Translations under genes and position numbers: made by a program
Source of the DNA: Arthrobacter sp. Bz4
GTDB taxonomy: Bacteria > Actinomycetota > Actinomycetes > Actinomycetales > Micrococcaceae
Assembly: GCF_003075455.1 (NCBI RefSeq)
Contig: NZ_QDAE01000004.1
Location: forward strand, 124,001-188,000
Reading direction: 5' to 3'
Length of the DNA stretch: 64,000 nucleotides
Notes under the pieces: model-generated
What the model saw: only the letters and a program-made list of their open reading frames with translations
Told to the model about the DNA's origin: nothing
Databases searched by the model: none
Shown here: positions 1-64,000 of the stretch, piece by piece
How the letters are laid out: every line of letters starts with the position of its first letter
Numbering within the stretch: position 1 is the stretch's first letter

Positions 1-364
1 CCGGCAGGGACTGCGAAACGTAGCCGGAGCGGTCGGTACTCGCATCGCGCCGGTCTGCTTCGGACAGGGAAGCTGACCGTGCCCCGGCCAGGACGGCTGA
101 TGTGGAGCTGGTGTGCAGTGACATTGGCGTAAAACCCCTTTGTTGTACGGATCAGCGGTGATCAATGACGATGCGTTTATTCGCATTGTGGAAGAACACT
201 TCTGCTGATTGGATAAAATCCTAGGGGGTCTCACGGGGTGGGTCAATGTAGCTGCGCCGAATGCCCTCGCCTGTGCGACGGAAGGATGCCACTGCCCCGA
301 ACCCAGGACCAAACCGGGCGGGTCAATGAAACGCGGCCGGGGGTCGCGCTGCGGCGCAGTTCGC
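1..364. other. Left edge, no supported gene
   Basis: I find no convincing coding region here. Short open frames on the + strand lack a ribosome site and recognisable protein sequence. A short open stretch ending near position 214 reads like the tail of a protein (about 24 codons after an in-frame stop) but cannot be assigned. The segment may hold the downstream sequence of the minus-strand gene that ends at 365. Confidence 0.4.
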
Positions 365-1066
365 CTACGCTACAGCCGAGGCCTGACTATTCGCCGGGCT
401 GTACTCGGCCCGGACCAGGATGGGGAGGTGGTCTGAAGCGCCGCGCGGCAGGGTCTCAACGCTCTGGATGTCCAGCCCGCGGGAGGTCGCGAAATCGAAG
501 TGCCCCCGGAAGACTCGGTACCGGGTATAGGTCCTCAGATCGCTGAGCGACAGGTCGTACCCGGAGTCCTTCATATGCCTGGTGAGACGCTGCGTGAAGA
601 ACGGGTAGTTGAAATCGCCCAGCATGAGGGTCGCCACTCCAGTGCCCATCCCGAGGAGCTCGGCGTGCGAGGCATGGATCTGTTTGCGGCGCAACGAATT
701 CGACGCCGTCAGCGGAGCAGCGTGGAAGGATCCCACCACGAGGCCTTGATTGGTCTGGTTCTCGATCAACTGGAGGCCGATCAGTCGCTCATGTGCGGGA
801 GCGAGCACTCGGTCGTGAAGCGACTTTTTCAGCATCATCGCCCTGGTATGAAGGGCGGTGAAGCGCTCTTCCCGATAGTAGAGGGCAAGCCCGAGCCGGT
901 TTTCCCGCGTGGCAATCGCCAACTGCAGGTCGCCCACGGTTGCCGGCAGATCGGAGGCATCGCACTCCTGAAGGCACAGCAGATCGACTGCGTACCGCTG
1001 GACAAGGTCCTCCAGCTCATCGCTGGCCTTGTGTTCGCGCAGGTTGTAACTGATGGCCCGTATCAG
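365..1066 (-). CDS. Endonuclease/exonuclease/phosphatase (EEP) family protein
   Basis: A 233-residue EEP-fold metal-dependent phosphohydrolase or nuclease. Visible motifs are an N-terminal SYNLREHK strand, LLCLQECD (metal-binding Glu), LGDFN (Asp/Asn of the active site) and the C-terminal SDHLP catalytic His motif, so the whole domain is present. The family cleaves phosphodiesters in nucleic acids, lipids or sugar phosphates; the substrate here is unknown. The first usual start codon is GTG at 937, which would remove the N-terminal strand and the catalytic Glu. The frame stays open to 1066, where a CTG codon sits 7 nt behind a perfect AGGAG, so I place the start there. It is divergent from the MscS gene and appears monocistronic. 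Confidence 0.82.
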   Translation of the reverse strand: MIRAISYNLREHKASDELEDLVQRYAVDLLCLQECDASDLPATVGDLQLAIATRENRLGLALYYREERFTALHTRAMMLKKSLHDRVLAPAHERLIGLQLIENQTNQGLVVGSFHAAPLTASNSLRRKQIHASHAELLGMGTGVATLMLGDFNYPFFTQRLTRHMKDSGYDLSLSDLRTYTRYRVFRGHFDFATSRGLDIQSVETLPRGASDHLPILVRAEYSPANSQASAVA

Positions 1067-1073
1067 GTGAACA

Positions 1074-1078
1074 CTCCT
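1074..1078 (-). promoter_or_regulatory. Ribosome binding site supporting a CTG start
   Basis: Reading the minus strand, AGGAG lies 7 nt before CTG at 1066-1064. An in-frame TGA closes the frame just upstream, so no ATG, GTG or TTG upstream can serve. Confidence 0.6.
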
Positions 1079-1222
1079 TCATCTGGCTGATGACAGCAGG
1101 ATTATTGTACGCACCTCAACGATAGACAGGGTAGGAGGGCTAATTGGTCTGGCGGCAGAAAACAGATCACTGACTGAGCTTGCCGCCCGGGTCGTCTCGG
1201 CGCGCCTTCGTGGCATCGAAGC

Positions 1223-2290
1223 ATGCTGTGCTTGGCTCAGCAGATGGGTGATGAGCAAACCAGTGCCGCGGTCGAAGTTTTTGGTACGTCGATTAGCCTG
1301 ATTGATGTGCTGACCGCCGTTGGCATCCTGGTTGCGGCTGGTGTGACGGCGTTCGTGCTGCGCAGAATCATTTTGCGTCGCTCCCGCACCCAGCAGAGCA
1401 CCCATCTCTCAACCTGGTACACCCTGTCACGGCTGGTTGCCTACACCGTTCTGGCGGTCGGCTTCTTCCTGGCGATTTCAGCGCTCGGGGTGCCGCTGAG
1501 TGACTTCGCCGTGTTGGCTGGCGCACTGGGGGTGGGCCTCGGTTTTGGGCTACAGGCAATATTCAGCAACTTCATTTCGGGCGTGGTGCTGCTGCTCGAT
1601 AAGTCGCTGAAGATCGGCGATTTTGTGGAACTCGAGTCCGGCGTGACCGGCGAGGTGCGCGACATCAAGATCCGAGCGACGACGATCGTCACCAACGACA
1701 ACATTGACATCCTGGTTCCGAACTCCGAGTTTGTCTCCGGCCGGGTGGTGAACTGGACTCACCGTGACGTGCTGCGGCGACTTCGCGTGCCCTTTGGGGT
1801 TGCCTACGGCACGGAAAAGAACGTGGTGAAGAAAGCGGCCCTCGAAGCGGCCGCAGCCGTGCCCTTCACCCTTCACCTCGACGGCCCCCAGCGGCCGCAA
1901 GTCTGGCTCAGCAAGTTCGATACGAGCTCGCTGAACTTCGAACTGGTCGTCTGGCTCAACCCCGAGGCCACCAAGAAACCGGTGGCCGTGACGGCGGCGT
2001 ACAACTGGGCGCTGCACTCCGCCCTGCAGGCGCATGGGATCGAAATTCCGTTCCCGCAGCGTGACCTGCACGTCAAGACGCTTTTCGGTCTCAGCGACGA
2101 TGATGCCCGGCATGCACTGGGACTGGCCGGGAACCTCACCCCGGACGAGGCGGGTGCCCGGCACTCACAGTCGACAACCGAAGGCGAGGACAAAGACGAC
2201 AACGACCATAACGATGCCGCCGACGATGTGGGTGCCGACAATGTCCCCGATGACACCGCAGCCGGGGCTCGTTCTGCTACGGACGATTGA
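1223..2290 (+). CDS. MscS-family mechanosensitive ion channel
   Basis: A 355-residue small-conductance mechanosensitive channel of the inner membrane, which releases solutes on hypo-osmotic shock. There are two or three hydrophobic helices (about residues 22-48 and 68-92). They are followed by the Gly/Ala-rich pore helix region with GALGVGLGFGLQ and the FSNFISG turn (about 93-120), then the MscS beta domain (about 120-185; LDKSLKIGDFVE, VPNSEFVSGRVVNW) and an alpha/beta C-terminal domain. The last 60 residues are a very acidic Asp/Glu/Asn-rich tail that is probably disordered. The start could also be ATG at 1244; neither has a strong ribosome site. The gene stands alone and converges on the SDR gene with an 18-nt gap. 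Confidence 0.9.
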   Translation: MLCLAQQMGDEQTSAAVEVFGTSISLIDVLTAVGILVAAGVTAFVLRRIILRRSRTQQSTHLSTWYTLSRLVAYTVLAVGFFLAISALGVPLSDFAVLAGALGVGLGFGLQAIFSNFISGVVLLLDKSLKIGDFVELESGVTGEVRDIKIRATTIVTNDNIDILVPNSEFVSGRVVNWTHRDVLRRLRVPFGVAYGTEKNVVKKAALEAAAAVPFTLHLDGPQRPQVWLSKFDTSSLNFELVVWLNPEATKKPVAVTAAYNWALHSALQAHGIEIPFPQRDLHVKTLFGLSDDDARHALGLAGNLTPDEAGARHSQSTTEGEDKDDNDHNDAADDVGADNVPDDTAAGARSATDD

Positions 2291-2308
2291 CCCGCCCCGC
2301 CGGTGCAG

Positions 2309-3073
2309 CTAGGAAATCTGCAGCCCACCGTTGATGTCGTAGGTGGCGGCCGTGATGTAACCGGCGTCGGGGCCGACCAGGAAGCAGATCAGGGCGGCGA
2401 TGTCGTCGACAGTGCCGACCCGGCCCATCAGGATGTCCTTGGACATGTCCTGCTTGCGTTCCTCGGTGAGGGTGCCGCCCATGATGTCGGTGTCCACCGG
2501 GCCGGGTGCCACAGCGTTGACGGTGATGCCGTGCTCGCCCATTTCGCGGGCCAGCGCCCGGGTGAAGCCGATGATGCCGGCCTTCGACGCGCTGTAGGCG
2601 ACCTTCGAGTAGGTGCCGCCGCCGCGCTGCGCCGAAATCGAGGAAATGCTCACCACGCGGCCGAGCTTCCGCTCGATCATCCCGTGCAGAGCGCGCTGCG
2701 TGACCAGGAACGTGCCGGTCATGTTGACGGCGAACACCCGGTCCCAGGCCGCCTTGGTCTCCTGCATGAACTCGGTGGGGGAGCTGATCCCGGCCAGGTT
2801 GACCAGCGCGACGATGGGCGGCACCGAAGCTTCAACAGTGGTCAGAGCCGCATCAACCGAGGCCTCATCCGACACGTCAGCGGCGACGCCAACCGTCTGC
2901 ACGCCGTGGCGCTGGGCAATGTCCGCAGCGGCTTCTTCGGCTGCGGCGCCGTCGATGTCCAGGATGGCGATGGACCAGCCGTCGCGGGCCAGCCGGTCGG
3001 CTGTCGCGCGGCCGATGCCGCGGGCCGAGGCTGCGCCGGTGAGGACTGCTGTGCGTTCTGTCGGGAAGGTCAT
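2309..3073 (-). CDS. SDR-family NAD(P)-dependent oxidoreductase
   Basis: A 254-residue classical short-chain dehydrogenase. The Rossmann glycine motif TGAASARGIGRA is at residues 12-23, NLAG at about 92, the catalytic Ser in SISSISAQ at about 142, and the YSASK catalytic Tyr/Lys at about 158-162. PGPVDTD follows. The length is normal. It is the last gene of the minus-strand operon kinase-dehydrogenase-gntR-SDR and overlaps the regulator stop by 4 nt (ATGA), so it is translationally coupled. By context it probably oxidises or reduces a hydroxy-acid or keto-acid intermediate of a C4 sugar acid. The exact substrate cannot be read from sequence; annotation as a 3-oxoacyl-ACP reductase by homology alone would be misleading here. 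Confidence 0.88.
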   Translation of the reverse strand: MTFPTERTAVLTGAASARGIGRATADRLARDGWSIAILDIDGAAAEEAAADIAQRHGVQTVGVAADVSDEASVDAALTTVEASVPPIVALVNLAGISSPTEFMQETKAAWDRVFAVNMTGTFLVTQRALHGMIERKLGRVVSISSISAQRGGGTYSKVAYSASKAGIIGFTRALAREMGEHGITVNAVAPGPVDTDIMGGTLTEERKQDMSKDILMGRVGTVDDIAALICFLVGPDAGYITAATYDINGGLQIS

Positions 3074-3792
3074 GTGGTCTCCTGCTGTTGTTTTTCTGGG
3101 TGAATGAAGTGCTCGTAGTCGTCGTACGTCTGGTTGATGTGGGCCTGCATCGCCCTGCGTGCCACCTCGGGGTTGCGGGTGCGGATCGCGTCAAGCACCA
3201 GGCGGTGGTGCTCGATGGCGTGCTGCTGCACCTCGTGGAACGACGACGTTTCACGCCGCATCGTGTACAGCAGCTGGCTGAGCGGTCCGAGGATCACCGG
3301 CACAAAGGGATTCGCCGAGGCGCGGAAGATCGCCTCATGAAACGCAAGGTCGGTGGCTGTCACAGCGTCAAGGTCCTTCGCCTCATGCGCTGCCTGCAAC
3401 GCGACGTTGGCTTCCTCCATTCGCGCGAGGTCCTCATCGGTGGCGTGCAGCGCGGCCAGTTCGGCGGCACCCGTTTCCACCATCCGCCGGATTTCGAGGA
3501 GCCGCAGCGAGATGTCGGGGGAGTCGGCGGTGGTCGACGCGTACCTGACGATTGCCTGCAGATCGGTCCACTGTGCCGCCGGATTCACGTAAGTGCCAAG
3601 CCCCCGTTTGATCTGCACGATGTGCTGCGCCTGGAGCTGCTTGAGCGCCTCGCGCACCGTCAGCCGGCTCACCTCGAGGGAAGCGGCCAGATCGTTTTCC
3701 GGAGGCAGCGCGGAGCCGGGTGGAAAGGTGCCGTCGATGACCTGTTCGAGGAGGTCATCGAACACCGACTCAGCGAGCGGCTTCCGTGCCAT
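3070..3792 (-). CDS. GntR-family (FadR/FCD type) transcriptional regulator
   Basis: About 240 residues. The N-terminal winged helix has the GntR signature (SVFDDLLEQVIDGTFPPGS, then SRLTVREALKQLQAQHIV and the RGLGTYV wing). The C-terminal all-helical FCD ligand domain shows the metal/ligand residues in DLAFHEAIFRAS and the final HH...H pattern. I start at ATG 3792 because GGAGGGG lies at good spacing; ATGs at 3798 and 3807 are in frame. The gene begins inside the 3' end of the dehydrogenase (23-nt overlap), so the operon is tightly coupled. Such regulators usually repress their own catabolic operon until a sugar acid binds. The likely target is the 6195-6358 intergenic region. Confidence 0.88.
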   Translation of the reverse strand: MARKPLAESVFDDLLEQVIDGTFPPGSALPPENDLAASLEVSRLTVREALKQLQAQHIVQIKRGLGTYVNPAAQWTDLQAIVRYASTTADSPDISLRLLEIRRMVETGAAELAALHATDEDLARMEEANVALQAAHEAKDLDAVTATDLAFHEAIFRASANPFVPVILGPLSQLLYTMRRETSSFHEVQQHAIEHHRLVLDAIRTRNPEVARRAMQAHINQTYDDYEHFIHPEKQQQETT

Positions 3793-4726
3793 CTGCATCC
3801 CCTCCAACGGTCCTGCGCCGGGGTGCCACCACTTTGATCACTGCTGAATCATCGGCGGTACCCAACCCCTGTGTCTGGCCCAGCAGGAACAGCTGCTCGG
3901 CGGCCGCAGCCACCGGCGCCGCGAGTCCCGCACTCCGTGCGGCTTTGCCGACGATGCCGAGGTCCTTCACGAAGATGTCCAGCCGGCTCAGCACGTCGGC
4001 GTCGCCGTCGTACCCCTGCACCATGCGCGGACCGCGGTTCGAAAGCATGAACGACGACGCCGCCCCGGTCTCCAGTGCGGCCAGCGCCTGCTGCTGGTCC
4101 AGTCCGAGTGCATCGGCCAGGGCCAACGCCTCAGCGGCTGCGGCAATGTGCACACCGCACAGCAGTTGGTTCACGGTCTTCATCGCCTGACCGTCACCGG
4201 CCTTGTTCCCCACCACGGTCAGCGTCGAAGCAAGTCGCTCCAGCACGGGGCGCGCCGTCTCCAAGACCACGGGGTCGGCGCCCACCACGATCAGCAGGTC
4301 GCCTTCGCCGGCTCGCACCGGGCCGCCGGATAAGGGTGCGTCGACCAGGGCCACGCCCAGTGCGCCGAGCCGCTCGGTCCATGAGGCGACGGCGTCCATC
4401 CCCACGGTGCTGGTCATGACGACGACGGCGCCCGGTGTCAGTGCCGGGGCAATGCCGTCCTCACCGAAGAGGACACCTTCCACCTGGGCGGCGTCGCGGA
4501 CCGCGAGTAGAACCAGCCCGGCACCGCTGACGGCGTCGGCGGCCGTCGTGGCACAGGTCAGCCCGGTCGCTTCGGCCCGTTCCCGTGAGGCTGGCATCGG
4601 GTCATACCCGGTGACAGTGAAGGCGCCTGCGAGCCGGGTTGCCATCGGCAGGCCCATGGCACCGAGGCCCAGGACGGCGACCCCAGTCTGGTCGTTATTG
4701 GCAGTCTGCGAGGTGCTAGACGTCAT
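3770..4726 (-). CDS. NAD(P)-dependent beta-hydroxyacid dehydrogenase (LtnD-like)
   Basis: A 318-residue 6-phosphogluconate/3-hydroxyisobutyrate-dehydrogenase-like enzyme. The Rossmann GLGAMGLPMA motif is at about residues 20-29, the substrate-loop DAPLSGGPVRAGEG at about 135, and the catalytic Lys helix GDGQAMKTVNQLL at about 184. Next to an OtnK-type kinase, this is the layout known for L-threonate/D-erythronate catabolism, where the dehydrogenase makes 2-oxo-tetronate for phosphorylation. That assignment is inferred from context. It overlaps the upstream kinase by 11 nt and the downstream regulator by 23 nt. Confidence 0.85.
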   Translation of the reverse strand: MTSSTSQTANNDQTGVAVLGLGAMGLPMATRLAGAFTVTGYDPMPASRERAEATGLTCATTAADAVSGAGLVLLAVRDAAQVEGVLFGEDGIAPALTPGAVVVMTSTVGMDAVASWTERLGALGVALVDAPLSGGPVRAGEGDLLIVVGADPVVLETARPVLERLASTLTVVGNKAGDGQAMKTVNQLLCGVHIAAAAEALALADALGLDQQQALAALETGAASSFMLSNRGPRMVQGYDGDADVLSRLDIFVKDLGIVGKAARSAGLAAPVAAAAEQLFLLGQTQGLGTADDSAVIKVVAPRRRTVGGDADGTEAAR

Positions 4727-6194
4727 CGGGTGTTCCAGTCGTAGTGGGGGAGGCAGTAACGGGCGAGCGGAGGATGTCCACCACGTCAGCGAGGGAGTCG
4801 TCGGTGCCCACGTTGCCGGCGAAGACCACGAACGGAATGGAGAGCGCCGGGCCGTCTGCCGGCTGCCAGAGGGAGACGATGCCCGGCAGCATTGGCCCTC
4901 GCACCAGCGCGTGACGGATGGACAGCCCGTGGGCGGCGACGTCGGAGGAGGTGATCCCGCCCTTGGCGATCACAAACCTCACGGGAGCCGTCGCGATGGT
5001 GGAGCTGACGACGTCGACTATTGCCTGCGAAATGGTGCGGGCGAACTGGAGGCTCTGCTCTGGATCGTCGGAGCGGATCAGGCGGCGGCTGGTGTGCAGG
5101 ATGACTTCGCCGGTGGGCAAGCCCTCGACGACGGCGCGGACGGCTTCGGCTACTCCGGCATCCCGGCGTTCGGGATCGAGGACGGCTTCGACGTCGAGCT
5201 CAACGAGGCGGGCCTCGGGTCGCCGGGCCACCAGGGCATCCAGCTGCCGGGTGGTCAGCCCCACATGGGAGCCCACCACAATGAGCCCGCCCGAGTCTGG
5301 GGCGTCCAGATCGGCGAAGACTTCCTCCGCCGTCAACGGTGGGCGTTCTTTCTGGCCAATCCGAGCCCTGACGAAGGGTGGCCCCACGCGGTAGAGCAAC
5401 TTCTTGCCCCGGCGTTCGGCTTCCTCGAGGCCCAGGGCGAGGGCCCGCAGGTCATCCTCGGTGACGGCGTCGACGACGATCGGGACGGCGTCGGCCGCCT
5501 GATCGAGGACATCGGCGATGCCCTGCGAGCCGCCGCGGATGGTCGACAGGTCCAGCCGAATGGCGGCGTCCCCGGAACCGCCGGTCTTCTCGGCCACGTA
5601 ATCGCCCAGGTCCGAGGACGTGAACCCGAAGGTGGCGTCCTTGGCGAACTCGGTGTCGGCCACGGGGGTGAGGGCGCCGTCGTTCCCGCGCAGGTAGTGG
5701 ACGCTGCCGATGGTGACGCGACCGGCGTCGGGAAAGGCTGGAACCATGACGACACCGTCGGTCTCGGTGCCCGCGAGCGAGAGCAGGGTGGCGGCGATGA
5801 CGTCGGTCTCGAGCGGGAAGTGACCGCGGAGGGTCGAGTCGCTGCGGCTGACAAACCCGATGGTGACTCCGGCGGCCGTTGCGGCGTCGAGGGAGTTGGT
5901 GACGATTTCGCGGTTGCGCGACGCGGTGGTCTCGGGGTCGAGACTGCGGGTGTTGGTGAGGACGTAGACCGCTGGTGCCGGTGCGCCGCCGATGCGCTGG
6001 GCGAAGGCCCACGCGAAGTCGCTCGGCTCCCAGGAGGTGAGGACCGGCAGGTCGGCGACGGACTGGGTGCCGGTCGGGTCGTCGTCGAGCACCACCAGGA
6101 TCCGTCCGGACGCCTGTACGGCGGCAGCGATCACCTCCGGCTGGATGGCCTGGACAGCTGGGTAGCCGCTGAGCAACTCTTCTTCGAGTATCAC
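4716..6194 (-). CDS. Four-carbon acid sugar kinase family protein (OtnK-like)
   Basis: A 492-residue protein of the DUF1537/OtnK family that phosphorylates 2-oxo-tetronate or related acid sugars with ATP. The N-terminal acid-sugar domain shows the diagnostic LVVLDDDPTGTQSVADLPV (about residues 33-51), SRSDSTLRGHFPLE (about 117-130) and VMVPAFPDAGR. The C-terminal nucleotide-binding domain has VVGSHVGLTTRQL (about 307-319) and FVIAKGGITSSDVA (about 402-415). First gene of the operon, GTG start, divergent from the GntP permease. The classical C4 pathway needs an aldolase or decarboxylating partner as next step, and none is in this operon. Confidence 0.9.
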   Translation of the reverse strand: MILEEELLSGYPAVQAIQPEVIAAAVQASGRILVVLDDDPTGTQSVADLPVLTSWEPSDFAWAFAQRIGGAPAPAVYVLTNTRSLDPETTASRNREIVTNSLDAATAAGVTIGFVSRSDSTLRGHFPLETDVIAATLLSLAGTETDGVVMVPAFPDAGRVTIGSVHYLRGNDGALTPVADTEFAKDATFGFTSSDLGDYVAEKTGGSGDAAIRLDLSTIRGGSQGIADVLDQAADAVPIVVDAVTEDDLRALALGLEEAERRGKKLLYRVGPPFVRARIGQKERPPLTAEEVFADLDAPDSGGLIVVGSHVGLTTRQLDALVARRPEARLVELDVEAVLDPERRDAGVAEAVRAVVEGLPTGEVILHTSRRLIRSDDPEQSLQFARTISQAIVDVVSSTIATAPVRFVIAKGGITSSDVAAHGLSIRHALVRGPMLPGIVSLWQPADGPALSIPFVVFAGNVGTDDSLADVVDILRSPVTASPTTTGTPDDV

Positions 6195-6233
6195 TAGTCC
6201 GCACTTTCGTCACTGGGTCTTCGCCACAGGCAC

Positions 6234-6264
6234 TTGTCAGATGTCTTATGTCTGGTGCTATTGT
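6234..6264 (+). promoter_or_regulatory. Possible sigma-A promoter of the GntP permease
   Basis: TTGTCA (6234-6239) and TATTGT (6259-6264) are 19 nt apart, a little long. The same stretch repeats TGTC three times at about 8-10 nt intervals, a plausible site for the neighbouring GntR regulator. Nothing here proves either role. Confidence 0.3.
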
Positions 6265-6358
6265 GACAGGCAGCACAGTGCCCGTCAAAAGAATCGACCA
6301 GGCCGGTGTGAACCCCTGAGGTGGCAACGAGGCCTGCTCAGTGACCGAGGAGCAGTAC

Positions 6359-7849
6359 GTGGATATACAACTTCTTTTGGCGCTCGTCCTGGGTATCGCC
6401 ACCATCATTGTTTTGGTGCTGAAGACCCGGCTCGATGCGTTTGTAGCACTCTTGATCGCTGCGCTGGTGACCGGCATTGTTGCTGGCCAGGCGCCGCTGG
6501 ATATCGTTTCGGCAATTACGACCGGCTTCGGTAACACCCTGGCGTCGATCGGCATTGTGATTGGCCTGGGCGTCGGAATCGGCAAGATCCTCGAGGTTTC
6601 GGGGGCGGCTAACTCGCTGGCCATGGCCTTCCTGAAGCTCTTCGGCAAGGGCCGTGAGCCCTGGGCCCTGGGTAGCGTGGGCGCGCTGGTGTCCATCCCG
6701 GTGTTCTGCGACTCCGGCTACGTCATCATGAACCCGCTGGCCCGCTCGATTGCACGGGTCAAGCGCGCCGGGTACATCACCCTCGCGCTGGCCCTCGGCT
6801 GCGGCATGACGCTGACCCACCACCTGGTGCCGCCGACGCCCGGCCCGCTGGCCGTCGCCGGCATCCTGGGCGCCGACCTCGGTGCCTTGATCCTTGCGGG
6901 TCTTGCGTTCACTGTTCTGCTGCTGCCGATCGTCGTCTTCTACGCTCAGTGGATTGGCCCGAAGATCGAGCCATCCATGAACGAAACGGTTCGCGAGGCT
7001 GTCTACGGCACGTCTCACGCCAGGACCGGACGTCGTAGCGGCGGCACCGCTGTTGTCGACCACGACGGCGGCGCCAGCACCGATGACGATGCTCCGTCGA
7101 TGGACATCGACAACACCACCCTCGGCACTCCTCCTGCGGGCGCCAAGCCTCACCGGGTAGGCGCGTTCGTTGCGTCGCTGCCGCTGCTGGTTCCACTGCT
7201 GCTCATCATCATGAACACCGTCAGCGGTGCGATCGACCAGAACAACCAGGGCGTTGTGGGCACCGGGGAGTACACGCCGTCATCGTGGGTTGTTCCCCTC
7301 GCCTTTATCGGTAACCCGGTTGTGGCACTGGTGATCGGCGTCATCCTGGCCGTCTACGTGCTGCTGCCCCGCTGGACCCCGCGTTCGAAGGTGCAGGGCT
7401 GGTTCGGTGAGGCTGCTGCCTCGGCCGGTCTGATCCTTCTCATCACCGGTGCCGGTGGCGCACTCGGTCAGGTGCTGCGTAGCTCGGGAGTGGGCGACGC
7501 CCTCGCCGAGGCAATCGCCAGTACTCCGCTGCCAGCGTTCCTGGTGCCGTTCCTGATCGCAACGTTGGTCCGCATCGCTCAGGGTTCAGGCACGGTTGCG
7601 ATGATAACCGCGGCATCAGTGACCGCGCCGCTGGTCGGCTCACTTGGTATTGATCCGATCGTTGCGGCGCTGGCTTGCACGGCTGGTTCGATGGTGTTCA
7701 GCTACTTCAATGACTCCTACTTCTGGGTGGTCACCCGCTTCTCCGGTCTGGAAGGTGTTGCTGCGCTCAAGGGCTGGTCGGGCATTACGACGGCGGTCTG
7801 GGCGGGTTCGATCCCGCTGCTGTTCATCGCCAACGCGATCCTCGGCTGA
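6359..7849 (+). CDS. GntP-family gluconate/sugar-acid permease
   Basis: A 496-residue inner-membrane proton symporter for gluconate-like acids with about 12-14 hydrophobic helices. Family landmarks are FCDSGYVIMNPLARSIAR (about residue 116), LTHHLVPPTPGPLAVA (about 152) and FNDSYFWVVTRFSG near the end. I place the start at GTG 6359 because GAGGAG (6347-6352) lies 6 nt before it. An in-frame GTG at 6341 lacks such a site and would have the site inside its coding sequence. Between helices at about residues 215-260 there is a hydrophilic loop rich in Asp, Thr, Gly and His, longer than usual for GntP. It is divergent from the kinase operon and surely serves it. Confidence 0.92.
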   Translation: MDIQLLLALVLGIATIIVLVLKTRLDAFVALLIAALVTGIVAGQAPLDIVSAITTGFGNTLASIGIVIGLGVGIGKILEVSGAANSLAMAFLKLFGKGREPWALGSVGALVSIPVFCDSGYVIMNPLARSIARVKRAGYITLALALGCGMTLTHHLVPPTPGPLAVAGILGADLGALILAGLAFTVLLLPIVVFYAQWIGPKIEPSMNETVREAVYGTSHARTGRRSGGTAVVDHDGGASTDDDAPSMDIDNTTLGTPPAGAKPHRVGAFVASLPLLVPLLLIIMNTVSGAIDQNNQGVVGTGEYTPSSWVVPLAFIGNPVVALVIGVILAVYVLLPRWTPRSKVQGWFGEAAASAGLILLITGAGGALGQVLRSSGVGDALAEAIASTPLPAFLVPFLIATLVRIAQGSGTVAMITAASVTAPLVGSLGIDPIVAALACTAGSMVFSYFNDSYFWVVTRFSGLEGVAALKGWSGITTAVWAGSIPLLFIANAILG

Positions 7850-7868
7850 TCTAGCTGATTTACCTTAA

Positions 7869-7920
7869 CAGTGGCCGGGCGGCTCGGATGTGTATCCGAG
7901 TCTCCCGGCCACTGCTGTTT
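7869..7920 (+). terminator. Rho-independent terminator of the permease gene
   Basis: An 11-bp perfect outer stem (CAGTGGCCGGG at 7869-7879 with its complement at 7904-7914) encloses a second small hairpin (CTCGGA/TCCGAG). A short T-rich run follows at 7918-7920. It lies 19 nt after the permease stop. Confidence 0.8.
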
Positions 7921-7941
7921 CTAGCGGATCTGATCCGTAGG

Positions 7942-8202
7942 CTATTTGCTGTAGTGGTAGCGGCATTGTGCGATGCGGATCTCGTCCGCGACCACCTTGT
8001 AAACCAAACGGTGCTCGTCATTGATCCGGCGGGACCAATAGCCCTGAAATCCGTGTTTGAGTGGCTCGGGCTTACCCATGCCCTCGTTCCCGTTCCGCTG
8101 GATGTCCTTAATGAGGACGTTGATCCGCTTCAAGATTCTGCGGTCTTCGGCTTGCCACCAGACATAGTCCTCCCATGCCCGCTCATCCCAGAGCAAGGTC
8201 AT
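7942..8202 (-). CDS. yoeB: YoeB-family mRNA interferase toxin
   Basis: An 86-residue Txe/YoeB toxin, a ribosome-dependent RNase of the RelE superfamily. It has the hallmark DYVWWQAEDRRILKRIN helix, the EPLKHGFQGYWSRRI segment with conserved Gly/Trp/Arg, EHRLVYKV, and the C-terminal CRYHY containing the catalytic His and Tyr. Length is typical (84-90). It overlaps the antitoxin gene by 4 nt (ATGA), the usual antitoxin-first coupling. All catalytic residues seem intact, so the toxin should be active. Confidence 0.95.
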   Translation of the reverse strand: MTLLWDERAWEDYVWWQAEDRRILKRINVLIKDIQRNGNEGMGKPEPLKHGFQGYWSRRINDEHRLVYKVVADEIRIAQCRYHYSK

Positions 8203-8450
8203 TCGGCAAGCTCGTGGGCAACCCCATCGCCTCGCTCCAGGTTCTCGATGGCACCAAGGAGTCGGCGGGCATTCTCTGGGCTGCGGAGCAAGTACGCAGT
8301 TTCCTTCAGTGACTGATAGTCCTCAAGGGAAACGATGACTACCGGCTCCTTCCCTGCGCGGGTGATCACCACCTCTTCGCGGTCGTCGAGTACTGCATCG
8401 AGGGTTGCGGCGTAGTTTGCACGTGATTCTGAGTAGGTCATGGTCTTCAT
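8199..8450 (-). CDS. yefM: YefM/Phd-family antitoxin
   Basis: An 83-residue Phd/YefM antitoxin. The N-terminal DNA-binding half reads MTYSESRANYAATLDAVLDD with EEVVITRAGKEPVVIVSLEDY. The C-terminal ELAE-ending helix would wrap the toxin. It binds YoeB and, with it as co-repressor, its own promoter. AAGGAG (8457-8462) precedes the ATG at good distance and abuts the palindrome at 8461-8472. Neither gene has other operon partners. Confidence 0.93.
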   Translation of the reverse strand: MKTMTYSESRANYAATLDAVLDDREEVVITRAGKEPVVIVSLEDYQSLKETAYLLRSPENARRLLGAIENLERGDGVAHELAE

Positions 8451-8460
8451 AGCATTCTCC

Positions 8461-8472
8461 TTACGTACGTAA
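8461..8472 (-). promoter_or_regulatory. Palindrome at the yefM leader, likely autoregulatory operator
   Basis: TTACGTACGTAA is a perfect 12-bp palindrome that touches the yefM ribosome site. A further GTAC half-site follows at 8477-8480. YefM proteins are known to read GTAC-centred palindromes over their promoters, so this is the natural operator candidate. Confidence 0.5.
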
Positions 8473-8579
8473 TATTGTACGCTCCAGAGTTTGTCTTGTC
8501 GCGGGTTCCCCGCAGCTGTTCATCACCGACTCAATCCTTGGCTGATTCAGCTCTTCCCGGAAGATCTGATCCATGATGC

Positions 8580-9455
8580 CTACAGCTGGGGGACGCAGGG
8601 GCCGGTGCCGAGCAGAGCGAGGCCAGCTCTGTCTCCGTCGCCGAGGGCGGTGAGGCCGTTGTTTCCCTCGTGCATGAGTTGGCTGGGGTCATCGACGTGA
8701 TCGAGCCCGACGACGTGAGCTAGCTCGTGCACGATGATGGCCCTCACCTGGTCGCGACCATCCGGGTATTGAATGATGTTGGTAAGGTCAGGCGCGTCGA
8801 GCTGGACCTGGCCAGCGACATAGACAAAGGGCTTGCTCGGGGTGTGAGCGTAGGGGCTGCCGCCGAGACCGGCGACGTCCCCTTCCAGGCCAGGGATCTC
8901 TGCCGGGCTGGTCCAGGTGATCAGGATGGGTGCCCATCGTTTGCCGTAGCGATCAGGCTGGTAGGTCTCCCGGTCCTCACTGGGTGCCTCGGTGGTGATA
9001 CCGCGGTAAACGAACGTCAGTCCGGTGGCAGCCGATATTTCGGCGACGGCTTCCTCAATCAGTCCGTCGGATCCCGCGGGAGCGAAGTCAGGCCGCACCA
9101 CATAGTGCACCGGTCGACACGGGTCGTAGGCCACGAAGTCTTGAGAACTGTCGGGTGATTCGTGCAGCGCAAATGACGTGGATCCATTGGTTGCCGGCGG
9201 GAGGCCTAATGGGACATCCGAGGCGTCGACACCGCGAGGTGGGACGGGGGATCCAGGAAGGTGGGGGAGCGCAACGGCGAGGATGTAACGGTCGAAGACT
9301 GTCGGAGTCAGGTACAGGCCGACCACCAGGGCAATAACTCCAAACGTGCCGAGTCTCAGTCCGCGGCCGGTGGACCGCCGACGTCGTTGCCTGCGGATGC
9401 GCTTGGGTTTGGTGTTGTTGTCCTGATAAAACCAGTCACGATCCATCGCCCCCAT
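8580..9455 (-). CDS. Membrane-anchored metzincin (matrixin-like) zinc protease
   Basis: A 291-residue protein with a basic N-terminus ([10 protein letters not shown]), one hydrophobic helix at about residues 34-53 and a large extracytoplasmic domain. The metzincin zinc site HELAHVVGLDHV (about 242-253) has three His and the catalytic Glu. It is followed by SQLMHEGN, a Met-turn candidate. Cys103 and Cys287 could form a disulfide. Related actinobacterial proteins are annotated as matrixin-family metalloproteases; substrates are unknown. The gene stands alone. Signal anchor rather than cleaved signal is my inference, since no clear cleavage site follows the helix. Confidence 0.8.
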   Translation of the reverse strand: MGAMDRDWFYQDNNTKPKRIRRQRRRRSTGRGLRLGTFGVIALVVGLYLTPTVFDRYILAVALPHLPGSPVPPRGVDASDVPLGLPPATNGSTSFALHESPDSSQDFVAYDPCRPVHYVVRPDFAPAGSDGLIEEAVAEISAATGLTFVYRGITTEAPSEDRETYQPDRYGKRWAPILITWTSPAEIPGLEGDVAGLGGSPYAHTPSKPFVYVAGQVQLDAPDLTNIIQYPDGRDQVRAIIVHELAHVVGLDHVDDPSQLMHEGNNGLTALGDGDRAGLALLGTGPCVPQL

Positions 9456-9710
9456 GGCATTGCTTCCCCCCGAGATTTCTGCTGTTCCTGGTTCAGCATT
9501 ACCGATGCCATCGTGTGGACGGTGTTTCCTTCGGCAATCCTGATGGAACGCTGAGCCAAGTTTCGAAGTAGATCGCAGGGTCCACCGTAGGCTTCAATCA
9601 CGAGCATGAGCCGGGGGACATCATGCGCTGGGGGTCCAGGCGTTCAAGTTCTTCTACCTGTGTGTCGCGTTGTGCTAAATCCATTCGCGTTATCAGTCCA
9701 CGGAGAACAA

Positions 9711-11185
9711 GTGAAAACAATCAGAGCTGCCCTCATGATGCTCGCGGTGCTGGTGATTGGCGCCGGTACCCTCGTCGCACCGACCCAGGCAACCGCCGCG
9801 ACAACGTTCCGGGATGTACCGTCCACCAGCCAGTTCCACACCGAGATCACCTGGCTGGCTACTCAGGAAATTTCGATGGGATGGCCGGACGGCACATTCC
9901 GACCATTGCAGTCGGTAGCCCGTGACGCGATGGCTGCCTTTCTTTACCGGTTGGCCGGCGAACGGCTTACATGGCACCTAAGCAGTCGTGGTTTACCGAT
10001 GTGCCAGTGGGAACCAAATTCTACAAAGAGATCCACTGGCTTGCATCGGAAGGCATCACCACCGGCTACCCAGACCGAACCTTCAAGCCTCTCAGCTCAG
10101 TCAACCGGGACGCGATGGCGGCTTTCCTCTACCGTTTCTCCGTGAAGCCAGCGTTCACAGCCTCCAAAACCAGCGCGTTTCGTGATGTGCCCACCAACAA
10201 CATGTTCTACAAAGAGATCAGTTGGCTCGCGAACACCGGGATCTCGACCGGCTGGCCCGATGGCCGATTCCTACCACTGCAGGCGGTCAAACGTGACGCC
10301 ATGGCAGCCTTCATGTACCGCACTAAGACCGAACTTCCGCTGAACCGTCCAGCCGAATACGGGTCCACCGCGATCCAGGTTCTGCAAACCATCCCGGTCA
10401 AGGGGCGGGCACCGAAAACCGGGTATAGCCGCGATAACTTTGGGCCATCCTGGTTTGATACCGACAACAACGGCTGCGACACCCGCAACGACATGCTGAA
10501 GGCGCAGCTCACTAACATCACCTACACCTACGGAACCTGTCAGGTAGCAACGGGTGTCCTGAACGATCCGTACACCGCCATGGTGATCAACTTTGTACGC
10601 GGAACCACCACCAGCACCAAGGTGCAGATTGACCACGTTGTCGCGCTCTCCGATGCATGGCAGAAGGGCGCGCAGCAGCTAAGTGCCGACCAGCGGCTGA
10701 TCTTCGCCAACGATCCACTGAACCTGCAGGCCACCGATGGTCCGACGAACGGACAAAAGGGCGACGGCGACGCCGCCACCTGGCTTCCGCCGAACAATTC
10801 CTATCGCTGCACCTACGTTTCCCGCCAGATCTCGACCAAGGCAATCCACGGCTTGTGGGTGACTCAGGCGGAGCGAGATGCGATGGCAGGTGTGTTAAGT
10901 AAGTGTGCCGGACAACCAGCAGCGGTGACTCAGCCGGCTCCGGTTGTGCTGACTCCGGCCCCAAAGCCTGCGCCGGCCCCAAAGCCTGCACCAGCTCCAG
11001 CACCGAAGCCGAGTCCCGCGCCAAAGCCAGCGAATCCCGGAGATACCAAGAACTGCGGTGACTTCAGCACCTGGCGGGAAGCTCAGACCTGGTACGAAAA
11101 GTACTTCCCGTACTACGGCGACGTGGCTCGGCTCGATGGCAACAACGATGGCATCGTCTGCGAGTCGCTTCCCGGCGCACCATAA
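9711..11185 (+). pseudogene. Frameshifted secreted SLH-HNH nuclease with excalibur domain
   Basis: Starts at GTG 9711 behind GGAG with a good signal peptide (MKTIRAALMMLAVLVIGAG...ATAA). Three S-layer-homology repeats follow, then a secreted HNH/DUF1524-like nuclease domain (GCDTRNDML, VQIDHVVALSDAWQKGAQ, ANDPLNLQA, DAATWLPPN). After that come a Pro/Ala/Lys linker and an excalibur calcium-binding domain (DGNNDGIVCES). Repeat 1 is in one frame; repeat 2 onward is in the -1 frame, with the switch between about 9956 and 9971. One missing base explains it. Alternatively ATG 9971 starts a shorter protein, but that would have no signal peptide or ribosome site. A paralogous nuclease is at 59986-61355. 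The protein would be wall-bound and cut extracellular DNA. Confidence 0.8.
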
Positions 11186-11203
11186 GGACGACAGTAAGTA
11201 TTG

Positions 11204-11235
11204 ACCGGGGGCCGTGTTTCATCCTGGCCCCCGGT
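11204..11235 (+). terminator. Terminator hairpin after the SLH nuclease gene
   Basis: ACCGGGGGCC (11204-11213) pairs perfectly with GGCCCCCGGT (11226-11235) across a 12-nt loop, then TTGTC. It is a strong stem with a weak T-tract, 19 nt past the stop. Confidence 0.7.
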
Positions 11236-11257
11236 TGTCGCTGCTAGGCTTCGCTGA

Positions 11258-11701
11258 GTGACCGATCTTCCCTGTTTGTCTCTTCTCCGAACCATCGCCC
11301 GAATCGTGCTGGGCGCGTTCCTCCTCTTCGCCGGGGTGGCGCACCTGTTTTTTGCCCGCGCCGAGTTCGCGGCCCAGGTCCCCGTATGGATGCCGCTCGA
11401 TACTGACTTTGTGGTGGTGGCGTCCGGGATCGTCGAGGTGGTTCTGGGGGCTGCGCTCATCTTCCTACCGCGCTGGCGAGTCCTCGTTGGCTGGATCGTC
11501 GCGGCCTTCTTCGTCGCTGTTTTCCCAGGCAACATCGCCCAGTACGTCGACGGTGTCGACGCGTTCGGTCTGGATACCGATAGTGCTCGTCTGATCCGCT
11601 TGTTCTTCCAGCCGGCCCCGATCGCATGGGCACTGTGGTCGACCGGAGCCTGGCGGGACCGCGGCTTGTTGCGCAAATCCAGCGAGCGCCGCGGCCAGTA
11701 G
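11258..11701 (+). CDS. DoxX-like membrane protein
   Basis: 147 residues with four predicted hydrophobic segments (about 10-28, 45-65, 72-92, 112-130) and the DoxX-type opening IARIVLGAFLLFAGVAHL, followed by the conserved ASGIVEVVLGAAL. DoxX-family proteins are small inner-membrane proteins, some linked to thiosulfate oxidation or oxidative stress; no specific role can be given here. GTG start at 11258 with no clear ribosome site. It is monocistronic. The 225 nt that follow (11702-11926) hold no gene I can support. Confidence 0.75.
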   Translation: MTDLPCLSLLRTIARIVLGAFLLFAGVAHLFFARAEFAAQVPVWMPLDTDFVVVASGIVEVVLGAALIFLPRWRVLVGWIVAAFFVAVFPGNIAQYVDGVDAFGLDTDSARLIRLFFQPAPIAWALWSTGAWRDRGLLRKSSERRGQ

Positions 11702-11926
11702 GTCAAAAGGCCTTTCACCTGGTTAACCATCAGCACACCGTCAGAATCTATCCAATACCGGCGAGGACGTGCAGCCCCGCACAGGTGTCGATTGTCTGGA
11801 TGGACAGTGCACCAATCTCATCGGTGGTCACAGCATTGAGACGGGTTCTGTGGATAATCTCCATTGAATGCCATGGCAGCGGTCGGTCAGGTAAATGCCT
11901 AGGGAATCCCGACATACTCTAAACAG

Positions 11927-12880
11927 GTGAATGTTCATATGGGGATGGAAGAGGATCAGCGCGATGAGTCTTTCGACGCGCGGCTCCGGCGCGAAGCTAT
12001 GGCATGGTTGGCGATACGGACCAACGACGGAGCGGACGAGCTTCACTGGAGCGACTACGAGGATTTCACTTTTGATGGCGAAGCGTTCAAATTGCGGGAC
12101 CGTTACAAAGGAATTTGGAAACCTCGACGGCTAGATGCGGCACTCTCCTTCAGCACTACCTTCCGGGCTCCAGGGCAGTCGCGTCCGTACGAAGATGACA
12201 CTGGGTCAGACGGATTGTTTCGTTACAAATGGCAGGGTGATGACCCTGACCATGCTGACAACCGGGCTTTGAGGCAAGCTCAAAAACTCGGACTTCCTTT
12301 GATTTGGTTTTTTGCGGTTCGCACCGGTTGGTACTTACCGGTTTTCCCGGTCTTTCTCCTGGAAGAAGAAGCTCACCTGAAGCAATTCGTCGTCGACCTC
12401 GATCCGTTGCGGGCTAACGTGGGCAACTTACCGTTAGAGATCAACTTCCCCTTACATTTTGAGCGTCGCTACCGGAACCAGCAGGTAAAAAGGCGGCTCC
12501 ATCAGGGACTATTTCGCGCCGACGTGATGCGTGCTTACGCCACGAAATGTGCTGTGTGTTCCCTAGGACACAGGCAGTTACTGGATGCCGCTCACATTGT
12601 CCCGGACTCGCACGAAGATGGCGTTGCCACCGTCGCCAACGGTTTGGCGCTCTGCAAGATTCATCATGCGGCCTTTGACGTGAACATTCTTGGCATCCGC
12701 CCAGACCATGTAGTAGAAATTCGGGCCGACCTTCTAGAGGAAATGGACGGTCCTATGCTCCAGTTTGGGTTGAAAGAACATCACAATACGAGGTTGATGA
12801 ACGTTCCTCCACGAAGGGCAGACCTCCCCAGCGGAGATCTGCTCGAGATTGCTTACCAACGGTTCCGCAGCGCAGGGTGA
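11927..12880 (+). CDS. HNH endonuclease, probable restriction-type
   Basis: 317 residues. The C-terminal HNH domain is clear: CAVCSLGHRQLLDAAHIVPD (His/Asp of the first strand), then ANGLALCKIHHAAFD, with Cys-x2-Cys and a later Cys-His-His for zinc. The N-terminal 190 residues have no catalytic motif I know and probably recognise DNA; they include IWFFAVRTGWYLPVFPVFLL. HNH_2-type enzymes of this length are common as solitary restriction nucleases. No methylase lies beside it. Base composition is visibly more AT-rich than flanking housekeeping genes, as is the adjacent EcsC gene, suggesting acquisition. The start may be GTG 11927 or ATG 11939/11945; none has a strong ribosome site. Confidence 0.8.
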   Translation: MNVHMGMEEDQRDESFDARLRREAMAWLAIRTNDGADELHWSDYEDFTFDGEAFKLRDRYKGIWKPRRLDAALSFSTTFRAPGQSRPYEDDTGSDGLFRYKWQGDDPDHADNRALRQAQKLGLPLIWFFAVRTGWYLPVFPVFLLEEEAHLKQFVVDLDPLRANVGNLPLEINFPLHFERRYRNQQVKRRLHQGLFRADVMRAYATKCAVCSLGHRQLLDAAHIVPDSHEDGVATVANGLALCKIHHAAFDVNILGIRPDHVVEIRADLLEEMDGPMLQFGLKEHHNTRLMNVPPRRADLPSGDLLEIAYQRFRSAG

Positions 12881-12976
12881 GCCATCGGTCCTTAACTTGA
12901 TCGGCCCCTCGGTCACTATGTAACTCGCACCAGTACATTTCCACTACTTAGGAACTCCGGCATACAATGCTCCGAT

Positions 12977-14080
12977 TCAGCGGAGGTCGGGTCCGCCCGC
13001 CTCGGCGAGCTCGTTAAGCACGCTAATGGCTTCATCGGCGTCGTCTGATAGATCGTCACTGAATGTTTCAGGTATTTCTTCGTTTGCGAGATGCGGATAC
13101 TTTTCAATAAGAAACCGGCGCCGGTATTCGACGTCCGCGACATCGACAATTGATTCGAGGGTTGTCCAATTGAGGGTAAACCCGACGAGGACGCCGACGG
13201 CAGGCACCACCTTGCCGAGCCCCTGCTTCGTCAGACGTTTTCCAAATGCCTTAGAGAACTGTTTCGATACCTGCGAGATAACGGACCTGTCCAGAACCTC
13301 CCAAGTTTTTCCGCGGACCAAAGACTGGGTAAGTCGCGAAATGTCGGAAAGTGCAGCAGTCTTGGCGCTGGCTGAGGCGGCGGTGCCCGCATTAACGACA
13401 GACAAGATGAAGAGCTTTTCCGCAGGCTCTTCAGGGTCATAACCGTAGAGCAGCGAGATATGACCAACCGATCTAGAGGCGAGTCCTAGAACCAGCGCGG
13501 CGTCACTTACAAATGCTCCGGCAATGGCTGCGCCCGACGGTGCCGCTGCCGCCCCGGCAGAAGTGGCTGTTGCGAGTTGCCCACCCGAAATGACTATTCC
13601 GGCAGTTGCTCCAGACATTGCTGCAGCAAGAGGATAGAGCCAACTCGTTCCTCGTCCATGGACCGCATCTATCTGTTCAAGGTCGAGCTGTCGCAAATCA
13701 AGAAGCCTTGCCACATCGTGACCGTGCTTTTTATGGCTTGCCACAACGCGTTTGGGGGAAAGCCCGGCCCGTGAAACGCGTCCCGCCGTCTGTCTCACAG
13801 ACCCAAAAGCAGTGTCGCTCCAATTTGGAAGTGCGTTGGCTGCCTTTCGAGCGCCGGCTCCAACCGTCTGTGTGCCCTTTGCGACCACGGATTGACCCCG
13901 CGAGACGGCAGATTGGGCGCCGGGGTGGCCGTTTAGAAACTTTGTTGCATGCTTACCGATGCTAGTCGCGCCATTAGAAACTTGCTGTCCAGCATTCCTC
14001 ATCGCCCTTGAGAGAGGACGGCCTCGGAATCGTTGGATGTTGCGCCATGCATCGAGTTCATACTCAGAGGGTTCAATCAT
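12977..14080 (-). CDS. EcsC-family protein
   Basis: About 367 residues starting at ATG 14080 (MIEPSEYELDAW); the frame remains open to 14170 but the extension looks non-coding. The EcsC domain spans roughly residues 110-340: ARLLDLRQLDLEQIDAV, two Ala/Gly-rich hydrophobic stretches, then SLLYGYDPEEPAEKLFIL, and a late KAFGKRLTKQGLGKVVP(A)VG segment followed by YRRRFL. EcsC proteins are membrane-associated; the name comes from the Bacillus ABC transporter locus, and the biochemical role is unknown. The region 30-100 is Gly/Ala/Ser-rich and low complexity. It sits alone between an HNH nuclease and a NERD helicase; a defence role is conjecture. Confidence 0.75.
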   Translation of the reverse strand: MIEPSEYELDAWRNIQRFRGRPLSRAMRNAGQQVSNGATSIGKHATKFLNGHPGAQSAVSRGQSVVAKGTQTVGAGARKAANALPNWSDTAFGSVRQTAGRVSRAGLSPKRVVASHKKHGHDVARLLDLRQLDLEQIDAVHGRGTSWLYPLAAAMSGATAGIVISGGQLATATSAGAAAAPSGAAIAGAFVSDAALVLGLASRSVGHISLLYGYDPEEPAEKLFILSVVNAGTAASASAKTAALSDISRLTQSLVRGKTWEVLDRSVISQVSKQFSKAFGKRLTKQGLGKVVPAVGVLVGFTLNWTTLESIVDVADVEYRRRFLIEKYPHLANEEIPETFSDDLSDDADEAISVLNELAEAGGPDLR

Positions 14081-14228
14081 TCTGCAATTATGCCTTAATG
14101 ACGACGAAAATTTTTGGAAATAGCGACACTTCGAAGGTCGATTGGAAAGGAAGCCGTTTTGGGGGTTCACGGAATTCTTTATGCCAATGATTTAGGTGCT
14201 TTCCCCAGCCGCGGCTGACCGAATCAAA

Positions 14229-15911
14229 TCAGCTGGTAGCTGCCGGACTCCACTTTTCCGCTCTTCCGAGCGCTCGTTCCAACTCTCGCCCACCGGCCTC
14301 CGCAAGCAGCGTCGAGTCCCCGACTACAACCAGAAGGCTTCGCGCACGGGATAGCCCGACGTACAGTTGCTCGGCAGCACGATCCATCTCTTTGAAGCCG
14401 TCAACACACAGGACGACTACTGAACGCTCGAGACCCTTGAATCCGAGGACGTGCCCATAGAACTCGGTCTCCATCGCATGAAAGTCGCGCCAGTATTCGT
14501 CAGTGGTTCCACTGTCGAAGTGTTCCTGGTGGATCGGGTGACGGCGGCGGGTGGTGAGCAGGGCGATCTGGTTCGCGGCCCAGCCATCATTGATGAGGGA
14601 GTCAATACAGTCACTGGCGATGTCCAGCGCGTCCTCGGTGGCGCACTCTACCCGGCGAACGGGCAGTCCCGTACCGCCGCGGGGAGTGAAGTGCTCCCCG
14701 GCGAAAGACTTGAATACTTCGGCTATACGGCGTGTGTTCCGGAGGTTGTCGTCAATGTGGATGGGAACGAGCTCTGCTGCCGGCCCCTGGGCGAGGTCTG
14801 CGGTGGCCCCACCCCAGCGGCGGTACACATCCTGCCGGTCGTCCATGAACGCATAGATCTGGCCCACCAGGGGGTCTTTCAAGCAGGCGAGCAGAGCTTC
14901 CCACCACAGCGGCGCGAAGTCCTGCGCCTCGTCGATGATGACCGCATCCAACTTCTGCTCCGATGGCAGGCTGGCAGCCTTCTCTATCAACAGGCGCGGC
15001 ATGTCCTCGTCGAAGTAGGCCTGTCCGGTGCCGTCCGGGATGCCAAGGGACCGCACAAAGTCGTGGAACTCGCCCGTGAAAACCGGTTTGGCTTGCCGCC
15101 ACCCCGAGACCTGGTTCTGCAGGTGCTGTCCCAGGCCCTTGTTGTAGCAGAACAGGCCGACCCGGTTGCCGTCGCGGCATAGTTGGCGCGCTTTCGCGAC
15201 GGCCAGCCAGGTCTTGCCGCTGCCCGCTCCGCCGGTGAATCGGATCCGCGGAATGTCGCGGGTGGCGGAGAGGAGCCCGCTCTGCCGCTCCGTCAGATGG
15301 TCCTGCAGATCCTCGAGTTCTTGTTGGTTGGTCTCCGATCCCGATGGCGTCTCAAGCTTCCCGTCCAGCCTCTTGCAGATTCGTTCCAAATACTGCGGCG
15401 CAAGCGGAATGGCTCCGTTGCCTTCAGTTTCGATGGCACGGCGGATTTTGTCGGCGGGTGACTGGAGGTCGTCCTGGTCGAGCAGGAGAACCCGAGGGCA
15501 GCCGGTCATAGACCAGTTTGATGGGACGGGGGTATAGGGCAGAGCAACCATGTAGGCGAAGCGGCTGGTCAGCGGCGAACCGAGCTGGCCGACGATCCAA
15601 TCCCGAAAGGCATGCATTGAACTCTGCGATTGGGCAACCGGACTTTTGAGCCTATGGCGCCCGTCCCTATCCGACTGATACCACTGGGCGCTATCAATGC
15701 TGATCTGCCCGCCCTTGACTTCGATGGCGGCGAGCCCAACCCCGGGCCACAAGACGAGAATGTCGATCTCGCACTCGGCGCGACCATGACGGACCTGTAC
15801 CGAATGGGCAATCACGACGTCGTCCGGCAGGGAAGCGCGCAGCCGCTCCCAGACAGCCCGTTCAGCGGACTGGCCGTCTTCGAACTCAGGTTCCCCCGGA
15901 ATGCAACGCAT
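14229..15911 (-). CDS. NERD-domain SF1 (UvrD-like) helicase
   Basis: 560 residues. The N-terminal NERD nuclease-related domain (about residues 10-115) shows AECEIDILVLWPGVGLAAIEVKGG with Asp and the E-x-K pair. The SF1 helicase core follows: Walker A RFTGGAGSGKTWLA, DAVIIDEAQDF (Walker B), IYAFMDDRQDVYRR (motif III), then NLRNTRRIAEVF, a GLERSVVVL motif V and LYVGLSRARSLLVVVG (motif VI). I start at ATG 15911 because GGGGGA lies just before it; ATG 15923 and 16004 are in frame. It is divergent from the 153-aa unknown gene (151 nt apart). NERD helicases occur in plasmids and defence islands and may process foreign or damaged DNA. Confidence 0.87.
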   Translation of the reverse strand: MRCIPGEPEFEDGQSAERAVWERLRASLPDDVVIAHSVQVRHGRAECEIDILVLWPGVGLAAIEVKGGQISIDSAQWYQSDRDGRHRLKSPVAQSQSSMHAFRDWIVGQLGSPLTSRFAYMVALPYTPVPSNWSMTGCPRVLLLDQDDLQSPADKIRRAIETEGNGAIPLAPQYLERICKRLDGKLETPSGSETNQQELEDLQDHLTERQSGLLSATRDIPRIRFTGGAGSGKTWLAVAKARQLCRDGNRVGLFCYNKGLGQHLQNQVSGWRQAKPVFTGEFHDFVRSLGIPDGTGQAYFDEDMPRLLIEKAASLPSEQKLDAVIIDEAQDFAPLWWEALLACLKDPLVGQIYAFMDDRQDVYRRWGGATADLAQGPAAELVPIHIDDNLRNTRRIAEVFKSFAGEHFTPRGGTGLPVRRVECATEDALDIASDCIDSLINDGWAANQIALLTTRRRHPIHQEHFDSGTTDEYWRDFHAMETEFYGHVLGFKGLERSVVVLCVDGFKEMDRAAEQLYVGLSRARSLLVVVGDSTLLAEAGGRELERALGRAEKWSPAATS

Positions 15912-16062
15912 TATTTCCCCCATTTTCTTGACGGCGGAGAACCCCGCCACCGTCTGTATTTGCAGGCTATCAACCCTTGCCCACATTTTCGTGACGCATT
16001 CCACAATGTCGGTGGGGGAATGGACTATGGAACTAGATAACGCAGATGCGGGAGGGAAATGA

Positions 16063-16524
16063 ATGCTGAAGATCGAAGTGGATTCGCAGTTGGAACTGAT
16101 GCTTCTGGTACAACCGGAAGAGTCCTTAGAATGGCAGGCCCAGGTTGAGGGAGCCTACACGGGGTGGCACGACGTCGAATCGTCAGACCACCTGGTGGGA
16201 GTCGTCAAGATGATTGCTGGCGACGGCGACTGGCTCACCGTCCAGACCAAGGGGCTCGATCAACTGAGGGTGGGTCGATACGCGCAGACGATGAACACCG
16301 GTACGGGGTACCAGCTGGAGGTCGCACGGGCCGACGGTGGCACCACCTACAACTGGCGGATTGGCCTCGGGGCAGCGGCGGCCGACGCCGGTAACGAGCC
16401 GTACGCGGCAGCCGTTAGTTCGCAAGACCTCGGCCTGGCGGCGGTGATCGAGGTACTAGTCTCCTGGCTGCGCGGCCAAGGGCTACCGCTCGGCTACGGA
16501 GCGGCGCTCCGGATCTATCGATGA
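16063..16524 (+). CDS. Unknown 153-residue protein
   Basis: I do not recognise this family. It has a good ribosome site (GGAGGGAA before ATG 16063) and no signal peptide or membrane segment. The sequence is mixed alpha/beta with conserved-looking MLLVQPEESLEWQAQVEGAY, GWHDVESSDHLVG, NWRIGLG and VIEVLVSWLRGQG. A decayed second copy lies at 24689-25087, and residues shared by both (PEE-x2-EW, W-x-D, NWRIGLG, EVL-x3-WLRG) probably mark the fold. It is divergent from the NERD helicase and convergent with the AddA-like gene. A partner or regulator role for one of these is possible but unproven. Confidence 0.7.
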   Translation: MLKIEVDSQLELMLLVQPEESLEWQAQVEGAYTGWHDVESSDHLVGVVKMIAGDGDWLTVQTKGLDQLRVGRYAQTMNTGTGYQLEVARADGGTTYNWRIGLGAAAADAGNEPYAAAVSSQDLGLAAVIEVLVSWLRGQGLPLGYGAALRIYR

Positions 16525-16606
16525 GACCTTGGCAAACAACTGTGTACTGCGGTAACCAACTCATTCTATACAGGCGAGTCCGGGTCAGGTGAGATGCGGC
16601 GCAGGC

Positions 16607-19600
16607 TCACCGTGCCTCCCGGTACATCACTTCCGCACCGGCATCCCTGCAGAAGATCAGCGCCAGCCGGCTCACGGACTGCCCGGTGATCCCCTGGACC
16701 ATATCCGCGTAGGTCGAGAGCTGGCGCCAGTAGGCGGCGATGGTTTCCTCCTGCGGGGTGCTGTCGGTTTTGAAGTCGGCAATGACCAGGGTGCCGTCGT
16801 CCTCCCGGTACATCAGGTCAATCACGCCCTCAACGGTCACGCCGCCGCGGGGTACGACGACGGGAAGCTCCAGCCAGTGCTCCCGTTGGGCCGCGCGACG
16901 CACCGGCTCGCTGGAAAGAGCCGCACGTGCGCGGGCTGCCAGCGCCGGGGCAGTGACTCCGTGCGCCAATAGGGCGACGCTGCCTGCGATGGCTTCGACA
17001 TCTGCTGACTCCTGCAGGTCGCTGAGCTCCATCACGCGGTGCAGGGCTGTTCCAAATTCCGCGCCCCGTTCCGCATTGGCTGGAGCAGGCGACGGGAGCG
17101 TTTCGTCGTCAAGCGGTAAAAATTGAAGCTCTCCCTCGATTGGCCCCCCATCCGCCGTGCCTTTGGCGAGTGCGGTGACCGAGGTGGTTGAGACGATTGC
17201 TGAGCTAGCCTGCCATTCGGCACGCTGCCTGTTCCACTCGTCCCATGGCTGAACCGGTTGGACGTCCGTGTGCCTCCTCGCTACGGACTCGCTCGGCGGC
17301 GGGAGTTCGAGCGACGGCACAGCAGGGTCATCGACGTTCTGGAGGAGCTGACCGAGGCTGCTTCTGGAGTTTGTATAGTACGAGAGAACCAGGTGACTCT
17401 CGGCTCGGGTGCACGCGACGTACAACAGACGGCATCTTTCGGCCTCGTTGAACTGTCTCTCCACCGATTGGGCGTCGCCGTACCCCGCGGAGGTGATGCC
17501 CTTGACGAAGGAAACGTGCAGCGTGCCGTCGGCGTCCCAGAGGGCAGCGTCGTAGGAGGTCCGCGGTGCGGAGCCGGTACCGGCAAGGATGACCATCGGA
17601 AATTCCAGGCCCTTTGAGGCGTGGATGGTCATGATGCGGACGGCGTCGACGTCGGTCTCCGGCACCACAGCCTCGCGGACCCGGGTGTTCTCCTCCTGCT
17701 GCGTGCCCGCCCAGACTAGGTAATCCCGGAGGCTGCCGTGGGTGGCCTCGCTCCAGGCACGGGCCTGGTCAATGACGAAGCGGAGCCGCCGCCACACGTC
17801 CCGGTAGCGCGGTGAATCGATTGCTGTTTCCATCATCCGCCGCTCGGTGACCAGGGTGTCCATCAGCTCAGCGGGAGTGAGGACGCTGATCTGCCGGCAC
17901 AGCTCTGACAGGTATTCGATGCCCTGGGCTACCGGTGAGCTCTCCAGGCCCGCGGGTGCAGGCGCGAAGAGGTTCCAGGATCCGCCCGAGGTCTTCCATT
18001 CGAACAGTTCGTCATCCCCGCACCCGAACGGCGCAGACCGCAAACAAAGGACCAAGGCTGCCGTATCCGCGGTGTTCGCGACCGCCTTGAGCGCCAGCAG
18101 CAGGTCGTTGACTTCCTGCGTCGAGTAGACCAGGGAGGAAGCCTCCGCCCGGTACTCAACGCTGGCGTCGTCAAGCGCGTCCTCCAGCGCTGTCAGCGCG
18201 GTCCGGGTGGGCAGCAGGATGGTGACGTCCTTGAGGCGGAGGGGAGTGGTCGCGAAGCCCTCGGAGCGCTTGGCTTGCTTCAGCCAGGCAGGCTCGCCCG
18301 ATCGTCCGGTGGCGAGGAGGATGGCGGCGGCGACGTCGGCGGCTTCCTGCTTCCGCATCTCGTCGGCCGAAACCTTGCCCGATTCGCCGGCGACGGCGCC
18401 CTCCCGGCCGATGATGGAGACCGCCGGGCCATCGGTGTCGTCCCACGCAGGTCGGGCCGGATCCGCTGTGAGCAGCTGATAGGGCGGCTGGACGTTCCCG
18501 TTCGCCTGAATGAGCTGACTGAAGCTCGTGTTGATCCAGTCAAGCAGGGCGTCCGTTGAACGGAAGTTGGTGCGCAGGGAAGCGATCCGTGAGTGCTCGT
18601 TCCGCTCGAACCGGCGCTGGGTGTCCAGGTAGGTGGCGATGTCGGCACGCCGGAACCGATAGATGGACTGCTTGGGATCGCCGACGGTGAAAAGCCTGCC
18701 GGCTGGGATGACCAGCGACTGCCAGTCATCCACTCCGCATACCGTCGTGGCGGTGATGCGGGTGGCGATTTCGGCCTGGACGGGGTCGGTGTCCTGGAAT
18801 TCGTCGAGCATGATGCACCGGTACCGCTCGCGGAGGGCGCGGTGCACGTCGGTGGTCCGCTGGCCGGTGCCGACGAGGAGGTCGCGGGCGTGAATGAGGA
18901 GGTCGTTGTACTCGAGTTCACCGCTGCGCTGGCGTTCGCGTGCCGCTTCGACGAACAGTTCGGCCATCGCGGCGGTGACGGTGTCCACCGCCGGGGCGAC
19001 GAAGCTGTCCCGCAGTGCGTTCGCCGCTTCGCCGAGCTTGGCGCACGCGTCGCGCACGGCGGTGATGTCGATCGCCCAGTTTCCCTTCTTGCCCTGTTTC
19101 GGCGTGAGGGGAATGTCATCGAGAATTTCGAGCACCATCACCAGTTCGCCGGTGCCCGCGTTCTGGAGTCGACCGTGCCAGGAACGGACCTTCTCTAGGG
19201 CGACGAGAAGGAGGTCGTCGGCATCCGAGCAATGTTGTGTATGGTCCAGCACCTCCGCGGTTTGCCGGAGCAACGGACCGAGGTCTGCGGCCGGAATGGG
19301 GCGCCGCTGGGGCGGGTGGCTTTCCAACCGGTCCCAGTTGGCGTCCAGCGCCGAGGCGAGGGTCTCCAGATGATTGAGCGACGCACCGACGGCGAGGAGG
19401 ACTCGCAGTGCGTCGTCGAGGGTCGGATCGCTGAACAGTTGCTGACGAATCAGTTCCCACCGGCGGGTGAACGCGATCTGTGAGCGGAGTTCGTCGACCA
19501 CTGTGATCAGCGGGGGCACACCGGCCTCGATGGGGTGTTCGCTGATGATGCGGGCCGCAAAGGAATGGATGGTGCCGATGGGGGCGGTGTCCAGTTGGGC

Positions 19601-19867
19601 CAGGGCCACCTCGCGTATCGGGGTCTTGTCTTCCGCGAGCCTGCGCCGGACACGGGCGCGGAGTTCTCCGGCGGCCTTTTCGGTGAAGGTGATCGCGGCG
19701 ATGTTTTTTAGCTCAACACGGTTGTCCACGAGGGCGAGGATGCGCTCGACCAGTTCGTGGGTCTTGCCACTGCCCGCGCCGGCCTCGACAAAGATGTTGA
19801 CCAGCCGCTCCTCCTTAATCAGGGTGCGGTCTGACTGGTCTGCGAGGTCCAGAACGTCGAGATTCAT
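16607..19867 (-). CDS. AddA/UvrD-like helicase with C-terminal PD-(D/E)XK nuclease
   Basis: 1086 residues with the full SF1A helicase set. These are Walker A VEAGAGSGKTHELV (about residue 28), motif Ia ITFTEKAAGELRAR, CIMLDEFQDTDPVQ (II), FTVGDPKQSIYRFRRADI (III), SLRTNFRS (IV), IMTIHASKGLEFPMVI (V) and LLYVACTRAESHLVLS (VI). The C-terminus carries a RecB-type nuclease: TVEGVIDLMYR, VIADFKTD and the QLSTYADMV helix. It overlaps the AddB-like stop by 4 nt (ATGA) and must work with it as a helicase-nuclease complex on double-strand ends. Whether this is the cell's main recombination nuclease or an accessory or defence one cannot be told from the window. Confidence 0.88.
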   Translation of the reverse strand: MNLDVLDLADQSDRTLIKEERLVNIFVEAGAGSGKTHELVERILALVDNRVELKNIAAITFTEKAAGELRARVRRRLAEDKTPIREVALAQLDTAPIGTIHSFAARIISEHPIEAGVPPLITVVDELRSQIAFTRRWELIRQQLFSDPTLDDALRVLLAVGASLNHLETLASALDANWDRLESHPPQRRPIPAADLGPLLRQTAEVLDHTQHCSDADDLLLVALEKVRSWHGRLQNAGTGELVMVLEILDDIPLTPKQGKKGNWAIDITAVRDACAKLGEAANALRDSFVAPAVDTVTAAMAELFVEAARERQRSGELEYNDLLIHARDLLVGTGQRTTDVHRALRERYRCIMLDEFQDTDPVQAEIATRITATTVCGVDDWQSLVIPAGRLFTVGDPKQSIYRFRRADIATYLDTQRRFERNEHSRIASLRTNFRSTDALLDWINTSFSQLIQANGNVQPPYQLLTADPARPAWDDTDGPAVSIIGREGAVAGESGKVSADEMRKQEAADVAAAILLATGRSGEPAWLKQAKRSEGFATTPLRLKDVTILLPTRTALTALEDALDDASVEYRAEASSLVYSTQEVNDLLLALKAVANTADTAALVLCLRSAPFGCGDDELFEWKTSGGSWNLFAPAPAGLESSPVAQGIEYLSELCRQISVLTPAELMDTLVTERRMMETAIDSPRYRDVWRRLRFVIDQARAWSEATHGSLRDYLVWAGTQQEENTRVREAVVPETDVDAVRIMTIHASKGLEFPMVILAGTGSAPRTSYDAALWDADGTLHVSFVKGITSAGYGDAQSVERQFNEAERCRLLYVACTRAESHLVLSYYTNSRSSLGQLLQNVDDPAVPSLELPPPSESVARRHTDVQPVQPWDEWNRQRAEWQASSAIVSTTSVTALAKGTADGGPIEGELQFLPLDDETLPSPAPANAERGAEFGTALHRVMELSDLQESADVEAIAGSVALLAHGVTAPALAARARAALSSEPVRRAAQREHWLELPVVVPRGGVTVEGVIDLMYREDDGTLVIADFKTDSTPQEETIAAYWRQLSTYADMVQGITGQSVSRLALIFCRDAGAEVMYREAR

Positions 19868-22728
19868 TTTTCACCCTTCAGGAGGCGTGCGTAGGAGGAA
19901 AGCGAGGGTGCTGACTGCAGCTCGACCCAGTGCTGGTCCATGCCCAGCTGACCGGCCAGCGACGTGAAGGACTTCCGATCCCTGGTGGGCTCCGGCTTGG
20001 GCGGGAAGACACCGTTGCGGATGCCCGCGATGATGAGGCCGGAATCCTGCCGCAGCTGATCGATGACTTCGTCAGTCACGGCATAGCCGATCTGTTCGAA
20101 GCCGCCCGTACGGGAGGTGAACCAGTAGGAGGCGGCGACGTCGTCGTCATTTCTCGCCAGCGATCGAGCGAACAGGCCGTAGACGGGCAGTTGAAACTTG
20201 GTGCCGTAGGCGGTGGGATGTTTGTTGAGGTTCGTGAACTTTTTTGCATTACCGGTCTTGTAGTCGATGACACGGACCCGGCCGTCGGGGTGCTTGTCGA
20301 TGCGGTCCACCTTGCCGCCGAAGCGGAGGACGGTGCTGTCGTCGAGTTCGAGTTCGACGGCAGGAGCGGTGCCGTCCATGCCGAAGGATGCCTCGGCTGC
20401 GTCGTAGACCCAGCCTTCGAAGGCCGCCTCCTCGTCGTCGCGGAAGACGCGGTGGAAGTCCTGGCGCATTCTCGCTTGGTTCTGGTCCCAGACGTGCTGC
20501 AGCCAGTGCGGGTTGGCGAAGTCTGCAAAGGCGGCTTCAGCAAGCTCTATCAGCCGGTTCACCGAGCGCGGCTGCTGTTTGTCGGTGACTTCCCGCACGT
20601 AGTCCTCCAGCACCTTGTGCATCAGGTTGCCGCGCTGCATCGGGTTGATCTGCACTTCGCGTTCAACATCTTCGAAGATGTCCACTTTGAGGACGTGTTT
20701 GAGGAAAAAGCTGAAAGGGCTGAGCGCCCAGTCTTCGAGGCGGGTCGGGGACAGCGCTTTGGACTCCTCGATGATACGGCCCGCGTATCGGCCGAGGTTG
20801 CCGTTGAAGCGGGTGAACCCACCGGTGCGGCGGTCACGGGCCACTTCGACTGCCCGCTGCAGGATGATGTCCTCGCTCAGGGCCCCGGTTCCGGTTGCCG
20901 CGGTGAGGAGGTAGCGCAGGCGCCATTCCTGCTCGGTGGCGGCGACCGGCGCACCACCCTGCAGTGCGGTAGGGGAGCCGTGCTCGATGCCATGGGCGAA
21001 GGACAGCAGTTCCCGCTTCTCTCCGGTGGCGATCCAGCGTGAGAGAAGCTGGTCCCCGGCGCCACGGAGGTCACCGCGCGGGCTCATGATGGTTTTCGTG
21101 GTTCCGGCTGCCAGCGCGGCGAGGAACTGTTGGTGCGCCTCCTCGGCGCGTTGCTCGACGGTCAGCAGGTCCCCGCCGACGACCGCGGCGACGGAGTCGG
21201 GCAGCAGCGGGTTTTCGCGGATCCGGGCTGGCGCGAGACCTTCTGCCGCGCCGATGAGGTAGACGACATCCAGGTCCCGTCCCACGGCATCCGCGTAGTT
21301 GCCGACGACGACGCCGGTGCCGCTCTTTCCGCTCCAGCCCGCTTTCGCTGCGATGCTGTCCTCAAGAGTGCTGCGAATCAGGAGCGGGCGGGGTGCGGGA
21401 CCGATACCGCCGAGCTCTTCGAGTCTCCGGATGATGTCCAGCAGCGCTGCGCGGGTCACGGCTTTCTCGGGTGGCTCGGTGTCGCCGCGGCGGCCCATGA
21501 AGTCGGTGAGGAGTTCTATCAGGGCCACCGAAACCGCGGACCAGGATTGAGCTTCGAGCACCCGACCGACGCACTGGGTGAGCGCGGTTATGAAGCTTTC
21601 GAACAGGGCCAGCTTTGCGCGACGCCTGGCGAGGTCTTCGTCGAGTTCGCCGTCGTCGTCGGCGTTTGCTCCGGTGTCGATACCACTGGCCGTTGGGGGA
21701 GGGTTTACGTGCAATCGCTCGCAGGTGGCGCTGCTGGGGAGGTCGTGGTTCCGCCAGACGAGGGTGCCTTCGGCGAGGACGTTGAGAATGATGCGCTTGT
21801 CGGGTTCGCGAGGGTCGAGCGTTAATAGCTGTACCAGTCCGCGCGCCAGTGGCGCGTCGGCGAGGCGCCGCGAGGCGGGGCCCACGAAGGTGATGCCTGC
21901 CTGCCTGAGACGTTGGGCGAGGAGCGCGCGGTAGGGGTCGGCGGTGGAGTGGAAAACACCGATCCGGTGGCCAGGAACTCCGCTGCGGAGTTGTTCGATG
22001 ATGAGGCGGACGACGCTGCGGACCTCATCCTCGGCATCGGACGCGGTGATTACCTCGGTTGCGTCGTCGACGGTGCCGCTGGCGCTGATGTGTCGGAGTC
22101 CTGCCTGCTCAAGGTCGCGCCGGAAGGCGGCGACGGCCGGTTGGACCGGCGCGCCGAGCATGAAGCCGATGAGGGTGCCCAGCCGCCTCTGGATGGCAGG
22201 AATGTGCAACAGGCGGCTGGCGCAGATGAAGAGGTCATGGTCCGTGTACCACCGGTCTTCGAGCGACATCAGGGCGGTGCGGTGAATGCGCAGCACCTCC
22301 CTCACCAATCCCGGGCACACGGCGTCGTAGTCGGAATGAATCGAGTCGAGCAGCGGAGCGGTGCGTGTGATTGCCCGGGCGGTGGCAGGCTGATCGGCCA
22401 CCTGGTGAAAGTCCCCCGGGTTATCGGTGAGTGCTCGGCTAATGGCTGCCTGGCGCACCGGGACGGGAAGAGGTTGCCGCCCGATCATCGAGGGGTCAGC
22501 AGCGACCACCTCGGACGCGAGGTCCTTGAGGGTGTAGGCGCGGACGCCGACGCTGCCGGCGCCGTTGTTGAGGGTGCGGCCGAGGTAGCGGGTGACATCC
22601 AGCCCGGCGGCGTGCGAGGGCACGAGCACGGTGATCGGAGCGAGCGGATCCGAAACTTTCGCTTCGGTGATATGCGCGGCGAGTTCAAGTAGCGCTTGGC
22701 TTACGGTGCCGACGGTCTGCGTAATCAT
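19864..22728 (-). CDS. AddB-like PD-(D/E)XK nuclease subunit
   Basis: 954 residues, starting at ATG 22728 (MITQTVGTVSQAL) behind GTGGGGG. The N-terminal half follows the AddB plan (ITVLVPSHAAGLDVTRYL, RAYTLKDLASEVV) but lacks any Walker A, so the motor is inactive. The C-terminal nuclease domain is complete in outline: SPTRLEDWALSPFSFFLKHV, RGNLMHKVLEDYV, LRFGGKVDRID and VRVIDYKTG with the D-(x)n-DYK active site. The Cys that normally precedes the F-x-YFL helix in AddB is Ser here, and I see no matching Cys cluster, so the iron-sulfur pin seems missing. It is coupled to the helicase subunit downstream and lies behind two small genes upstream. Confidence 0.83.
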   Translation of the reverse strand: MITQTVGTVSQALLELAAHITEAKVSDPLAPITVLVPSHAAGLDVTRYLGRTLNNGAGSVGVRAYTLKDLASEVVAADPSMIGRQPLPVPVRQAAISRALTDNPGDFHQVADQPATARAITRTAPLLDSIHSDYDAVCPGLVREVLRIHRTALMSLEDRWYTDHDLFICASRLLHIPAIQRRLGTLIGFMLGAPVQPAVAAFRRDLEQAGLRHISASGTVDDATEVITASDAEDEVRSVVRLIIEQLRSGVPGHRIGVFHSTADPYRALLAQRLRQAGITFVGPASRRLADAPLARGLVQLLTLDPREPDKRIILNVLAEGTLVWRNHDLPSSATCERLHVNPPPTASGIDTGANADDDGELDEDLARRRAKLALFESFITALTQCVGRVLEAQSWSAVSVALIELLTDFMGRRGDTEPPEKAVTRAALLDIIRRLEELGGIGPAPRPLLIRSTLEDSIAAKAGWSGKSGTGVVVGNYADAVGRDLDVVYLIGAAEGLAPARIRENPLLPDSVAAVVGGDLLTVEQRAEEAHQQFLAALAAGTTKTIMSPRGDLRGAGDQLLSRWIATGEKRELLSFAHGIEHGSPTALQGGAPVAATEQEWRLRYLLTAATGTGALSEDIILQRAVEVARDRRTGGFTRFNGNLGRYAGRIIEESKALSPTRLEDWALSPFSFFLKHVLKVDIFEDVEREVQINPMQRGNLMHKVLEDYVREVTDKQQPRSVNRLIELAEAAFADFANPHWLQHVWDQNQARMRQDFHRVFRDDEEAAFEGWVYDAAEASFGMDGTAPAVELELDDSTVLRFGGKVDRIDKHPDGRVRVIDYKTGNAKKFTNLNKHPTAYGTKFQLPVYGLFARSLARNDDDVAASYWFTSRTGGFEQIGYAVTDEVIDQLRQDSGLIIAGIRNGVFPPKPEPTRDRKSFTSLAGQLGMDQHWVELQSAPSLSSYARLLKGEK

Positions 22729-22825
22729 AAAGCCCCCACTTCTGTGATTCACAACATAACAGGGGGTGGTGACAGTTCTGCGCCGCACCCTCGGCGCCAT
22801 GGATTGCTATTGGGCCGCTAGCCCC

Positions 22826-23401
22826 TTACTCGCCCGAATCGAGCAGCCTGTCGAAGCTTGTCAAACCCAGGTCCGGCGCAGTCATGCAGATGAAGATGGT
22901 GGTGGTGACGATGGGCTTCGGCTGGTTCTGCACCGGCTTGCCCTTCACTTTTGCCGAAGGCTTCGGCGCCGGTGAAGGCGGCGTGTTCTGTCTGGACCGG
23001 AGTTCAACACCGGGAACACCGTTGACGAGGAGTGAGCGGGAGTGCTGCCTCTTGATCAGGGCGCGCAGATCGGACGCGGACAGCCGGTCATTGGGGTTGC
23101 CGGTGATGCCAAGGACGGTGTCGTTGATCTTGTCCAGCAGGTCGCGGAGGAATGCCTTTTGGAGAGAGGCGCTGGAGCCGATCCCTGCCCACGTAATGAC
23201 GACGCCGACAATAAAGGCGAGAATGGTGGCTGCGGAACCATTTCTGAGCGGGGGAATAAAGATCATCAGGATGCCCGCGAGGATGTATCCGATGATGACT
23301 GCGCCAATAAACATGCTGCAGCCGCCCGTGCCGGGACGGCCGTTCCATTGTTCAGAGGTAAATGAGGTAAGAATTCGCCGCTCAGAGTTAGAGTTTTGCA
23401 T
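22826..23401 (-). CDS. Small membrane protein of the helicase-nuclease operon
   Basis: 191 residues, family not recognised. Two hydrophobic helices lie at about residues 30-50 (FIGAVIIGYILAGILMIFI) and 57-75 (AATILAFIVGVVITWAGIG). A soluble segment with NDRLSASDLRALIKRQHSR follows, then a Pro/Lys-rich linker (PPSPAPKPSAKVKGKP) and a C-terminal IVTTTIFICM strand. ATG 23401 lies 1 nt after the stop of the coiled-coil gene. The AddB-like gene starts 98 nt downstream, so one transcript is likely. A membrane anchor next to a nuclease pair is the odd feature. Confidence 0.65.
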   Translation of the reverse strand: MQNSNSERRILTSFTSEQWNGRPGTGGCSMFIGAVIIGYILAGILMIFIPPLRNGSAATILAFIVGVVITWAGIGSSASLQKAFLRDLLDKINDTVLGITGNPNDRLSASDLRALIKRQHSRSLLVNGVPGVELRSRQNTPPSPAPKPSAKVKGKPVQNQPKPIVTTTIFICMTAPDLGLTSFDRLLDSGE

Positions 23402-23402
23402 G

Positions 23403-23939
23403 TCAGTCCTCCTTCAGTTCGAGCAGGGCTTCCGCAAGCGCGATGGCTTCCCGCGCGTCGCCGAGTTCGTCCCGCAGCAACGGGTCCCGAGCTTCGCTGA
23501 TCGACGCTTCCGGTGTGCCGGCCAGATCGGCCATTGCTTTGCGCAGGTTTTCGCGGTCGGCATGGAGCATCCGAGATGATTCCAGCTTCAGCTTGCTGCG
23601 CTCGAGCTCCCGCAGGGAGCGATCGATTTCATCGCAGCGCTGTTGTACGACTGCCAGTCGCTCATTGATCCGATCGGTGCGCTTGCGGAACATGGTCTCC
23701 ATGTTCCGTGCGACATCCTGCAGGTCGGTGAGGGACTTGTACGCGTTCGGCGTGTTTGTGTGACCATCGACCTTCTGTGCCACGAGTGCCCGACGCCGTT
23801 CCCACTGTTGGAGTCCGGTGAAGTGCCTGGTGTGCAGCCAAATCAGCACGTCGAGACTGGTGCCTACTGACTCCCGGCGCCGATGGAGGTTGGCGGAGGC
23901 AGCGTCAAGGCGCTGGATGAACTCGGTGTAGTTGTCGAT
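23403..23939 (-). CDS. Coiled-coil protein, apparent ATC start
   Basis: 178 residues if read from ATC 23939, which lies 5 nt after a strong AAAGGAG (23945-23951). The first standard start codon in frame is GTG 23849, with no ribosome site. The upstream sequence (DNYTEFIQRLDAASANLHRR) reads as genuine coding sequence. Residues about 60-130 form a long heptad-like helix rich in Arg, Glu and Leu (RKRTDRINERLAVVQQRCDE and following), so it probably dimerises. No catalytic motif is seen and I do not recognise the family. It is the first gene of the putative operon with the membrane protein and AddB/AddA-like subunits. Confidence 0.6.
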   Translation of the reverse strand: MDNYTEFIQRLDAASANLHRRRESVGTSLDVLIWLHTRHFTGLQQWERRRALVAQKVDGHTNTPNAYKSLTDLQDVARNMETMFRKRTDRINERLAVVQQRCDEIDRSLRELERSKLKLESSRMLHADRENLRKAMADLAGTPEASISEARDPLLRDELGDAREAIALAEALLELKED

Positions 23940-24026
23940 GGCTGCTCCTTTGACTGATGAAGATATGTTTAGCAGCTGGCTGTGACATTCCGAAGGCCAA
24001 AAGACAGCTGTGAGGGATTCGGGGCA

Positions 24027-24467
24027 TCAATCTTCGAGTACGGCTAGTGCTTCCCGGTATTTCTGTGCAAACCGTTCCCGGTCCGCAGGTGGCAGCTGGC
24101 GGGTACGCTCCTCGTCGGTATTGTCCGCGATGTCTGCTAGTTTCACCGCTAGGGCGATCGGGTTTCTCCGGATGGCTCTGTAGTAGTTGTCCTTGCTGAC
24201 GCTTTCGGTGCGGGTCAGAAGCTCGACGGCGTCCACCACGTCCTGGCTGATGTCAGCGACGAGCAGATCCTGAGCGCTGATTTCGCAGTCCTCGATCACG
24301 TCGTGCAACCAGGCAGCGGCCACTTCGCGGGGCTCCGATAACCTCGCCGCAACCCTGCGCGGATGGTCAATATAAGCCATTCCGATCTTGTCTTCCTGCC
24401 CACGGTGCGCGATCACGGCGATGGCTTTCGCGGCGGCGACCTCGGGAGTCAGAGGTTGGGTATCCAT
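24027..24467 (-). CDS. HD-domain phosphohydrolase (SpoT/MESH1-like)
   Basis: 146 residues from ATG 24467, with AAAGGA at good spacing. This is a compact HD hydrolase: AIAVIAHRGQEDKIG..YIDHPRRVAARL (metal His residues), AAWLHDVIEDCEIS (HD signature plus the ED pair), then ALAVKLADIADN with the last metal Asp. Stand-alone proteins of this type resemble the (p)ppGpp hydrolase half of SpoT; activity on ppGpp or other nucleotides is inferred from family only. The frame is open upstream to 24650 but that part does not look coding. The gene seems monocistronic. Confidence 0.8.
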   Translation of the reverse strand: MDTQPLTPEVAAAKAIAVIAHRGQEDKIGMAYIDHPRRVAARLSEPREVAAAWLHDVIEDCEISAQDLLVADISQDVVDAVELLTRTESVSKDNYYRAIRRNPIALAVKLADIADNTDEERTRQLPPADRERFAQKYREALAVLED

Positions 24468-24688
24468 ATCGGATCCTTTCGGTTGATGCTGATTCGGAAC
24501 GCCGGTGGCTTGGCTCCGTTTTACAAACCAACTCCTACGACATGTGCAGGTTACTAGCTGGCACCCACATTTATCGTGAGAGCAAAGTCGCAGGGGATGG
24601 ACGGTCCCCGTCGCTCCGGCGTCTCCCAGATTGTCAGTGCAGGGCGACATGATGAGGGTGAGGCCGAACCGCAGAAAAGGTGCCCGCC

Positions 24689-25087
24689 ATGCTGAATATT
24701 CCTACCGCCCCACAGGCCATCGAGAACACAGGTACCCGACGAGAGAACTGCACTCGATTTACTCCTCCGTCCGTCACCAGAGGAGGGATTCGAGTGGAGC
24801 GTCAGCCTGAATGGCCACTGCACTGACTGGCGGGATCCCATCAGGACGGCACAGTGGTCCACAACTGGCGGATTGGCTTGGGGATGGGAGCGGGCGACGA
24901 CGGCAACGCGCCTTATAGATGCCCCGCACCGTCGCAGCGGCTTCCGTTTGCAGGCGTCACGGAAGTGCTGGATTTCTGGCTGAGAGGCCACGGGAGGTGC
25001 GGGCAGGTTCCCCATCCGTGTATGTATTCTGAAGGCCTCTTCGAGGAGGCGCCGGTTCAGCGGCGACACCGGGTCGTCGGGTATTGA
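24689..25087 (+). pseudogene. Decayed copy of the 153-residue unknown gene (16063-16524)
   Basis: ATG 24689 opens MLNIP, matching MLKIE of the intact gene. From about 24732 the match continues in another frame (LDLLLRPSPEEGFEWS, then NGHCTDWRD), parallel to LELMLLVQPEESLEWQ and TGWHD. The middle third is missing, and from about 24840 a third frame gives HNWRIGLG and TEVLDFWLRGHG against YNWRIGLG and IEVLVSWLRGQG. The last residues drift into yet another frame. Two or more frameshifts and an internal deletion make this a clear pseudogene. It lies on the same strand as the intact gene, on the other side of the helicase-nuclease operon. Confidence 0.75.
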
Positions 25088-25111
25088 AAACTACAACGAA
25101 AGTGACGAAGC

Positions 25112-25944
25112 ATGCGAATAGACCTGCACACCCACTCTCTCCTGAGCGACGGTTCGGACACCCCTACTGAACTTGTCGAACGAGCTGCCACGGCCGGCCT
25201 CGATGTGGTCGCCTTGACTGACCATGACACTGTCGCGGGATGGGACGAGGCAATCGCTGCCGGGCGTCGGCTGGGCGTCACGGTAGTGCGCGGGACTGAG
25301 TTTTCTACGACCAACGAGGGCCGCGGACAGCACCTGCTTGGTTACAATTTCGACCCGTATCATCCGGCTATCGCGAGATGCTTCGGCGAGGCGGTGCTTC
25401 CCGCGAAAGAAGGGCGGCAGACCCCTTCGACCTACTGGACAGCATGGGCTTGGGGGTGGACCGCGGCTATGTTAACCACTTGGCTGGCGGTATCCCGAGC
25501 CGGAAGTACATGGCTGCCGGCATGGTGAAGGCGCAGCATGTCGCGACGGACGACGAGGCGTTTGAACGGTATCTCAATGAAGGATGTGACGCGTACGTTC
25601 AGCGATATCGACCAACGATCGAGGACGCGATTGTTGGGATTCGGGCTGCGGGTGGCGTGTCTGTCATTGCGCATCCGCGCCACGGCAAGATAGGTCCTGG
25701 AATCACCGAGGCGCGGTTTGCCCAGCTTGCTGCGGTTGGCCTCGACGGGATTGAGGTTGACCATCAGCAACACAGCCCTGAGGTTCGCGCGGAGCTACGG
25801 CAGATCGCGTCCAATCGAGGCCTCGCGGCGACCGGGTCAAGTGATTACCACGGGACGCGCAAGGTCGACCACGATCTCGGTTGCATCCTCACCGATGTTG
25901 AGGTTGCACGAAGCCTGCTCGGTTCCAACTTCGACGGCAGCTAA
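25112..25944 (+). pseudogene. PHP-domain phosphoesterase, single frameshift
   Basis: A polymerase-and-histidinol-phosphatase (PHP) domain metal phosphoesterase of the YciV/RNase AM type, about 277 residues if intact. Metal-site motifs are present in order: RIDLHTHSLLSDGS, VALTDHDTVAGW, RGTEFS, VIAHPRHGK, and SSDYHGTRK. The first half is in one frame to about 25400 and the second is in the -1 frame from about 25385. One missing base in the 25385-25405 stretch accounts for it. Both halves keep all expected motifs, so the break is recent or is a sequencing error. It follows the pseudogene on the + strand and converges on the EVE-HNH gene. Confidence 0.8.
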
Positions 25945-26027
25945 CCATGAGGTACCGGTTGTGCGTATGCATTTCAGTGCGGCTGGCCTCTTTGCCATCA
26001 CTGCCATGCATCTGGAATGCGAAGAAA

Positions 26028-26927
26028 CTAGGTGGCACCGCTTAGCTCCGCGTGTGCAGCGAAGTTTCGGGCGGTCTGCTCGTTGTGCGCCCCGCTGTGT
26101 TTTCCGATCAGCAGGTCAACGGCTGCTTCGACGTCCTTTGTTTCTGCAGGGACACCACGGCGTACATAGCCCTCAGGATCAACATAGATGTAGCCCCAAC
26201 CGAACAAGGCGTCACATCCGAGACTGCAAACAAGCATTGCTACCGAGCGGAAGTTCTTGCGCTCCTCCTCGGTGCAGCTATTGCGCGGCTTGATGTGTCC
26301 TGCGACCAGGAGTTTAGCTGGGCGCTCTTCACCACAGACAGAGCATGATGCTATTGGCCTGCCGTTAAGGAGATGCCTCCGCAGATCGGCTTGTTCTTGC
26401 CGGACGGTTCCCAGAGAAACTTCATCTGTTTCTCCGCCGTCCCATTCATCCGGACGGCCGTAAAGTCCATCCATCATGGCCGCTGAGGCGGCCATTCCAA
26501 GCTCGTGCAACAGAGAGCGCCCGTCTTCTTCGGACAGAGCGGAAAGAAATTTCTGCTGCGGATGGCCAGCAGCGTTGATTGGGCTCCCAGGACCGTTCCT
26601 GATCAGCTCCGCCGCACGTGAATAGTGAAGCGCCAGACCTGTTTGAATGGGATCCACAGTAACCAGCCACCCGTCATCATTCTCTGCGGAATAAACCTTT
26701 GGGTTTTCCTCTGGCCGAGACCAGGGCTGCCATGAAGTGGCCACTCGGCTCACTGCGCGCAGGTAGCTCTTCTGGTAATGGAACACCTTGTCACCAGGTT
26801 GCAAGGATTGGATCAGCATCCGGGCCTTTTCTGTGTTCTTACCGGCCCGCGGGCAGGTCCACAGAGTGCCTTGTCGGATTGCCTCCTCATAATTCATGCC
26901 TTGACTCGCCCACCAGTAATTCACCAT
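26028..26927 (-). CDS. EVE-HNH endonuclease, probable modification-dependent restriction enzyme
   Basis: 299 residues from ATG 26927, with GGAGGGG before it. The N-terminal EVE (PUA-like) domain is seen in VNYWWASQGMNYEEAI, TLWTCPRAG, LQPGDKVFHYQKSYLRAVSR and a VDPIQTGLALHY strand. Family knowledge says EVE pockets flip and read 5-methyl- or hydroxymethyl-cytosine. The C-terminal HNH domain shows CSVCGEERPAKLLVAGHIKPR, then CSLGCDALFGWGYIYVD, with zinc Cys pairs. This is the architecture of known EVE-HNH type IV enzymes that cut modified phage DNA. It has no methylase partner, as expected. It is divergent from the truncated DUF6994 gene. Confidence 0.8.
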   Translation of the reverse strand: MVNYWWASQGMNYEEAIRQGTLWTCPRAGKNTEKARMLIQSLQPGDKVFHYQKSYLRAVSRVATSWQPWSRPEENPKVYSAENDDGWLVTVDPIQTGLALHYSRAAELIRNGPGSPINAAGHPQQKFLSALSEEDGRSLLHELGMAASAAMMDGLYGRPDEWDGGETDEVSLGTVRQEQADLRRHLLNGRPIASCSVCGEERPAKLLVAGHIKPRNSCTEEERKNFRSVAMLVCSLGCDALFGWGYIYVDPEGYVRRGVPAETKDVEAAVDLLIGKHSGAHNEQTARNFAAHAELSGAT

Positions 26928-27075
26928 TTGACGTTCCCCTCCGCAACTCCGTGTCTCCGGCAGCTTAGACCGCGAGCATCCTGGCAATCCAGCAAGCACG
27001 CGACCGGCAACTCGTGGCGTGACCGACTAGCAATGATAAACCGTCTCACTACTGACGTGGGTTACAGTTCAAAAC

Positions 27076-27527
27076 ATGCGCGTCTTTGACACTTCCTTCG
27101 ACTACAAGACCGACAATCCTCGGAAGACCCGGCCCGACGCCGACAGGGACAGTCAGAGGCTCCGGTTGGACCATGAGCTCCTGTGGTCCAAGGAACTGCG
27201 CTCCGGCGTTCTTTTCGAGCCGAAAGTGCCGTCCGTGCCACGGGACCGTCGTGGGAACTACCTCATGTTCGAGGACTCTGACGGAGGGAAGCATGTGTAC
27301 GGCAGCGACGCCATCACCGCTTCCTACAGTTCCTGGTTGCGGCCAAAGCCTCTGGTCACCGCCATCTCGACGTTAAACGCGGGGGAGCGGTCCCGCTACC
27401 TTAACCCGCAGTACACCATCGGTAGCGCGATGATTTGGCCCGTTCGGAAGAAGGATCGCCCCACCATAAACACGGCACGAGGGTTACGTAGGAAGATTGC
27501 TGACCGCATGGACCTCACCCTTGAGTG
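27076..27527 (+). pseudogene. 3'-truncated DUF6994-like gene
   Basis: About 150 residues of an actinobacterial protein that resembles the DUF6994 family: FDTSFDYKTD at the start, a LLWSKELRSG segment, YTIGSAMIWP, a TINTARG motif and [12 protein letters not shown] near the break. After the LEC codons (about 27516-27525) the match stops and the frame runs into the coding sequence of an ABC ATPase read out of frame, ending by chance at 27615. The function of the family is unknown. Loss of the usual C-terminus at a sharp junction implies a deletion or recombination event. Confidence 0.65.
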
Positions 27528-28144
27528 TGGACGCGAAACTACGCCAGCAGCTCCGCGGTCAGCTCAAAGACCTGCAGCGTCAGTTCGGCATCACCACCGT
27601 CTACGTCACACATGACCAGGACGAAGCCCTCTCGATGTCTGACCGGATCGCAGTGCTCAACAAGGGGCGGATCGAGCAGGTAGGAACCCCCCACGAGATC
27701 TACGTCCGATCGGCCACCGAGTTTGTCTGCACCTTCATTGGCGACGTCAACCGGCTCACTCCCCAGCTGGTGAAACGCCTCGCTGCGGCGCCAGGCTCTG
27801 AGCTAAAGCCCGACGCCGTCACCTACCTTCGCACCGAGCGGGTAACAATCGTCCCCGACGAGGCAGGGGCCTCCGCCTACACCATCGGCGGAACCATCAA
27901 GGAACGCTCCTACCAGGGCACCAGCTCCACCTACTCAGTGGATTGCGGCGACAACGGAATGCTGCGAACCATCATGCGGGAGGACGACACTGACTACCGG
28001 ACAGGGGATTGGGTGACGCTCTCCCTGCACCCCGACCACCTCCTGCAATACCCCGACGGCGATCAGGCCAGCCCTGGCTCCGGCCTGCAGGGAACAGGCC
28101 ACCAGGCAGCCGAAGAATCCGATGGACAGGCAGTCCTCCGGTGA
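27519..28144 (+). pseudogene. 5'-truncated ABC transporter ATPase (iron/polyamine/phosphonate type)
   Basis: Only the last ~205 residues of a MalK/FbpC-like ATPase remain. They begin at the D-loop ([19 protein letters not shown]) and continue through the H-loop [31 protein letters not shown] and a TOBE domain. Walker A, Q-loop, signature and Walker B are absent, so it cannot hydrolyse ATP. No in-frame ribosome site is seen; a TTG at 27497 lies within the other gene's sequence. Its stop overlaps the GTG of the permease gene (GTGA at 28141), showing the original operon order. The upstream binding-protein gene expected for such a system is also gone. Confidence 0.8.
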
Positions 28145-29949
28145 CCAACGTGCGCCAGATGCTGCGCAACCCGCTCTTCCTGGTCCTGACACTGTTCCTG
28201 ACCTGGTTCATTTTCACCTTCCTCCTGATGCCGAACTTCGCGATCCTGCGGTCGGTGTTCGTCTCGCCCGAGGGAAGCCTGACCTTTCGATCGGTCGAGC
28301 GACTCCTGTCCTCCGAACGAGCCGTTGACGCACTGCGCAACAGCTTTGTCCTCGCCGTCGTTCTCTCGGTGACGGTCAATATCGTCGGTATTTTCATCGT
28401 CCTCGTCACCAGGTTCTACGACATCAAGGGCGGGCGCATCCTGTGGCTCGGCTACGCGACAACCCTCATCTACGGGGGAGTGGTTCTGGTCGCCGGGTAC
28501 AAGACGGTGTACGGGCCGAACGGTGTCCTCACCCAGGTCATCGGTTCAGTGCTGCCGGGCATTGACCCGCAATGGTTCTCCGGGATGATCGCCGTGATCT
28601 TCGTGATGACCATTTCGTCCACCGGCTACCACCTGCTGTTCATGTCAGCAGCAATCGCCCGGGTGGACTACCAGACGGTCGAAGCCGCCCGGATGATGGG
28701 CGGGTCAGACTGGGCCGTGCTGCGCCGGGTGGTGCTGCCGATGCTGAAGCCGATCATCTTTGCGATCACCATCCTGACCTTCCTCGCCGGGCTGGCCGCG
28801 CTCGCCGCCCCACAGATTCTCGGCGGTGAGTTCCAGACCATCACCCCGATGATCCTCGCCTTCGCCAACAGTCCAACCTCACGGGACCTGGCAGCCACGC
28901 TGGCCATCATCCTGGGCATCTCAACCATCGCCCTGCTGGCGCTGATGAACCGCTTCGAGAAGGGCGGCGTGTACTTCTCCGTCTCCAAAGTGCCCGTGGC
29001 ACTGCAGAAGCAGAAGATCCAGAACCGGACCGCCAACATCGTGGTGCACGTGATGGCCTACGTCCTGTTCCTCATCTACGTGCTGCCGCCAGCACTGATC
29101 GTGTTGTTCTCCTTCACCGACGCCCGCTCCATCAACTCCGGGACGATCAGCCTGGACAGCTTCACCCTGGAGAACTACATCAATGTCCTGACCGAAGAGC
29201 GCGGCTACCGGCCCTTCCTGGTCAGCATTGGCTACGGTGCGGTGACGGCCGTCGTCGTCATTGTCCTGATGCTTTTCACCGCGCGGATGATCCAGCGGTA
29301 CCGGAACAAGCTGACGATTGTGATGGAATACCTGCTGCATATCCCCTGGATCCTGCCGACCACCATGATTGCGCTGGGACTGATCCTGACCTTCGACCAC
29401 GCCCAACCTCTGGTGGGTGGCCAGGTCCTCACTGGAACGGTCGGTATCCTCGCGATCGCGTACGTGATCGTGAAAATACCCTTCACGTTCAGGTTGCTGA
29501 AGGCGGCGTTCGCCGGGGTCCCCGACAACGTCGAGGACGCCGCAGCAATTCTTGGCGCCGGTTCAATGTATACGTTCCGCAGGGTCCTGGTTCCGCTGGT
29601 GTTGCCGGCGGCTGCGGCCATCACCGCGCTGAACTTCAACAGCCTGCTGGACGACTACGACACCGCGGTGTTCCTCTCGCACCCGATCTATCAGCCGCTG
29701 GGTGTGGTGATCCGCAACGCCACCACCGGGGACCAGATCAACGACACCACCGCGCTGACCTTCGTCTACACGGTGCTGTTGATGATCATCTCCACCTTCA
29801 CCATGTGGCTGGTCTATGGGCGGAAGTCAGCAAGTGACCGGGCCAACAAGCGCCAACGGAAGGCTGCCGCCGGGTCGCAGGGCCCGGCGTCGACGTCCAC
29901 GGTGGAACCCGCCGACAAGGCACCCGTTCGCAACGACAGCTTGCCCTGA
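28141..29949 (+). CDS. Fused ABC transporter permease (two-in-one, FbpB-like)
   Basis: 602 residues, roughly 12 hydrophobic helices in two homologous halves (about 1-290 and 300-570), each with a binding-protein-dependent permease EAA loop. These are [21 protein letters not shown] in the first half and [20 protein letters not shown] in the second. Such fused permeases serve ferric iron or phosphorylated-organic uptake systems. GTG start overlaps the ATPase stop. The following glycerophosphodiesterase suggests import of glycerophosphodiesters or related compounds. With its ATPase gene truncated it should be non-functional unless another ATPase substitutes. The reading frame itself is intact. 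The C-terminal 40 residues are polar and probably cytosolic. Confidence 0.87.
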
Positions 29950-29973
29950 TCCATTCACAACCTAAGGATGTCC

Positions 29974-30864
29974 ATGTTCGGGCAAGACCAGTTCCACTCC
30001 ATCAACTCGCTGCTCAACAACAGGTTCGCCGAGAAGAACCCCCTGGTGGCCGTGCACCGCGGGACAGGGTTAGGCATGATCGTCGAGAACACCTCGCATG
30101 CCGTGACGGCTGCGCTCCGCAGCGGCGCCGACATGGTGGAAATCGACGTCATCCAATCCACCGACGGCGATTTCTACGTTTTCCATGACGGCACCGAACC
30201 GGAGAACTTCGGGATCGATCACCTCATCACCACGCTCAGCACCGTTGAGGTTGACGAGCTGGTCTACACCCAGAAGACCGCGGCGCCCCGGGTCCACGTC
30301 GAGAAACTCGAGCACACCCTGACCTCTTTCCCCGACGTGCTGTTCAACATCGACCGCTCCTGGTTCTACTGGGACCTGCTGCTGCCCTGGCTTGACCAGT
30401 TCGACATGACCGAGCAGCTCATCCTCAAGGCTCCCCCGACACAGGCGGCGATGGATCTCCTCCGCGCCCACCCGGTGAAGTACCCGCTGGTGGCCATCGT
30501 CTCCAGTCAGGAACAGCTGGCGGCGGTGCTCGAGGACCCGGAGATCAATCTCGTGGGGGTCGAGCTGCTGGCGGACAGCCCGGCCCACGCCTTCTGCGAT
30601 CCGGCCGTGGCCAAGGCCTTCCAGGACCGCGGACTGCTGGTCTACCTGAATGCTTTGAACCTCAGCGACGGAACCGTCCTGATGGCCGGCTGGGATGACA
30701 ATCTTTCGGTGACCGGCAACCCGGATGACGGCTGGGGGCGCCTCGTCGGCCTGGGCGCCGACGTTATCCAGACCGACTGGCCTGCGCTGCTGAACGCCTA
30801 CCTTGGCCGGGATATCCGCGGACTAAGCTGGCAATCAAGTGCACACTCAATGCAGCGGAGCTAG
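29974..30864 (+). CDS. Glycerophosphodiester phosphodiesterase family protein
   Basis: 296 residues. GDPD-fold TIM-barrel with VAVHRGTG, ENTSHAVTAALRSGADMVEIDV, STDGDFYVFHD (catalytic His-Arg, Glu-Asn, Glu-x-Asp and His-Asp sites), and a C-terminal GADVIQTDWP. It hydrolyses glycerophosphodiesters to glycerol-3-phosphate and alcohol. There is no signal peptide, so it acts in the cytosol on imported substrate. I start at ATG 29974, 5 nt after AAGGA; ATG 29968 overlaps that site. It lies 24 nt after the permease stop and 2 nt before the LacI-type regulator, so it is one operon. Confidence 0.87.
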   Translation: MFGQDQFHSINSLLNNRFAEKNPLVAVHRGTGLGMIVENTSHAVTAALRSGADMVEIDVIQSTDGDFYVFHDGTEPENFGIDHLITTLSTVEVDELVYTQKTAAPRVHVEKLEHTLTSFPDVLFNIDRSWFYWDLLLPWLDQFDMTEQLILKAPPTQAAMDLLRAHPVKYPLVAIVSSQEQLAAVLEDPEINLVGVELLADSPAHAFCDPAVAKAFQDRGLLVYLNALNLSDGTVLMAGWDDNLSVTGNPDDGWGRLVGLGADVIQTDWPALLNAYLGRDIRGLSWQSSAHSMQRS

Positions 30865-30866
30865 CG

Positions 30867-31949
30867 GTGAGGATGGATCGCTTGGCAGAGAAGAAGAACG
30901 ACGACGCCAGACCGGCCTCTGCGTGGTCAAAGGTGACCATGTCCGACGTCGCACGGGAAGCCAACGTGTCAACGGCAACCGTGTCCCGGTTTCTCGACGG
31001 GATGGTGCCGGTCCTGGAACCCACCAGGGCCAAGGTGATGGAGGCGATCAAGAAGACCGGCTACATCCGCAACGAGGCCGCCACGCGGCTGGCACGCGGA
31101 ACCTCCGACACCGTCGGACTGCTGATCCGCGACCCGAACAACCCGTACTACGGAATCCTGCATTCCGAACTGCAGCTCGGTGCGGCCGAGCATAAACTCC
31201 ACTTGCTGACCGTCGCATCCCCTCCGGGGTTCAACCCGATGACTGAAAACTTCGGACTCCGCCGGCTGCTTGAGCAACGGGTCGGCGGCATCCTCGTCGC
31301 CACCGGTACCATCGCGCCCGATGAGCTGTCCTCGTTTGTCCGCGACGTTCCCACGGTCGTTCTGGGTCGGCCCGAGGAACATCCGACCCTGAACACCGTG
31401 TCGCTGGACGAGGTTGCCAATGCCCAGCTGATCGTCGACGCCGTCCTCGCCCGCGGGCACCAGGACATCGTTGTCACCTTTCCCGAAACCAACCACTCGG
31501 GTCTGCTCATCGAGCATCTGCGTGGCACCTGGCTGACGCGCCACCTGCGGGAAGCCGGAGCCAACGTCATCACCGTCGACACGCCTTCCTTGTCGTCGGC
31601 GGATATCGAATCGACTCACCGGCAGGTCATCGACCTGGTGCGGGACGAGAAGGTGACTGCGGCGCTCTTCACCTCTGATATGAAACTACTGGGCTTCCTC
31701 AAGGCCGCCCAGGAAGCCGGCATCCGGGTCCCCGAGGACGTTTCCGCCACGGGATTTGACGGCCTGCTCCCCGGCACCGAGTTGTTGGGGCTGGCCACGG
31801 TGCGGCTGCCCGTGGAGGCGCTGGCCAGGCGCGGCATGGAAATCATCCACGAGGAGATGGTCAGCGACGCCAGACTGCCGGTCCGCCATGAGTCGCTGGT
31901 CGGATCGTTCCTGCCCGGACGCACCCTGGCAGTGCGGCTTCCCCAATAG
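30867..31949 (+). CDS. LacI-family transcriptional regulator
   Basis: 360 residues. The helix-turn-helix MSDVAREANVSTATVSRFLDG (about 25-45) is followed by the hinge helix NEAATRLARGTSDTVGLLI and a periplasmic-binding-protein-like sensor domain (DPNNPYYGILHSELQLGA, ATGFDGLLPGTELLGLATV). GTG 30867 has GGAG 6 nt upstream. It is the terminal gene of the ABC permease-GDPD operon and presumably its autoregulator, probably sensing a sugar phosphate or glycerol derivative. Because the operon front was deleted, its original operator may be lost too. Confidence 0.88.
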   Translation: MRMDRLAEKKNDDARPASAWSKVTMSDVAREANVSTATVSRFLDGMVPVLEPTRAKVMEAIKKTGYIRNEAATRLARGTSDTVGLLIRDPNNPYYGILHSELQLGAAEHKLHLLTVASPPGFNPMTENFGLRRLLEQRVGGILVATGTIAPDELSSFVRDVPTVVLGRPEEHPTLNTVSLDEVANAQLIVDAVLARGHQDIVVTFPETNHSGLLIEHLRGTWLTRHLREAGANVITVDTPSLSSADIESTHRQVIDLVRDEKVTAALFTSDMKLLGFLKAAQEAGIRVPEDVSATGFDGLLPGTELLGLATVRLPVEALARRGMEIIHEEMVSDARLPVRHESLVGSFLPGRTLAVRLPQ

Positions 31950-31952
31950 CGT

Positions 31953-31984
31953 GGATGGGCGGTTCTTGGGGGGATCGCCCATCC
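31953..31984 (+). terminator. Hairpin after the LacI regulator
   Basis: GGATGGGCG (31953-31961) pairs perfectly with CGCCCATCC (31976-31984) over a 14-nt loop, directly after the stop. No T-run follows, so it may act as an mRNA 3' end stabiliser or a factor-dependent terminator. Confidence 0.45.
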
Positions 31985-32084
31985 CGAGTACCCCAGGTAA
32001 CCAGCCGGTTATTTCAGCCGCTTCCGATACTCTTGACACTGACGAGCGGGTGATCGCCGCTCACGGCGTAAGACTGGGGCTCAT

Positions 32085-34037
32085 GTGCATCGTTTTCTAA
32101 TCCGCTTGCTGGTGGTTCTGACATTAATCCTGGGGGTTAACTATGTCGCCTGGCGGTGGCTGGAATCCCTGAACTGGTCGGCCTGGTGGATCGCTGTTCC
32201 GCTCATTATCGCGGAAACGTACAGCCTGATCGACGTCCTGCTCTTCGGGCTGACAACCTGGCGAACCAGGGAAAGAACCCCTCCGCCGGCTCCTGAGGGA
32301 CTGGCCGTCGATGTGTTCATCACCACCTACAACGAGCCGCTCGACATGGTCATGAACACCGCCCTGGCTTCCCAGCGGATCACCTACCCTCACGCAACCT
32401 GGATCCTCGACGACGGAGCCAGGGATGAGCTGCGGTTGCTGGCCGAAGCGCACGGGATCGGCTATGTGACCCGAGGGGAAGAATGGGCGCATCGCCCGCG
32501 ACATGCGAAAGCCGGGAACCTGAACAACGCACTCATGACGACGCGCGGTGAATTCCTGCTCATTCTCGACGCGGACCAGATCCCCAAACCGGAAATACTG
32601 GACCGGACGCTTGGCTATTTCAATAACCGCAAGGTTTCTTTGGTCCAGACACCCCAATGGTTCGTCAATGTTCCCGACGACGATCCACTAGGTAGTCAAG
32701 CGCCACTGTTTTACGGTCCGCTCCAGCAAGGCAAAGACGGATGGAATGCCGCCTTCTTCTGTGGCTCCAACGCACTCCTGCGCCGTGAGGCACTGATGCA
32801 GCTGGGGTTGGTGGGCTACGTAGCCGAAGTGGAACGCAATATCCGGTCGGCGCTCAAGGGTGCCCGGTCGGCGGTGCGCAAGGCGCGAAAATCCAACGAA
32901 GCAGCCGCGCCAATGGTGGCCCAACTACTTGACGACGTGGAGGTGGCCATCCACAAGGCCAGTGCCGAACTCAAAGCCGGCAAGTCCTTCAGCGAGATCA
33001 CGTATAACCTGCGACGCACGGTCGACGCGGCCGTCCAGGAGCTCGTAGCAGCGGATTTCTCGGTGCTCCAGGCCGACCTGGCCGAAATCATGGCGATGGG
33101 CTTGGACGACGGTGGCGCCCCGTTGACCCCGGCCGATGTTGACGAGGCTGTCGCGCACCTGTCCTCGCGAGAGTGGTCCCCGTTGGGAGCTTTGGAGTCG
33201 GTTCAGGTGGTGCTGGAAGCCATCTCGGTTGAGCGCGGTGACGAGGCCCAACCGGTTATGCCGCTGGCAACGATATCCGTGACCGAGGATATGGCTACCT
33301 CAATGCGTATGCACTCACTCGGTTGGAAGAGTGTGTATCACCACGAGATTCTCGCGATAGGTCTTGCACCGGAAGACCTCAAAACCATGCTCACCCAACG
33401 ACTGCGCTGGGCGCAAGGCACTATCCAGGTCCTTCTGCGAGAGAATCCACTTTCGCAGAAGGGGATGAAATGGACCCAACGGCTGATGTACTTCGCGACG
33501 ATGTGGAGTTATCTATCCGGGTTCGCGGCAGTTGTGTACATTGCGGCCCCAATTATCTACTTGCTGCTGGGCATTCTTCCGGTGAATAGCCTCAGCTCCG
33601 AGTTCTTTATTCGTTTCATTCCGTTCATGATCGTCAACCAACTCCTCTTTATGGTGGCCGGTCGCGGCGCCAAAACGTGGCGTGGCCAGCAGTACAGCCT
33701 TGCCCTGTTCCCGATCTGGATCAAGGCCTGTACCACCGCAGCGCGGAACGTGTGGTTCGGCCGACCCCTGGATTTTGCTGTCACTCCAAAGGTGAAGCAG
33801 GACCGCAGCCACGATTGGCATTTGATTCGCCCTCAACTGGTTGCGATGGGGCTGCTAGTTGTAGCTGCCATCGTCGGCCTGGTTCGTCTGGCGGTCGGTT
33901 TGAACGAACCGCTGGGCACAGCCGTGAACGTGTTCTGGGTAGTTTATGACCTCATTGTGCTGAGCGTGCTGTTCAAGGCCGTGCGCTATGAGGGATTCAG
34001 CCCGGCAGAGGAAACTACGAAGGTGTTGAAAGCCTGA
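32085..34037 (+). CDS. Cellulose-synthase-like family 2 glycosyltransferase
   Basis: 650 residues, processive membrane GT2. Two N-terminal helices (about 5-22 and 30-52) come first. The catalytic domain has VFITTYNEP, WILDDGARD (first Asp), LLILDADQIPKP (D-x-D), FCGSNALLRR, SVTEDMATSMRMHS (TED base, about 398) and QRLRWAQGT (QxxRW, about 438). Four or more helices at the C-terminus form the pore. Between the acceptor region and TED, residues ~240-390 are a long, charged, helical insert (ARSAVRKARKSNEAAAPMVA and following) not present in BcsA. No C-terminal PilZ domain is visible, so direct c-di-GMP control is unlikely. It probably makes an extracellular polysaccharide; the GH26-like gene converges on it. 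Confidence 0.85.
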   Translation: MHRFLIRLLVVLTLILGVNYVAWRWLESLNWSAWWIAVPLIIAETYSLIDVLLFGLTTWRTRERTPPPAPEGLAVDVFITTYNEPLDMVMNTALASQRITYPHATWILDDGARDELRLLAEAHGIGYVTRGEEWAHRPRHAKAGNLNNALMTTRGEFLLILDADQIPKPEILDRTLGYFNNRKVSLVQTPQWFVNVPDDDPLGSQAPLFYGPLQQGKDGWNAAFFCGSNALLRREALMQLGLVGYVAEVERNIRSALKGARSAVRKARKSNEAAAPMVAQLLDDVEVAIHKASAELKAGKSFSEITYNLRRTVDAAVQELVAADFSVLQADLAEIMAMGLDDGGAPLTPADVDEAVAHLSSREWSPLGALESVQVVLEAISVERGDEAQPVMPLATISVTEDMATSMRMHSLGWKSVYHHEILAIGLAPEDLKTMLTQRLRWAQGTIQVLLRENPLSQKGMKWTQRLMYFATMWSYLSGFAAVVYIAAPIIYLLLGILPVNSLSSEFFIRFIPFMIVNQLLFMVAGRGAKTWRGQQYSLALFPIWIKACTTAARNVWFGRPLDFAVTPKVKQDRSHDWHLIRPQLVAMGLLVVAAIVGLVRLAVGLNEPLGTAVNVFWVVYDLIVLSVLFKAVRYEGFSPAEETTKVLKA

Positions 34038-34089
34038 CCCGATAGTCGGGGATCCAGATTGGAACCTGTAGTTGTCGCTCATTCGATGA

Positions 34090-35352
34090 TCAGCGGCGGC
34101 TGGCGAGGGCGGCTTTGAAAGCGCTGGTTGAGGATTCACTGCTGTTGATGCGCCAATCGGCTTCCTTGTTGATGTGGAACCAGATGAGCGCCACAACATC
34201 TGCTTGCGCTGAGAGGTAGCTAAACAGCTCGGTATTCCAGGCGGCTTTTGATCCGCCGAGTTCAGACGACGCCGTTTCGGCGATCATGATGGGTTTACCG
34301 GGGGCGAGCTGCCTGATTTGTGACAGTCCCGCACCGAAGAGGTCCTTCGGTTCCTGCCACGTACTCCAACTTTGAGACGTGCCCCAGTTGTAGCCGTCGA
34401 GCGCCACCACGTCGACATAGCCGGGGCCCGGATACAGTTGGGTCAACGGAGTTGACCCCCAGTAAGGTACATTCGGATTCCAGACCCAGCGGATGTTGGT
34501 TGCTCCAGTAGAGGCGAGGACGTCGTGCACATGCCGGTAGGCTGCAACGTAGTCGCCTGTCCCGTTGCCATTGACCCCTTCGGACCAGGGATACCAGTCG
34601 CCGTTCATTTCATGACCGAACCGTAGGTAGACCGGGTGGCCCCACTTGCCTAGCGCCGTACCCCACTGATGCAAGTAGTTGTCAAAATCGCCTGAGGCGA
34701 TGCGGTCCAGGGAGTATGCAGGTTGCTCCACCCCGTTCCCCCACGCCCACGGCTCCCACGTCAACAAGGTGTCGGCTCCCCGTGCACGCACCGCGTCAAG
34801 CTCGGCCAAGGGCGGAGCCTGGTTGAAGTCCTTATATGACAGGACGAGCGAGGGCGCCTCCCCGGCCATCGCCGTCACCTCATCGAGCTCCATGGTGGCG
34901 GCCGGGCCACCGTTTGTCCCCACCCCGAACCGGATCCCCTTTGGGGCGGAAGCAGCAACATCCAGTGCAGGCGTAGGGGCAACGACCGTGAAAACTGAAA
35001 AGGCTGATGCTGAGCTAACTTTCGCGGTAACAACCACAGAAGAGGCCCCGGCCGGAATCACGACGGCGATCTGGAAAGCCCCCGTTGCATTGGTGCGCAT
35101 CACAGTGGTGGTGGTGCCAGCAACCACAGATCCCTTGGTGTTCTTGGGGAAACCGGTACCGGTAACCGTTACGGATGTCCCCGCCTGCCCGGACGTGTGG
35201 CTGAGGCTGATTGCTGCTCCCGCCTGGGCTGCGGGAACAACTCCAAGAGCGAAGATCATGACGGTGCAGATCAGCAGCAGGATACTCACGATAGGGTTTC
35301 GACGAGTCAGCTCGCGAGGGGCGGGAGGGGATAGCGACACGGCAGAGACCAT
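34090..35352 (-). CDS. Secreted GH26-like glycoside hydrolase with N-terminal Ig-like domain
   Basis: About 420 residues from ATG 35352 (GTG 35364 is in frame). The signal segment at about 20-45 (PIVSILLLICTVMIFALGVV, then AAQAG) is followed by an IPT/TIG-like beta domain (SLSHTSGQAGTSVTVTGTGFP) and a TIM-barrel resembling GH26 beta-mannanases/glucanases. Motifs are LRFGHEMNGDWYPWSEG (acid-base Glu), IRWVWNPNVPYWG, DVVALDGYNWG and MIAETASSELGG (nucleophile Glu). It is exported and probably trims a beta-linked glucan or mannan, perhaps the product of the convergent GT2. A c-di-GMP-I riboswitch lies just upstream. Confidence 0.83.
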   Translation of the reverse strand: MVSAVSLSPPAPRELTRRNPIVSILLLICTVMIFALGVVPAAQAGAAISLSHTSGQAGTSVTVTGTGFPKNTKGSVVAGTTTTVMRTNATGAFQIAVVIPAGASSVVVTAKVSSASAFSVFTVVAPTPALDVAASAPKGIRFGVGTNGGPAATMELDEVTAMAGEAPSLVLSYKDFNQAPPLAELDAVRARGADTLLTWEPWAWGNGVEQPAYSLDRIASGDFDNYLHQWGTALGKWGHPVYLRFGHEMNGDWYPWSEGVNGNGTGDYVAAYRHVHDVLASTGATNIRWVWNPNVPYWGSTPLTQLYPGPGYVDVVALDGYNWGTSQSWSTWQEPKDLFGAGLSQIRQLAPGKPIMIAETASSELGGSKAAWNTELFSYLSAQADVVALIWFHINKEADWRINSSESSTSAFKAALASRR

Positions 35353-35369
35353 AGCTGGCGGCACCTTCG

Positions 35370-35450
35370 GGGGTTGGTAGCCCGGCTGACCCGCAGGGGC
35401 CCCGTGGCTTTGCGTCCCCGGTTCACACCGGGTTTGCCTTTTGCATCCAG
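35370..35450 (-). promoter_or_regulatory. Cyclic di-GMP-I (GEMM-I) riboswitch
   Basis: Read on the minus strand, the element has the signatures of this class in order. GGCAAACC (35431-35438) comes first, then a 6-bp stem with a GUGA (GNRA) tetraloop (CCCGGU/ACCGGG, 35417-35432). GGACGCAAAGCC (35406-35417) follows, then a GC-rich third stem, and finally AGCCGGGCUACC (35376-35387), the tetraloop-receptor strand. It ends about 18 nt before the GH26 gene, so it likely controls translation or short termination of that mRNA in response to c-di-GMP. The remaining upstream 35451-35589 holds no gene and probably the promoter. Confidence 0.82.
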
Positions 35451-35589
35451 ACGGTTGCCTAAATGTGCCCGGCCAAACGCTTGGTCGGGGTTCTTATTGT
35501 CTCGCAGGAATATCGACTGGTCCGATGAAATCCATAAACATTAGTGCAGGGTTTCCGCAGGATCGGCATAGGTGCCGGGTGGTGCCAGC

Positions 35590-36012
35590 TCAGTCCTGCG
35601 ATGTTCGAGACAGCACCCAGGTGTTAGTGGCATCCTGCCGTTCAAACGTGACCGTGGTAACCAGCGCCTGAATAAGAGCCAATCCACGACCTGACTCCGC
35701 GTCCTGGTCTGGAGTCCTCGGTTCCATCGACCCATACGGAGGCTTTGCATGATAGGCGCTGAGGCGAGCCCTTAGCTGTGAGGGCCGAACCTCAAGGTCC
35801 ACACTAATTTCCAGTGGGTCCTCACCGGCAGGTTCTGCGTGCTTGACTATGTTGGAGGTCGACTCAATTACCGCAGTGGTAAAGGTCATTTGATCCATGT
35901 CCTGGACCAAAGGGAGCTCACCCCAGAGGCTATCGAGCTCGTTATGAACCGCATCGACAGCGCTTTCGGTGGCCAAGCCGCGATAGCTCCGAGAAGCCAG
36001 GATGTCAGTCAT
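35590..36012 (-). CDS. RsbW/SpoIIAB-type ATP-binding anti-sigma or switch kinase
   Basis: 140 residues, GHKL (HATPase) fold with N-box AVIESTSNIVKHA and a G1 box near DAESGRGLALIQAL. Such proteins bind a sigma factor or target and phosphorylate a STAS antagonist. It overlaps the STAS gene stop by 8 nt, so the two form a two-gene operon. No sigma factor gene lies in the window, so the target is elsewhere or is not a sigma factor. Two SpoIIE-type phosphatases on the same strand upstream are probable activators. Confidence 0.8.
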   Translation of the reverse strand: MTDILASRSYRGLATESAVDAVHNELDSLWGELPLVQDMDQMTFTTAVIESTSNIVKHAEPAGEDPLEISVDLEVRPSQLRARLSAYHAKPPYGSMEPRTPDQDAESGRGLALIQALVTTVTFERQDATNTWVLSRTSQD

Positions 36013-36337
36013 TGCTGAACGCTTCTTCAGCTGTCGCGTATGGCGTCAGCACCTTGTCCATGCTGGTGAGTTGAAGCACCATCTTCACTTGCGGCTGAAC
36101 GGCCGCAATCCTCAGATCGCCGCCAGCCTGCCGTGCGGCCTTCAGGCAGCCGATAAGTGCTCCTAGCCCTGATGAATCCATGAACACCGCCTGTTCCAGG
36201 TTGACCACGATGCGTGTCGATCCATCAGAGATCAGCTCGGACACAAACTCCCGCAACTCCGGGGCAGAGACCATATTCAGGCGACCGTCCGCCTTGACCT
36301 CGGCATATGACTCCTTGGTCTCGTAACTGAATTTCAC
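36005..36337 (-). CDS. STAS-domain anti-anti-sigma factor
   Basis: 110 residues, SpoIIAA/RsbV-like. The phosphorylation-site motif AVFMDSSGLGALIGCL has its Ser in the DSSG loop at about residue 54. It is the partner of the HATPase encoded by the overlapping next gene. Phosphorylated by the kinase, it would be inactive; dephosphorylated by a PP2C phosphatase, it would sequester the kinase. ATG start at 36337. Confidence 0.87.
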   Translation of the reverse strand: MKFSYETKESYAEVKADGRLNMVSAPELREFVSELISDGSTRIVVNLEQAVFMDSSGLGALIGCLKAARQAGGDLRIAAVQPQVKMVLQLTSMDKVLTPYATAEEAFSND

Positions 36338-36435
36338 TTATTACCTCACATACCTACGACTTGCCACGGGCAAAAAGAATCTTCTAAAGCATTACATGAG
36401 CTACGCCATTAGTGATGCATCCAAACAAATTGGGG

Positions 36436-37629
36436 TCAGTCCCTGCGCAGGATCAAAACGGTCACGTCGTCGGTGGGGGTGCCCGCGCTGCTGATGAGCA
36501 GGTCGAGATCGGCAGAGAGGTTGTCGCTGGAGGATAGTTTCGCCAACTCGCAGGCGAGCTCGTCAAGGTTTTCGTTAAGCAGTTCAAGGAGACCGTCGCT
36601 GGGGATAACGAGCGCATCGCCCGAGTCGAGGGTAAATGTGTGGGTGTTCCACTGCAGGCCCGGCATGATGCCCAGAGGGCCGCTGCCGGTAGCGAGTCGG
36701 CGGGCTCCGGCGCCGGCCGGAACGTGGTGCGCCAGCCCATGACCGGCATCCGCATAGGTCACAATCCCTGTGACAGGGTCGAGTTCGCCGTGGAATGCAG
36801 TGACGAAACTTTCAGTCCGCGCGAGGTTATCGATAAGTTCCCTGGATACCGTGGTCAGGGCTGATGCCGGATCAACGTCCGCGGTAGCCCTCAGGCCAGC
36901 CCGGATAGTGGCGGTGAGGATCGCCGGGCCGGTGCCCTTGCCCATGACATCCGCCAAGGTAAAACGGAATCGGCCGTTCACAAGGTCCCAGTCGTAGAAA
37001 TCGCCGGAAAGATCACCGGCCGGGCGGAATGCGGCGGTGATGGTGTAACCGGGGATAGGCGGAGCCTGCTCAGGCAGGTGCGCTTGCTGGATTCTGGCGC
37101 CGTTCCTCAGGTCGGTGCGGACATTGATCTCGCGTTGGACGATAGCGGCAAGATCCTGCAGTACTTTTTCCTGTTCCCCATTGAACGCGCGGGGCTCCTG
37201 GTCGCTGATACAAAGCGTGCCAATGTTATGACCGCCTGGACCTTGCAGGGGCTGTCCTGCATAGAATCGGATGTTGGGTAGGCCTACCACATAGGGGTTG
37301 GTCCTGAACCGTTCGTCCTCCTCGGCGTCCTCAACCACGAGGGTGTCGGGGGTCATGATGGTGTGGGTGCAGAATGATTCAGCCCTTGGCCCGTTCACCT
37401 CCAGGTTGCCAGCGATCGATTTGAGGAACTGCCTGTCCTCGGCGATGAGCGAGACCGAAGCGGCACTGACACCGAAGAGCTTCTGGGCCAGCCTGGTGAT
37501 CCGGTCGAATCCCTCTTCGGCCGGGGTGTCGAGTAATCCCGTGTCGGCGAGGGATTCGAGTCTTTCAGCTTCACCCTTTGGCAGCGCAGGGAGGTCCCGT
37601 CTCTGGAGGTCGAGCACGGACTCATTCAC
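36436..37629 (-). CDS. GAF domain-SpoIIE-type PP2C phosphatase
   Basis: 397 residues. The N-terminal GAF sensor (about 20-165) has DRITRLAQKLFGVSAASVSL, DRQFLKSIAG and FYAGQPLQGPGGHNIGTLCI. The PP2C/SpoIIE domain (about 205-395) has AAFRPAGDLSGDFYDW, FTLADVMGKGTGPAI, YADAGHGLAH and PTDDVTVLILRRD with the metal Asp residues. It dephosphorylates a STAS protein, most likely the one encoded next. It lies 98 nt upstream of the STAS gene on the same strand. The signal read by GAF is unknown. Confidence 0.87.
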   Translation of the reverse strand: MNESVLDLQRRDLPALPKGEAERLESLADTGLLDTPAEEGFDRITRLAQKLFGVSAASVSLIAEDRQFLKSIAGNLEVNGPRAESFCTHTIMTPDTLVVEDAEEDERFRTNPYVVGLPNIRFYAGQPLQGPGGHNIGTLCISDQEPRAFNGEQEKVLQDLAAIVQREINVRTDLRNGARIQQAHLPEQAPPIPGYTITAAFRPAGDLSGDFYDWDLVNGRFRFTLADVMGKGTGPAILTATIRAGLRATADVDPASALTTVSRELIDNLARTESFVTAFHGELDPVTGIVTYADAGHGLAHHVPAGAGARRLATGSGPLGIMPGLQWNTHTFTLDSGDALVIPSDGLLELLNENLDELACELAKLSSSDNLSADLDLLISSAGTPTDDVTVLILRRD

Positions 37630-37736
37630 GCGGATACTTGCCCTTCATAGTGTCGGCCGCGGGGCGGCTGATCAGGTTAATACACATCGATCGTAACCGT
37701 TCTGGGTTCACGTCAAGGTGAAGGAAGCGACTTTTG

Positions 37737-39050
37737 TCAGGAGCTGCCAGCCAGCTGATGGCCGCTTGGCTCTAGATCATTCGGCCGCGCGGCCTGCTCA
37801 GCGGTTCTGCGCACGGCGAGGACGGTCACGTCATCAGGGTTATTGGTGGTCAAAGCAAGCTTTTGTACCGTCTCCACTATGTCTTTGGCAGAGGTGGCGG
37901 TGAGTGCCAGCTGAGCGATTTCGTCGATGGCAGCCAGGGTGCCGTCGTACAGGTCCAGCACTCCGTCACTGAGGCTGACAATCATGTCTCCGGGACCCAA
38001 CCAAATCTCGAAAGAATTCCAGGTGGATTCCGGAAGTAGTCCAACGGGAAGTTCCCTTGAGGAGAGCCTTTCCCAACTGTCGTCTGCACGGATGAGTAAG
38101 GTCAGCCCGTGGCCCGCGTCTGAAAACAGGACACGCCCGTCCGAGGCGCGGAGGCGCGCGTGGAAGATCGTGGCGAATGAGGCTGCCTGGCTTAGTTCTG
38201 TTGTCAGGCAATCTGATGTGAGGCTGAGGGCAACGGCCGGATCTTCGCTGTTTCTCGCGCTGCGGATCACAGCGCGGGTGGTTGCGGCGATCATTCCTGC
38301 GCCTGCACCTTTGCCCATGACGTCCCCCAGAGTGAACCCGAGACCTCCGTCGATCTCATACCAGTCGAAGAAGTCTCCGCCAACAGCCTTGGAAGGGACG
38401 CACGCACCGGCGGTTTCGTAACCAGTCAACAGTGCTGCTTCTTTTGGCAAAAGATAACCCTGAATTTCAGCAGCCCGGCTCAGTTCCTCAGCGGAGGCTG
38501 CGGCCTGTGCCCTTGCGGACTTCAGGCGCCTGCGCGCTCTGGAAGCCAACTCATTGACAACTCCTGCAGCCAGCGAAAAAACAATCACACTGTAAAAACC
38601 ACGAAGCAGCTCGTTCGGGTTGTCGTCTGTGCCAGCGCCCAAGGCGAAGGGCACGAGAATAGCCACGGCAGCGCCGAGAGCAGCGTAAAGAATGAACCGT
38701 CTACCTTCGATCGCGGCCAACCACAGAATGGGAAGGAGTACCAGGGAAGCATAGATTGACTGACTGTCACCTGTCCCGTGACGAAGCAGCCCTGCTGCGA
38801 GGAAGTCCGCGGCAGGAATGAGTAGCAACAAACGCGGCGTGGACTGCCGTGAAACGATCACAGCCCACAGCGTTGCGGCGACTATCAGTACGGTGCCAGC
38901 AACCAGGGACGGCCAACTGCTGACCGTGAGGGTCGAAATGAAACTGCTCATCAGTGCTGCGGCCAGGAAAAGCACAGCAATGGGAAGCTGTTTAGCCAAC
39001 GGCGAGACATCATAAGATCCTGGAAGATGTCGAACAGGACCAAAGGTCAT
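37737..39050 (-). CDS. Membrane SpoIIE-type PP2C phosphatase
   Basis: 437 residues from ATG 39050 (AAAGGA upstream). The N-terminal half has about six hydrophobic helices (for example IAVLFLAAALMSSFISTLTV and LLLLIPAADFLAAGLL). A short coiled linker (ASRARRRLKSARAQAAASAE) joins it to a PP2C domain with CVPSKAVGGDFFDWYE, FTLGDVMGKGAGAGMI, SDAGHGLTLL and NPDDVTVLAVRR. It is the second phosphatase feeding the STAS switch, with membrane input rather than GAF input. It sits 108 nt upstream of the GAF phosphatase gene on the same strand. Confidence 0.85.
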   Translation of the reverse strand: MTFGPVRHLPGSYDVSPLAKQLPIAVLFLAAALMSSFISTLTVSSWPSLVAGTVLIVAATLWAVIVSRQSTPRLLLLIPAADFLAAGLLRHGTGDSQSIYASLVLLPILWLAAIEGRRFILYAALGAAVAILVPFALGAGTDDNPNELLRGFYSVIVFSLAAGVVNELASRARRRLKSARAQAAASAEELSRAAEIQGYLLPKEAALLTGYETAGACVPSKAVGGDFFDWYEIDGGLGFTLGDVMGKGAGAGMIAATTRAVIRSARNSEDPAVALSLTSDCLTTELSQAASFATIFHARLRASDGRVLFSDAGHGLTLLIRADDSWERLSSRELPVGLLPESTWNSFEIWLGPGDMIVSLSDGVLDLYDGTLAAIDEIAQLALTATSAKDIVETVQKLALTTNNPDDVTVLAVRRTAEQAARPNDLEPSGHQLAGSS

Positions 39051-39211
39051 GCTGTAGTTCCTTTCATAAATGCCGGTAGTCCGCAGTTCGCAGCATGTCA
39101 CCCCAACCTAGAACGCAGTACCAAGCCTGCTTGATCCTACCTAGGAAGTCTCTGATTCCTACCGCGGGGAAGGTGCAAAGAACAACTTGGGGGCACAATC
39201 GTGATCAGAAA

Positions 39212-39248
39212 ATTGTTGAACAATACCTTGCGTAGATTGTTCAACAAC
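39212..39248 (+). promoter_or_regulatory. Two palindromic operators before the NRAMP-like gene
   Basis: ATTGTTGAACAAT (39212-39224) and ATTGTTCAACAAC (39236-39248) have centres 24 nt apart, about two helical turns. The same 13-bp palindrome occurs at 46307-46319 upstream of pxpA. They are most likely sites for the GntR regulator encoded at 41303-42034. Confidence 0.7.
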
Positions 39249-39309
39249 CTGTAGGGTCGTCTCCACTACTAAATGTGACTCCAGTCACCTTGAAGTTACG
39301 GACGGGCCC

Positions 39310-40527
39310 ATGGCAGATACCGAGAACAAACCGAAGCTGAGCTCCTCTGCTCGGCGCACCGCGCTCCTGGGAGCCATGTTCCTCATGGCGACCAGCGCCA
39401 TTGGGCCTGGCTTCATCACCCAGACCACAGTGTTCACCGCCCAGATCGGCGCAGCGTTCGCGTTCGCCATCCTGGCGTCGATCCTCATCGACATCGCCGT
39501 GCAGATGAATGTCTGGCGGGTCATCGGTGTTTCCGGGTTGCGTGCCCATGAGCTCGGCAACAAGGTCCTTCCCGGCGTGGGTTGGTTCCTGGCAGGTCTG
39601 GTCTTCATTGGCGGGGTGGTCTTCAACATCGGCAACATCGCCGGCACCGGGCTCGGCGCCAACGCGATGCTCGGTATCGACCCGAAGATTGGCGGCGCGA
39701 TCTCCGCCCTCATCGCCATCATGATTTTCGTCAGCAAAAAGGCTGGCATGGCGTTGGACCGGATTGTGGTGTTCCTCGGCGCCATCATGATCCTCCTGAT
39801 GATCTACGTGGCCATTGTCGCCGCTCCTCCCGTTGGCGAGGCCCTCAAAAACGCGATCCTCCCCGAACAGATCGACTTCCTCATCATCACCACCCTGGTC
39901 GGCGGCACCGTTGGTGGCTACATCACCTACGCCGGTGCCCACCGCATGCTCGACTCCGGGGTCACCGGTCCGGACAACGTCGGGGAAATCACCCGCAGCT
40001 CGGTGATCGGCATCCTGGTCACCGGAGTTATGCGGGTGCTGCTGTTTCTGGCGATCTTCGGCGTCGTTGCCGGCGGTGCGGTGCTGACCAGCGACAACAT
40101 GGCCGCAGAGGCCTTCGGTATTGCGGCCGGCGAGATTGGCATGCGGGTCTTCGGCATCGTCCTCTGGGCCGCCGCAATCACGTCGGTGATCGGTGCCGCG
40201 TTCACCTCGGTCTCCTTCATCACCACTTCAAAGACTCCCGAACGCAAACGGAACCTCATTACGGTTGCCTTCATCGCCGGTTGCGCCGTGGCCTACCTGT
40301 TCCTTGGCCAGGCACCACAGGAACTGCTGATCTTCGCAGGCGCATTCAATGGTCTGATTCTGCCGGTCGGCTTCGGCGTGCTGCTTTTTGTTGCCTGGCG
40401 CCGCCGCGACCTGATGCACGGTTACGTCTACCCCAAGTGGCTGCTGATTGTCGGCATCATCACCTGGTTCCTCACCCTGTTCCTCGGCTACACCTCCATC
40501 ACCGGGCTGGCAAAGCTGTGGGGCTGA
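39310..40527 (+). CDS. NRAMP-like transporter of the 5-oxoproline locus (YcsG-type)
   Basis: 405 residues, about 11 transmembrane helices, NRAMP superfamily. The helix-1 metal motif DPGN of true metal transporters is replaced by SAIGPGFI, and the helix-6 MPH motif is not seen ([13 protein letters not shown] in the matching area), so metal transport is doubtful. Bacillus YcsG has the same genome context, and uptake of 5-oxoproline or a related compound is a sensible inference. The ATG lies 60 nt past two operators. The next gene overlaps its stop by 10 nt. Confidence 0.82.
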
Positions 40528-41318
40528 TCAAGCTGCCGGCTGAGCCCGCGGCGATGCTGCCCGCCGACGCGCGCGCCGCCTTCCGCGCCGGACTGGTGAG
40601 CCCGACGTCGGGCTGGTCCCGCGGCTACGCGCAGGTGAACGTGTTGGCGATCCCGCGGGCGCAGGCGTTCGATCTGCTCCTTTTCGCCCAGCGCAATCCG
40701 AAGCCGTGCCCCATCCTCGGAGTGCTGGAGCCGGGTGAAACCTCCGGGCCGCTGCTGGCCGGCGGCGACATCCGGACCGACGTCCCCAAGTACACCGTCT
40801 ATCACGACGGCGTCCTGGTGGACGAGCCCACCGACATTACCGAGCACTGGCGCGATGACCTGGTGACGTTCCTGTTCGGTTGCTCCTTCACCTTCGAGAC
40901 CGCGCTGCAGGACGGCGGCGTCCGGATTGCGCACATCGACCAGGGCGTGAACGTGCCGATGTACCGGACGAACCGGGAGGCAGCCCCCGCTGGCGCCATG
41001 TCCGGGCCGCTGGTGGTGTCCATGCGCCCGGTTCCAGCAGCCCAGGTGGCCGACGCCGTCCGCATCACCTCCCGCTACCCGGCCGTTCACGGAGCACCCG
41101 TGCACGTGGGGAATCCGGCGGAGTTGGGTGTCGACCTGGGTTCGCCGGACTTCGGCGACGCCGTGCAAATCCCCGAGGGTCACCTTCCGGTGTTCTGGGC
41201 TTGCGGGGTCACCCCGCAGGCGGCGGTGATGCAGTCACGGCCGCCGCTGGCGATCGGCCACGCACCGGGACACATGCTCATCACCGACGCGCGGGACAGC
41301 GATTACCTGGTGCCCTGA
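40518..41318 (+). CDS. DUF1445/YcsI-family putative hydro-lyase
   Basis: 266 residues from GTG 40518, overlapping the transporter gene end; ATG 40554 is an alternative. Family landmarks are [87 protein letters not shown] and [12 protein letters not shown]. YcsI homologues (related to mitochondrial D-glutamate cyclase, which makes 5-oxo-D-proline reversibly) are routinely linked to pxpABC. It converges on the GntR gene with a 16-nt overlap of the 3' ends. Confidence 0.85.
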
Positions 41319-42034
41319 CTGGTGACGTCCTGGGACGCTTCGTCCGCGAGGTGGCCCAGGAGCTCGGCCTCAGCCGAGTCCAGGTAGGCGCGCAGCCCCG
41401 CGGCGGCTTCGTCACGCTGCCCGGCCCGGAGCCGCTCGACCAGCTGCACGTTGCGGTCCACGTAGTGGCTGTGAAAGTCGGGCGCGGAGGCCATGGCATA
41501 AAACACGAGGCGCATTTCGGCGAGGACCCGGTCCATCAGGGTGCGCAGCGATTCGCTGCCGGTCAGGCCGACGACGGCGCTGTGCAGTGCCTGATTGGCG
41601 TCGGCCATGTCGGGCACCGATCCGGCATCGCGCGCCGCCTGGGCCCGGCGGACAATGGCTCCCATGTTCTCAAGGACCTCGGGGGTGACCTCGCCCCACA
41701 GGGCGGCGGCGGGTTCGATCATCCGGCGGACGCGGTAAATCTCGCGTACCTCCTCGGCTCCCGGGGACGCCACAAACACGCCGCGATTGGGGATCCGCGT
41801 GACAATCGACTCGCCGGCAAGCGTGGAGAACGCTTCACGCAAGGTATTGCGGGAGACCCCGAGCGCCGTCGACAACGACTGCTCCGACAACTTGGACCCC
41901 GGCGTCAGCTCACCTGCGGCGATCCGACCCCGCAGGACGGTCGCGATCCACGCCGCCGTATGCGCGTGCTCGGCCGAACCCGAACCCGTTGGCTCGTTGT
42001 CCAGTTCCGCTGCTGCCTCTAAAACCATTGCCAT
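41303..42034 (-). CDS. GntR-family (FCD) regulator of the 5-oxoproline locus
   Basis: 243 residues. Winged helix with [36 protein letters not shown] and NRGVFVASP, then the FCD domain ([44 protein letters not shown] with ligand/metal His). It is the last gene of the minus-strand operon pxpA-pxpBC-carboxylase-gntR. The shared palindrome TTGTT(C/G)AACAA upstream of both operons is its probable operator. Confidence 0.87.
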
Positions 42035-42059
42035 CCCCCAACGTCGTCAACAACAGATG

Positions 42060-43832
42060 CTAGCCGACCGTGCTGAGAACCTTCCCCAGGACTTCTCCAC
42101 GTGCGACGGCGCCACCCGGCTCCTGCCCGCCCCGCTGGAACGTGCCGGCCGACGTGGAGAGCACCTCGGTTTCCATTTTCATGGCCTCCACGACGGCGAC
42201 GGGCTGGCCCGCGGTGATCGTGGCGCCGTCGTCGGCCAGCCACTTCACCAGGGTGCCGCCCATCGAGGCGGTGACTGCGCCGTCGTCGTTGGTTGCAGTG
42301 TCGGGGGACTGCGCGGTGGCGCTTCCGTTAGCGTTGCCGCCACCGTTCATCAGCGCGGCGAAAACCTCCGGCGGCAAGCCCAGCTGGACCGCTTTGCCGT
42401 CGATTTCCACGGTGAGGGTTTCCCTGCGGGCGAGTGGACCAGTGGTGCCACTCGACAACGCGGCGTCCAACCGTTCAGCGAAGGCATTCTCGATCCACGT
42501 GGTGTAGACGCCGAGCCGTTCCGGGTTGGTGAAGTCGGGGTCCCGCACCACCGCCCGGTGGAAAGGAATCACCGTGGGGAGGCCTTCGATCCGCAGTTCG
42601 TCGAGCGCAGCGCGGGCCCGGCGGAGAGCCTGCGGCCGGTCTTCGCCGTGAACGATGAGCTTGGCCATCAGGGAGTCGTACTCGGCGGGGACGCTGGAGC
42701 CGGAGCGCACCCCGGTGTCCACGCGGATGCCCGCACCGGTGGGCGCCTCGAATATGTCGATCGGGCCTGGGGAGGGCAGGAACCCGCGGCCGGCGTCCTC
42801 GGCGTTGAGCCGGAACTCGATGGCGTGGCCCTGCGGCGCCGGATCCTCGGTGATGCTGACGGGCAGGCCGGCGGCGATCCGGAACTGCTCGCGGACCAGG
42901 TCGATGCCCGACGTCGCCTCGGTCACCGGATGCTCCACCTGCAGGCGGGTGTTGACCTCCAGGAAGGAGATCACGCCGTCGGGCGCCACCAGATACTCAA
43001 CTGTGCCCGCGCTGGTGTACCCGGCCTCGCGGCAGATGGCGCGGGCCGACTCGTGGATGCGGCTGCGCTGATCATCGGTCAGGAATGGGGCGGGGGCTTC
43101 TTCAACGAGCTTCTGGTTGCGGCGCTGCAGGGAGCAGTCGCGGGTCCCGACGACGACGACGTTGCCGTGCGTATCGGCGAGGATCTGCGCCTCGACGTGA
43201 CGCGGCTTGTCGAGGAACCGTTCGGCGAAGCACTCGCCGCGCCCGAACGCGACGGTGGCTTCGCGGACCGCCGACTCGAACGCGTCGTCGATATCTTCCA
43301 TCCGGTGGGCTATCCGCATCCCGCGACCGCCGCCGCCGTACGCAGCCTTGATGGCGACGGGGACGCCGAACTCCTCGGCAAAGGCCCGGACTTCCTCGGC
43401 GTTGGCGACCGGTCCGTCGGATCCGGGGACCAGCGGGGCGCCGACCTTGACCGCGATCTCGCGGGCGGTGACCTTGTTGCCGAGGCTGCGGATGGCATCG
43501 GGTGACGGGCCGATCCAGATCAGTCCGGCGTCCTGCACGGCGTCGGCGAAGTCGGCGTTCTCGGAGAGGAAGCCGTAGCCGGGGTGCACGGCGTCGGCGT
43601 CGGCCTGCTTCGCGATGGCGAGGAGCTTGTCCATGTTGAGGTACGTGTCGGCGCTGGCCGACCCACCGAGGGCGTAGGCCTCGTCGCTGAGGCGGACGTG
43701 GAGGGCGTCGGCGTCGGGCTCGGAGTACACGGCCACCGAGGTCAGCTCCGCGTCGGTGCACGCGCGGGCGATGCGGACAGCGATTTCCCCGCGATTGGCG
43801 ATCAGGACCTTCTTCATGGTTGCTACTTTCAC
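42060..43832 (-). CDS. Biotin carboxylase fused to biotin carboxyl carrier domain
   Basis: 590 residues. The biotin carboxylase part (about 1-450) has [45 protein letters not shown] (ATP loop), [16 protein letters not shown] and the C-terminal domain. The carrier domain at the end has the biotin site [11 protein letters not shown]. It resembles the alpha subunit of acyl-CoA carboxylases but has no beta-subunit gene nearby. Location inside a pxpABC operon is common in bacteria and suggests a role in 5-oxoproline metabolism that is not established. GTG 43832 overlaps the PxpBC stop; ATG 43817 is the more conventional start. Confidence 0.9.
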
Positions 43833-45499
43833 GAGCTTCGGGTGGTGATCGGGTGCTGTGTCTTTGTCAGGGGTCGCAGAGTCTCCGGGTCCACTGACTC
43901 GAACCGCAGCATCGTTCCGGGCGGCAGCTGGGCCGCGATCGGCAGGTCATCGGGGACGACGACGCCGATCACCGGATACCCGCCGGTCACCGGATGGTCG
44001 GCCAGGAACAGTACGGGCAGCCCCGAGGGCGGCACCTGCAGCGATCCGGCGACGACTCCTTCGCTGGGAAGTTCATCGGCAGTGAGGCGTTCGAGCGGGG
44101 CTGCGGCATCCTGGTTCTCGTCCGTGGCGAGCCGGACGCCGATCCGGTTCGATTCGGCGGTCACGGTCCAGGTCTGGCTGGTGATTGCTGTCTGGGATAC
44201 GTCAGTGAACCAGTCGTGCCGGGGGCCGCCGGTGATCCGCAGGAGCACAGGGGTTTCCAAACCCAGCCGGACGGCGTCGGGGAGCGTCGACGGTTCCGCT
44301 GCGCCGACCGTGCGGCCCTGGTCAATTGCCCCAATTGGCAGGACCACCCCGGCTGCGAGGGGATCCGGTCCGATCCCCGACATCACATCGGTGGACCGGC
44401 TGCCCAGCACTTCGGGCACATCGATTCCGCCGCGGATGGCCAGGTAGGTGCGGAGCCCGGCGTCGGGCTGGTCGAGGGTGAGGGTTTCGCCGTCGTGCAG
44501 CGCGAACGGTGAACACATCGGTGCCGTGCGGGTGTTGTCGCCGCCGGCGTCGTTGGTGGTGCTGATCTCGGCGGGTGTGATGGCTCCCGCCAGGGCGAGC
44601 GTGAGTTCGCCGTGGGCCCGGACGGTGAGGCCGCCGAGGATAGTTTCGATCACCGCGTCGCCCGGTGCGTTGCCGACCAGCCGGTTGGCTTGGCGGGCGC
44701 TCGCGGTATCGGCGGCGCCGGCTTTGGAGACGCCGACGTCGCCGAGGCCGGGGCGGCCCAGATCCTGGATGAGCGACTGCGGTCCTGGCGTGAGGATCTC
44801 GAGCGAATGACCGGTTTCGTTGGGCGCGTCCGTCGACGTCCCCGCACCGGATACTGGGTCTGACACCGTGACCGTTTCCCGCACAGCCACGTACTGCACG
44901 GCGGTGCCCGGACGGAGCAGTGCCGGTTGGTCCCGACCCAGATCCCAGAGGCGGGACGCGGTCCTGCCGATCAGCTGCCAGCCGCCGGGGGAGCGCCGCG
45001 GATAGACGGCCGAGAAGTTGCCGGCCAGCGCCACCGCTCCGGCGGGGACGGCGGTGCGTGGTGAGGTGCGGCGGGGAACGGTGAGCGTCTCGTTCTCGCC
45101 GACCAGGTACGCGAATCCGGGGGCGAAGCCGCCAAACGCAGCCGTCCACAGTTGGCCGGTGTGCGCGGCAATGACACCGTCAGGTTCGAGGCCTGTGAGG
45201 CGGCCCACTTCGGCGAGGTCGTCGCCGTCGTACACCACCTCGATCCGCACCGGATCGCCGACCGGCGCTGAGTCAGTGGCCGGTGATGTGTCCAGTTGCG
45301 CGACGGCGGTCCGGGCGGCGCGGGCGCTGGTGCCGGAATCGAAGACGGCGAGCACGGTCCGGGCGGCGGCGAGGACGTCGACCTGCCCACGGAGTGGGTG
45401 CTGCTGCAGGTGGGCGTGGACCGCGAGGACCGATTCGAGCGATTCGAGTTGGATCAGGAGGGCGCGGGGCCCGGCCCAGCGAATCTCGGGAGGGGTCAC
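43829..45499 (-). CDS. Fused 5-oxoprolinase subunits B and C (PxpB-PxpC)
   Basis: 556 residues. Residues about 1-210 match PxpB/KipI ([45 protein letters not shown]). About 230-550 match PxpC/KipA or the urea amidolyase-related domain ([51 protein letters not shown]). The linker is Thr/Asp-rich. Together with PxpA it forms the ATP-dependent 5-oxoprolinase that opens pyroglutamate to glutamate. The separate pxpB and pxpC genes of E. coli are fused here. GTG start overlaps the pxpA stop by 4 nt. Confidence 0.9.
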
Positions 45500-46254
45500 A
45501 CGAAGCTCCGGATGTCGATGCCAGCGGCCTCAAGATCGCGGCGGACGGCGGCGGACATGGAGACCGCGCCGGTGGTGTCGCCGTGGAGGCAGATGCTTTC
45601 GGCGGTGGTCTTCAGGGTTGAGCCGTCGCGGGCGATGATGACTCCCTCGGTGGCGAGGCGGACCATGTTGGCGGCGACCTCGTCCTCGTCGTGGAGGACG
45701 GCTCCGGGTTCGCGGCGTGAGACCAGGGTGCCGTCGGGGTTGTAGGCGCGGTCGGCGAAGGCTTCGGCCACGCCGCGGAGGCCCGCCTTCTCTGCTGCGT
45801 CGAGGGCTACCGACCCGGGGAGGAGCAGTAGTGGGAGGTCGCCGCCGAACGCCTTGACGGCGTCGACCACTGCCTGGGCCTGTACCTCGTGGGTGACGAT
45901 GGTGTTGTAGAGGGCGCCGTGGGGTTTGACGTATTTGATGGTGCCGCCTGCGGCCCGGGAGATCGCGTCGAGGGCGCCGATTTGGTACAGCACGTCGTCG
46001 GCGAGCTCTGTGGAGGAGAGGTCGAGGAAGCGGCGGCCGAATCCGGCCAGGTCCCGGTATCCGACATGGGCGCCGATGGTGACGCCGGCTTCGACGGCGT
46101 CCCGGCAGGTCTGCGCGATGGTGGAGGGGTCCCCGGCGTGGAAGCCGCAGGCGACGTTGGCGCTGGAAACGGAGCGGAAGATGGCGGCGTCGTCGCCCAT
46201 GGTCCAGTTTCCGAATGATTCGCCGACGTCGCTGTTGAGGTCGATGTACACCAT
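45496..46254 (-). CDS. pxpA: 5-oxoprolinase subunit A (PxpA, LamB/YcsF family)
   Basis: 252 residues, normal length. The YcsF signature is present throughout: [62 protein letters not shown] and [12 protein letters not shown]. It acts in the cytosol with PxpB and PxpC to hydrolyse 5-oxoproline with ATP. ATG 46254 has GAGG 7 nt before it. It is the first gene of the operon; a perfect palindromic operator lies 53 nt upstream. Confidence 0.93.
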
Positions 46255-46306
46255 TGTGATCCTCGTCTCTCCTGAGTGGTCTCTCTAGGATGCACGAGTT
46301 TAACGG

Positions 46307-46319
46307 ATTGTTCAACAAT
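46307..46319 (-). promoter_or_regulatory. Palindromic operator before pxpA
   Basis: ATTGTTCAACAAT is a perfect 13-bp palindrome identical in core to the pair at 39212-39248. It lies between the divergent pxpA and the unknown gene starting at 46365, so it could affect both. Confidence 0.7.
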
Positions 46320-46364
46320 TATTCATCCGAGACTTTTGGGCGGCAAGGGTGGCATCATCGATTG

Positions 46365-48092
46365 ATGAGCCCTAAGAGCCGCACGCGCAAGCCGAAATCA
46401 GCGGGCAAGGAGAGGCGAAACGCCCCTCCGCCCAATCCCATCGCCGAACTGTACCGCCGGGTCGCGCCGCATTTCGCTGCGGACTTGGACCAGACGTCGT
46501 CGTTGGAATCGGAGCAGATGGCTTCGGCCGTCTACGCAGGCATGCACCAGACCACCAATCTGGGCGCAGGCATCGACAACACATTGTTCAGCGACTGGGT
46601 GGGCCACGCTGAACGTCAAGCTAATCGGACCTCAGCCGCGGTGCTGTGGGCGATGGCGCAGGTAGTCGATGCGCCCGGTGACGCCCAGGCTGCAGCCGCC
46701 GCCGGACGGCTGGCCGAGGCCGGGGTCGAGCCGCCCGCCTGGCTTGCCCCGCTGCGGAAGCTGGAAGCCACCGCGGCCTGGATGCTTACTGACGTATTCG
46801 GTGACTTCATTGAAATTGTCATCGAGTTCCGCGCCGGGCGACGTAAACATGGTCTGTACCTGAGCATCGACACCAACCATCTGGGCGGCTACGCCACTGA
46901 GGTGTTATTCAGCGACAGTGCACGCGATCTCCTCAAGACCCTTGAACGCTCGGCATTGAGAATGGCTGGGGCAGCGGTGGTGCCGGTTGGACTGCCGGAA
47001 GCACGCCGGCTGGGCCTTGATGCCATCGCGGCCACTGACATCACCAGCAACCCGGAGGTGGGTCCCACCTACGACCAGGACCGGGCTTTGGCGCTGAAGC
47101 GGTTACTCGCGCTGCCGGAGAGCGGCGTCGTCGACCTCAATACGCGGAGGGCGCAGAGCGAAGCCGAAGAACAGGCGCAAATTCAAGCTGATGAGGTTCA
47201 GTCCGAGCGGTTGGTTGCCACCTTCATGCGGGACATTCAACAGGACATAGCTCCTGCATCGGCGCGGGCATTCAAAGAGCAGTTCATTCGCCTTGCCGAC
47301 TTGGCGATTGGCTTTGGCCGTGACTACGACGGCGGCCGGCTGGTGCGTGTGAGTCCGCCGAAAATGGACACATTTGTTGGATGGTTCCTTCCGCGCAAAG
47401 TGATGCTCGACGACGTCGAGTTGGAGGCACTTCCCTGGTTCCTCAACGCGTGGGTTGACTGGTGCGCCGCGCAGATGGGGCTCCCCGAGGCGGCCGTGGA
47501 CTTGCTGGTGGATGCTGTCGGGGAAGCTCTCGACGACGCTGAAGAATTGAGGAACTCGGATGAGGACGAACGGTCACCGGGGATGGCCTTTCTTGAAGGA
47601 CTGGATCTGGCGAACCTTGAGGAGGCGCAGGCTGCGATGGACCGTCGACAACTGGCGATGCCGTACTTTGGCACCTGGATTGGCGACGATGACTACCCGC
47701 AGCTGAACGCGAACAAGCCTCACGAATTGCGGTTGCTGGTGCTGGGGGAGCTGGAGGAACTGCACACGGTGGGAATGGACGAGTATCCTTCCAGTGCCGC
47801 ACCCGATGGTTCTCCGGTGTGGAGCGCTGCGCTGCGTGAACTGGTGGTGTCACAGCTGTGGAACGATGAACCACCTCAAGTGTGGCAAGCAGCTCAGCGA
47901 CTGCGGACACAGGGGCTGGGTCGTGAGGAGATCCTGGATCAACTGCAGGCGGTGCTCGCCGGCCATGTGGATGCGACCAAGGTTCAGCCGGGCTCCGGGT
48001 TTGGCTCGGCTGTGCATATCAAGGGTTACATGGCCGCGCTGGCAGCTGTCGGCGCTGCTGGACGAAAAGGCGGCCACCTTCGGTCGGTATAG
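46365..48092 (+). CDS. Unknown cytosolic protein, about 575 residues
   Basis: No firm family. I start at ATG 46365 (MSPKSRTRKPKSAGKERRNA); the frame is open to 46290. A basic, Pro/Lys-rich N-terminus is followed by a mostly helical acidic protein without signal peptide or membrane segments. The late segment ELVVSQLWNDEPPQVWQAAQ with RLRTQGLGREEILDQL resembles the DUF1841-type helical repeat seen in several uncharacterised bacterial proteins, but I hold this loosely. Ala/Glu-rich composition and codon use fit the surrounding chromosome. It is divergent from pxpA. Confidence 0.6.
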   Translation: MSPKSRTRKPKSAGKERRNAPPPNPIAELYRRVAPHFAADLDQTSSLESEQMASAVYAGMHQTTNLGAGIDNTLFSDWVGHAERQANRTSAAVLWAMAQVVDAPGDAQAAAAAGRLAEAGVEPPAWLAPLRKLEATAAWMLTDVFGDFIEIVIEFRAGRRKHGLYLSIDTNHLGGYATEVLFSDSARDLLKTLERSALRMAGAAVVPVGLPEARRLGLDAIAATDITSNPEVGPTYDQDRALALKRLLALPESGVVDLNTRRAQSEAEEQAQIQADEVQSERLVATFMRDIQQDIAPASARAFKEQFIRLADLAIGFGRDYDGGRLVRVSPPKMDTFVGWFLPRKVMLDDVELEALPWFLNAWVDWCAAQMGLPEAAVDLLVDAVGEALDDAEELRNSDEDERSPGMAFLEGLDLANLEEAQAAMDRRQLAMPYFGTWIGDDDYPQLNANKPHELRLLVLGELEELHTVGMDEYPSSAAPDGSPVWSAALRELVVSQLWNDEPPQVWQAAQRLRTQGLGREEILDQLQAVLAGHVDATKVQPGSGFGSAVHIKGYMAALAAVGAAGRKGGHLRSV

Positions 48093-48121
48093 AGGACCTG
48101 GTTTGGTAGGTGCGGTGCTAT

Positions 48122-48232
48122 ATCCGATTCAAACTGTGCATGCACTGCATCCATTGCATGCACTTTTCGAAACTGAGAATGCATGCATCGCATGCACTGC
48201 ATGCGCCTTTTCAAACGCATACCCTCCCACAC
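48122..48232 (-). repeat. GCATGC-rich dispersed element, copy 1
   Basis: About 111 nt. On the minus strand it contains two related ~27-nt units (each with GCATGC palindromes) 43 nt apart. The copy at 62441-62551 matches it without gaps at roughly three positions in four, with near-identical cores. Here it fills the region before the MFS gene (start 48264), in the opposite orientation. Both copies can be read as a short open frame beginning GTG TGG GAG GG and encoding CMRCMHS and VHAxDAxHA. Whether it is a peptide gene, a regulator array, or a repeat family is open. Confidence 0.7.
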
Positions 48233-48263
48233 ACCCTTAGCCGGTTCCCGCTACGCTCTTCCC

Positions 48264-49574
48264 ATGACTAGCAGCCAACCACCGAAGCGAGCGTTCGCCG
48301 GGCCATCCGCATCGACATCGACATCGGCGGTAACGGCGACGGTCGACATCGTCGCCGTCCAGCGGCGTACCGTCTGGGTGCTGATTGTCGGGCAGATCCT
48401 GGGCGGGATCGGGATCGGGTGCACCGTTTCGATCGGGGCGGTGATGGCCGCCAACATTTCCGGGTCGGATGCGCTGTCCGGTACGGCGACGACGTTGAGC
48501 ACCCTGGGTGCCGCGGCGAGTGCCATTCCGCTGGCGCGGCTCGCGCAACGGCTGGGCCGACGTCGGGCGCTGACCACTGGTGCGCTTCTTGCGGCGACGG
48601 GATCGGTGGTGGCTATTGTTGCCGCGTGGCTGAGCTCGTTCCCTCTGCTGTTGCTTGCTTTCGCCTTTCTCGGCGTGGGCACCGCGGTGAATCTTCAAGC
48701 CCGATTCGCAGCCACCGATCTGGCGAGTTCGCAGCATCGGGGGCGGGACCTCTCCTTGGTGGTCTGGTTCACTACGATCGGCGCTGTGCTGGGGCCGAAT
48801 CTGATCGGGCCGGGGGAGGCGATCGCGTCGACGCTGCAGATGCCCTCGCTCACGGGGTCCTTCCTGATCGCGGTGTTTGCCCAGCTGGCCGCAGCGACGG
48901 TCTACCTGGTGGCGCTGCGCCCCGACCCGTATCTGTTGAGCAAATCCAACGCTCCCGAGAATGGCCTTGAGGCAGCTCCCGGCGCCATCCATGGGCGGGG
49001 TCCGCTGGTGTTTGCCATTGGCTCCATCGCTATCAGCCATGCGGTGATGGTGTCGGTGATGTCCATGACGCCGGTGCACCTGATCAATCACGGCGTCACG
49101 CTGACCATTATTGGATTGACCATCAGCTTGCACATTGCCGGGATGTTTGCGCTGTCGCCGGTGTTCGGGTGGCTCAGCGACAGGGTGGGCCGGGTGGCGA
49201 CCATCCTGATTGGGCAGGGCCTGTTCGCGGTGTCGCTGCCGATCGTTGCGTTGGGCGAGGACGATCCGGTCCTGGTGACCGTGGGACTGGTGTTCCTCGG
49301 ACTGGGCTGGAGTGCGGCCACTGTCGCGGGGTCGGCTCTGGTGGCGGATCTTGCGACCGGTGCTGCCCGGCCGAAGATTCAGGGCCGGACCGACCTCATC
49401 ATGAACCTTGCCGGCGCTGCCGGGGGAGCGGCATCCGGTGTGGCTCTGGTGCTGATTGGCTACGCCGGGTTGGCATGGGCCGCCGGCGTGCTGGTGTTGG
49501 TGGTCGTGGCGGGATCGGTCATTACCAGGTCGGGTGCCACTCGGTCGGATGCTCCGGAAACTAGGTCAGCGTGA
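48264..49574 (+). CDS. MFS transporter
   Basis: 436 residues, 12 hydrophobic segments in two six-helix halves. Loops include RLAQRLGRRRALTTGALLAA between helices 2 and 3 and FGWLSDRVGRVATILIGQGL in the second half, the typical MFS motif A. The N-terminal 45 residues are Ser/Thr/Ala-rich and cytosolic. Similar actinobacterial proteins are drug or metabolite exporters; substrate unknown. ATG 48264 is the first Met consistent with the alignment. The leader contains the GCATGC-rich element, which might control it. Confidence 0.85.
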   Translation: MTSSQPPKRAFAGPSASTSTSAVTATVDIVAVQRRTVWVLIVGQILGGIGIGCTVSIGAVMAANISGSDALSGTATTLSTLGAAASAIPLARLAQRLGRRRALTTGALLAATGSVVAIVAAWLSSFPLLLLAFAFLGVGTAVNLQARFAATDLASSQHRGRDLSLVVWFTTIGAVLGPNLIGPGEAIASTLQMPSLTGSFLIAVFAQLAAATVYLVALRPDPYLLSKSNAPENGLEAAPGAIHGRGPLVFAIGSIAISHAVMVSVMSMTPVHLINHGVTLTIIGLTISLHIAGMFALSPVFGWLSDRVGRVATILIGQGLFAVSLPIVALGEDDPVLVTVGLVFLGLGWSAATVAGSALVADLATGAARPKIQGRTDLIMNLAGAAGGAASGVALVLIGYAGLAWAAGVLVLVVVAGSVITRSGATRSDAPETRSA

Positions 49575-49637
49575 AGCCTTGAGCGCTGACGAGTGCGGTG
49601 GGACACTTGTCGCACCCACTCACCTCTGGGAGTACCC

Positions 49638-50951
49638 ATGGCAGCGGTGCTTGTTTGTTCCACTCCGGTTATCGGCCATATCAACCCGATGGTCGCCGTC
49701 GCGCAGGGTCTTGTTGACCGCGGGCACGACGTCAGATTCCTCACCGGGCGACGTTTCGAGGACCAGGTGGTCGGCGCTGGGGCCACCTTTGTGCCGCTTC
49801 CGGCTGAGGCAGATTTCGATGACACCAAGATCGACGAATCTTTTCCAGGTCGCGTCGGTCTGAAGGGCCCGAAGGGCATCAGATACGACCTGTCGGAGGT
49901 TTTCATTCGCCCGGGGAAGGTTCAATATGAGGCGGTCCAGCGGGTGATCGCCGACCGCCCGGTGGACGTGGTCCTCGCCGAGCCCCTGTTCATGGGTGCG
50001 TCGCTGCTGCTTGCCGGGAATCAGCCGGGCCGGCCCGCCGTCATCAACTGCGGAATTCTGCCGCTCAGCCTGGCCAGCAAGGACACCGCACCGTTTGGAT
50101 TGGGCATCCGACCGATGCCCGGGCCCCTCGGTCGGATCCGGAACCGCGTTCTGCAGTTGGTGAGCGAACGGGTGGTGTTCGCGCCGGTGCAGAAGTATGC
50201 CGACGACGTTGCCCGCAGCACTACCGGAGCAACCATTCCGACCTTCTTCATGGACTGGCCCCGGGCCGCCGACCACCTTGTCCAATTCACTGTCCCAGAG
50301 TTCGAGTACCCCCGCTCGGACCTGCCTGCTACGGTGCATTTCGTGGGACCGGTGTCCCAAGGCGGCCTTCGGACCGGTGCTGCGGGCGCGGTGGGCCTGC
50401 CCGAATGGTGGGGTATGCTCGACGACGATCGGCCAGTCATTCACGTCACCCAGGGGACCGTCGCTAACCAGGACTTCGGTGAGCTGGTGCTTCCCGCTAT
50501 CGAGGGGTTGGCGCACGACGACGTCGTGGTGGTCGTCAGTACCGGAGGTCGTCCCGTGGAGGTGCTCGAAGGGTCATTGCCTTCCAACGTTCGTGTTTCC
50601 TCCTACCTGCCTTATGACGAGCTACTGCCGAAAACCGATGTGCTCGTCACCAATGGTGGCTACGGTGGGGTTCATTTTGCCCTGCGGTACGGCGTCCCTT
50701 TGGTGATGGCCGGTGAAACTGAGGATAAGGCCGAGGTCTCTGCCCGTGTTGCCTGGTCCGGCGCCGGCATCAACCTCCAGACCAAGCGAGCAAGACCGGA
50801 AGTACTCGCTGCGGCAGTCCGAGCCGTGCTTGGCACCCCGTCGTATCGGGAGGCGAGTCAACGGATCGGAGCCTCAATCAGGGAGTCTCCGGGCGTGGGT
50901 GGGCTGGTGGACCTGGTTGAGAGTCTTTATGGTTCGAGGAGTGCTCAGTGA
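49638..50951 (+). CDS. Macrolide-type (GT1) glycosyltransferase
   Basis: 437 residues from ATG 49638 (GGGAG 5 nt upstream). GT-B fold of the MGT/UGT family: LVCSTPVIGHINPMVAVAQG at the N-terminus, and DDRPVIHVTQGTVANQDFGE at the domain boundary. The sugar-nucleotide site is seen in SSYLPYDELLPKTDVLVTNG, GYGGVHFALRYGVPLVMAG and ETEDKAEVSARVAWSGAGI. It transfers a sugar from a UDP- or TDP-donor to a small hydrophobic acceptor, often for detoxification. It follows the MFS gene by 63 nt on the same strand, so modification plus export of a compound is plausible. Confidence 0.85.
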   Translation: MAAVLVCSTPVIGHINPMVAVAQGLVDRGHDVRFLTGRRFEDQVVGAGATFVPLPAEADFDDTKIDESFPGRVGLKGPKGIRYDLSEVFIRPGKVQYEAVQRVIADRPVDVVLAEPLFMGASLLLAGNQPGRPAVINCGILPLSLASKDTAPFGLGIRPMPGPLGRIRNRVLQLVSERVVFAPVQKYADDVARSTTGATIPTFFMDWPRAADHLVQFTVPEFEYPRSDLPATVHFVGPVSQGGLRTGAAGAVGLPEWWGMLDDDRPVIHVTQGTVANQDFGELVLPAIEGLAHDDVVVVVSTGGRPVEVLEGSLPSNVRVSSYLPYDELLPKTDVLVTNGGYGGVHFALRYGVPLVMAGETEDKAEVSARVAWSGAGINLQTKRARPEVLAAAVRAVLGTPSYREASQRIGASIRESPGVGGLVDLVESLYGSRSAQ

Positions 50952-50980
50952 GAGTCTGGGGGATTGTCGTGGCAAGGTGA

Positions 50981-52654
50981 TTAGGGTCGTGACCTGATCT
51001 GCTTTAGGGCTTTGTCCTGCGCGCGCTCGATTGTCGCTGTTCCAGGTAGGGGTGGTGCGGTGGAGTGGTAAGTGTGGCCGGTGGGGGTGGTGACTTTGAG
51101 CCTGTGCCGTGGTCCCGGAACTGCCTGGACTGTCCAGCCCGGGGTTTCTTTGGTGTGGTTGCAGGCTTCGCAGAGTCCTGCCCCGTTCGTGATCGTTGTC
51201 GGTCCGCCGCGATGCCAGGGGATGATGTGGTCGAAGTGGCGGATCGGGGCGTCGCAGTAGGCGGTGCGGCAGGTGTCGTCGCGGGCGGTGATGAACCGGC
51301 GTTGCGCCCGGGTGAAGAGCCGTGCTTTGGAGTCCATCGCCACGAGCTCCCCGGTAGCCGGTGCGGTGTAGAGCCGACGCAACCACACATCGAAAGCGGG
51401 AGCTGTTGCCGGGCCGGTCGAATCTGTTGACCCGGCCGGCTTCTTCGGGCCGGTTGATCCGTTGGTCGTTTTTCCCGTTCGGATGAGGTTTCGTGCCCAG
51501 AGGGAGGGGATGATGCCGTAGCCGGGGATCCTGGCTGGTTCGCCGTCTCCTTGTAGGAGCGCCCGGTCGGTCATGATGACCTGCAACTCGACCCGGCTGA
51601 TACCCCCGGGCACCCCGGTGACACGTTCGACGAGGGTATCGGCCATCACCTGGCCCCGGGACCGGGGGTCCCCGGTAGCCCGGGCCGTGTCCGCATGACG
51701 GGTCAGGGCCGCGTAAGTCGCGACGGCCTCTTTTACGGGGAGTAGCGCAGTGAGGTAGGCCATCGTCTCCGGCGCCGGGCGGATACTCACGCACCGTTCC
51801 GTTACCGCATGGGCGGCCCGGTTCACCACTGAGCGGGGATCCCTGCGGTACGCAGCGGCCTTCGCCGCCGCGATGATCGCCTTGTCCCCGTCGCCGGTGA
51901 ACCTGCCCGTGTCGGGGGCCAGTTCCTCATCGACGCCCGTCCGGTCAGAACTGGAGAGGCAGGCGGTTTCCTTCACCAACAAGGTGGCACGCCACTCATT
52001 GAGCTCACCGTTATGCAGTGCGGCGAGGGTGTGGGGCATCTCCGTGACCAGGGCGCGGGCTAATCCGAGGAGGCGGCTGCCCCGGACCGGGGATTCACGG
52101 CGGGCTAACGCGATCTGCGCCCCCACCCCGTTGCCCCGCTCCGCGGCGGGGACCCCGGCATCGGCCTGGGCTTGGCGCTCGGCCACGTCGACAGCCACCG
52201 CGATCTGGGCCTGCACTCCGGCGATCGCCGATTTCAGGTCCTCCAGCTCACGCAGCTGATCAATCAACCCCGCCGCGTCCGCCGCCGGCTGCAGGGAGTT
52301 GAGGGCTTCGGCTAGCTCCCGGGTGGACCATTCACCGCGACTACGACCGCGACCGCGACCGCCGGACCGGGTGGCCGAGGGGGGTTCACCGGTAGACGCC
52401 GATGTAGACGCAGTAGCGTCAAGGGAAACGCGGCGGCCGGTGGGACTATCAGCCCGAGAAATGCCGCCGTCACGATGACCCTGACCACCGGAACCGGTGA
52501 GGGAACCAGCGACAGGGGCACTGGTTCCGAGGTTGCCGGCGGCATCGGTATTACCACTGGCACCGCCGGAAACAGCACCAGAAGGGCCGCGCGGAGCCGC
52601 TACCCGGGAGGGGAATCCCTTCCGTTCCTGTGATGGAGCTGTGCTGCCGTCCAT
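50981..52654 (-). CDS. DUF222/13E12-family HNH endonuclease
   Basis: About 557 residues from ATG 52654; ATG 52696 is in frame. A low-complexity Gly/Ser/Thr N-terminus comes first. The DUF222 helical domain follows (AALHNGELNEWRATLLVKET, AKAAAYRRDPRSVVNRAAHA, MAYLTALLPVKEAVATYAAL). At the C-terminus an HNH site reads CRTAYCDAPIRHFDHIIPWH with NGAGLCEACNHTKE. These genes are abundant in actinobacteria and some in mycobacteria are SOS-induced. A LexA-like box lies 64 nt upstream. The substrate is unknown. Confidence 0.88.
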   Translation of the reverse strand: MDGSTAPSQERKGFPSRVAAPRGPSGAVSGGASGNTDAAGNLGTSAPVAGSLTGSGGQGHRDGGISRADSPTGRRVSLDATASTSASTGEPPSATRSGGRGRGRSRGEWSTRELAEALNSLQPAADAAGLIDQLRELEDLKSAIAGVQAQIAVAVDVAERQAQADAGVPAAERGNGVGAQIALARRESPVRGSRLLGLARALVTEMPHTLAALHNGELNEWRATLLVKETACLSSSDRTGVDEELAPDTGRFTGDGDKAIIAAAKAAAYRRDPRSVVNRAAHAVTERCVSIRPAPETMAYLTALLPVKEAVATYAALTRHADTARATGDPRSRGQVMADTLVERVTGVPGGISRVELQVIMTDRALLQGDGEPARIPGYGIIPSLWARNLIRTGKTTNGSTGPKKPAGSTDSTGPATAPAFDVWLRRLYTAPATGELVAMDSKARLFTRAQRRFITARDDTCRTAYCDAPIRHFDHIIPWHRGGPTTITNGAGLCEACNHTKETPGWTVQAVPGPRHRLKVTTPTGHTYHSTAPPLPGTATIERAQDKALKQIRSRP

Positions 52655-52717
52655 ACCTCTATTGTCCCAAACCACACCGACAATCCAGGGATTCACAAGC
52701 CTATGTGGATAAATCTC

Positions 52718-52733
52718 TCGAACAAATATTCGA
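52718..52733 (-). promoter_or_regulatory. LexA (SOS) box upstream of the DUF222 HNH gene
   Basis: TCGAACAAATATTCGA matches the actinobacterial LexA site TCGAAC-N4-GTTCGA at 11 of 12 fixed positions, with A for G in the second half. 13E12-family genes are known LexA targets in mycobacteria, so position and partner agree. Confidence 0.7.
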
Positions 52734-52739
52734 ATAAGG

Positions 52740-52873
52740 CTGGAGGCCCGGCTAGGGCTTTAGACAGGATCCATCCGTCGTGCGACTACAGCGACGCCAT
52801 CCGGTTCCTTGCCGATCAGCTGGTGGATGCCCGACCTGTTTGGGCAGCACCCAACGGCGACGCAACCAGTTAA
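52740..52873 (+). other. Possible 3' remnant of a lost gene
   Basis: A + strand frame ending at TAA 52871-52873 reads like a protein tail (DYSDAIRFLADQLVDARPVW, then a stop about ten residues later). It has no start codon or ribosome site. It sits between the SOS box and the amidohydrolase stop. It may be the end of a deleted gene; alternatively the frame is open by chance. Confidence 0.3.
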
Positions 52874-52876
52874 CAA

Positions 52877-54121
52877 TCACACCGTCGGAAACTGCAGCAC
52901 GCCACCCTGATAGACCTGCCCGATCATGGAGCGCAGACCAGCCAGCTGCTCGGTCGATTCCAGTTGGCCGTTAAGCACGACGATGTCGGCTAGGTGCTTC
53001 TCTGCCAACCGGCCGACGGAGTTGAGGGGCGTGATGAGTTCGCCCGGCACCGACGTGGAAGCGGCCAACACCTGCTCAAGGGTCATGCCGGCGTCGGCCA
53101 TCAGAGCGAGTTCCTCCAGGTTGTCGCCGTGCGCGCCGACCCCCGCGTCGGTGCCCATGCCAACCCTGACTCCCGCGGCGATGGCTCGGGCGACCGACTG
53201 GCGGTGGTCTTCCGCCACCTGCTGGGCCTTGTCGATGACCTGTTGCGACAGCCCGCTGGTACCGGATTCGCCCTTGCGGATGACAGCCAGCGGAGCTGAA
53301 AGGGTGGGCACCAGGTAAGCCTTGGTGTCCAGGAACAGCTGGATTGCCTCGTCGGTGAGGTAGATGCCGTGCTCGATGGTCCGCACGCCCGCCCACAGCG
53401 CGTTGATGATCCCGGCGGTGCCTTGCGCGTGGGCCATCACGTATTTGCCCTGCATCCCGGCTTCCTCAACGACGACGGCGATCTCCGCGGGGGTGAACTG
53501 GGAGTGCCGCGGGTCGGTGGTCGGCGAGAGCACCCCGCCGGTCGAGCAGATCTTGATCTGGTCGGCGCCGGCCCGCAGGAGCGTGCGAGTGACCTTCCGG
53601 ACTTCCTCGACGCCGTCGGCGATGCCGCTGGGACGGCCGGGATGAGGCCCAAAGTCGGGGGAGTCGAGTCCCGAGGGGTGCCACAGATCGCCGTGACCAC
53701 CGGTCTGGGACATGATGCTGACGGCGATGCGGAGCCGTGGACCCTTGACGACCCCGGTTTCGACCGCCTGTTTCGCACCCAGGTCAGCGCCACCGGCGTC
53801 GCGCACGGTGGTGACACCTGCGCGGAGGGTTGCCTCGAGGTTCCGCACGGACTCGTAGAATTGCAGGGAGTAGGGATCGACCATCGCCTGGATGGAGCCG
53901 GGAGTGGAGGTCATCACGTGAACGTGCAGGTCGATCAGGCCGGGAAGGACCGTGCGACCAGCACAATCCACCACCGTGGCCTCCGCATACGCGTCGACTG
54001 AACCGGCGTCGCGGCCCACAGCTTCGATCATCCCGTCGCGGATGACGACGTCGGTTTGGCCGGGAAGGAAGCGTTCGCCGTCGAACACATAGCCGTTCTT
54101 CAAAACTGTCGCAAGCGTCAT
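52877..54121 (-). CDS. Amidohydrolase-family protein (imidazolonepropionase/prolidase-like)
   Basis: 414 residues, metal-dependent TIM-barrel hydrolase. Motifs are VLPGLIDLHVHVMTSTP (first metal His pair), ATLRAGVTTVRDAGGADLG, ADQIKICSTGGVLSPTTDP (bridging Lys region), VMAHAQGTAGIINALWAGV, RTIEHGIYL and VGMGTDAGVGAHGDNLEEL (last Asp). It has no signal peptide and acts in the cytosol on a cyclic amide or N-acyl dipeptide; members of this branch are broad. It is monocistronic or coupled loosely to the cyclopropane-synthase gene 55 nt upstream. Confidence 0.87.
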   Translation of the reverse strand: MTLATVLKNGYVFDGERFLPGQTDVVIRDGMIEAVGRDAGSVDAYAEATVVDCAGRTVLPGLIDLHVHVMTSTPGSIQAMVDPYSLQFYESVRNLEATLRAGVTTVRDAGGADLGAKQAVETGVVKGPRLRIAVSIMSQTGGHGDLWHPSGLDSPDFGPHPGRPSGIADGVEEVRKVTRTLLRAGADQIKICSTGGVLSPTTDPRHSQFTPAEIAVVVEEAGMQGKYVMAHAQGTAGIINALWAGVRTIEHGIYLTDEAIQLFLDTKAYLVPTLSAPLAVIRKGESGTSGLSQQVIDKAQQVAEDHRQSVARAIAAGVRVGMGTDAGVGAHGDNLEELALMADAGMTLEQVLAASTSVPGELITPLNSVGRLAEKHLADIVVLNGQLESTEQLAGLRSMIGQVYQGGVLQFPTV

Positions 54122-54176
54122 TGCTGCCTTTCGCGGGTTGACCGCAGCCAGGCGCTGCAGGCGTTTAGCGGCCAGC

Positions 54177-55469
54177 CTACAGCCAATCCGTCCGCCGCAG
54201 CGGCGGCTGGGCCCCGCCGGGACGCTGCACCAACACCTGGTTCACGCCAGTCAGCCCGTTCTCGAATCCCAGTGCGCTGGTCGCCATATAGAGGCGCCAC
54301 ACCCGGGCCCGACCCTCGCTTGTCAGACCGACCGCTTCGTCCCAATGATCTTCAAGGTTCTGCACCCACGCGCGGAGGGTGAGCGCGTAGTGCTGACGCA
54401 ACGCTTCGACGTCGAGCACCTCGAACTTCGCTGACTCCAGGGCGCCGAGCATCACCGTGAGGCTGAGCATCTCGCCGTCGGGAAAGACGTACTTGGGGAT
54501 GAATGAATCGGGGTCCGGGCGCATCGTGTCACCGGCATTCCAGGAGATGGCGTGATTGAGCAGTCGGCCGCCGGGGCGCAGCAGGCCGAACAGGTGGCTC
54601 GAATACCCGGCAATCTGGTCGCGCCCCACATGCTCGGACATGCCGATGGAACTGATCGCGTCGAAAGGGCCGTCGTCAACGTCGCGGTAGTCCTGCACCC
54701 GGATCTCCACCTGCTCGGTGAGCCCGGCCTCGGCCACCCGTTTGCGGGCACGCTCCGCCTGCTCGGCGGACAGGGTGACGCCGACGACGTCGGCCCCGTA
54801 GCGTTCCGCCGCATGCAGCGCGAAACTGCCCCAACCGCAGCCGACATCGAGTACCCGCATCCCCTGTTCCAGGCCGAGTTTCCGGCAGACCAGATCGAGT
54901 TTCGCCTCCTGAGCCGCGTCAAGACCGGTCTCGGGGGAGTCCCAGACCGCGCAGGAGTAGACCATGGACGGGCCGAGGACGAGCGCGTAGAAGTCGTTGC
55001 CGACGTCGTAATGATGGGAGATGGCGACGGCGTCGCGTTTCTTGGAGTGTTTCCGTCCGACCCGGTCGATCGTGATTTCCTCGGGCGGGGGCGCGGGGTT
55101 GCGGCCAATGGCACCGAGCCGGACCGCTATGCGCAGCAACCTGGCGCGCTCGCGGAGGGTCAGGGGGCTGAAGGGTTCCAGTTCGGCGAATTTACCGACG
55201 GCGCTCAGGGCGGTGAAGCTTGTGTAAAGGTCACAGGGAGCATCGATATCGCCGGCGACGTAGGCCCGGCTTAGGCCCAACATGCCGGGAGACCAAAGCA
55301 TTCGCCGCAGTGCTCGCCGGGACCGGAACTCAATCACCGGCGCCTCTGCCGGGCCGGCCGCCGAGCCGTCCCAGGCCCGCAGGCGAAGCGGGATCTGTTC
55401 TGTTCCCAAGACAATCCCCAGCGCCTCGGCCAATAGTGCTGCGGCCCCCCGTGATTTGCTCATAGCCAT
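54177..55469 (-). CDS. Cyclopropane-fatty-acyl-phospholipid synthase family methyltransferase
   Basis: 430 residues from ATG 55469 (GGAG 5 nt upstream). An N-terminal lipid-binding segment (RSRRALRRMLWSPGMLGLSR, YVAGDID) precedes the SAM methyltransferase domain. That domain has HHYDVGNDFYALVLG, YSCAVWDSPETGLDAAQEAK, RVLDVGCGWGSFALHA (SAM motif I), VTLSAEQAERARKRV, SIGMSEHVG and RPGGRLLNHAISW. It modifies unsaturated membrane lipid chains with a methylene or methyl group, as CfaS and the actinobacterial UfaA do. It is divergent from a LacI-type regulator. Confidence 0.9.
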   Translation of the reverse strand: MAMSKSRGAAALLAEALGIVLGTEQIPLRLRAWDGSAAGPAEAPVIEFRSRRALRRMLWSPGMLGLSRAYVAGDIDAPCDLYTSFTALSAVGKFAELEPFSPLTLRERARLLRIAVRLGAIGRNPAPPPEEITIDRVGRKHSKKRDAVAISHHYDVGNDFYALVLGPSMVYSCAVWDSPETGLDAAQEAKLDLVCRKLGLEQGMRVLDVGCGWGSFALHAAERYGADVVGVTLSAEQAERARKRVAEAGLTEQVEIRVQDYRDVDDGPFDAISSIGMSEHVGRDQIAGYSSHLFGLLRPGGRLLNHAISWNAGDTMRPDPDSFIPKYVFPDGEMLSLTVMLGALESAKFEVLDVEALRQHYALTLRAWVQNLEDHWDEAVGLTSEGRARVWRLYMATSALGFENGLTGVNQVLVQRPGGAQPPLRRTDWL

Positions 55470-55577
55470 GTCTACTCCGGTTTTCCCCGGAGGGCTAGGG
55501 CAGTTCGGCCAGCGGCTCGGCGAGGAATGAGCCATTAGGATGGCGGAAGACAGGACTACGGTCCGGAGGAGAGCGGA

Positions 55578-56573
55578 ATGGCGGGGATTACCAGTGCCGA
55601 CGTGGCTCGCGAGAGCGGCGTCTCGCGCACCACGGTCAGCTATGTACTGACGGGGCGCGAGGGCGTGAGTATCTCCGAAGAGACGCGGCGGAGGGTTCTG
55701 GAAACCTCCAAGCGGCTCGGCTACGCGCCGTCGGCTGCAGCGCGGGCGCTGAAGACCGGGCGCAGCGACCTGGTGCTGTGCATTCTTCCGGACTGGCCCA
55801 TCGGTCCGGTGATCGAAACACTCCTGGATCACCTCGCTGATGAAGTTGCCGAGCGGGGCCTTTCAGTTCTGGTGCACCACGCCCGCGGACACCGTCCGCT
55901 GCAGGATCTGTGGCGTGCCGTCACGCCGCGCGCGGTGATTGGTTTCGCACCGTTCGACGACGACGATCTCCGGGCCATGCGCCAGGCCGGCATTCAGGTG
56001 TTGGGGACCCAGGGGGAGGCGGTGGGACCGGTGCCGTCTCGACCCTCCGAAAGCCAGCTACGGATCGGACAGTTGCAGGCTCAGCAGCTCATTGCCTCCG
56101 GGAAACACCGGATCGCCTATGCGTGGCCCACCGATTCCCGGGTTGAGCATTTCGCAGCGGATCGGTTGGAGGGCGTCCGTCGTGAATGCGCGGACCACGG
56201 CCTGCCCGAGCCGGAAGTGCTGTCGGTAGACCTTGAGGCAGCCTCGGCCGCTGCAGCGCTGCGTACCTGGCGAGAGGGGCCGGACCCGGTGACCGGTATC
56301 GCCGCGTACAACGACGACGTCGCGCTCGCCATTCTGGCCGGGCTTCGGCTGCACGGACTCGCATGCCCCGCGCAGGTGGCAGTCGTTGGGGTTGACGACG
56401 CGCCGGCTGCCCGTCTCGCCGACCCGCCGCTCACCACCATCTCCCAATCCATCGAACTACAGGCACGGTACCTGGCTGGCCTCGTCCTCGCCGGTCTGGG
56501 TGACCAGGCGGAGGACGAGGCTCCAACCTTCCCCGGTGACGGGATGGTGCTGGTGGTTCGCGGCTCAGCGTGA
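55578..56573 (+). CDS. LacI-family transcriptional regulator
   Basis: 331 residues. The helix-turn-helix ITSADVARESGVSRTTVSYV is followed by the hinge LGYAPSAAARALKTGRSDL and a sensor domain (EVAERGLSVLVHHARG, ITGIAAYNDDVALAILAGLR-like core, AVVGVDDAPAARLADPPLTT). GGAGGAG lies 7 nt before the ATG. It is divergent from the cyclopropane synthase gene and convergent with the secreted beta-helix gene. Either could be a target; carbohydrate sensing is the family norm. Confidence 0.88.
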   Translation: MAGITSADVARESGVSRTTVSYVLTGREGVSISEETRRRVLETSKRLGYAPSAAARALKTGRSDLVLCILPDWPIGPVIETLLDHLADEVAERGLSVLVHHARGHRPLQDLWRAVTPRAVIGFAPFDDDDLRAMRQAGIQVLGTQGEAVGPVPSRPSESQLRIGQLQAQQLIASGKHRIAYAWPTDSRVEHFAADRLEGVRRECADHGLPEPEVLSVDLEAASAAAALRTWREGPDPVTGIAAYNDDVALAILAGLRLHGLACPAQVAVVGVDDAPAARLADPPLTTISQSIELQARYLAGLVLAGLGDQAEDEAPTFPGDGMVLVVRGSA

Positions 56574-56604
56574 CTCGTCTGAGCCGGGCGTCGCCGTCCA
56601 GGAC

Positions 56605-58518
56605 CTACTGGTACTGCACCACGTAACTGGGGATACCCGTGTTGTCGTTGCTGACCGGGGCCCCGGTGTTGTTGACGACGTGGTCAATGGTTCCCGCTCC
56701 GAGATTCACGGTGAGGATGTGGTTCAGCTGCACACCGGCTGTGTCCGGAACTTCGAAGCCCCGGGTTGCGTGGATGGTCGGATCCACGTTGGTGAAAATG
56801 TAGGAGCCGCCGCCCCAGAGGGTGTGCTTCGTGACGTCGTCGGCCACCTTGTACCCGGCCCACCCGAGGACGCCGTCGTGCTGCCAGGCCTCCTGATTGG
56901 GAGGATCATAGGGAAGCTCATTCTGGAAGAAAACCGTCCGGCCGTTTTCACCGTTCCAGATGACGTTGTACTCCTGGTAATGCTCCACGAAGAGTCCCGT
57001 GGCGGTCACGTTGTCACCGTTGATGATCACACCGTTACGGCCCGTGCTGACATCCCATCCGAAGGTACCCTCGATACCGTGATCTGCACGCCACGCCCAG
57101 ATGTGATCGATGAGGACATTGTCGCTGTTGACCTCAAGGCTGAGGTCCGCCTTTCCGACGTTTGGTCCGCCGATCCGGAAGTACACATCACTCAGGGTGG
57201 TGGGATTCAGCGGGTCGTTCTTCTTACTGCTGTTGTTTCCGTTCTTCGTGCCGATCTGCAGCAGGAGGGGTGAGTTGACCTCTCCACCGTCGATCGTCAC
57301 ACCGGCCAGCACGACGCCGGGCACGTCGGCGACGCGCATTGGCATCGCCCCGTTTTTCGCGGTCAGGGTTGCATGACCCATGCCCAGGACGACCGTGTTG
57401 GCCCGTTTGATCGCAATAGTGTTGTCGATGCCGTACACCCCGGGGGTTAGCAGGAGGTGCTTGCCGCGTGCGAGCTGGCTGTTGATGGTCTGGACAGAGT
57501 CCGAGGGGTCCGCGACGAAGAAATCGGACAGTTTGATGGTGGTGCCCGGGGTGATTCCGTCCTTCCAGGAAATCCCGCTGGAGTCGATCTGTGCGGAGGG
57601 TACCCGCACGTTATAGGCGCCGTCGTCGTCAACGAAAAGGTAAGGCTTCTCGCGGCTGACCGGGGTTGTTTCGAGGGTGGTGTACGGAGGAGTGGGGAAG
57701 GTGCTGTCCGCCGGGGCGCCGTCGACACCGGCAAACACGGCATTCCACACACCGTTGGACCAGGAGCCGATTTCGCTGTTGCGCGTGAACCACTGCTGCT
57801 GGGAACCATTGATGATGTCGTTGGCCTTGGAGTCAGCCATGTATCCACCGCTGGCAAATTGCGGCCCGGCAGTGCAGTAGTCCATCAGGGAAAGCGTTCC
57901 GCCGGTGACGTTGACGCGGCGCAGCGAGACGGCCTGGGAGACGGCCCAGAAGTTGGCGGTTGCACGGCACCCGTCCTGGCCTGCACCGTTCACCTGGAGG
58001 GTCAGGTTAGAGAGGGTGCGCCAGAAGTTGTTGAGGGCGATGCAGTTGCTGGTGCCGTTGTCCTCAAGACAGCGGTTATATACCTCGATCTTGCCGTTGA
58101 TGGTGACATCGGTCGGTGACTGACCGAGGCCGGCAACCTCGGTGTAGTAGCCCACCTTGAACTGCAGTGGTTTCTCGTCGGTGCCATAGGTGCCGGGCAG
58201 AAAAAGCAGGGACTGGCGGTTGGTGCCCATTTCGTCGTCGATCTGGCGGGCGTTGACAGCATCAACCGTGGCTTGGATGTCTTCGACGGGCATTGTGGGC
58301 GAGAAAACCGTCACGTTCGGACCGAGATCCGGCACGGCGGGCAGATGTTTGGACTTTTTATCCTGCACGTCGGCGGGGGAGGCAACTGCGGCAGGACCTG
58401 GAGCCACCAGGAGCGCAGCAGTCAGACCGGCAGCCAGGAGGGTGGGGATCATGGGACGTGATCGCCCGGTGGCAGAAGGCCGGTGGGCTCGACTTTGAAA
58501 GGGAGGCGTAGGAGACAT
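56605..58518 (-). CDS. Secreted right-handed beta-helix (pectin-lyase-fold) protein
   Basis: 637 residues. The signal peptide (RPMIPTLLAAGLTAALLVAP, then AAVAS) is followed by an opening DIQATVDAVNARQIDDEMGT segment and many short beta-helix rungs rich in Asn, Gly and Asp (ITGxx-like turns such as NGDNVTATGLFVEHY and RRVNVTGGTLSLMDYC). The middle repeats the opening pattern (DSVQTINSQLARGKHLLLTP), as in two-helix GH55 glucanases. Homologues are often mislabelled adenylyl cyclase. Likely a polysaccharide hydrolase or lyase outside the cell; the catalytic residues are not clear to me. It converges on the LacI gene with a 31-nt gap. Confidence 0.75.
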   Translation of the reverse strand: MSPTPPFQSRAHRPSATGRSRPMIPTLLAAGLTAALLVAPGPAAVASPADVQDKKSKHLPAVPDLGPNVTVFSPTMPVEDIQATVDAVNARQIDDEMGTNRQSLLFLPGTYGTDEKPLQFKVGYYTEVAGLGQSPTDVTINGKIEVYNRCLEDNGTSNCIALNNFWRTLSNLTLQVNGAGQDGCRATANFWAVSQAVSLRRVNVTGGTLSLMDYCTAGPQFASGGYMADSKANDIINGSQQQWFTRNSEIGSWSNGVWNAVFAGVDGAPADSTFPTPPYTTLETTPVSREKPYLFVDDDGAYNVRVPSAQIDSSGISWKDGITPGTTIKLSDFFVADPSDSVQTINSQLARGKHLLLTPGVYGIDNTIAIKRANTVVLGMGHATLTAKNGAMPMRVADVPGVVLAGVTIDGGEVNSPLLLQIGTKNGNNSSKKNDPLNPTTLSDVYFRIGGPNVGKADLSLEVNSDNVLIDHIWAWRADHGIEGTFGWDVSTGRNGVIINGDNVTATGLFVEHYQEYNVIWNGENGRTVFFQNELPYDPPNQEAWQHDGVLGWAGYKVADDVTKHTLWGGGSYIFTNVDPTIHATRGFEVPDTAGVQLNHILTVNLGAGTIDHVVNNTGAPVSNDNTGIPSYVVQYQ

Positions 58519-58674
58519 GTGTTGACCGTTCTCTCCGTTGAGGGTGTCAGACAGGGTTGGTGACTCGTGTCACTAGTCTGTACAGTGATTCAACCGGACG
58601 CGGTCTCTACAGTCAAGGAAATGACGGGGTCGACCAAAGCTTGGTTTGCGCCGCAGAGGCTTAACCGCGTGGGT

Positions 58675-59886
58675 TCAGGTCCGGGACAGTAGAAGATGGG
58701 AAGAACGCTTGGGATCAGGCTCGGCTCTTAGGCCTGCGGCACGGGCTTGCTCAAGACACCAGACGGAAACGCTGGCACCCAGCAGTTTCTTGAGGGGACC
58801 GATGTGCTTGACCCGCTCGGTCGCCACCGAACCGAACAGGGCGTGGCTGACGGCTCCGCTGCGCTCCATTTTCGGGTCCTTCAGGGCAGCGGCCCATGCC
58901 CGTGTCAGACCGTGAACTACTGCGTGGGGTTCATTGCCGACGCTCCTCAGATGCCTGTCCAGGTGGGTCTTCATGACCTGGAACTCGGAAACTTTCGGTG
59001 CTTTGGCCGCTTGTTGTGGTGCGGTCGCCTTCCTTGAGGCAGGTACCTCGACTGGCACAGGAGTCTCAGCGACGGGGGAAGGCGCTGCCTCGTGCGACGC
59101 AGACTGTTCCACCATCAGCCGGGCCAATTCACCGTGAAGGTCTGCGAGCTGGAGGTGGATATCGACGATTCGTTGGGTGGAATTCGGTGTGTGCCTGGGC
59201 GGTTGAAGTGTCAGTTTTCGACGGACAGCCCTGGACACCGTGCAACGGAATACGTCCGCCAGGGTATCTGCCAGTTCCACGAGGATCGCTGGATCGGCCA
59301 CAAGCAGGGGAACCCGTACCTTTCGGGATTCCACCAATGAAGCTGCAAGCTGATCCAGAGTGCCGTGCACTCGACCGTACCGGAGCCGCTCGTAGGTTAC
59401 ACCCGGTCCCACCTGCGGAGCGTAGACGCACTGCTGGGGGTTGAGGTCCAACGTACCGACCAAGGGAAAGAAACGCGGCCGCACCGAACTCCGAAGGACC
59501 GCGCGCACCGCATCGAGTTGCTTTGAAACCTGTTCTATCGGGTTGGCTGCTTCGGTCCCGTCCAGGAGGATCCACGGTTTACCCGTGTCGGTAACAGCGG
59601 CAACCCGGGACGTGAAGCCTTTCCACTCCGAGACGGTGAATACCCCACGAGTAGTGTTGTAAAACAGCCAATCGACCTCTGCCACTGGTTTTCCTGGAGT
59701 GTCCACCCGGCAATTGCTGAACGCCCACACGGAGTCGTCCAACAGCTCACCCAATCGGGCGACGTCGGCTGGCGCAGGCCGGTGTGCGGCGGTATTGGTT
59801 GACGGGAAATGCAACAACTGATGATCTTCCTGCGGCGCGGGATCCAGACGCTGGGTGTCCGTCGGCGCCCCACCGCCGGCGAACAT
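58675..59886 (-). CDS. NERD-domain protein without helicase
   Basis: 403 residues. An N-terminal NERD nuclease-related domain (about 35-165) contains CRVDTPGKPVAEVDWLFYNT and VFTVSEWKGF, where Asp and the E-x-K pair match the PD-(D/E)XK core. A helical middle with ILVELADTLADVFRCTVSRA follows. The Pro/Ala-rich linker (SPVAETPVPVEVPASRKATA) leads to a C-terminal basic domain (FQVMKTHLDRHLRSVGNEPH, and a final LLLSRT). It may bind or cleave nucleic acid. It stands alone and is divergent from the second secreted nuclease gene. Confidence 0.7.
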   Translation of the reverse strand: MFAGGGAPTDTQRLDPAPQEDHQLLHFPSTNTAAHRPAPADVARLGELLDDSVWAFSNCRVDTPGKPVAEVDWLFYNTTRGVFTVSEWKGFTSRVAAVTDTGKPWILLDGTEAANPIEQVSKQLDAVRAVLRSSVRPRFFPLVGTLDLNPQQCVYAPQVGPGVTYERLRYGRVHGTLDQLAASLVESRKVRVPLLVADPAILVELADTLADVFRCTVSRAVRRKLTLQPPRHTPNSTQRIVDIHLQLADLHGELARLMVEQSASHEAAPSPVAETPVPVEVPASRKATAPQQAAKAPKVSEFQVMKTHLDRHLRSVGNEPHAVVHGLTRAWAAALKDPKMERSGAVSHALFGSVATERVKHIGPLKKLLGASVSVWCLEQARAAGLRAEPDPKRSSHLLLSRT

Positions 59887-59985
59887 TCGCGCTGATGCGC
59901 TATGTCATCATCACGGGTTCGGCGCCGTCACCGCAAGTACGGCACCGGTAGACTTCGCTGACATTCACAAATCTGGGGGACCTAC

Positions 59986-61355
59986 TTGAACTATCCGTCG
60001 CTGCCGCCTGCCTCAAACACGCCGCCCCCATCCACTCCGCCGACGGACAAGTCGAAGATCAAGATTTCGACGGCGGTGGCGGCGGGTGCCTGCCTCTTCC
60101 TCCTGGTGCTTGGATTCCTGAGCAGCGGCCTCAGCGGCGCAGTGATCATGGCAGGTCTGGTGGCGTTCTTCACGGGTCTCTATGTAGTGGTCACCAATCG
60201 GCCGTCATGGGCTGGCATCGCCGGCCGCAAGATGGGTGCCATCACCATGGCGGCGGCGCTGGTCGCCTTCATGGTCGGAGCGGTCCTGGCACCGCCGATC
60301 GAAACCACACCCGCCGCGGTCGCCGAAGAGACCACCTCGGCCCCGGTCGACGACGTCACCGCGTCTCCAACCCCATCCGCCACTCCCCGGGAGACTGCAC
60401 CCCGACTCTCACCCCGGCCCCGACGCCCAGCCAGGATGTTGCACCGCTCGACAGTGCCGACGTGGTTGCCGCGGACGGCGACCCGAGCGCACCCGAAGGC
60501 CAGCCCGAGTACAGCACTCGTGCCCTCGATCTGTTGGATACCCTGGCTGTGAAGGGTCGGGCGCCAAAAACCGGTTACGACCGCGACCAGTTCGGTCAAG
60601 CCTGGGCCGACGTCGACCGCAACGGCTGCGACACCCGCAACGACATGCTCAACAGGGACCTGACAGCGATCGTTCACGCCAATTCGGTGCCGTGTAAGGT
60701 CCAATCGGGTATCCTCGACGACCCCTATACCGGCACCACCATTGACTTCCTCCGGGGGCAGTCCACTAGCATCGACGTCCAGATCGACCACGTGGTGGCA
60801 CTGTCCGATGCCTGGCAGAAGGGCGCCCAGCAGCTCAGCGCCGGCCAGCGGCTTGCCTTCGCCAACGATCCGCTGAACCTCCAGGCGACAGACGGTCCCA
60901 CCAACGCTCAAAAGGGAGCGGGCGACGCCGCTACCTGGCTGCCGCCCAACCAATCGTTCCGCTGTGAGTATGTGGCCCGGCAGATTTCGGTGAAAGCCAC
61001 CTATACGCTCTGGGTCACCCAGGCCGAGCGCGACGCCATGGCCCGAGTTCTCGCTGACTGCTCCGACACGATGGCACCCACCAGCCAGGCCGCGCCCGTC
61101 GCCACGCCGGAACCAGCACCAGCGCCAGCATCCGCCCCAGCACCCGCACCCGCGCCTGCCCCTGCCCCAGCACCAGCGCCCGCACCTGCCCCAGCACCCG
61201 CACCCGTGCCTGAACCGGTTCCCGTCCCAGCCCCTGCGGCCTACTACGAAAACTGCACGGCCGCCCGGAATGCGGGAGCCGCGCCGGTATACCGGGGGCA
61301 GCCGGGCTACGGCACCCATCTGGACCGAGACGGCGACGGGGTGGGCTGCGAATAG
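59986..61355 (+). pseudogene. Frameshifted membrane-anchored HNH nuclease with excalibur domain
   Basis: TTG start behind GGGGGA. The N-terminal part has three hydrophobic helices (about 30-105: VAAGACLFLLVLGFLSSGLS and following), then a Thr/Pro linker. From about 60405 the sensible frame is -1: TPAPTPSQDVAPLDSADVV, then a DUF1524-like nuclease (GRAPKTGYDRDQFGQAW, GCDTRNDML, VQIDHVVALSDAWQKGAQ, DAATWLPPN). A long Pro-Ala repeat and an excalibur motif (DRDGDGVGCE) finish it. One missing C in a C-run near 60403-60420 would join the halves. The nuclease domain is closely similar to that in the gene at 9711-11185, so the two are paralogues. Confidence 0.78.
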
Positions 61356-61392
61356 CGGTTGCCGCTCCGACACCACCGCGTAAGATCCAGCT

Positions 61393-62433
61393 ATGGATAA
61401 CGCCTATGCCACAACAGACAAGCCAACCTCGGGCACCGAAACCCAGCTGGTTACTCTCGACGACATCCGAGCCGCCGCCGACCGAATCCAGGACCTGGTG
61501 CTCCGGACCCCGATCATCGCGCTGCCTCATCCGGACCGCCCGTCCGACATCCTGCACCTGAAAGCCGAGTCCCTGCAGCCGACCGGCGCCTTCAAACTCC
61601 GCGGCGCCTACAACACCATCTCCCAGGTACTCGATGAGTCCCGAGAACGCGGCATCATCGCCCAGTCCTCAGGCAACCACGCCCGCGCCGTCGCCTGGCT
61701 GGCCAAACGGCTCGACCTGCACGCCGTCATCGTCATGCCCGACGCCGCCCCGCCCACCAAGGTGGCAGCCGTTCGCGCGCTCGGCGCCGAAGTGGTGCTC
61801 GTGCCAGCATCTGAACGGGACAGCCGCACCGTGGAACTCGCTGCCGAACACGGCTACGTTGAGGTACCGCCCTACGACGACGTCCGTATCATCGCCGGTC
61901 AGGGCACGGTCGGCCTGGAGCTCATCGAGCAACTGCCCGACCTCGACGTCGTCCTTGTTCCCATCTCGGGTGGCGGGCTCATTTCCGGAATCGCGACTGC
62001 CATCAAGTCGCTGCGCCCCGAGGTGCAGGTGATCGGCGTCGAACCCGAACTCGCGGCCGACGCTGCCGAAAGCCTGCGCGAGCAGCGCCGCATCACCTGG
62101 GACACCAAGCTCACCTACCGCACGGTCGCGGACGGGCTCCGGACGCCAGCCGTCGGCGTCCACCCCTGGGAACACATCCGGCGCTACGTCGACGACGTCG
62201 TGACCGTCTCCGAGGAACAAATTCTTGCGGCGGTGCGTCACATCGCGGTGGAGGGACGCCTCGTCGCCGAACCGTCCGGCGCCGTCGCCACCGCAGCCTG
62301 GATGCACGACCTGGCGCCGCGCGGTGCAACGGTCGCGGCGGTCGTGTCGGGTGGATCCGTCGATCCAGCCCTGATGGCGCGGGTGCTGGCCAACTGGTCA
62401 CCGTTCGGGATGCCCCCAAGGCGGCAGCGCTGA
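61393..62433 (+). CDS. Threonine/serine dehydratase (fold type II PLP enzyme)
   Basis: 346 residues. Catalytic type threonine ammonia-lyase with PLP Lys in SLQPTGAFKLRGAYNTI, phosphate loop SSGNHARAVAWLA, PISGGGLISGIATAI and VVSGGSVDPALM. It lacks the C-terminal ACT regulatory domain of biosynthetic IlvA, so it belongs to the catabolic type that deaminates threonine to 2-oxobutyrate (or serine to pyruvate). ATG 61393. It is possibly alone; the GCATGC-rich element starts 8 nt after its stop. Confidence 0.87.
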   Translation: MDNAYATTDKPTSGTETQLVTLDDIRAAADRIQDLVLRTPIIALPHPDRPSDILHLKAESLQPTGAFKLRGAYNTISQVLDESRERGIIAQSSGNHARAVAWLAKRLDLHAVIVMPDAAPPTKVAAVRALGAEVVLVPASERDSRTVELAAEHGYVEVPPYDDVRIIAGQGTVGLELIEQLPDLDVVLVPISGGGLISGIATAIKSLRPEVQVIGVEPELAADAAESLREQRRITWDTKLTYRTVADGLRTPAVGVHPWEHIRRYVDDVVTVSEEQILAAVRHIAVEGRLVAEPSGAVATAAWMHDLAPRGATVAAVVSGGSVDPALMARVLANWSPFGMPPRRQR

Positions 62434-62440
62434 CTCGACG

Positions 62441-62551
62441 GTGTGGGAGGGGTGTGTGCAGAAAAAGTGCATGCACTGCATGCGATGCATGCATTCTCTG
62501 ATCAGCCAAGTGCATGCACTGGATGCGATGCATGCACGTTCTAATTCGGGC
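62441..62551 (+). repeat. GCATGC-rich dispersed element, copy 2
   Basis: Two 27-nt units (62467-62493 and 62510-62536) differ at one base and are 43 nt apart. Each has overlapping GCATGC palindromes. The whole 111 nt aligns without gaps to the reverse complement of 48232-48122. It lies directly after the threonine dehydratase stop and before the convergent glcG-like gene. Confidence 0.72.
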
Positions 62552-62570
62552 TACCCCTTCGGGACCTTCC

Positions 62571-62649
62571 CCGAGTGCGTCCTTGCCCGGGTGCGTCTTT
62601 ACCCGGAGACCCCTTCGCCCGGATGCCCTTTTGTCTGGGTGCTCCTGGC
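62571..62649. repeat. Degenerate 16-nt tandem repeats
   Basis: About five units of 15-16 nt of the form CCCGGRTGCgtctTTg, for example at 62586-62601, 62602-62617 and 62618-62633. They drift in sequence but hold the period. No gene is supported here. Confidence 0.5.
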
Positions 62650-62662
62650 GAGGCGGCCGGCA

Positions 62663-62722
62663 GTCAGAACACCTGGAGTCAGAACATTGGGCGTCAGAAC
62701 ACCTGGAGTCAGAACACCGGCA
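62663..62722. repeat. Four 15-nt tandem repeats at the glcG 3' end
   Basis: GTCAGAACACCTGGA is at 62663-62677 and 62693-62707. Variants at 62678-62692 and 62708-62722 complete four units. The last one contains the stop codon of the minus-strand gene, so the array is a serial copy of that gene end. Confidence 0.75.
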
Positions 62723-63146
62723 CCGCAGAGAACGCGGCGGCGCCAGCTTCGGCCACCTGCTGATCCTGGTCAATCGATCCCGTGGACACGCCGATCGCAC
62801 CCACGATGCTTCCATCCCGCACGAGTGGAATGCCACCCGGGAACACCACGAGCCGGCCACCGTGGGCGTCGCTGAGACCGAAGATGGGCCCATCGTGCCT
62901 GGTCATGTCCTGGAGGACTCCGGTTTCGCACTGGAAGGCGATTGCGGTGTAGGCCTTATTGATCGCGATGGTGATGCTGCCGATATTCGCGCCGTCCATT
63001 CGGACGTGCGACTTCAGGTTGCCGCCAGCATCGACCACTGCGATATCCATGGGCTGGCCAATCTCTGTGGCCTTCTCGGCTGCGGCGTCGATCACGCGGC
63101 GGGCCTCTTCCAGGGTGACAGTCTCCAACACGGTTCCAGTTGCCAT
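62709..63146 (-). CDS. GlcG/HbpS-like heme-binding family protein
   Basis: 145 residues from ATG 63146, with GAGGAAG upstream; the frame is open to 63239. GlcG/PduO-C fold: LEEARRVIDAAAEKATEIGQ, DIAVVDAGGNLKSHVRMDGA, INKAYTAIAFQCETG, VFPGGIPLVRDGSIVGAIGV. Members bind heme or cobalamin-like cofactors or accompany glycolate and diol use; function is unclear. The last residues (SAVPVF) are followed by the 15-nt tandem repeats. It is divergent from the class II aldolase gene, which may share its regulation. Confidence 0.85.
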   Translation of the reverse strand: MATGTVLETVTLEEARRVIDAAAEKATEIGQPMDIAVVDAGGNLKSHVRMDGANIGSITIAINKAYTAIAFQCETGVLQDMTRHDGPIFGLSDAHGGRLVVFPGGIPLVRDGSIVGAIGVSTGSIDQDQQVAEAGAAAFSAVPVF

Positions 63147-63232
63147 GAGCTTCCTCTTCCTCGACATTTTCAGCACAACTCTGTGCTGAGGACAGCGTTG
63201 CTGGCATCTGTCGGCTTGCCAAGTAGTGATTA

Positions 63233-63246
63233 CCCCCATGTGGGGG
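63233..63246. promoter_or_regulatory. Perfect palindrome between glcG-like and aldolase genes
   Basis: CCCCCATGTGGGGG is a perfect 14-bp palindrome in the 171-nt divergent promoter region, well placed for one regulator to control both genes. It could alternatively form a small hairpin. Confidence 0.45.
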
Positions 63247-63317
63247 AGGGTGTTCCCTCATATCCAGGCCCAGGAGTTCTCGCCTACCGTGTAATCCACC
63301 TACCAAGGAGGTTTGAC

Positions 63318-64000
63318 GTGGGTGTTGTGCCCTTGAAAGATATTGTTGATCCGGCATTTTCGGCGCGCTACGGGGTGCCGGCAATAAACGTATTCAATGA
63401 TTTGACTATGGAGGCTGTGCTCGCGGGAGCTGTGGAATGCAACTCTCCGGTGATCCTGCAGACATCGGTGAAGACCGTGCGGAGCATCGGCTCCCGGGTC
63501 TTGTTTGAGATGTGGGAGTCGCTGACCCGCGGGATCGAGGTGCCGGTGACCCTTCACCTCGACCACTGCCCGGACCGCGAGGTGGTGACCGAGTGCCTGA
63601 AGGCCGGCTGGAACTCAGTGCTGTTTGACGCATCAGAGCTTCCGGTCGAGGAAAACCAACGCCAGACCATCGAAGTGGTCCGGGAGGCCCGAAGTTACGG
63701 CGCCCAGGTGGAAGGCGAAATCGAGGCCATCACCGGCGTTGAGGACGACCACGGCTCTGATGAGGTGTCGAAGCAGCAAAGTCTCGAGACAGCGTTAACC
63801 TTTATCGACGCCACCGGGATCGATGTTTTCGCACCGTCCATCGGCAACGCCCACGGTACGTACAAGGCCGCCCCCGTTTTGGACGTCAACCGGGTGACCG
63901 AGATTGTTCAGGCACGCTCCATTCCCATTGCCCTGCACGGCGGAAGTGGGCTGAGCCCTGAACAGTTCCAGGACCTGATCGCCCGGGGTTGCGCCAAAGT
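63318..64000 (+). CDS. Class II fructose-bisphosphate aldolase family protein, 3' end outside window
   Basis: First 227 codons present. GTG 63318 follows AAGGAGG by 6 nt. Zinc aldolase fold: YGVPAINVFNDLTMEAVLAG, THE-type VTLHLDHCPDREVV (zinc His and catalytic Asp), VEGEIEAITGVEDDHGS, FIDATGIDVFAPSIGNAHG and IPIALHGGSGLSPEQF (zinc His, phosphate loop). Closest in pattern to KbaY/GatY-type or related sugar-phosphate aldolases rather than glycolytic Fba; the substrate is open. An operon probably continues beyond the window. Confidence 0.85.
   Translation, partial: MGVVPLKDIVDPAFSARYGVPAINVFNDLTMEAVLAGAVECNSPVILQTSVKTVRSIGSRVLFEMWESLTRGIEVPVTLHLDHCPDREVVTECLKAGWNSVLFDASELPVEENQRQTIEVVREARSYGAQVEGEIEAITGVEDDHGSDEVSKQQSLETALTFIDATGIDVFAPSIGNAHGTYKAAPVLDVNRVTEIVQARSIPIALHGGSGLSPEQFQDLIARGCAK

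What the first reader, a model, noticed from the sequence alone, without database searches (positions are those of the whole stretch)
16607..23939. AddAB-like helicase-nuclease operon with a coiled-coil protein and a membrane protein
Four same-strand genes: coiled-coil protein, two-helix membrane protein, AddB-like subunit without Walker A and apparently without iron-sulfur Cys, and full AddA-like helicase-nuclease. Housekeeping AddAB or AdnAB pairs do not normally carry the two small partners. Neighbours are NERD-helicase, HNH, EcsC and EVE-HNH genes, so this is my best candidate for an undescribed defence or membrane-tethered DNA-processing system.
Basis: inference. Interest (0 to 1): 0.7.

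Follow-up and report, generated by a model that had tools for sequence, protein, structure and literature searches.

The report
Cluster-free AddAB enzyme in defence islands
This is an extra, horizontally moving DNA-degrading machine of soil bacteria that lacks the iron-sulfur clamp its relatives carry and sits where other bacteria keep anti-virus systems, so it is probably a second line of defence against foreign DNA, though nobody has tested that here.

Summary
The four genes are there as described. AddA (16607-19867) and AddB (19864-22728) form an AddAB-like helicase-nuclease beside a two-helix membrane protein (MP) and a coiled-coil protein (CC). The genome (Micrococcaceae, Arthrobacter type) also has its own AdnAB, so this pair is accessory.

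addB-addA can move alone: Kitasatospora and Williamsia share 87.5% DNA identity over essentially these two genes. CC-MP is a separate cassette: MP is in 15 of 295 Micrococcaceae genomes and beside AddAB in 4. A NERD-helicase is the commoner partner (within 10 kb at 15 of 24 Micrococcaceae AddAB loci). In three Arthrobacter-type loci a six-gene NERD-to-AddA block is found.

The strongest new point: this AddB lineage has lost the iron-sulfur cysteines (0 of 37 rows; 74-75 of 75 outside) yet keeps its nuclease residues. Its loci lie among restriction, TerD and similar genes; at the site of the window's island one relative has type I BREX and another a type II restriction system. A control set of neighbours held fewer such genes, but not none.

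Verdict: probably an accessory anti-invader AddAB variant. Defence is inferred, not shown; a fixed membrane-tethered four-gene machine is not supported.

The parts
16607..19867 (-). AddA-like SF1 helicase with C-terminal PD-(D/E)XK nuclease, 1086 aa
   Evidence: nearest solved: 3u44_A, E 8.7e-81 with profile A2
19864..22728 (-). AddB-like subunit: helicase-like N-terminal part without Walker A, PD-(D/E)XK nuclease domain, no Fe-S cysteines, 954 aa (an in-frame upstream ATG at 22800 would give 978 aa)
22826..23401 (-). MP: two-helix membrane protein, 191 aa, second gene of the CC-MP cassette
23403..23849 (-). CC: coiled-coil-like all-helical protein; homology extends to about 23948 without a standard start codon
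14229..16004 (-). NERD-nuclease plus UvrD-type helicase, the commonest partner of the AddAB pair in Micrococcaceae (an in-frame start at 15950 also possible)
11939..12880 (+). HNH_2 endonuclease gene of the same island; homologues near AddAB in Gordonia sp. ABSL49_1 (L077, 55%) and in L228 (60%)
12977..13618 (-). EcsC-family gene; last gene of the left side shared with relative G776 before the NERD-AddAB block begins
26028..26927 (-). gene without Pfam family; homologues at the far side of the island in relative G009 (69%) and beside the AddAB of G014 (37%)

Best explanation
An accessory AddAB-type helicase-nuclease, acquired as a mobile addB-addA pair and kept in defence islands. Shown from sequence: both subunits, an intact AddA motor motif set, two PD-(D/E)XK active sites, loss of the AddB iron-sulfur staple across one clade, horizontal spread, a variable chromosomal site used for other defence systems, and frequent company of a NERD-helicase. 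Inferred: the complex loads on free double-strand ends (or ends made by neighbouring restriction enzymes), AddA unwinds 3' to 5', and the two nucleases chop both strands, so incoming linear phage or plasmid DNA is degraded even when the host AdnAB is blocked by a phage inhibitor; without the staple, end capture must be done differently. The NERD-helicase would supply nicks or extra unwinding. CC-MP is a separate membrane-associated cassette that was captured upstream in one Arthrobacter branch; its role (anchor, sensor or membrane effector) is open.
For: Own AdnAB present. Patchy: 4 of 34 other genus genomes, 16 of 396 order, 8 of 393 class, 21 of 295 family genomes, own genome counted in each. 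Transfer: L082 Kitasatospora vs L092 Williamsia 87.5% DNA identity over 5,937 columns covering the two genes, one other 1-kb match at 73.9% and no other match over 150 bp. Site: same left flank, but BrxA/B/C, PglX, PglZ, BrxL in G007 and type II MTase, Vsr, REase in G009. Neighbours of 23 Fe-S-less loci: type III and GmrSD restriction, Mza, Leo, ZorD-like, TerD, NERD; 131 PADLOC families matched against 74 for controls of equal number. NERD-helicase in all 5 AddAB carriers and 8 of 30 others of 35 genus genomes searched for both, P 0.004. Cys loss 0 of 37 vs 75/75, 74/75, 74/75 with nuclease residues kept.
Against: No phenotype. Control neighbours also include restriction and BREX genes, and part of the contrast is by construction because NERD, sigma-helicase, CC and MP were in the test set. 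Not found in IMG/VR contigs with two queries. At least nine genomes of one Micrococcaceae genus (g26) carry it, several at one chromosomal region, which looks partly inherited rather than purely mobile. PADLOC has no system with these parts. In G014 and G011 the NERD-helicase is 20-25 kb from AddAB, not beside it.
Confidence: 0.58

Rival explanations
1. A second DNA-repair enzyme: the pair processes double-strand breaks for recombination under stress and is kept in islands by hitch-hiking, not selected for defence.
For: All catalytic parts of a resection enzyme are kept; the sister Fe-S-bearing pairs often have metabolic neighbours (PALP, chorismate-binding), as expected for chromosomal repair genes; presence in at least nine genomes of genus g26.
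Against: AdnAB is already present; patchy distribution, transfer between orders and placement in a site that carries BREX or R-M in relatives.
Confidence: 0.22
2. One reading: CC, MP, AddB and AddA form one membrane-tethered DNA-processing machine.
For: CC-MP lies upstream of AddAB on the same strand in 5 of 24 Micrococcaceae loci; G213 and G961 share a six-gene block NERD-helicase/sigma-CC-MP-AddB-AddA at 91.5% DNA identity whose ends match the first and last gene; AddB and MP co-occur in 6 of 295 genomes against 1.07 expected, P 0.0002, not corrected for relatedness.
Against: MP lies beside AddAB in only 4 of 15 genomes; 19 of 24 AddAB loci lack CC-MP; addB-addA moves without them; in G991 and G1007 both exist but far apart.
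Confidence: 0.12
3. A decaying remnant: the locus is no longer functional in this strain.
For: CC has no standard start in its homologous 5' part; AddB is truncated beside transposase-like genes in G011 and AddAB is split into several ORFs on a Microbacterium plasmid.
Against: AddA, AddB, MP and the NERD-helicase of the window are full-length and keep their motifs.
Confidence: 0.06

Closest known systems
Bacillus subtilis AddAB (PDB 3u44, 3u4q, 4ceh-4cej)
   Same: Two adjacent genes; AddA one motor plus nuclease; AddB inactive helicase-like fold plus nuclease; nearest solved relatives by profile and by fold
   Different: No Fe-S staple cysteines, about 100-200 residues shorter AddB, far below the NCBIfam addA/addB cut-offs, accessory beside AdnAB, defence-island setting
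Actinobacterial AdnAB (PDB 6ppj, 7sjr)
   Same: Helicase-nuclease pair with two nuclease domains; the genome's own pair is of this type
   Different: AdnA has a Walker A and Fe-S cysteines; the window pair is closer to AddAB in both subunits
Fe-S-bearing AddAB-like pairs of Kribbella, Blastococcus, Acidimicrobiia and others
   Same: Sister lineages, AddA 33-44% identical by BLAST, same gene order
   Different: Keep CPH plus CxxC; mostly metabolic neighbours. Only 4 of 75 keep the fourth cysteine in the canonical spacing
NERD-helicases of defence loci (PADLOC RTasNERD-Hel, C3a187)
   Same: NERD plus UvrD-type helicase matched over most of its length
   Different: Here with AddAB, no reverse transcriptase or CRISPR genes seen among the genes tested
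Gabija (GajAB)
   Same: UvrD-type helicase plus nuclease used in defence; AddA hits GajB models through the shared helicase core
   Different: No GajA-type match among the eight proteins scanned; different architecture

Membership tests
AddAB (Bacillus type) | Adjacent addB-addA, AddA with SF1 helicase plus C-terminal RecB-type nuclease | tested here: met
AddAB (Bacillus type) | AddB with helicase-like fold lacking a working Walker A, plus RecB-type nuclease | tested here: met
   (model pLDDT 76.5, best hits 4cei_B, 4cej_B)
AddAB (Bacillus type) | Iron-staple cysteines in AddB (four strictly conserved Cys, passages of PMC7430649) | tested here: not met
   0 of 37 rows of the clade at the three conserved Cys columns
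AddAB (Bacillus type) | NCBIfam equivalog scores for AddA and AddB | tested here: not met
   239.8 vs 707.65 (addA_Gpos), 45.3 vs 903.7 (addB_Gpos), 71.1 vs 486.5 (addB_alphas)
AddAB (Bacillus type) | Chi recognition and RecA-dependent recombination role | not testable with these tools
   needs biochemistry or genetics
AdnAB | Both subunits with motor motifs, AdnA with Fe-S; closest match AdnA/AdnB structures | tested here: not met
   the genome's real AdnAB is elsewhere
Known defence systems in PADLOC 2.0.0 | Set of system-specific proteins | tested here: not met
   only GajB-type helicase-core hits for AddA, weak DruK for AddB, none for MP
Defence-island gene (guilt by association) | Variable site or neighbours with known defence systems, patchy distribution, transfer | tested here: met
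Anti-phage system | Protects against phage or plasmid | not testable with these tools
   no experiment

The most novel reading that the evidence does not exclude
A new actinobacterial defence module: an AddAB that dispensed with the iron-sulfur staple when it left chromosomal repair, travels as a two-gene unit, and acts as a back-up end-dependent DNA shredder that phage inhibitors of AdnAB do not recognise; it plugs into interchangeable partner cassettes, a NERD-helicase, a sigma-region-4 regulator or helicase-sigma fusion, and the Micrococcaceae coiled-coil/two-helix membrane pair, the last possibly an alarm or membrane effector.
Probability: 0.3. Interest if true: 0.75.

Novelty: new variant of a known kind. 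Interest (0 to 1): 0.55.

Why it matters
The iron-sulfur staple of AddB is described as critical for the integrity of its nuclease domain (passages of PMC7430649); a clade of natural AddB proteins with all nuclease residues but no staple is a ready test of what the cluster is for. If the pair is a defence system, it shows that the cell's break-resection enzyme type has been recruited more than once against invaders and may explain how hosts survive phages that disable AdnAB or RecBCD. It would also give two small protein families, restricted so far to Micrococcaceae, a first handle on function.

Tried and rejected
Rejected: that this is the only RecBCD-type enzyme (AdnAB found). Rejected as general: a conserved four-gene unit. 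Rejected: a phage-borne unit in the collections searched (AddB in viral contigs; CC in viral contigs and phages: no relatives; these patterns reach close relatives mainly).

The paper searches gave no listing whose title or shown abstract describes an accessory AddAB in defence or this gene set; these are listings, open-licence papers only, and only passages of five papers were read, so absence from print is not shown.

Choices to know: the Fe-S-less group used was named partly from the cysteine pattern itself; the independent support is that AddA, a different protein, puts the same loci on one side of a branch (SH-aLRT 87, quick IQ-TREE, 63 rows; 100 in FastTree, 106 rows). Six of 112 AddB rows had no AddA over 700 aa and were left out. 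One search left out AddB pieces of 750 aa or less (among them L017, L021, L137, L230). The neighbour lists were replaced by those before any scan; the control is 117 proteins drawn at random from 184, the test set all 117 that met the same limits. A first P value of 0.0026 assumed three genomes not searched for AddB; the figure used is 0.004.
Full report
What is there. The window lies in a 3.41-Mb genome of 80 contigs, 99.94% complete. The four ORFs of the finding are confirmed on the minus strand. AddA carries UvrD helicase domains and PDDEXK_1, AddB only PDDEXK_1, MP and CC no family above its cut-off. The PDB profile search puts both subunits nearest B. subtilis AddAB (AddB 3u44_B, E 2.6e-11; AddA 3u44_A, E 8.7e-81), and the AlphaFold model of AddB (pLDDT 76.5) finds 4cei_B, 4cej_B, 4ceh_B, 3u4q_B and 3u44_B first, then AdnA chains. 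The CC gene is listed from GTG 23849, but homology continues upstream to about 23948 in an open frame without ATG, GTG or TTG.

It is not the housekeeping enzyme. The same genome has a pair on contig 11 whose subunits match mycobacterial AdnA (7sjr_A, E 1.1e-111) and AdnB (6ppu_B, E 9.5e-167). AddB relatives are patchy: 4 of 34 other genomes of the genus, 16 of 396 genomes of the order at E 1e-12, 8 of 393 of the class, 21 of 295 of the family at E 1e-50; the own genome counts in the last three. In one genus (g26) nine of the 21 carriers were found, several in one chromosomal region with shared flanks, so there it is partly inherited.

The iron-sulfur staple is gone in one clade. In an alignment of 112 AddB rows, three cysteine columns are filled in 75, 74 and 74 of 75 rows outside the clade and in 0 of 37 rows inside it, while the nuclease residues H704, D808, D822, K824 and Y850 are kept in 37 of 37 and Q846 in 36 of 37. 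Only 4 of the 75 keep a fourth cysteine in the canonical spacing. The groups were named partly from this pattern, but the AddA tree, from another protein, makes them one side of a branch with one change (SH-aLRT 87, 63 rows; 100 with 106 rows in FastTree). By comparison, a paper on related enzymes calls four such cysteines strictly conserved and the cluster critical for AddAB's domain integrity (PMC7430649, passages).

It moves. Kitasatospora arboriphila (L082) and Williamsia muralis (L092), of different families, share 87.5% DNA identity over 5,937 columns that cover addB and addA (AddB 89.9%, AddA 91.2% identical), with one other match of about 1 kb at 73.9%; other flanks did not align. Williamsia pair L084/L085 and Gordonia pair L077/L118 likewise align over the two genes, the Gordonia pair with one further short inverted piece; Gordonia L079/L081 also share a 1.7-kb stretch elsewhere. 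SPG23 (L071) and G961 (L190) share an 11,951-column block at 91.5% that starts at the NERD-helicase and ends at AddA.

Where it sits. Left of the window's island, genes at 4716-11701 have 85-97% identical counterparts in the same order in G009, G007 and G776. Beyond them the window has the NERD-AddAB block; G007 has BrxA, BrxB, BrxC, PglX, PglZ and BrxL; G009 has a type II methyltransferase, Vsr and a type II endonuclease; G776 keeps the HNH_2 and EcsC genes at 96% and 91%. In G004 and G017 the AddAB block lies between an acetamidase-family gene and a 118-aa gene; in G034 that interval holds a DpdE/ZorD-like helicase. Among 117 neighbours of 23 Fe-S-less loci the leading Pfam families are ResIII, Helicase_C, DEAD, NERD and TerD, and PADLOC families include type III and GmrSD-type restriction, Mza, Leo and ZorD. 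Among 117 control neighbours from 30 Fe-S-bearing loci the leaders are PALP and chorismate-binding enzymes, but BrxC, BrxL and type IV restriction models also match; 131 against 74 PADLOC families matched, of which only 25 each are shown. Part of the contrast is by construction, since NERD, helicase-sigma, CC and MP genes are in the test set.

The partners. At 24 Micrococcaceae AddAB loci held, a NERD-helicase lies within 10 kb at 15, a protein with a sigma-70 region 4 match at 9, CC at 5 and MP at 5. Of 35 genus genomes searched for both, all 5 with AddAB have the NERD-helicase and 8 of the other 30 do (P 0.004, no correction for relatedness), though in G014 and G011 it is 20-25 kb away. CC and MP are a cassette of their own: MP is found in 15 of 295 family genomes (17 places), CC is directly beside it at 16 of these 17 (the exception is an MP fragment), and AddAB is beside them in 4 of the 15 genomes. 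CC was found in 6 of 346 order genomes, all of this family, and on three Micrococcaceae plasmids. Other settings include penicillin-binding-protein genes (L195, L203) and, on a Pseudarthrobacter plasmid, a methyltransferase-helicase run. AddB and MP co-occur in 6 of 295 genomes (1.07 expected, P 0.0002 without correction for relatedness), so the link is real but loose.

How it most likely works. Established for AddAB enzymes (recalled, with passages of PMC7430649 and PMC3466216): AddA unwinds, both nuclease domains cut. Inferred here: the accessory pair degrades DNA with free ends, such as phage or plasmid DNA or restriction products, and stays active when AdnAB is inhibited; a listing abstract (PMC12407980) proposes that phages that antagonise RecBCD are sensed by Gabija, so such inhibitors are a plausible pressure. 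No step beyond sequence is shown. CC-MP may anchor, sense or act at the membrane; nothing here decides.

Comparison. It works like AddAB but fails two tested features of the family, the Fe-S cysteines and the NCBIfam scores, so I file it as an AddAB-like variant. It is not AdnAB and not a PADLOC system. A survey reports AdnAB only in Actinobacteria, some of which also encode RecBCD (PMC6452273, passages); in the passages seen it does not mention AddAB there. Plasmid collections hold AddBA-like pairs outside the phylum, for example Salinibacter ruber pSR116 near a WYL-domain gene.

Noticed in passing
L071:6202-8769, L072:6145-8769, L190:6339-8711: An SF2 helicase fused to a near-complete sigma-70 factor (regions 1.2, 2 and 4; Pfam on the L051/L071 copy), in the same block as CC-MP-AddB-AddA in three Arthrobacter-type loci.
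   Followed up: partly
L195, L196, L203, L204: CC-MP pairs lie beside genes for class A penicillin-binding proteins (Pfam confirmed for L195 and L203), hinting at an envelope role for the cassette.
   Followed up: partly
L169, L170 (G007) and L166, L167 (G009): The chromosomal site of the window's island is a defence hotspot: type I BREX in one relative, type II restriction with Vsr in another.
   Followed up: partly
L211:617-10060: On a Pseudarthrobacter plasmid CC-MP follows a methyltransferase and DEAD/DEAH helicase on the same strand.
   Followed up: no
window 16063-16524 (+): A 153-aa ORF of no Pfam, PADLOC, NCBIfam or PHROG family lies between addA and the NERD-helicase on the other strand.
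   Followed up: no
window 11939-12880; L077:17187-18101; L228:18812-19870: The HNH_2 gene of the island has 55-60% identical homologues near AddAB loci in other genera.
   Followed up: no
L022, L023, L059, L062 against the other 71 Fe-S-bearing rows: AddB cysteines form a series: four in canonical spacing (4 of 75), three in nearly all others, none in the window's clade.
   Followed up: partly
L021:8720-10899; L016: AddB is cut short beside transposase-like genes in G011, and AddAB is split into several ORFs on a Microbacterium plasmid.
   Followed up: no
L214 (Salinibacter ruber pSR116): An AddB-AddA-like pair on a plasmid of another phylum, near a WYL-domain gene.
   Followed up: no
L223, L224, L225: In three genomes of genus g26 a shared run of five or more same-strand genes lies upstream of addB in place of the sigma-like gene seen in L220-L222.
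   Followed up: no
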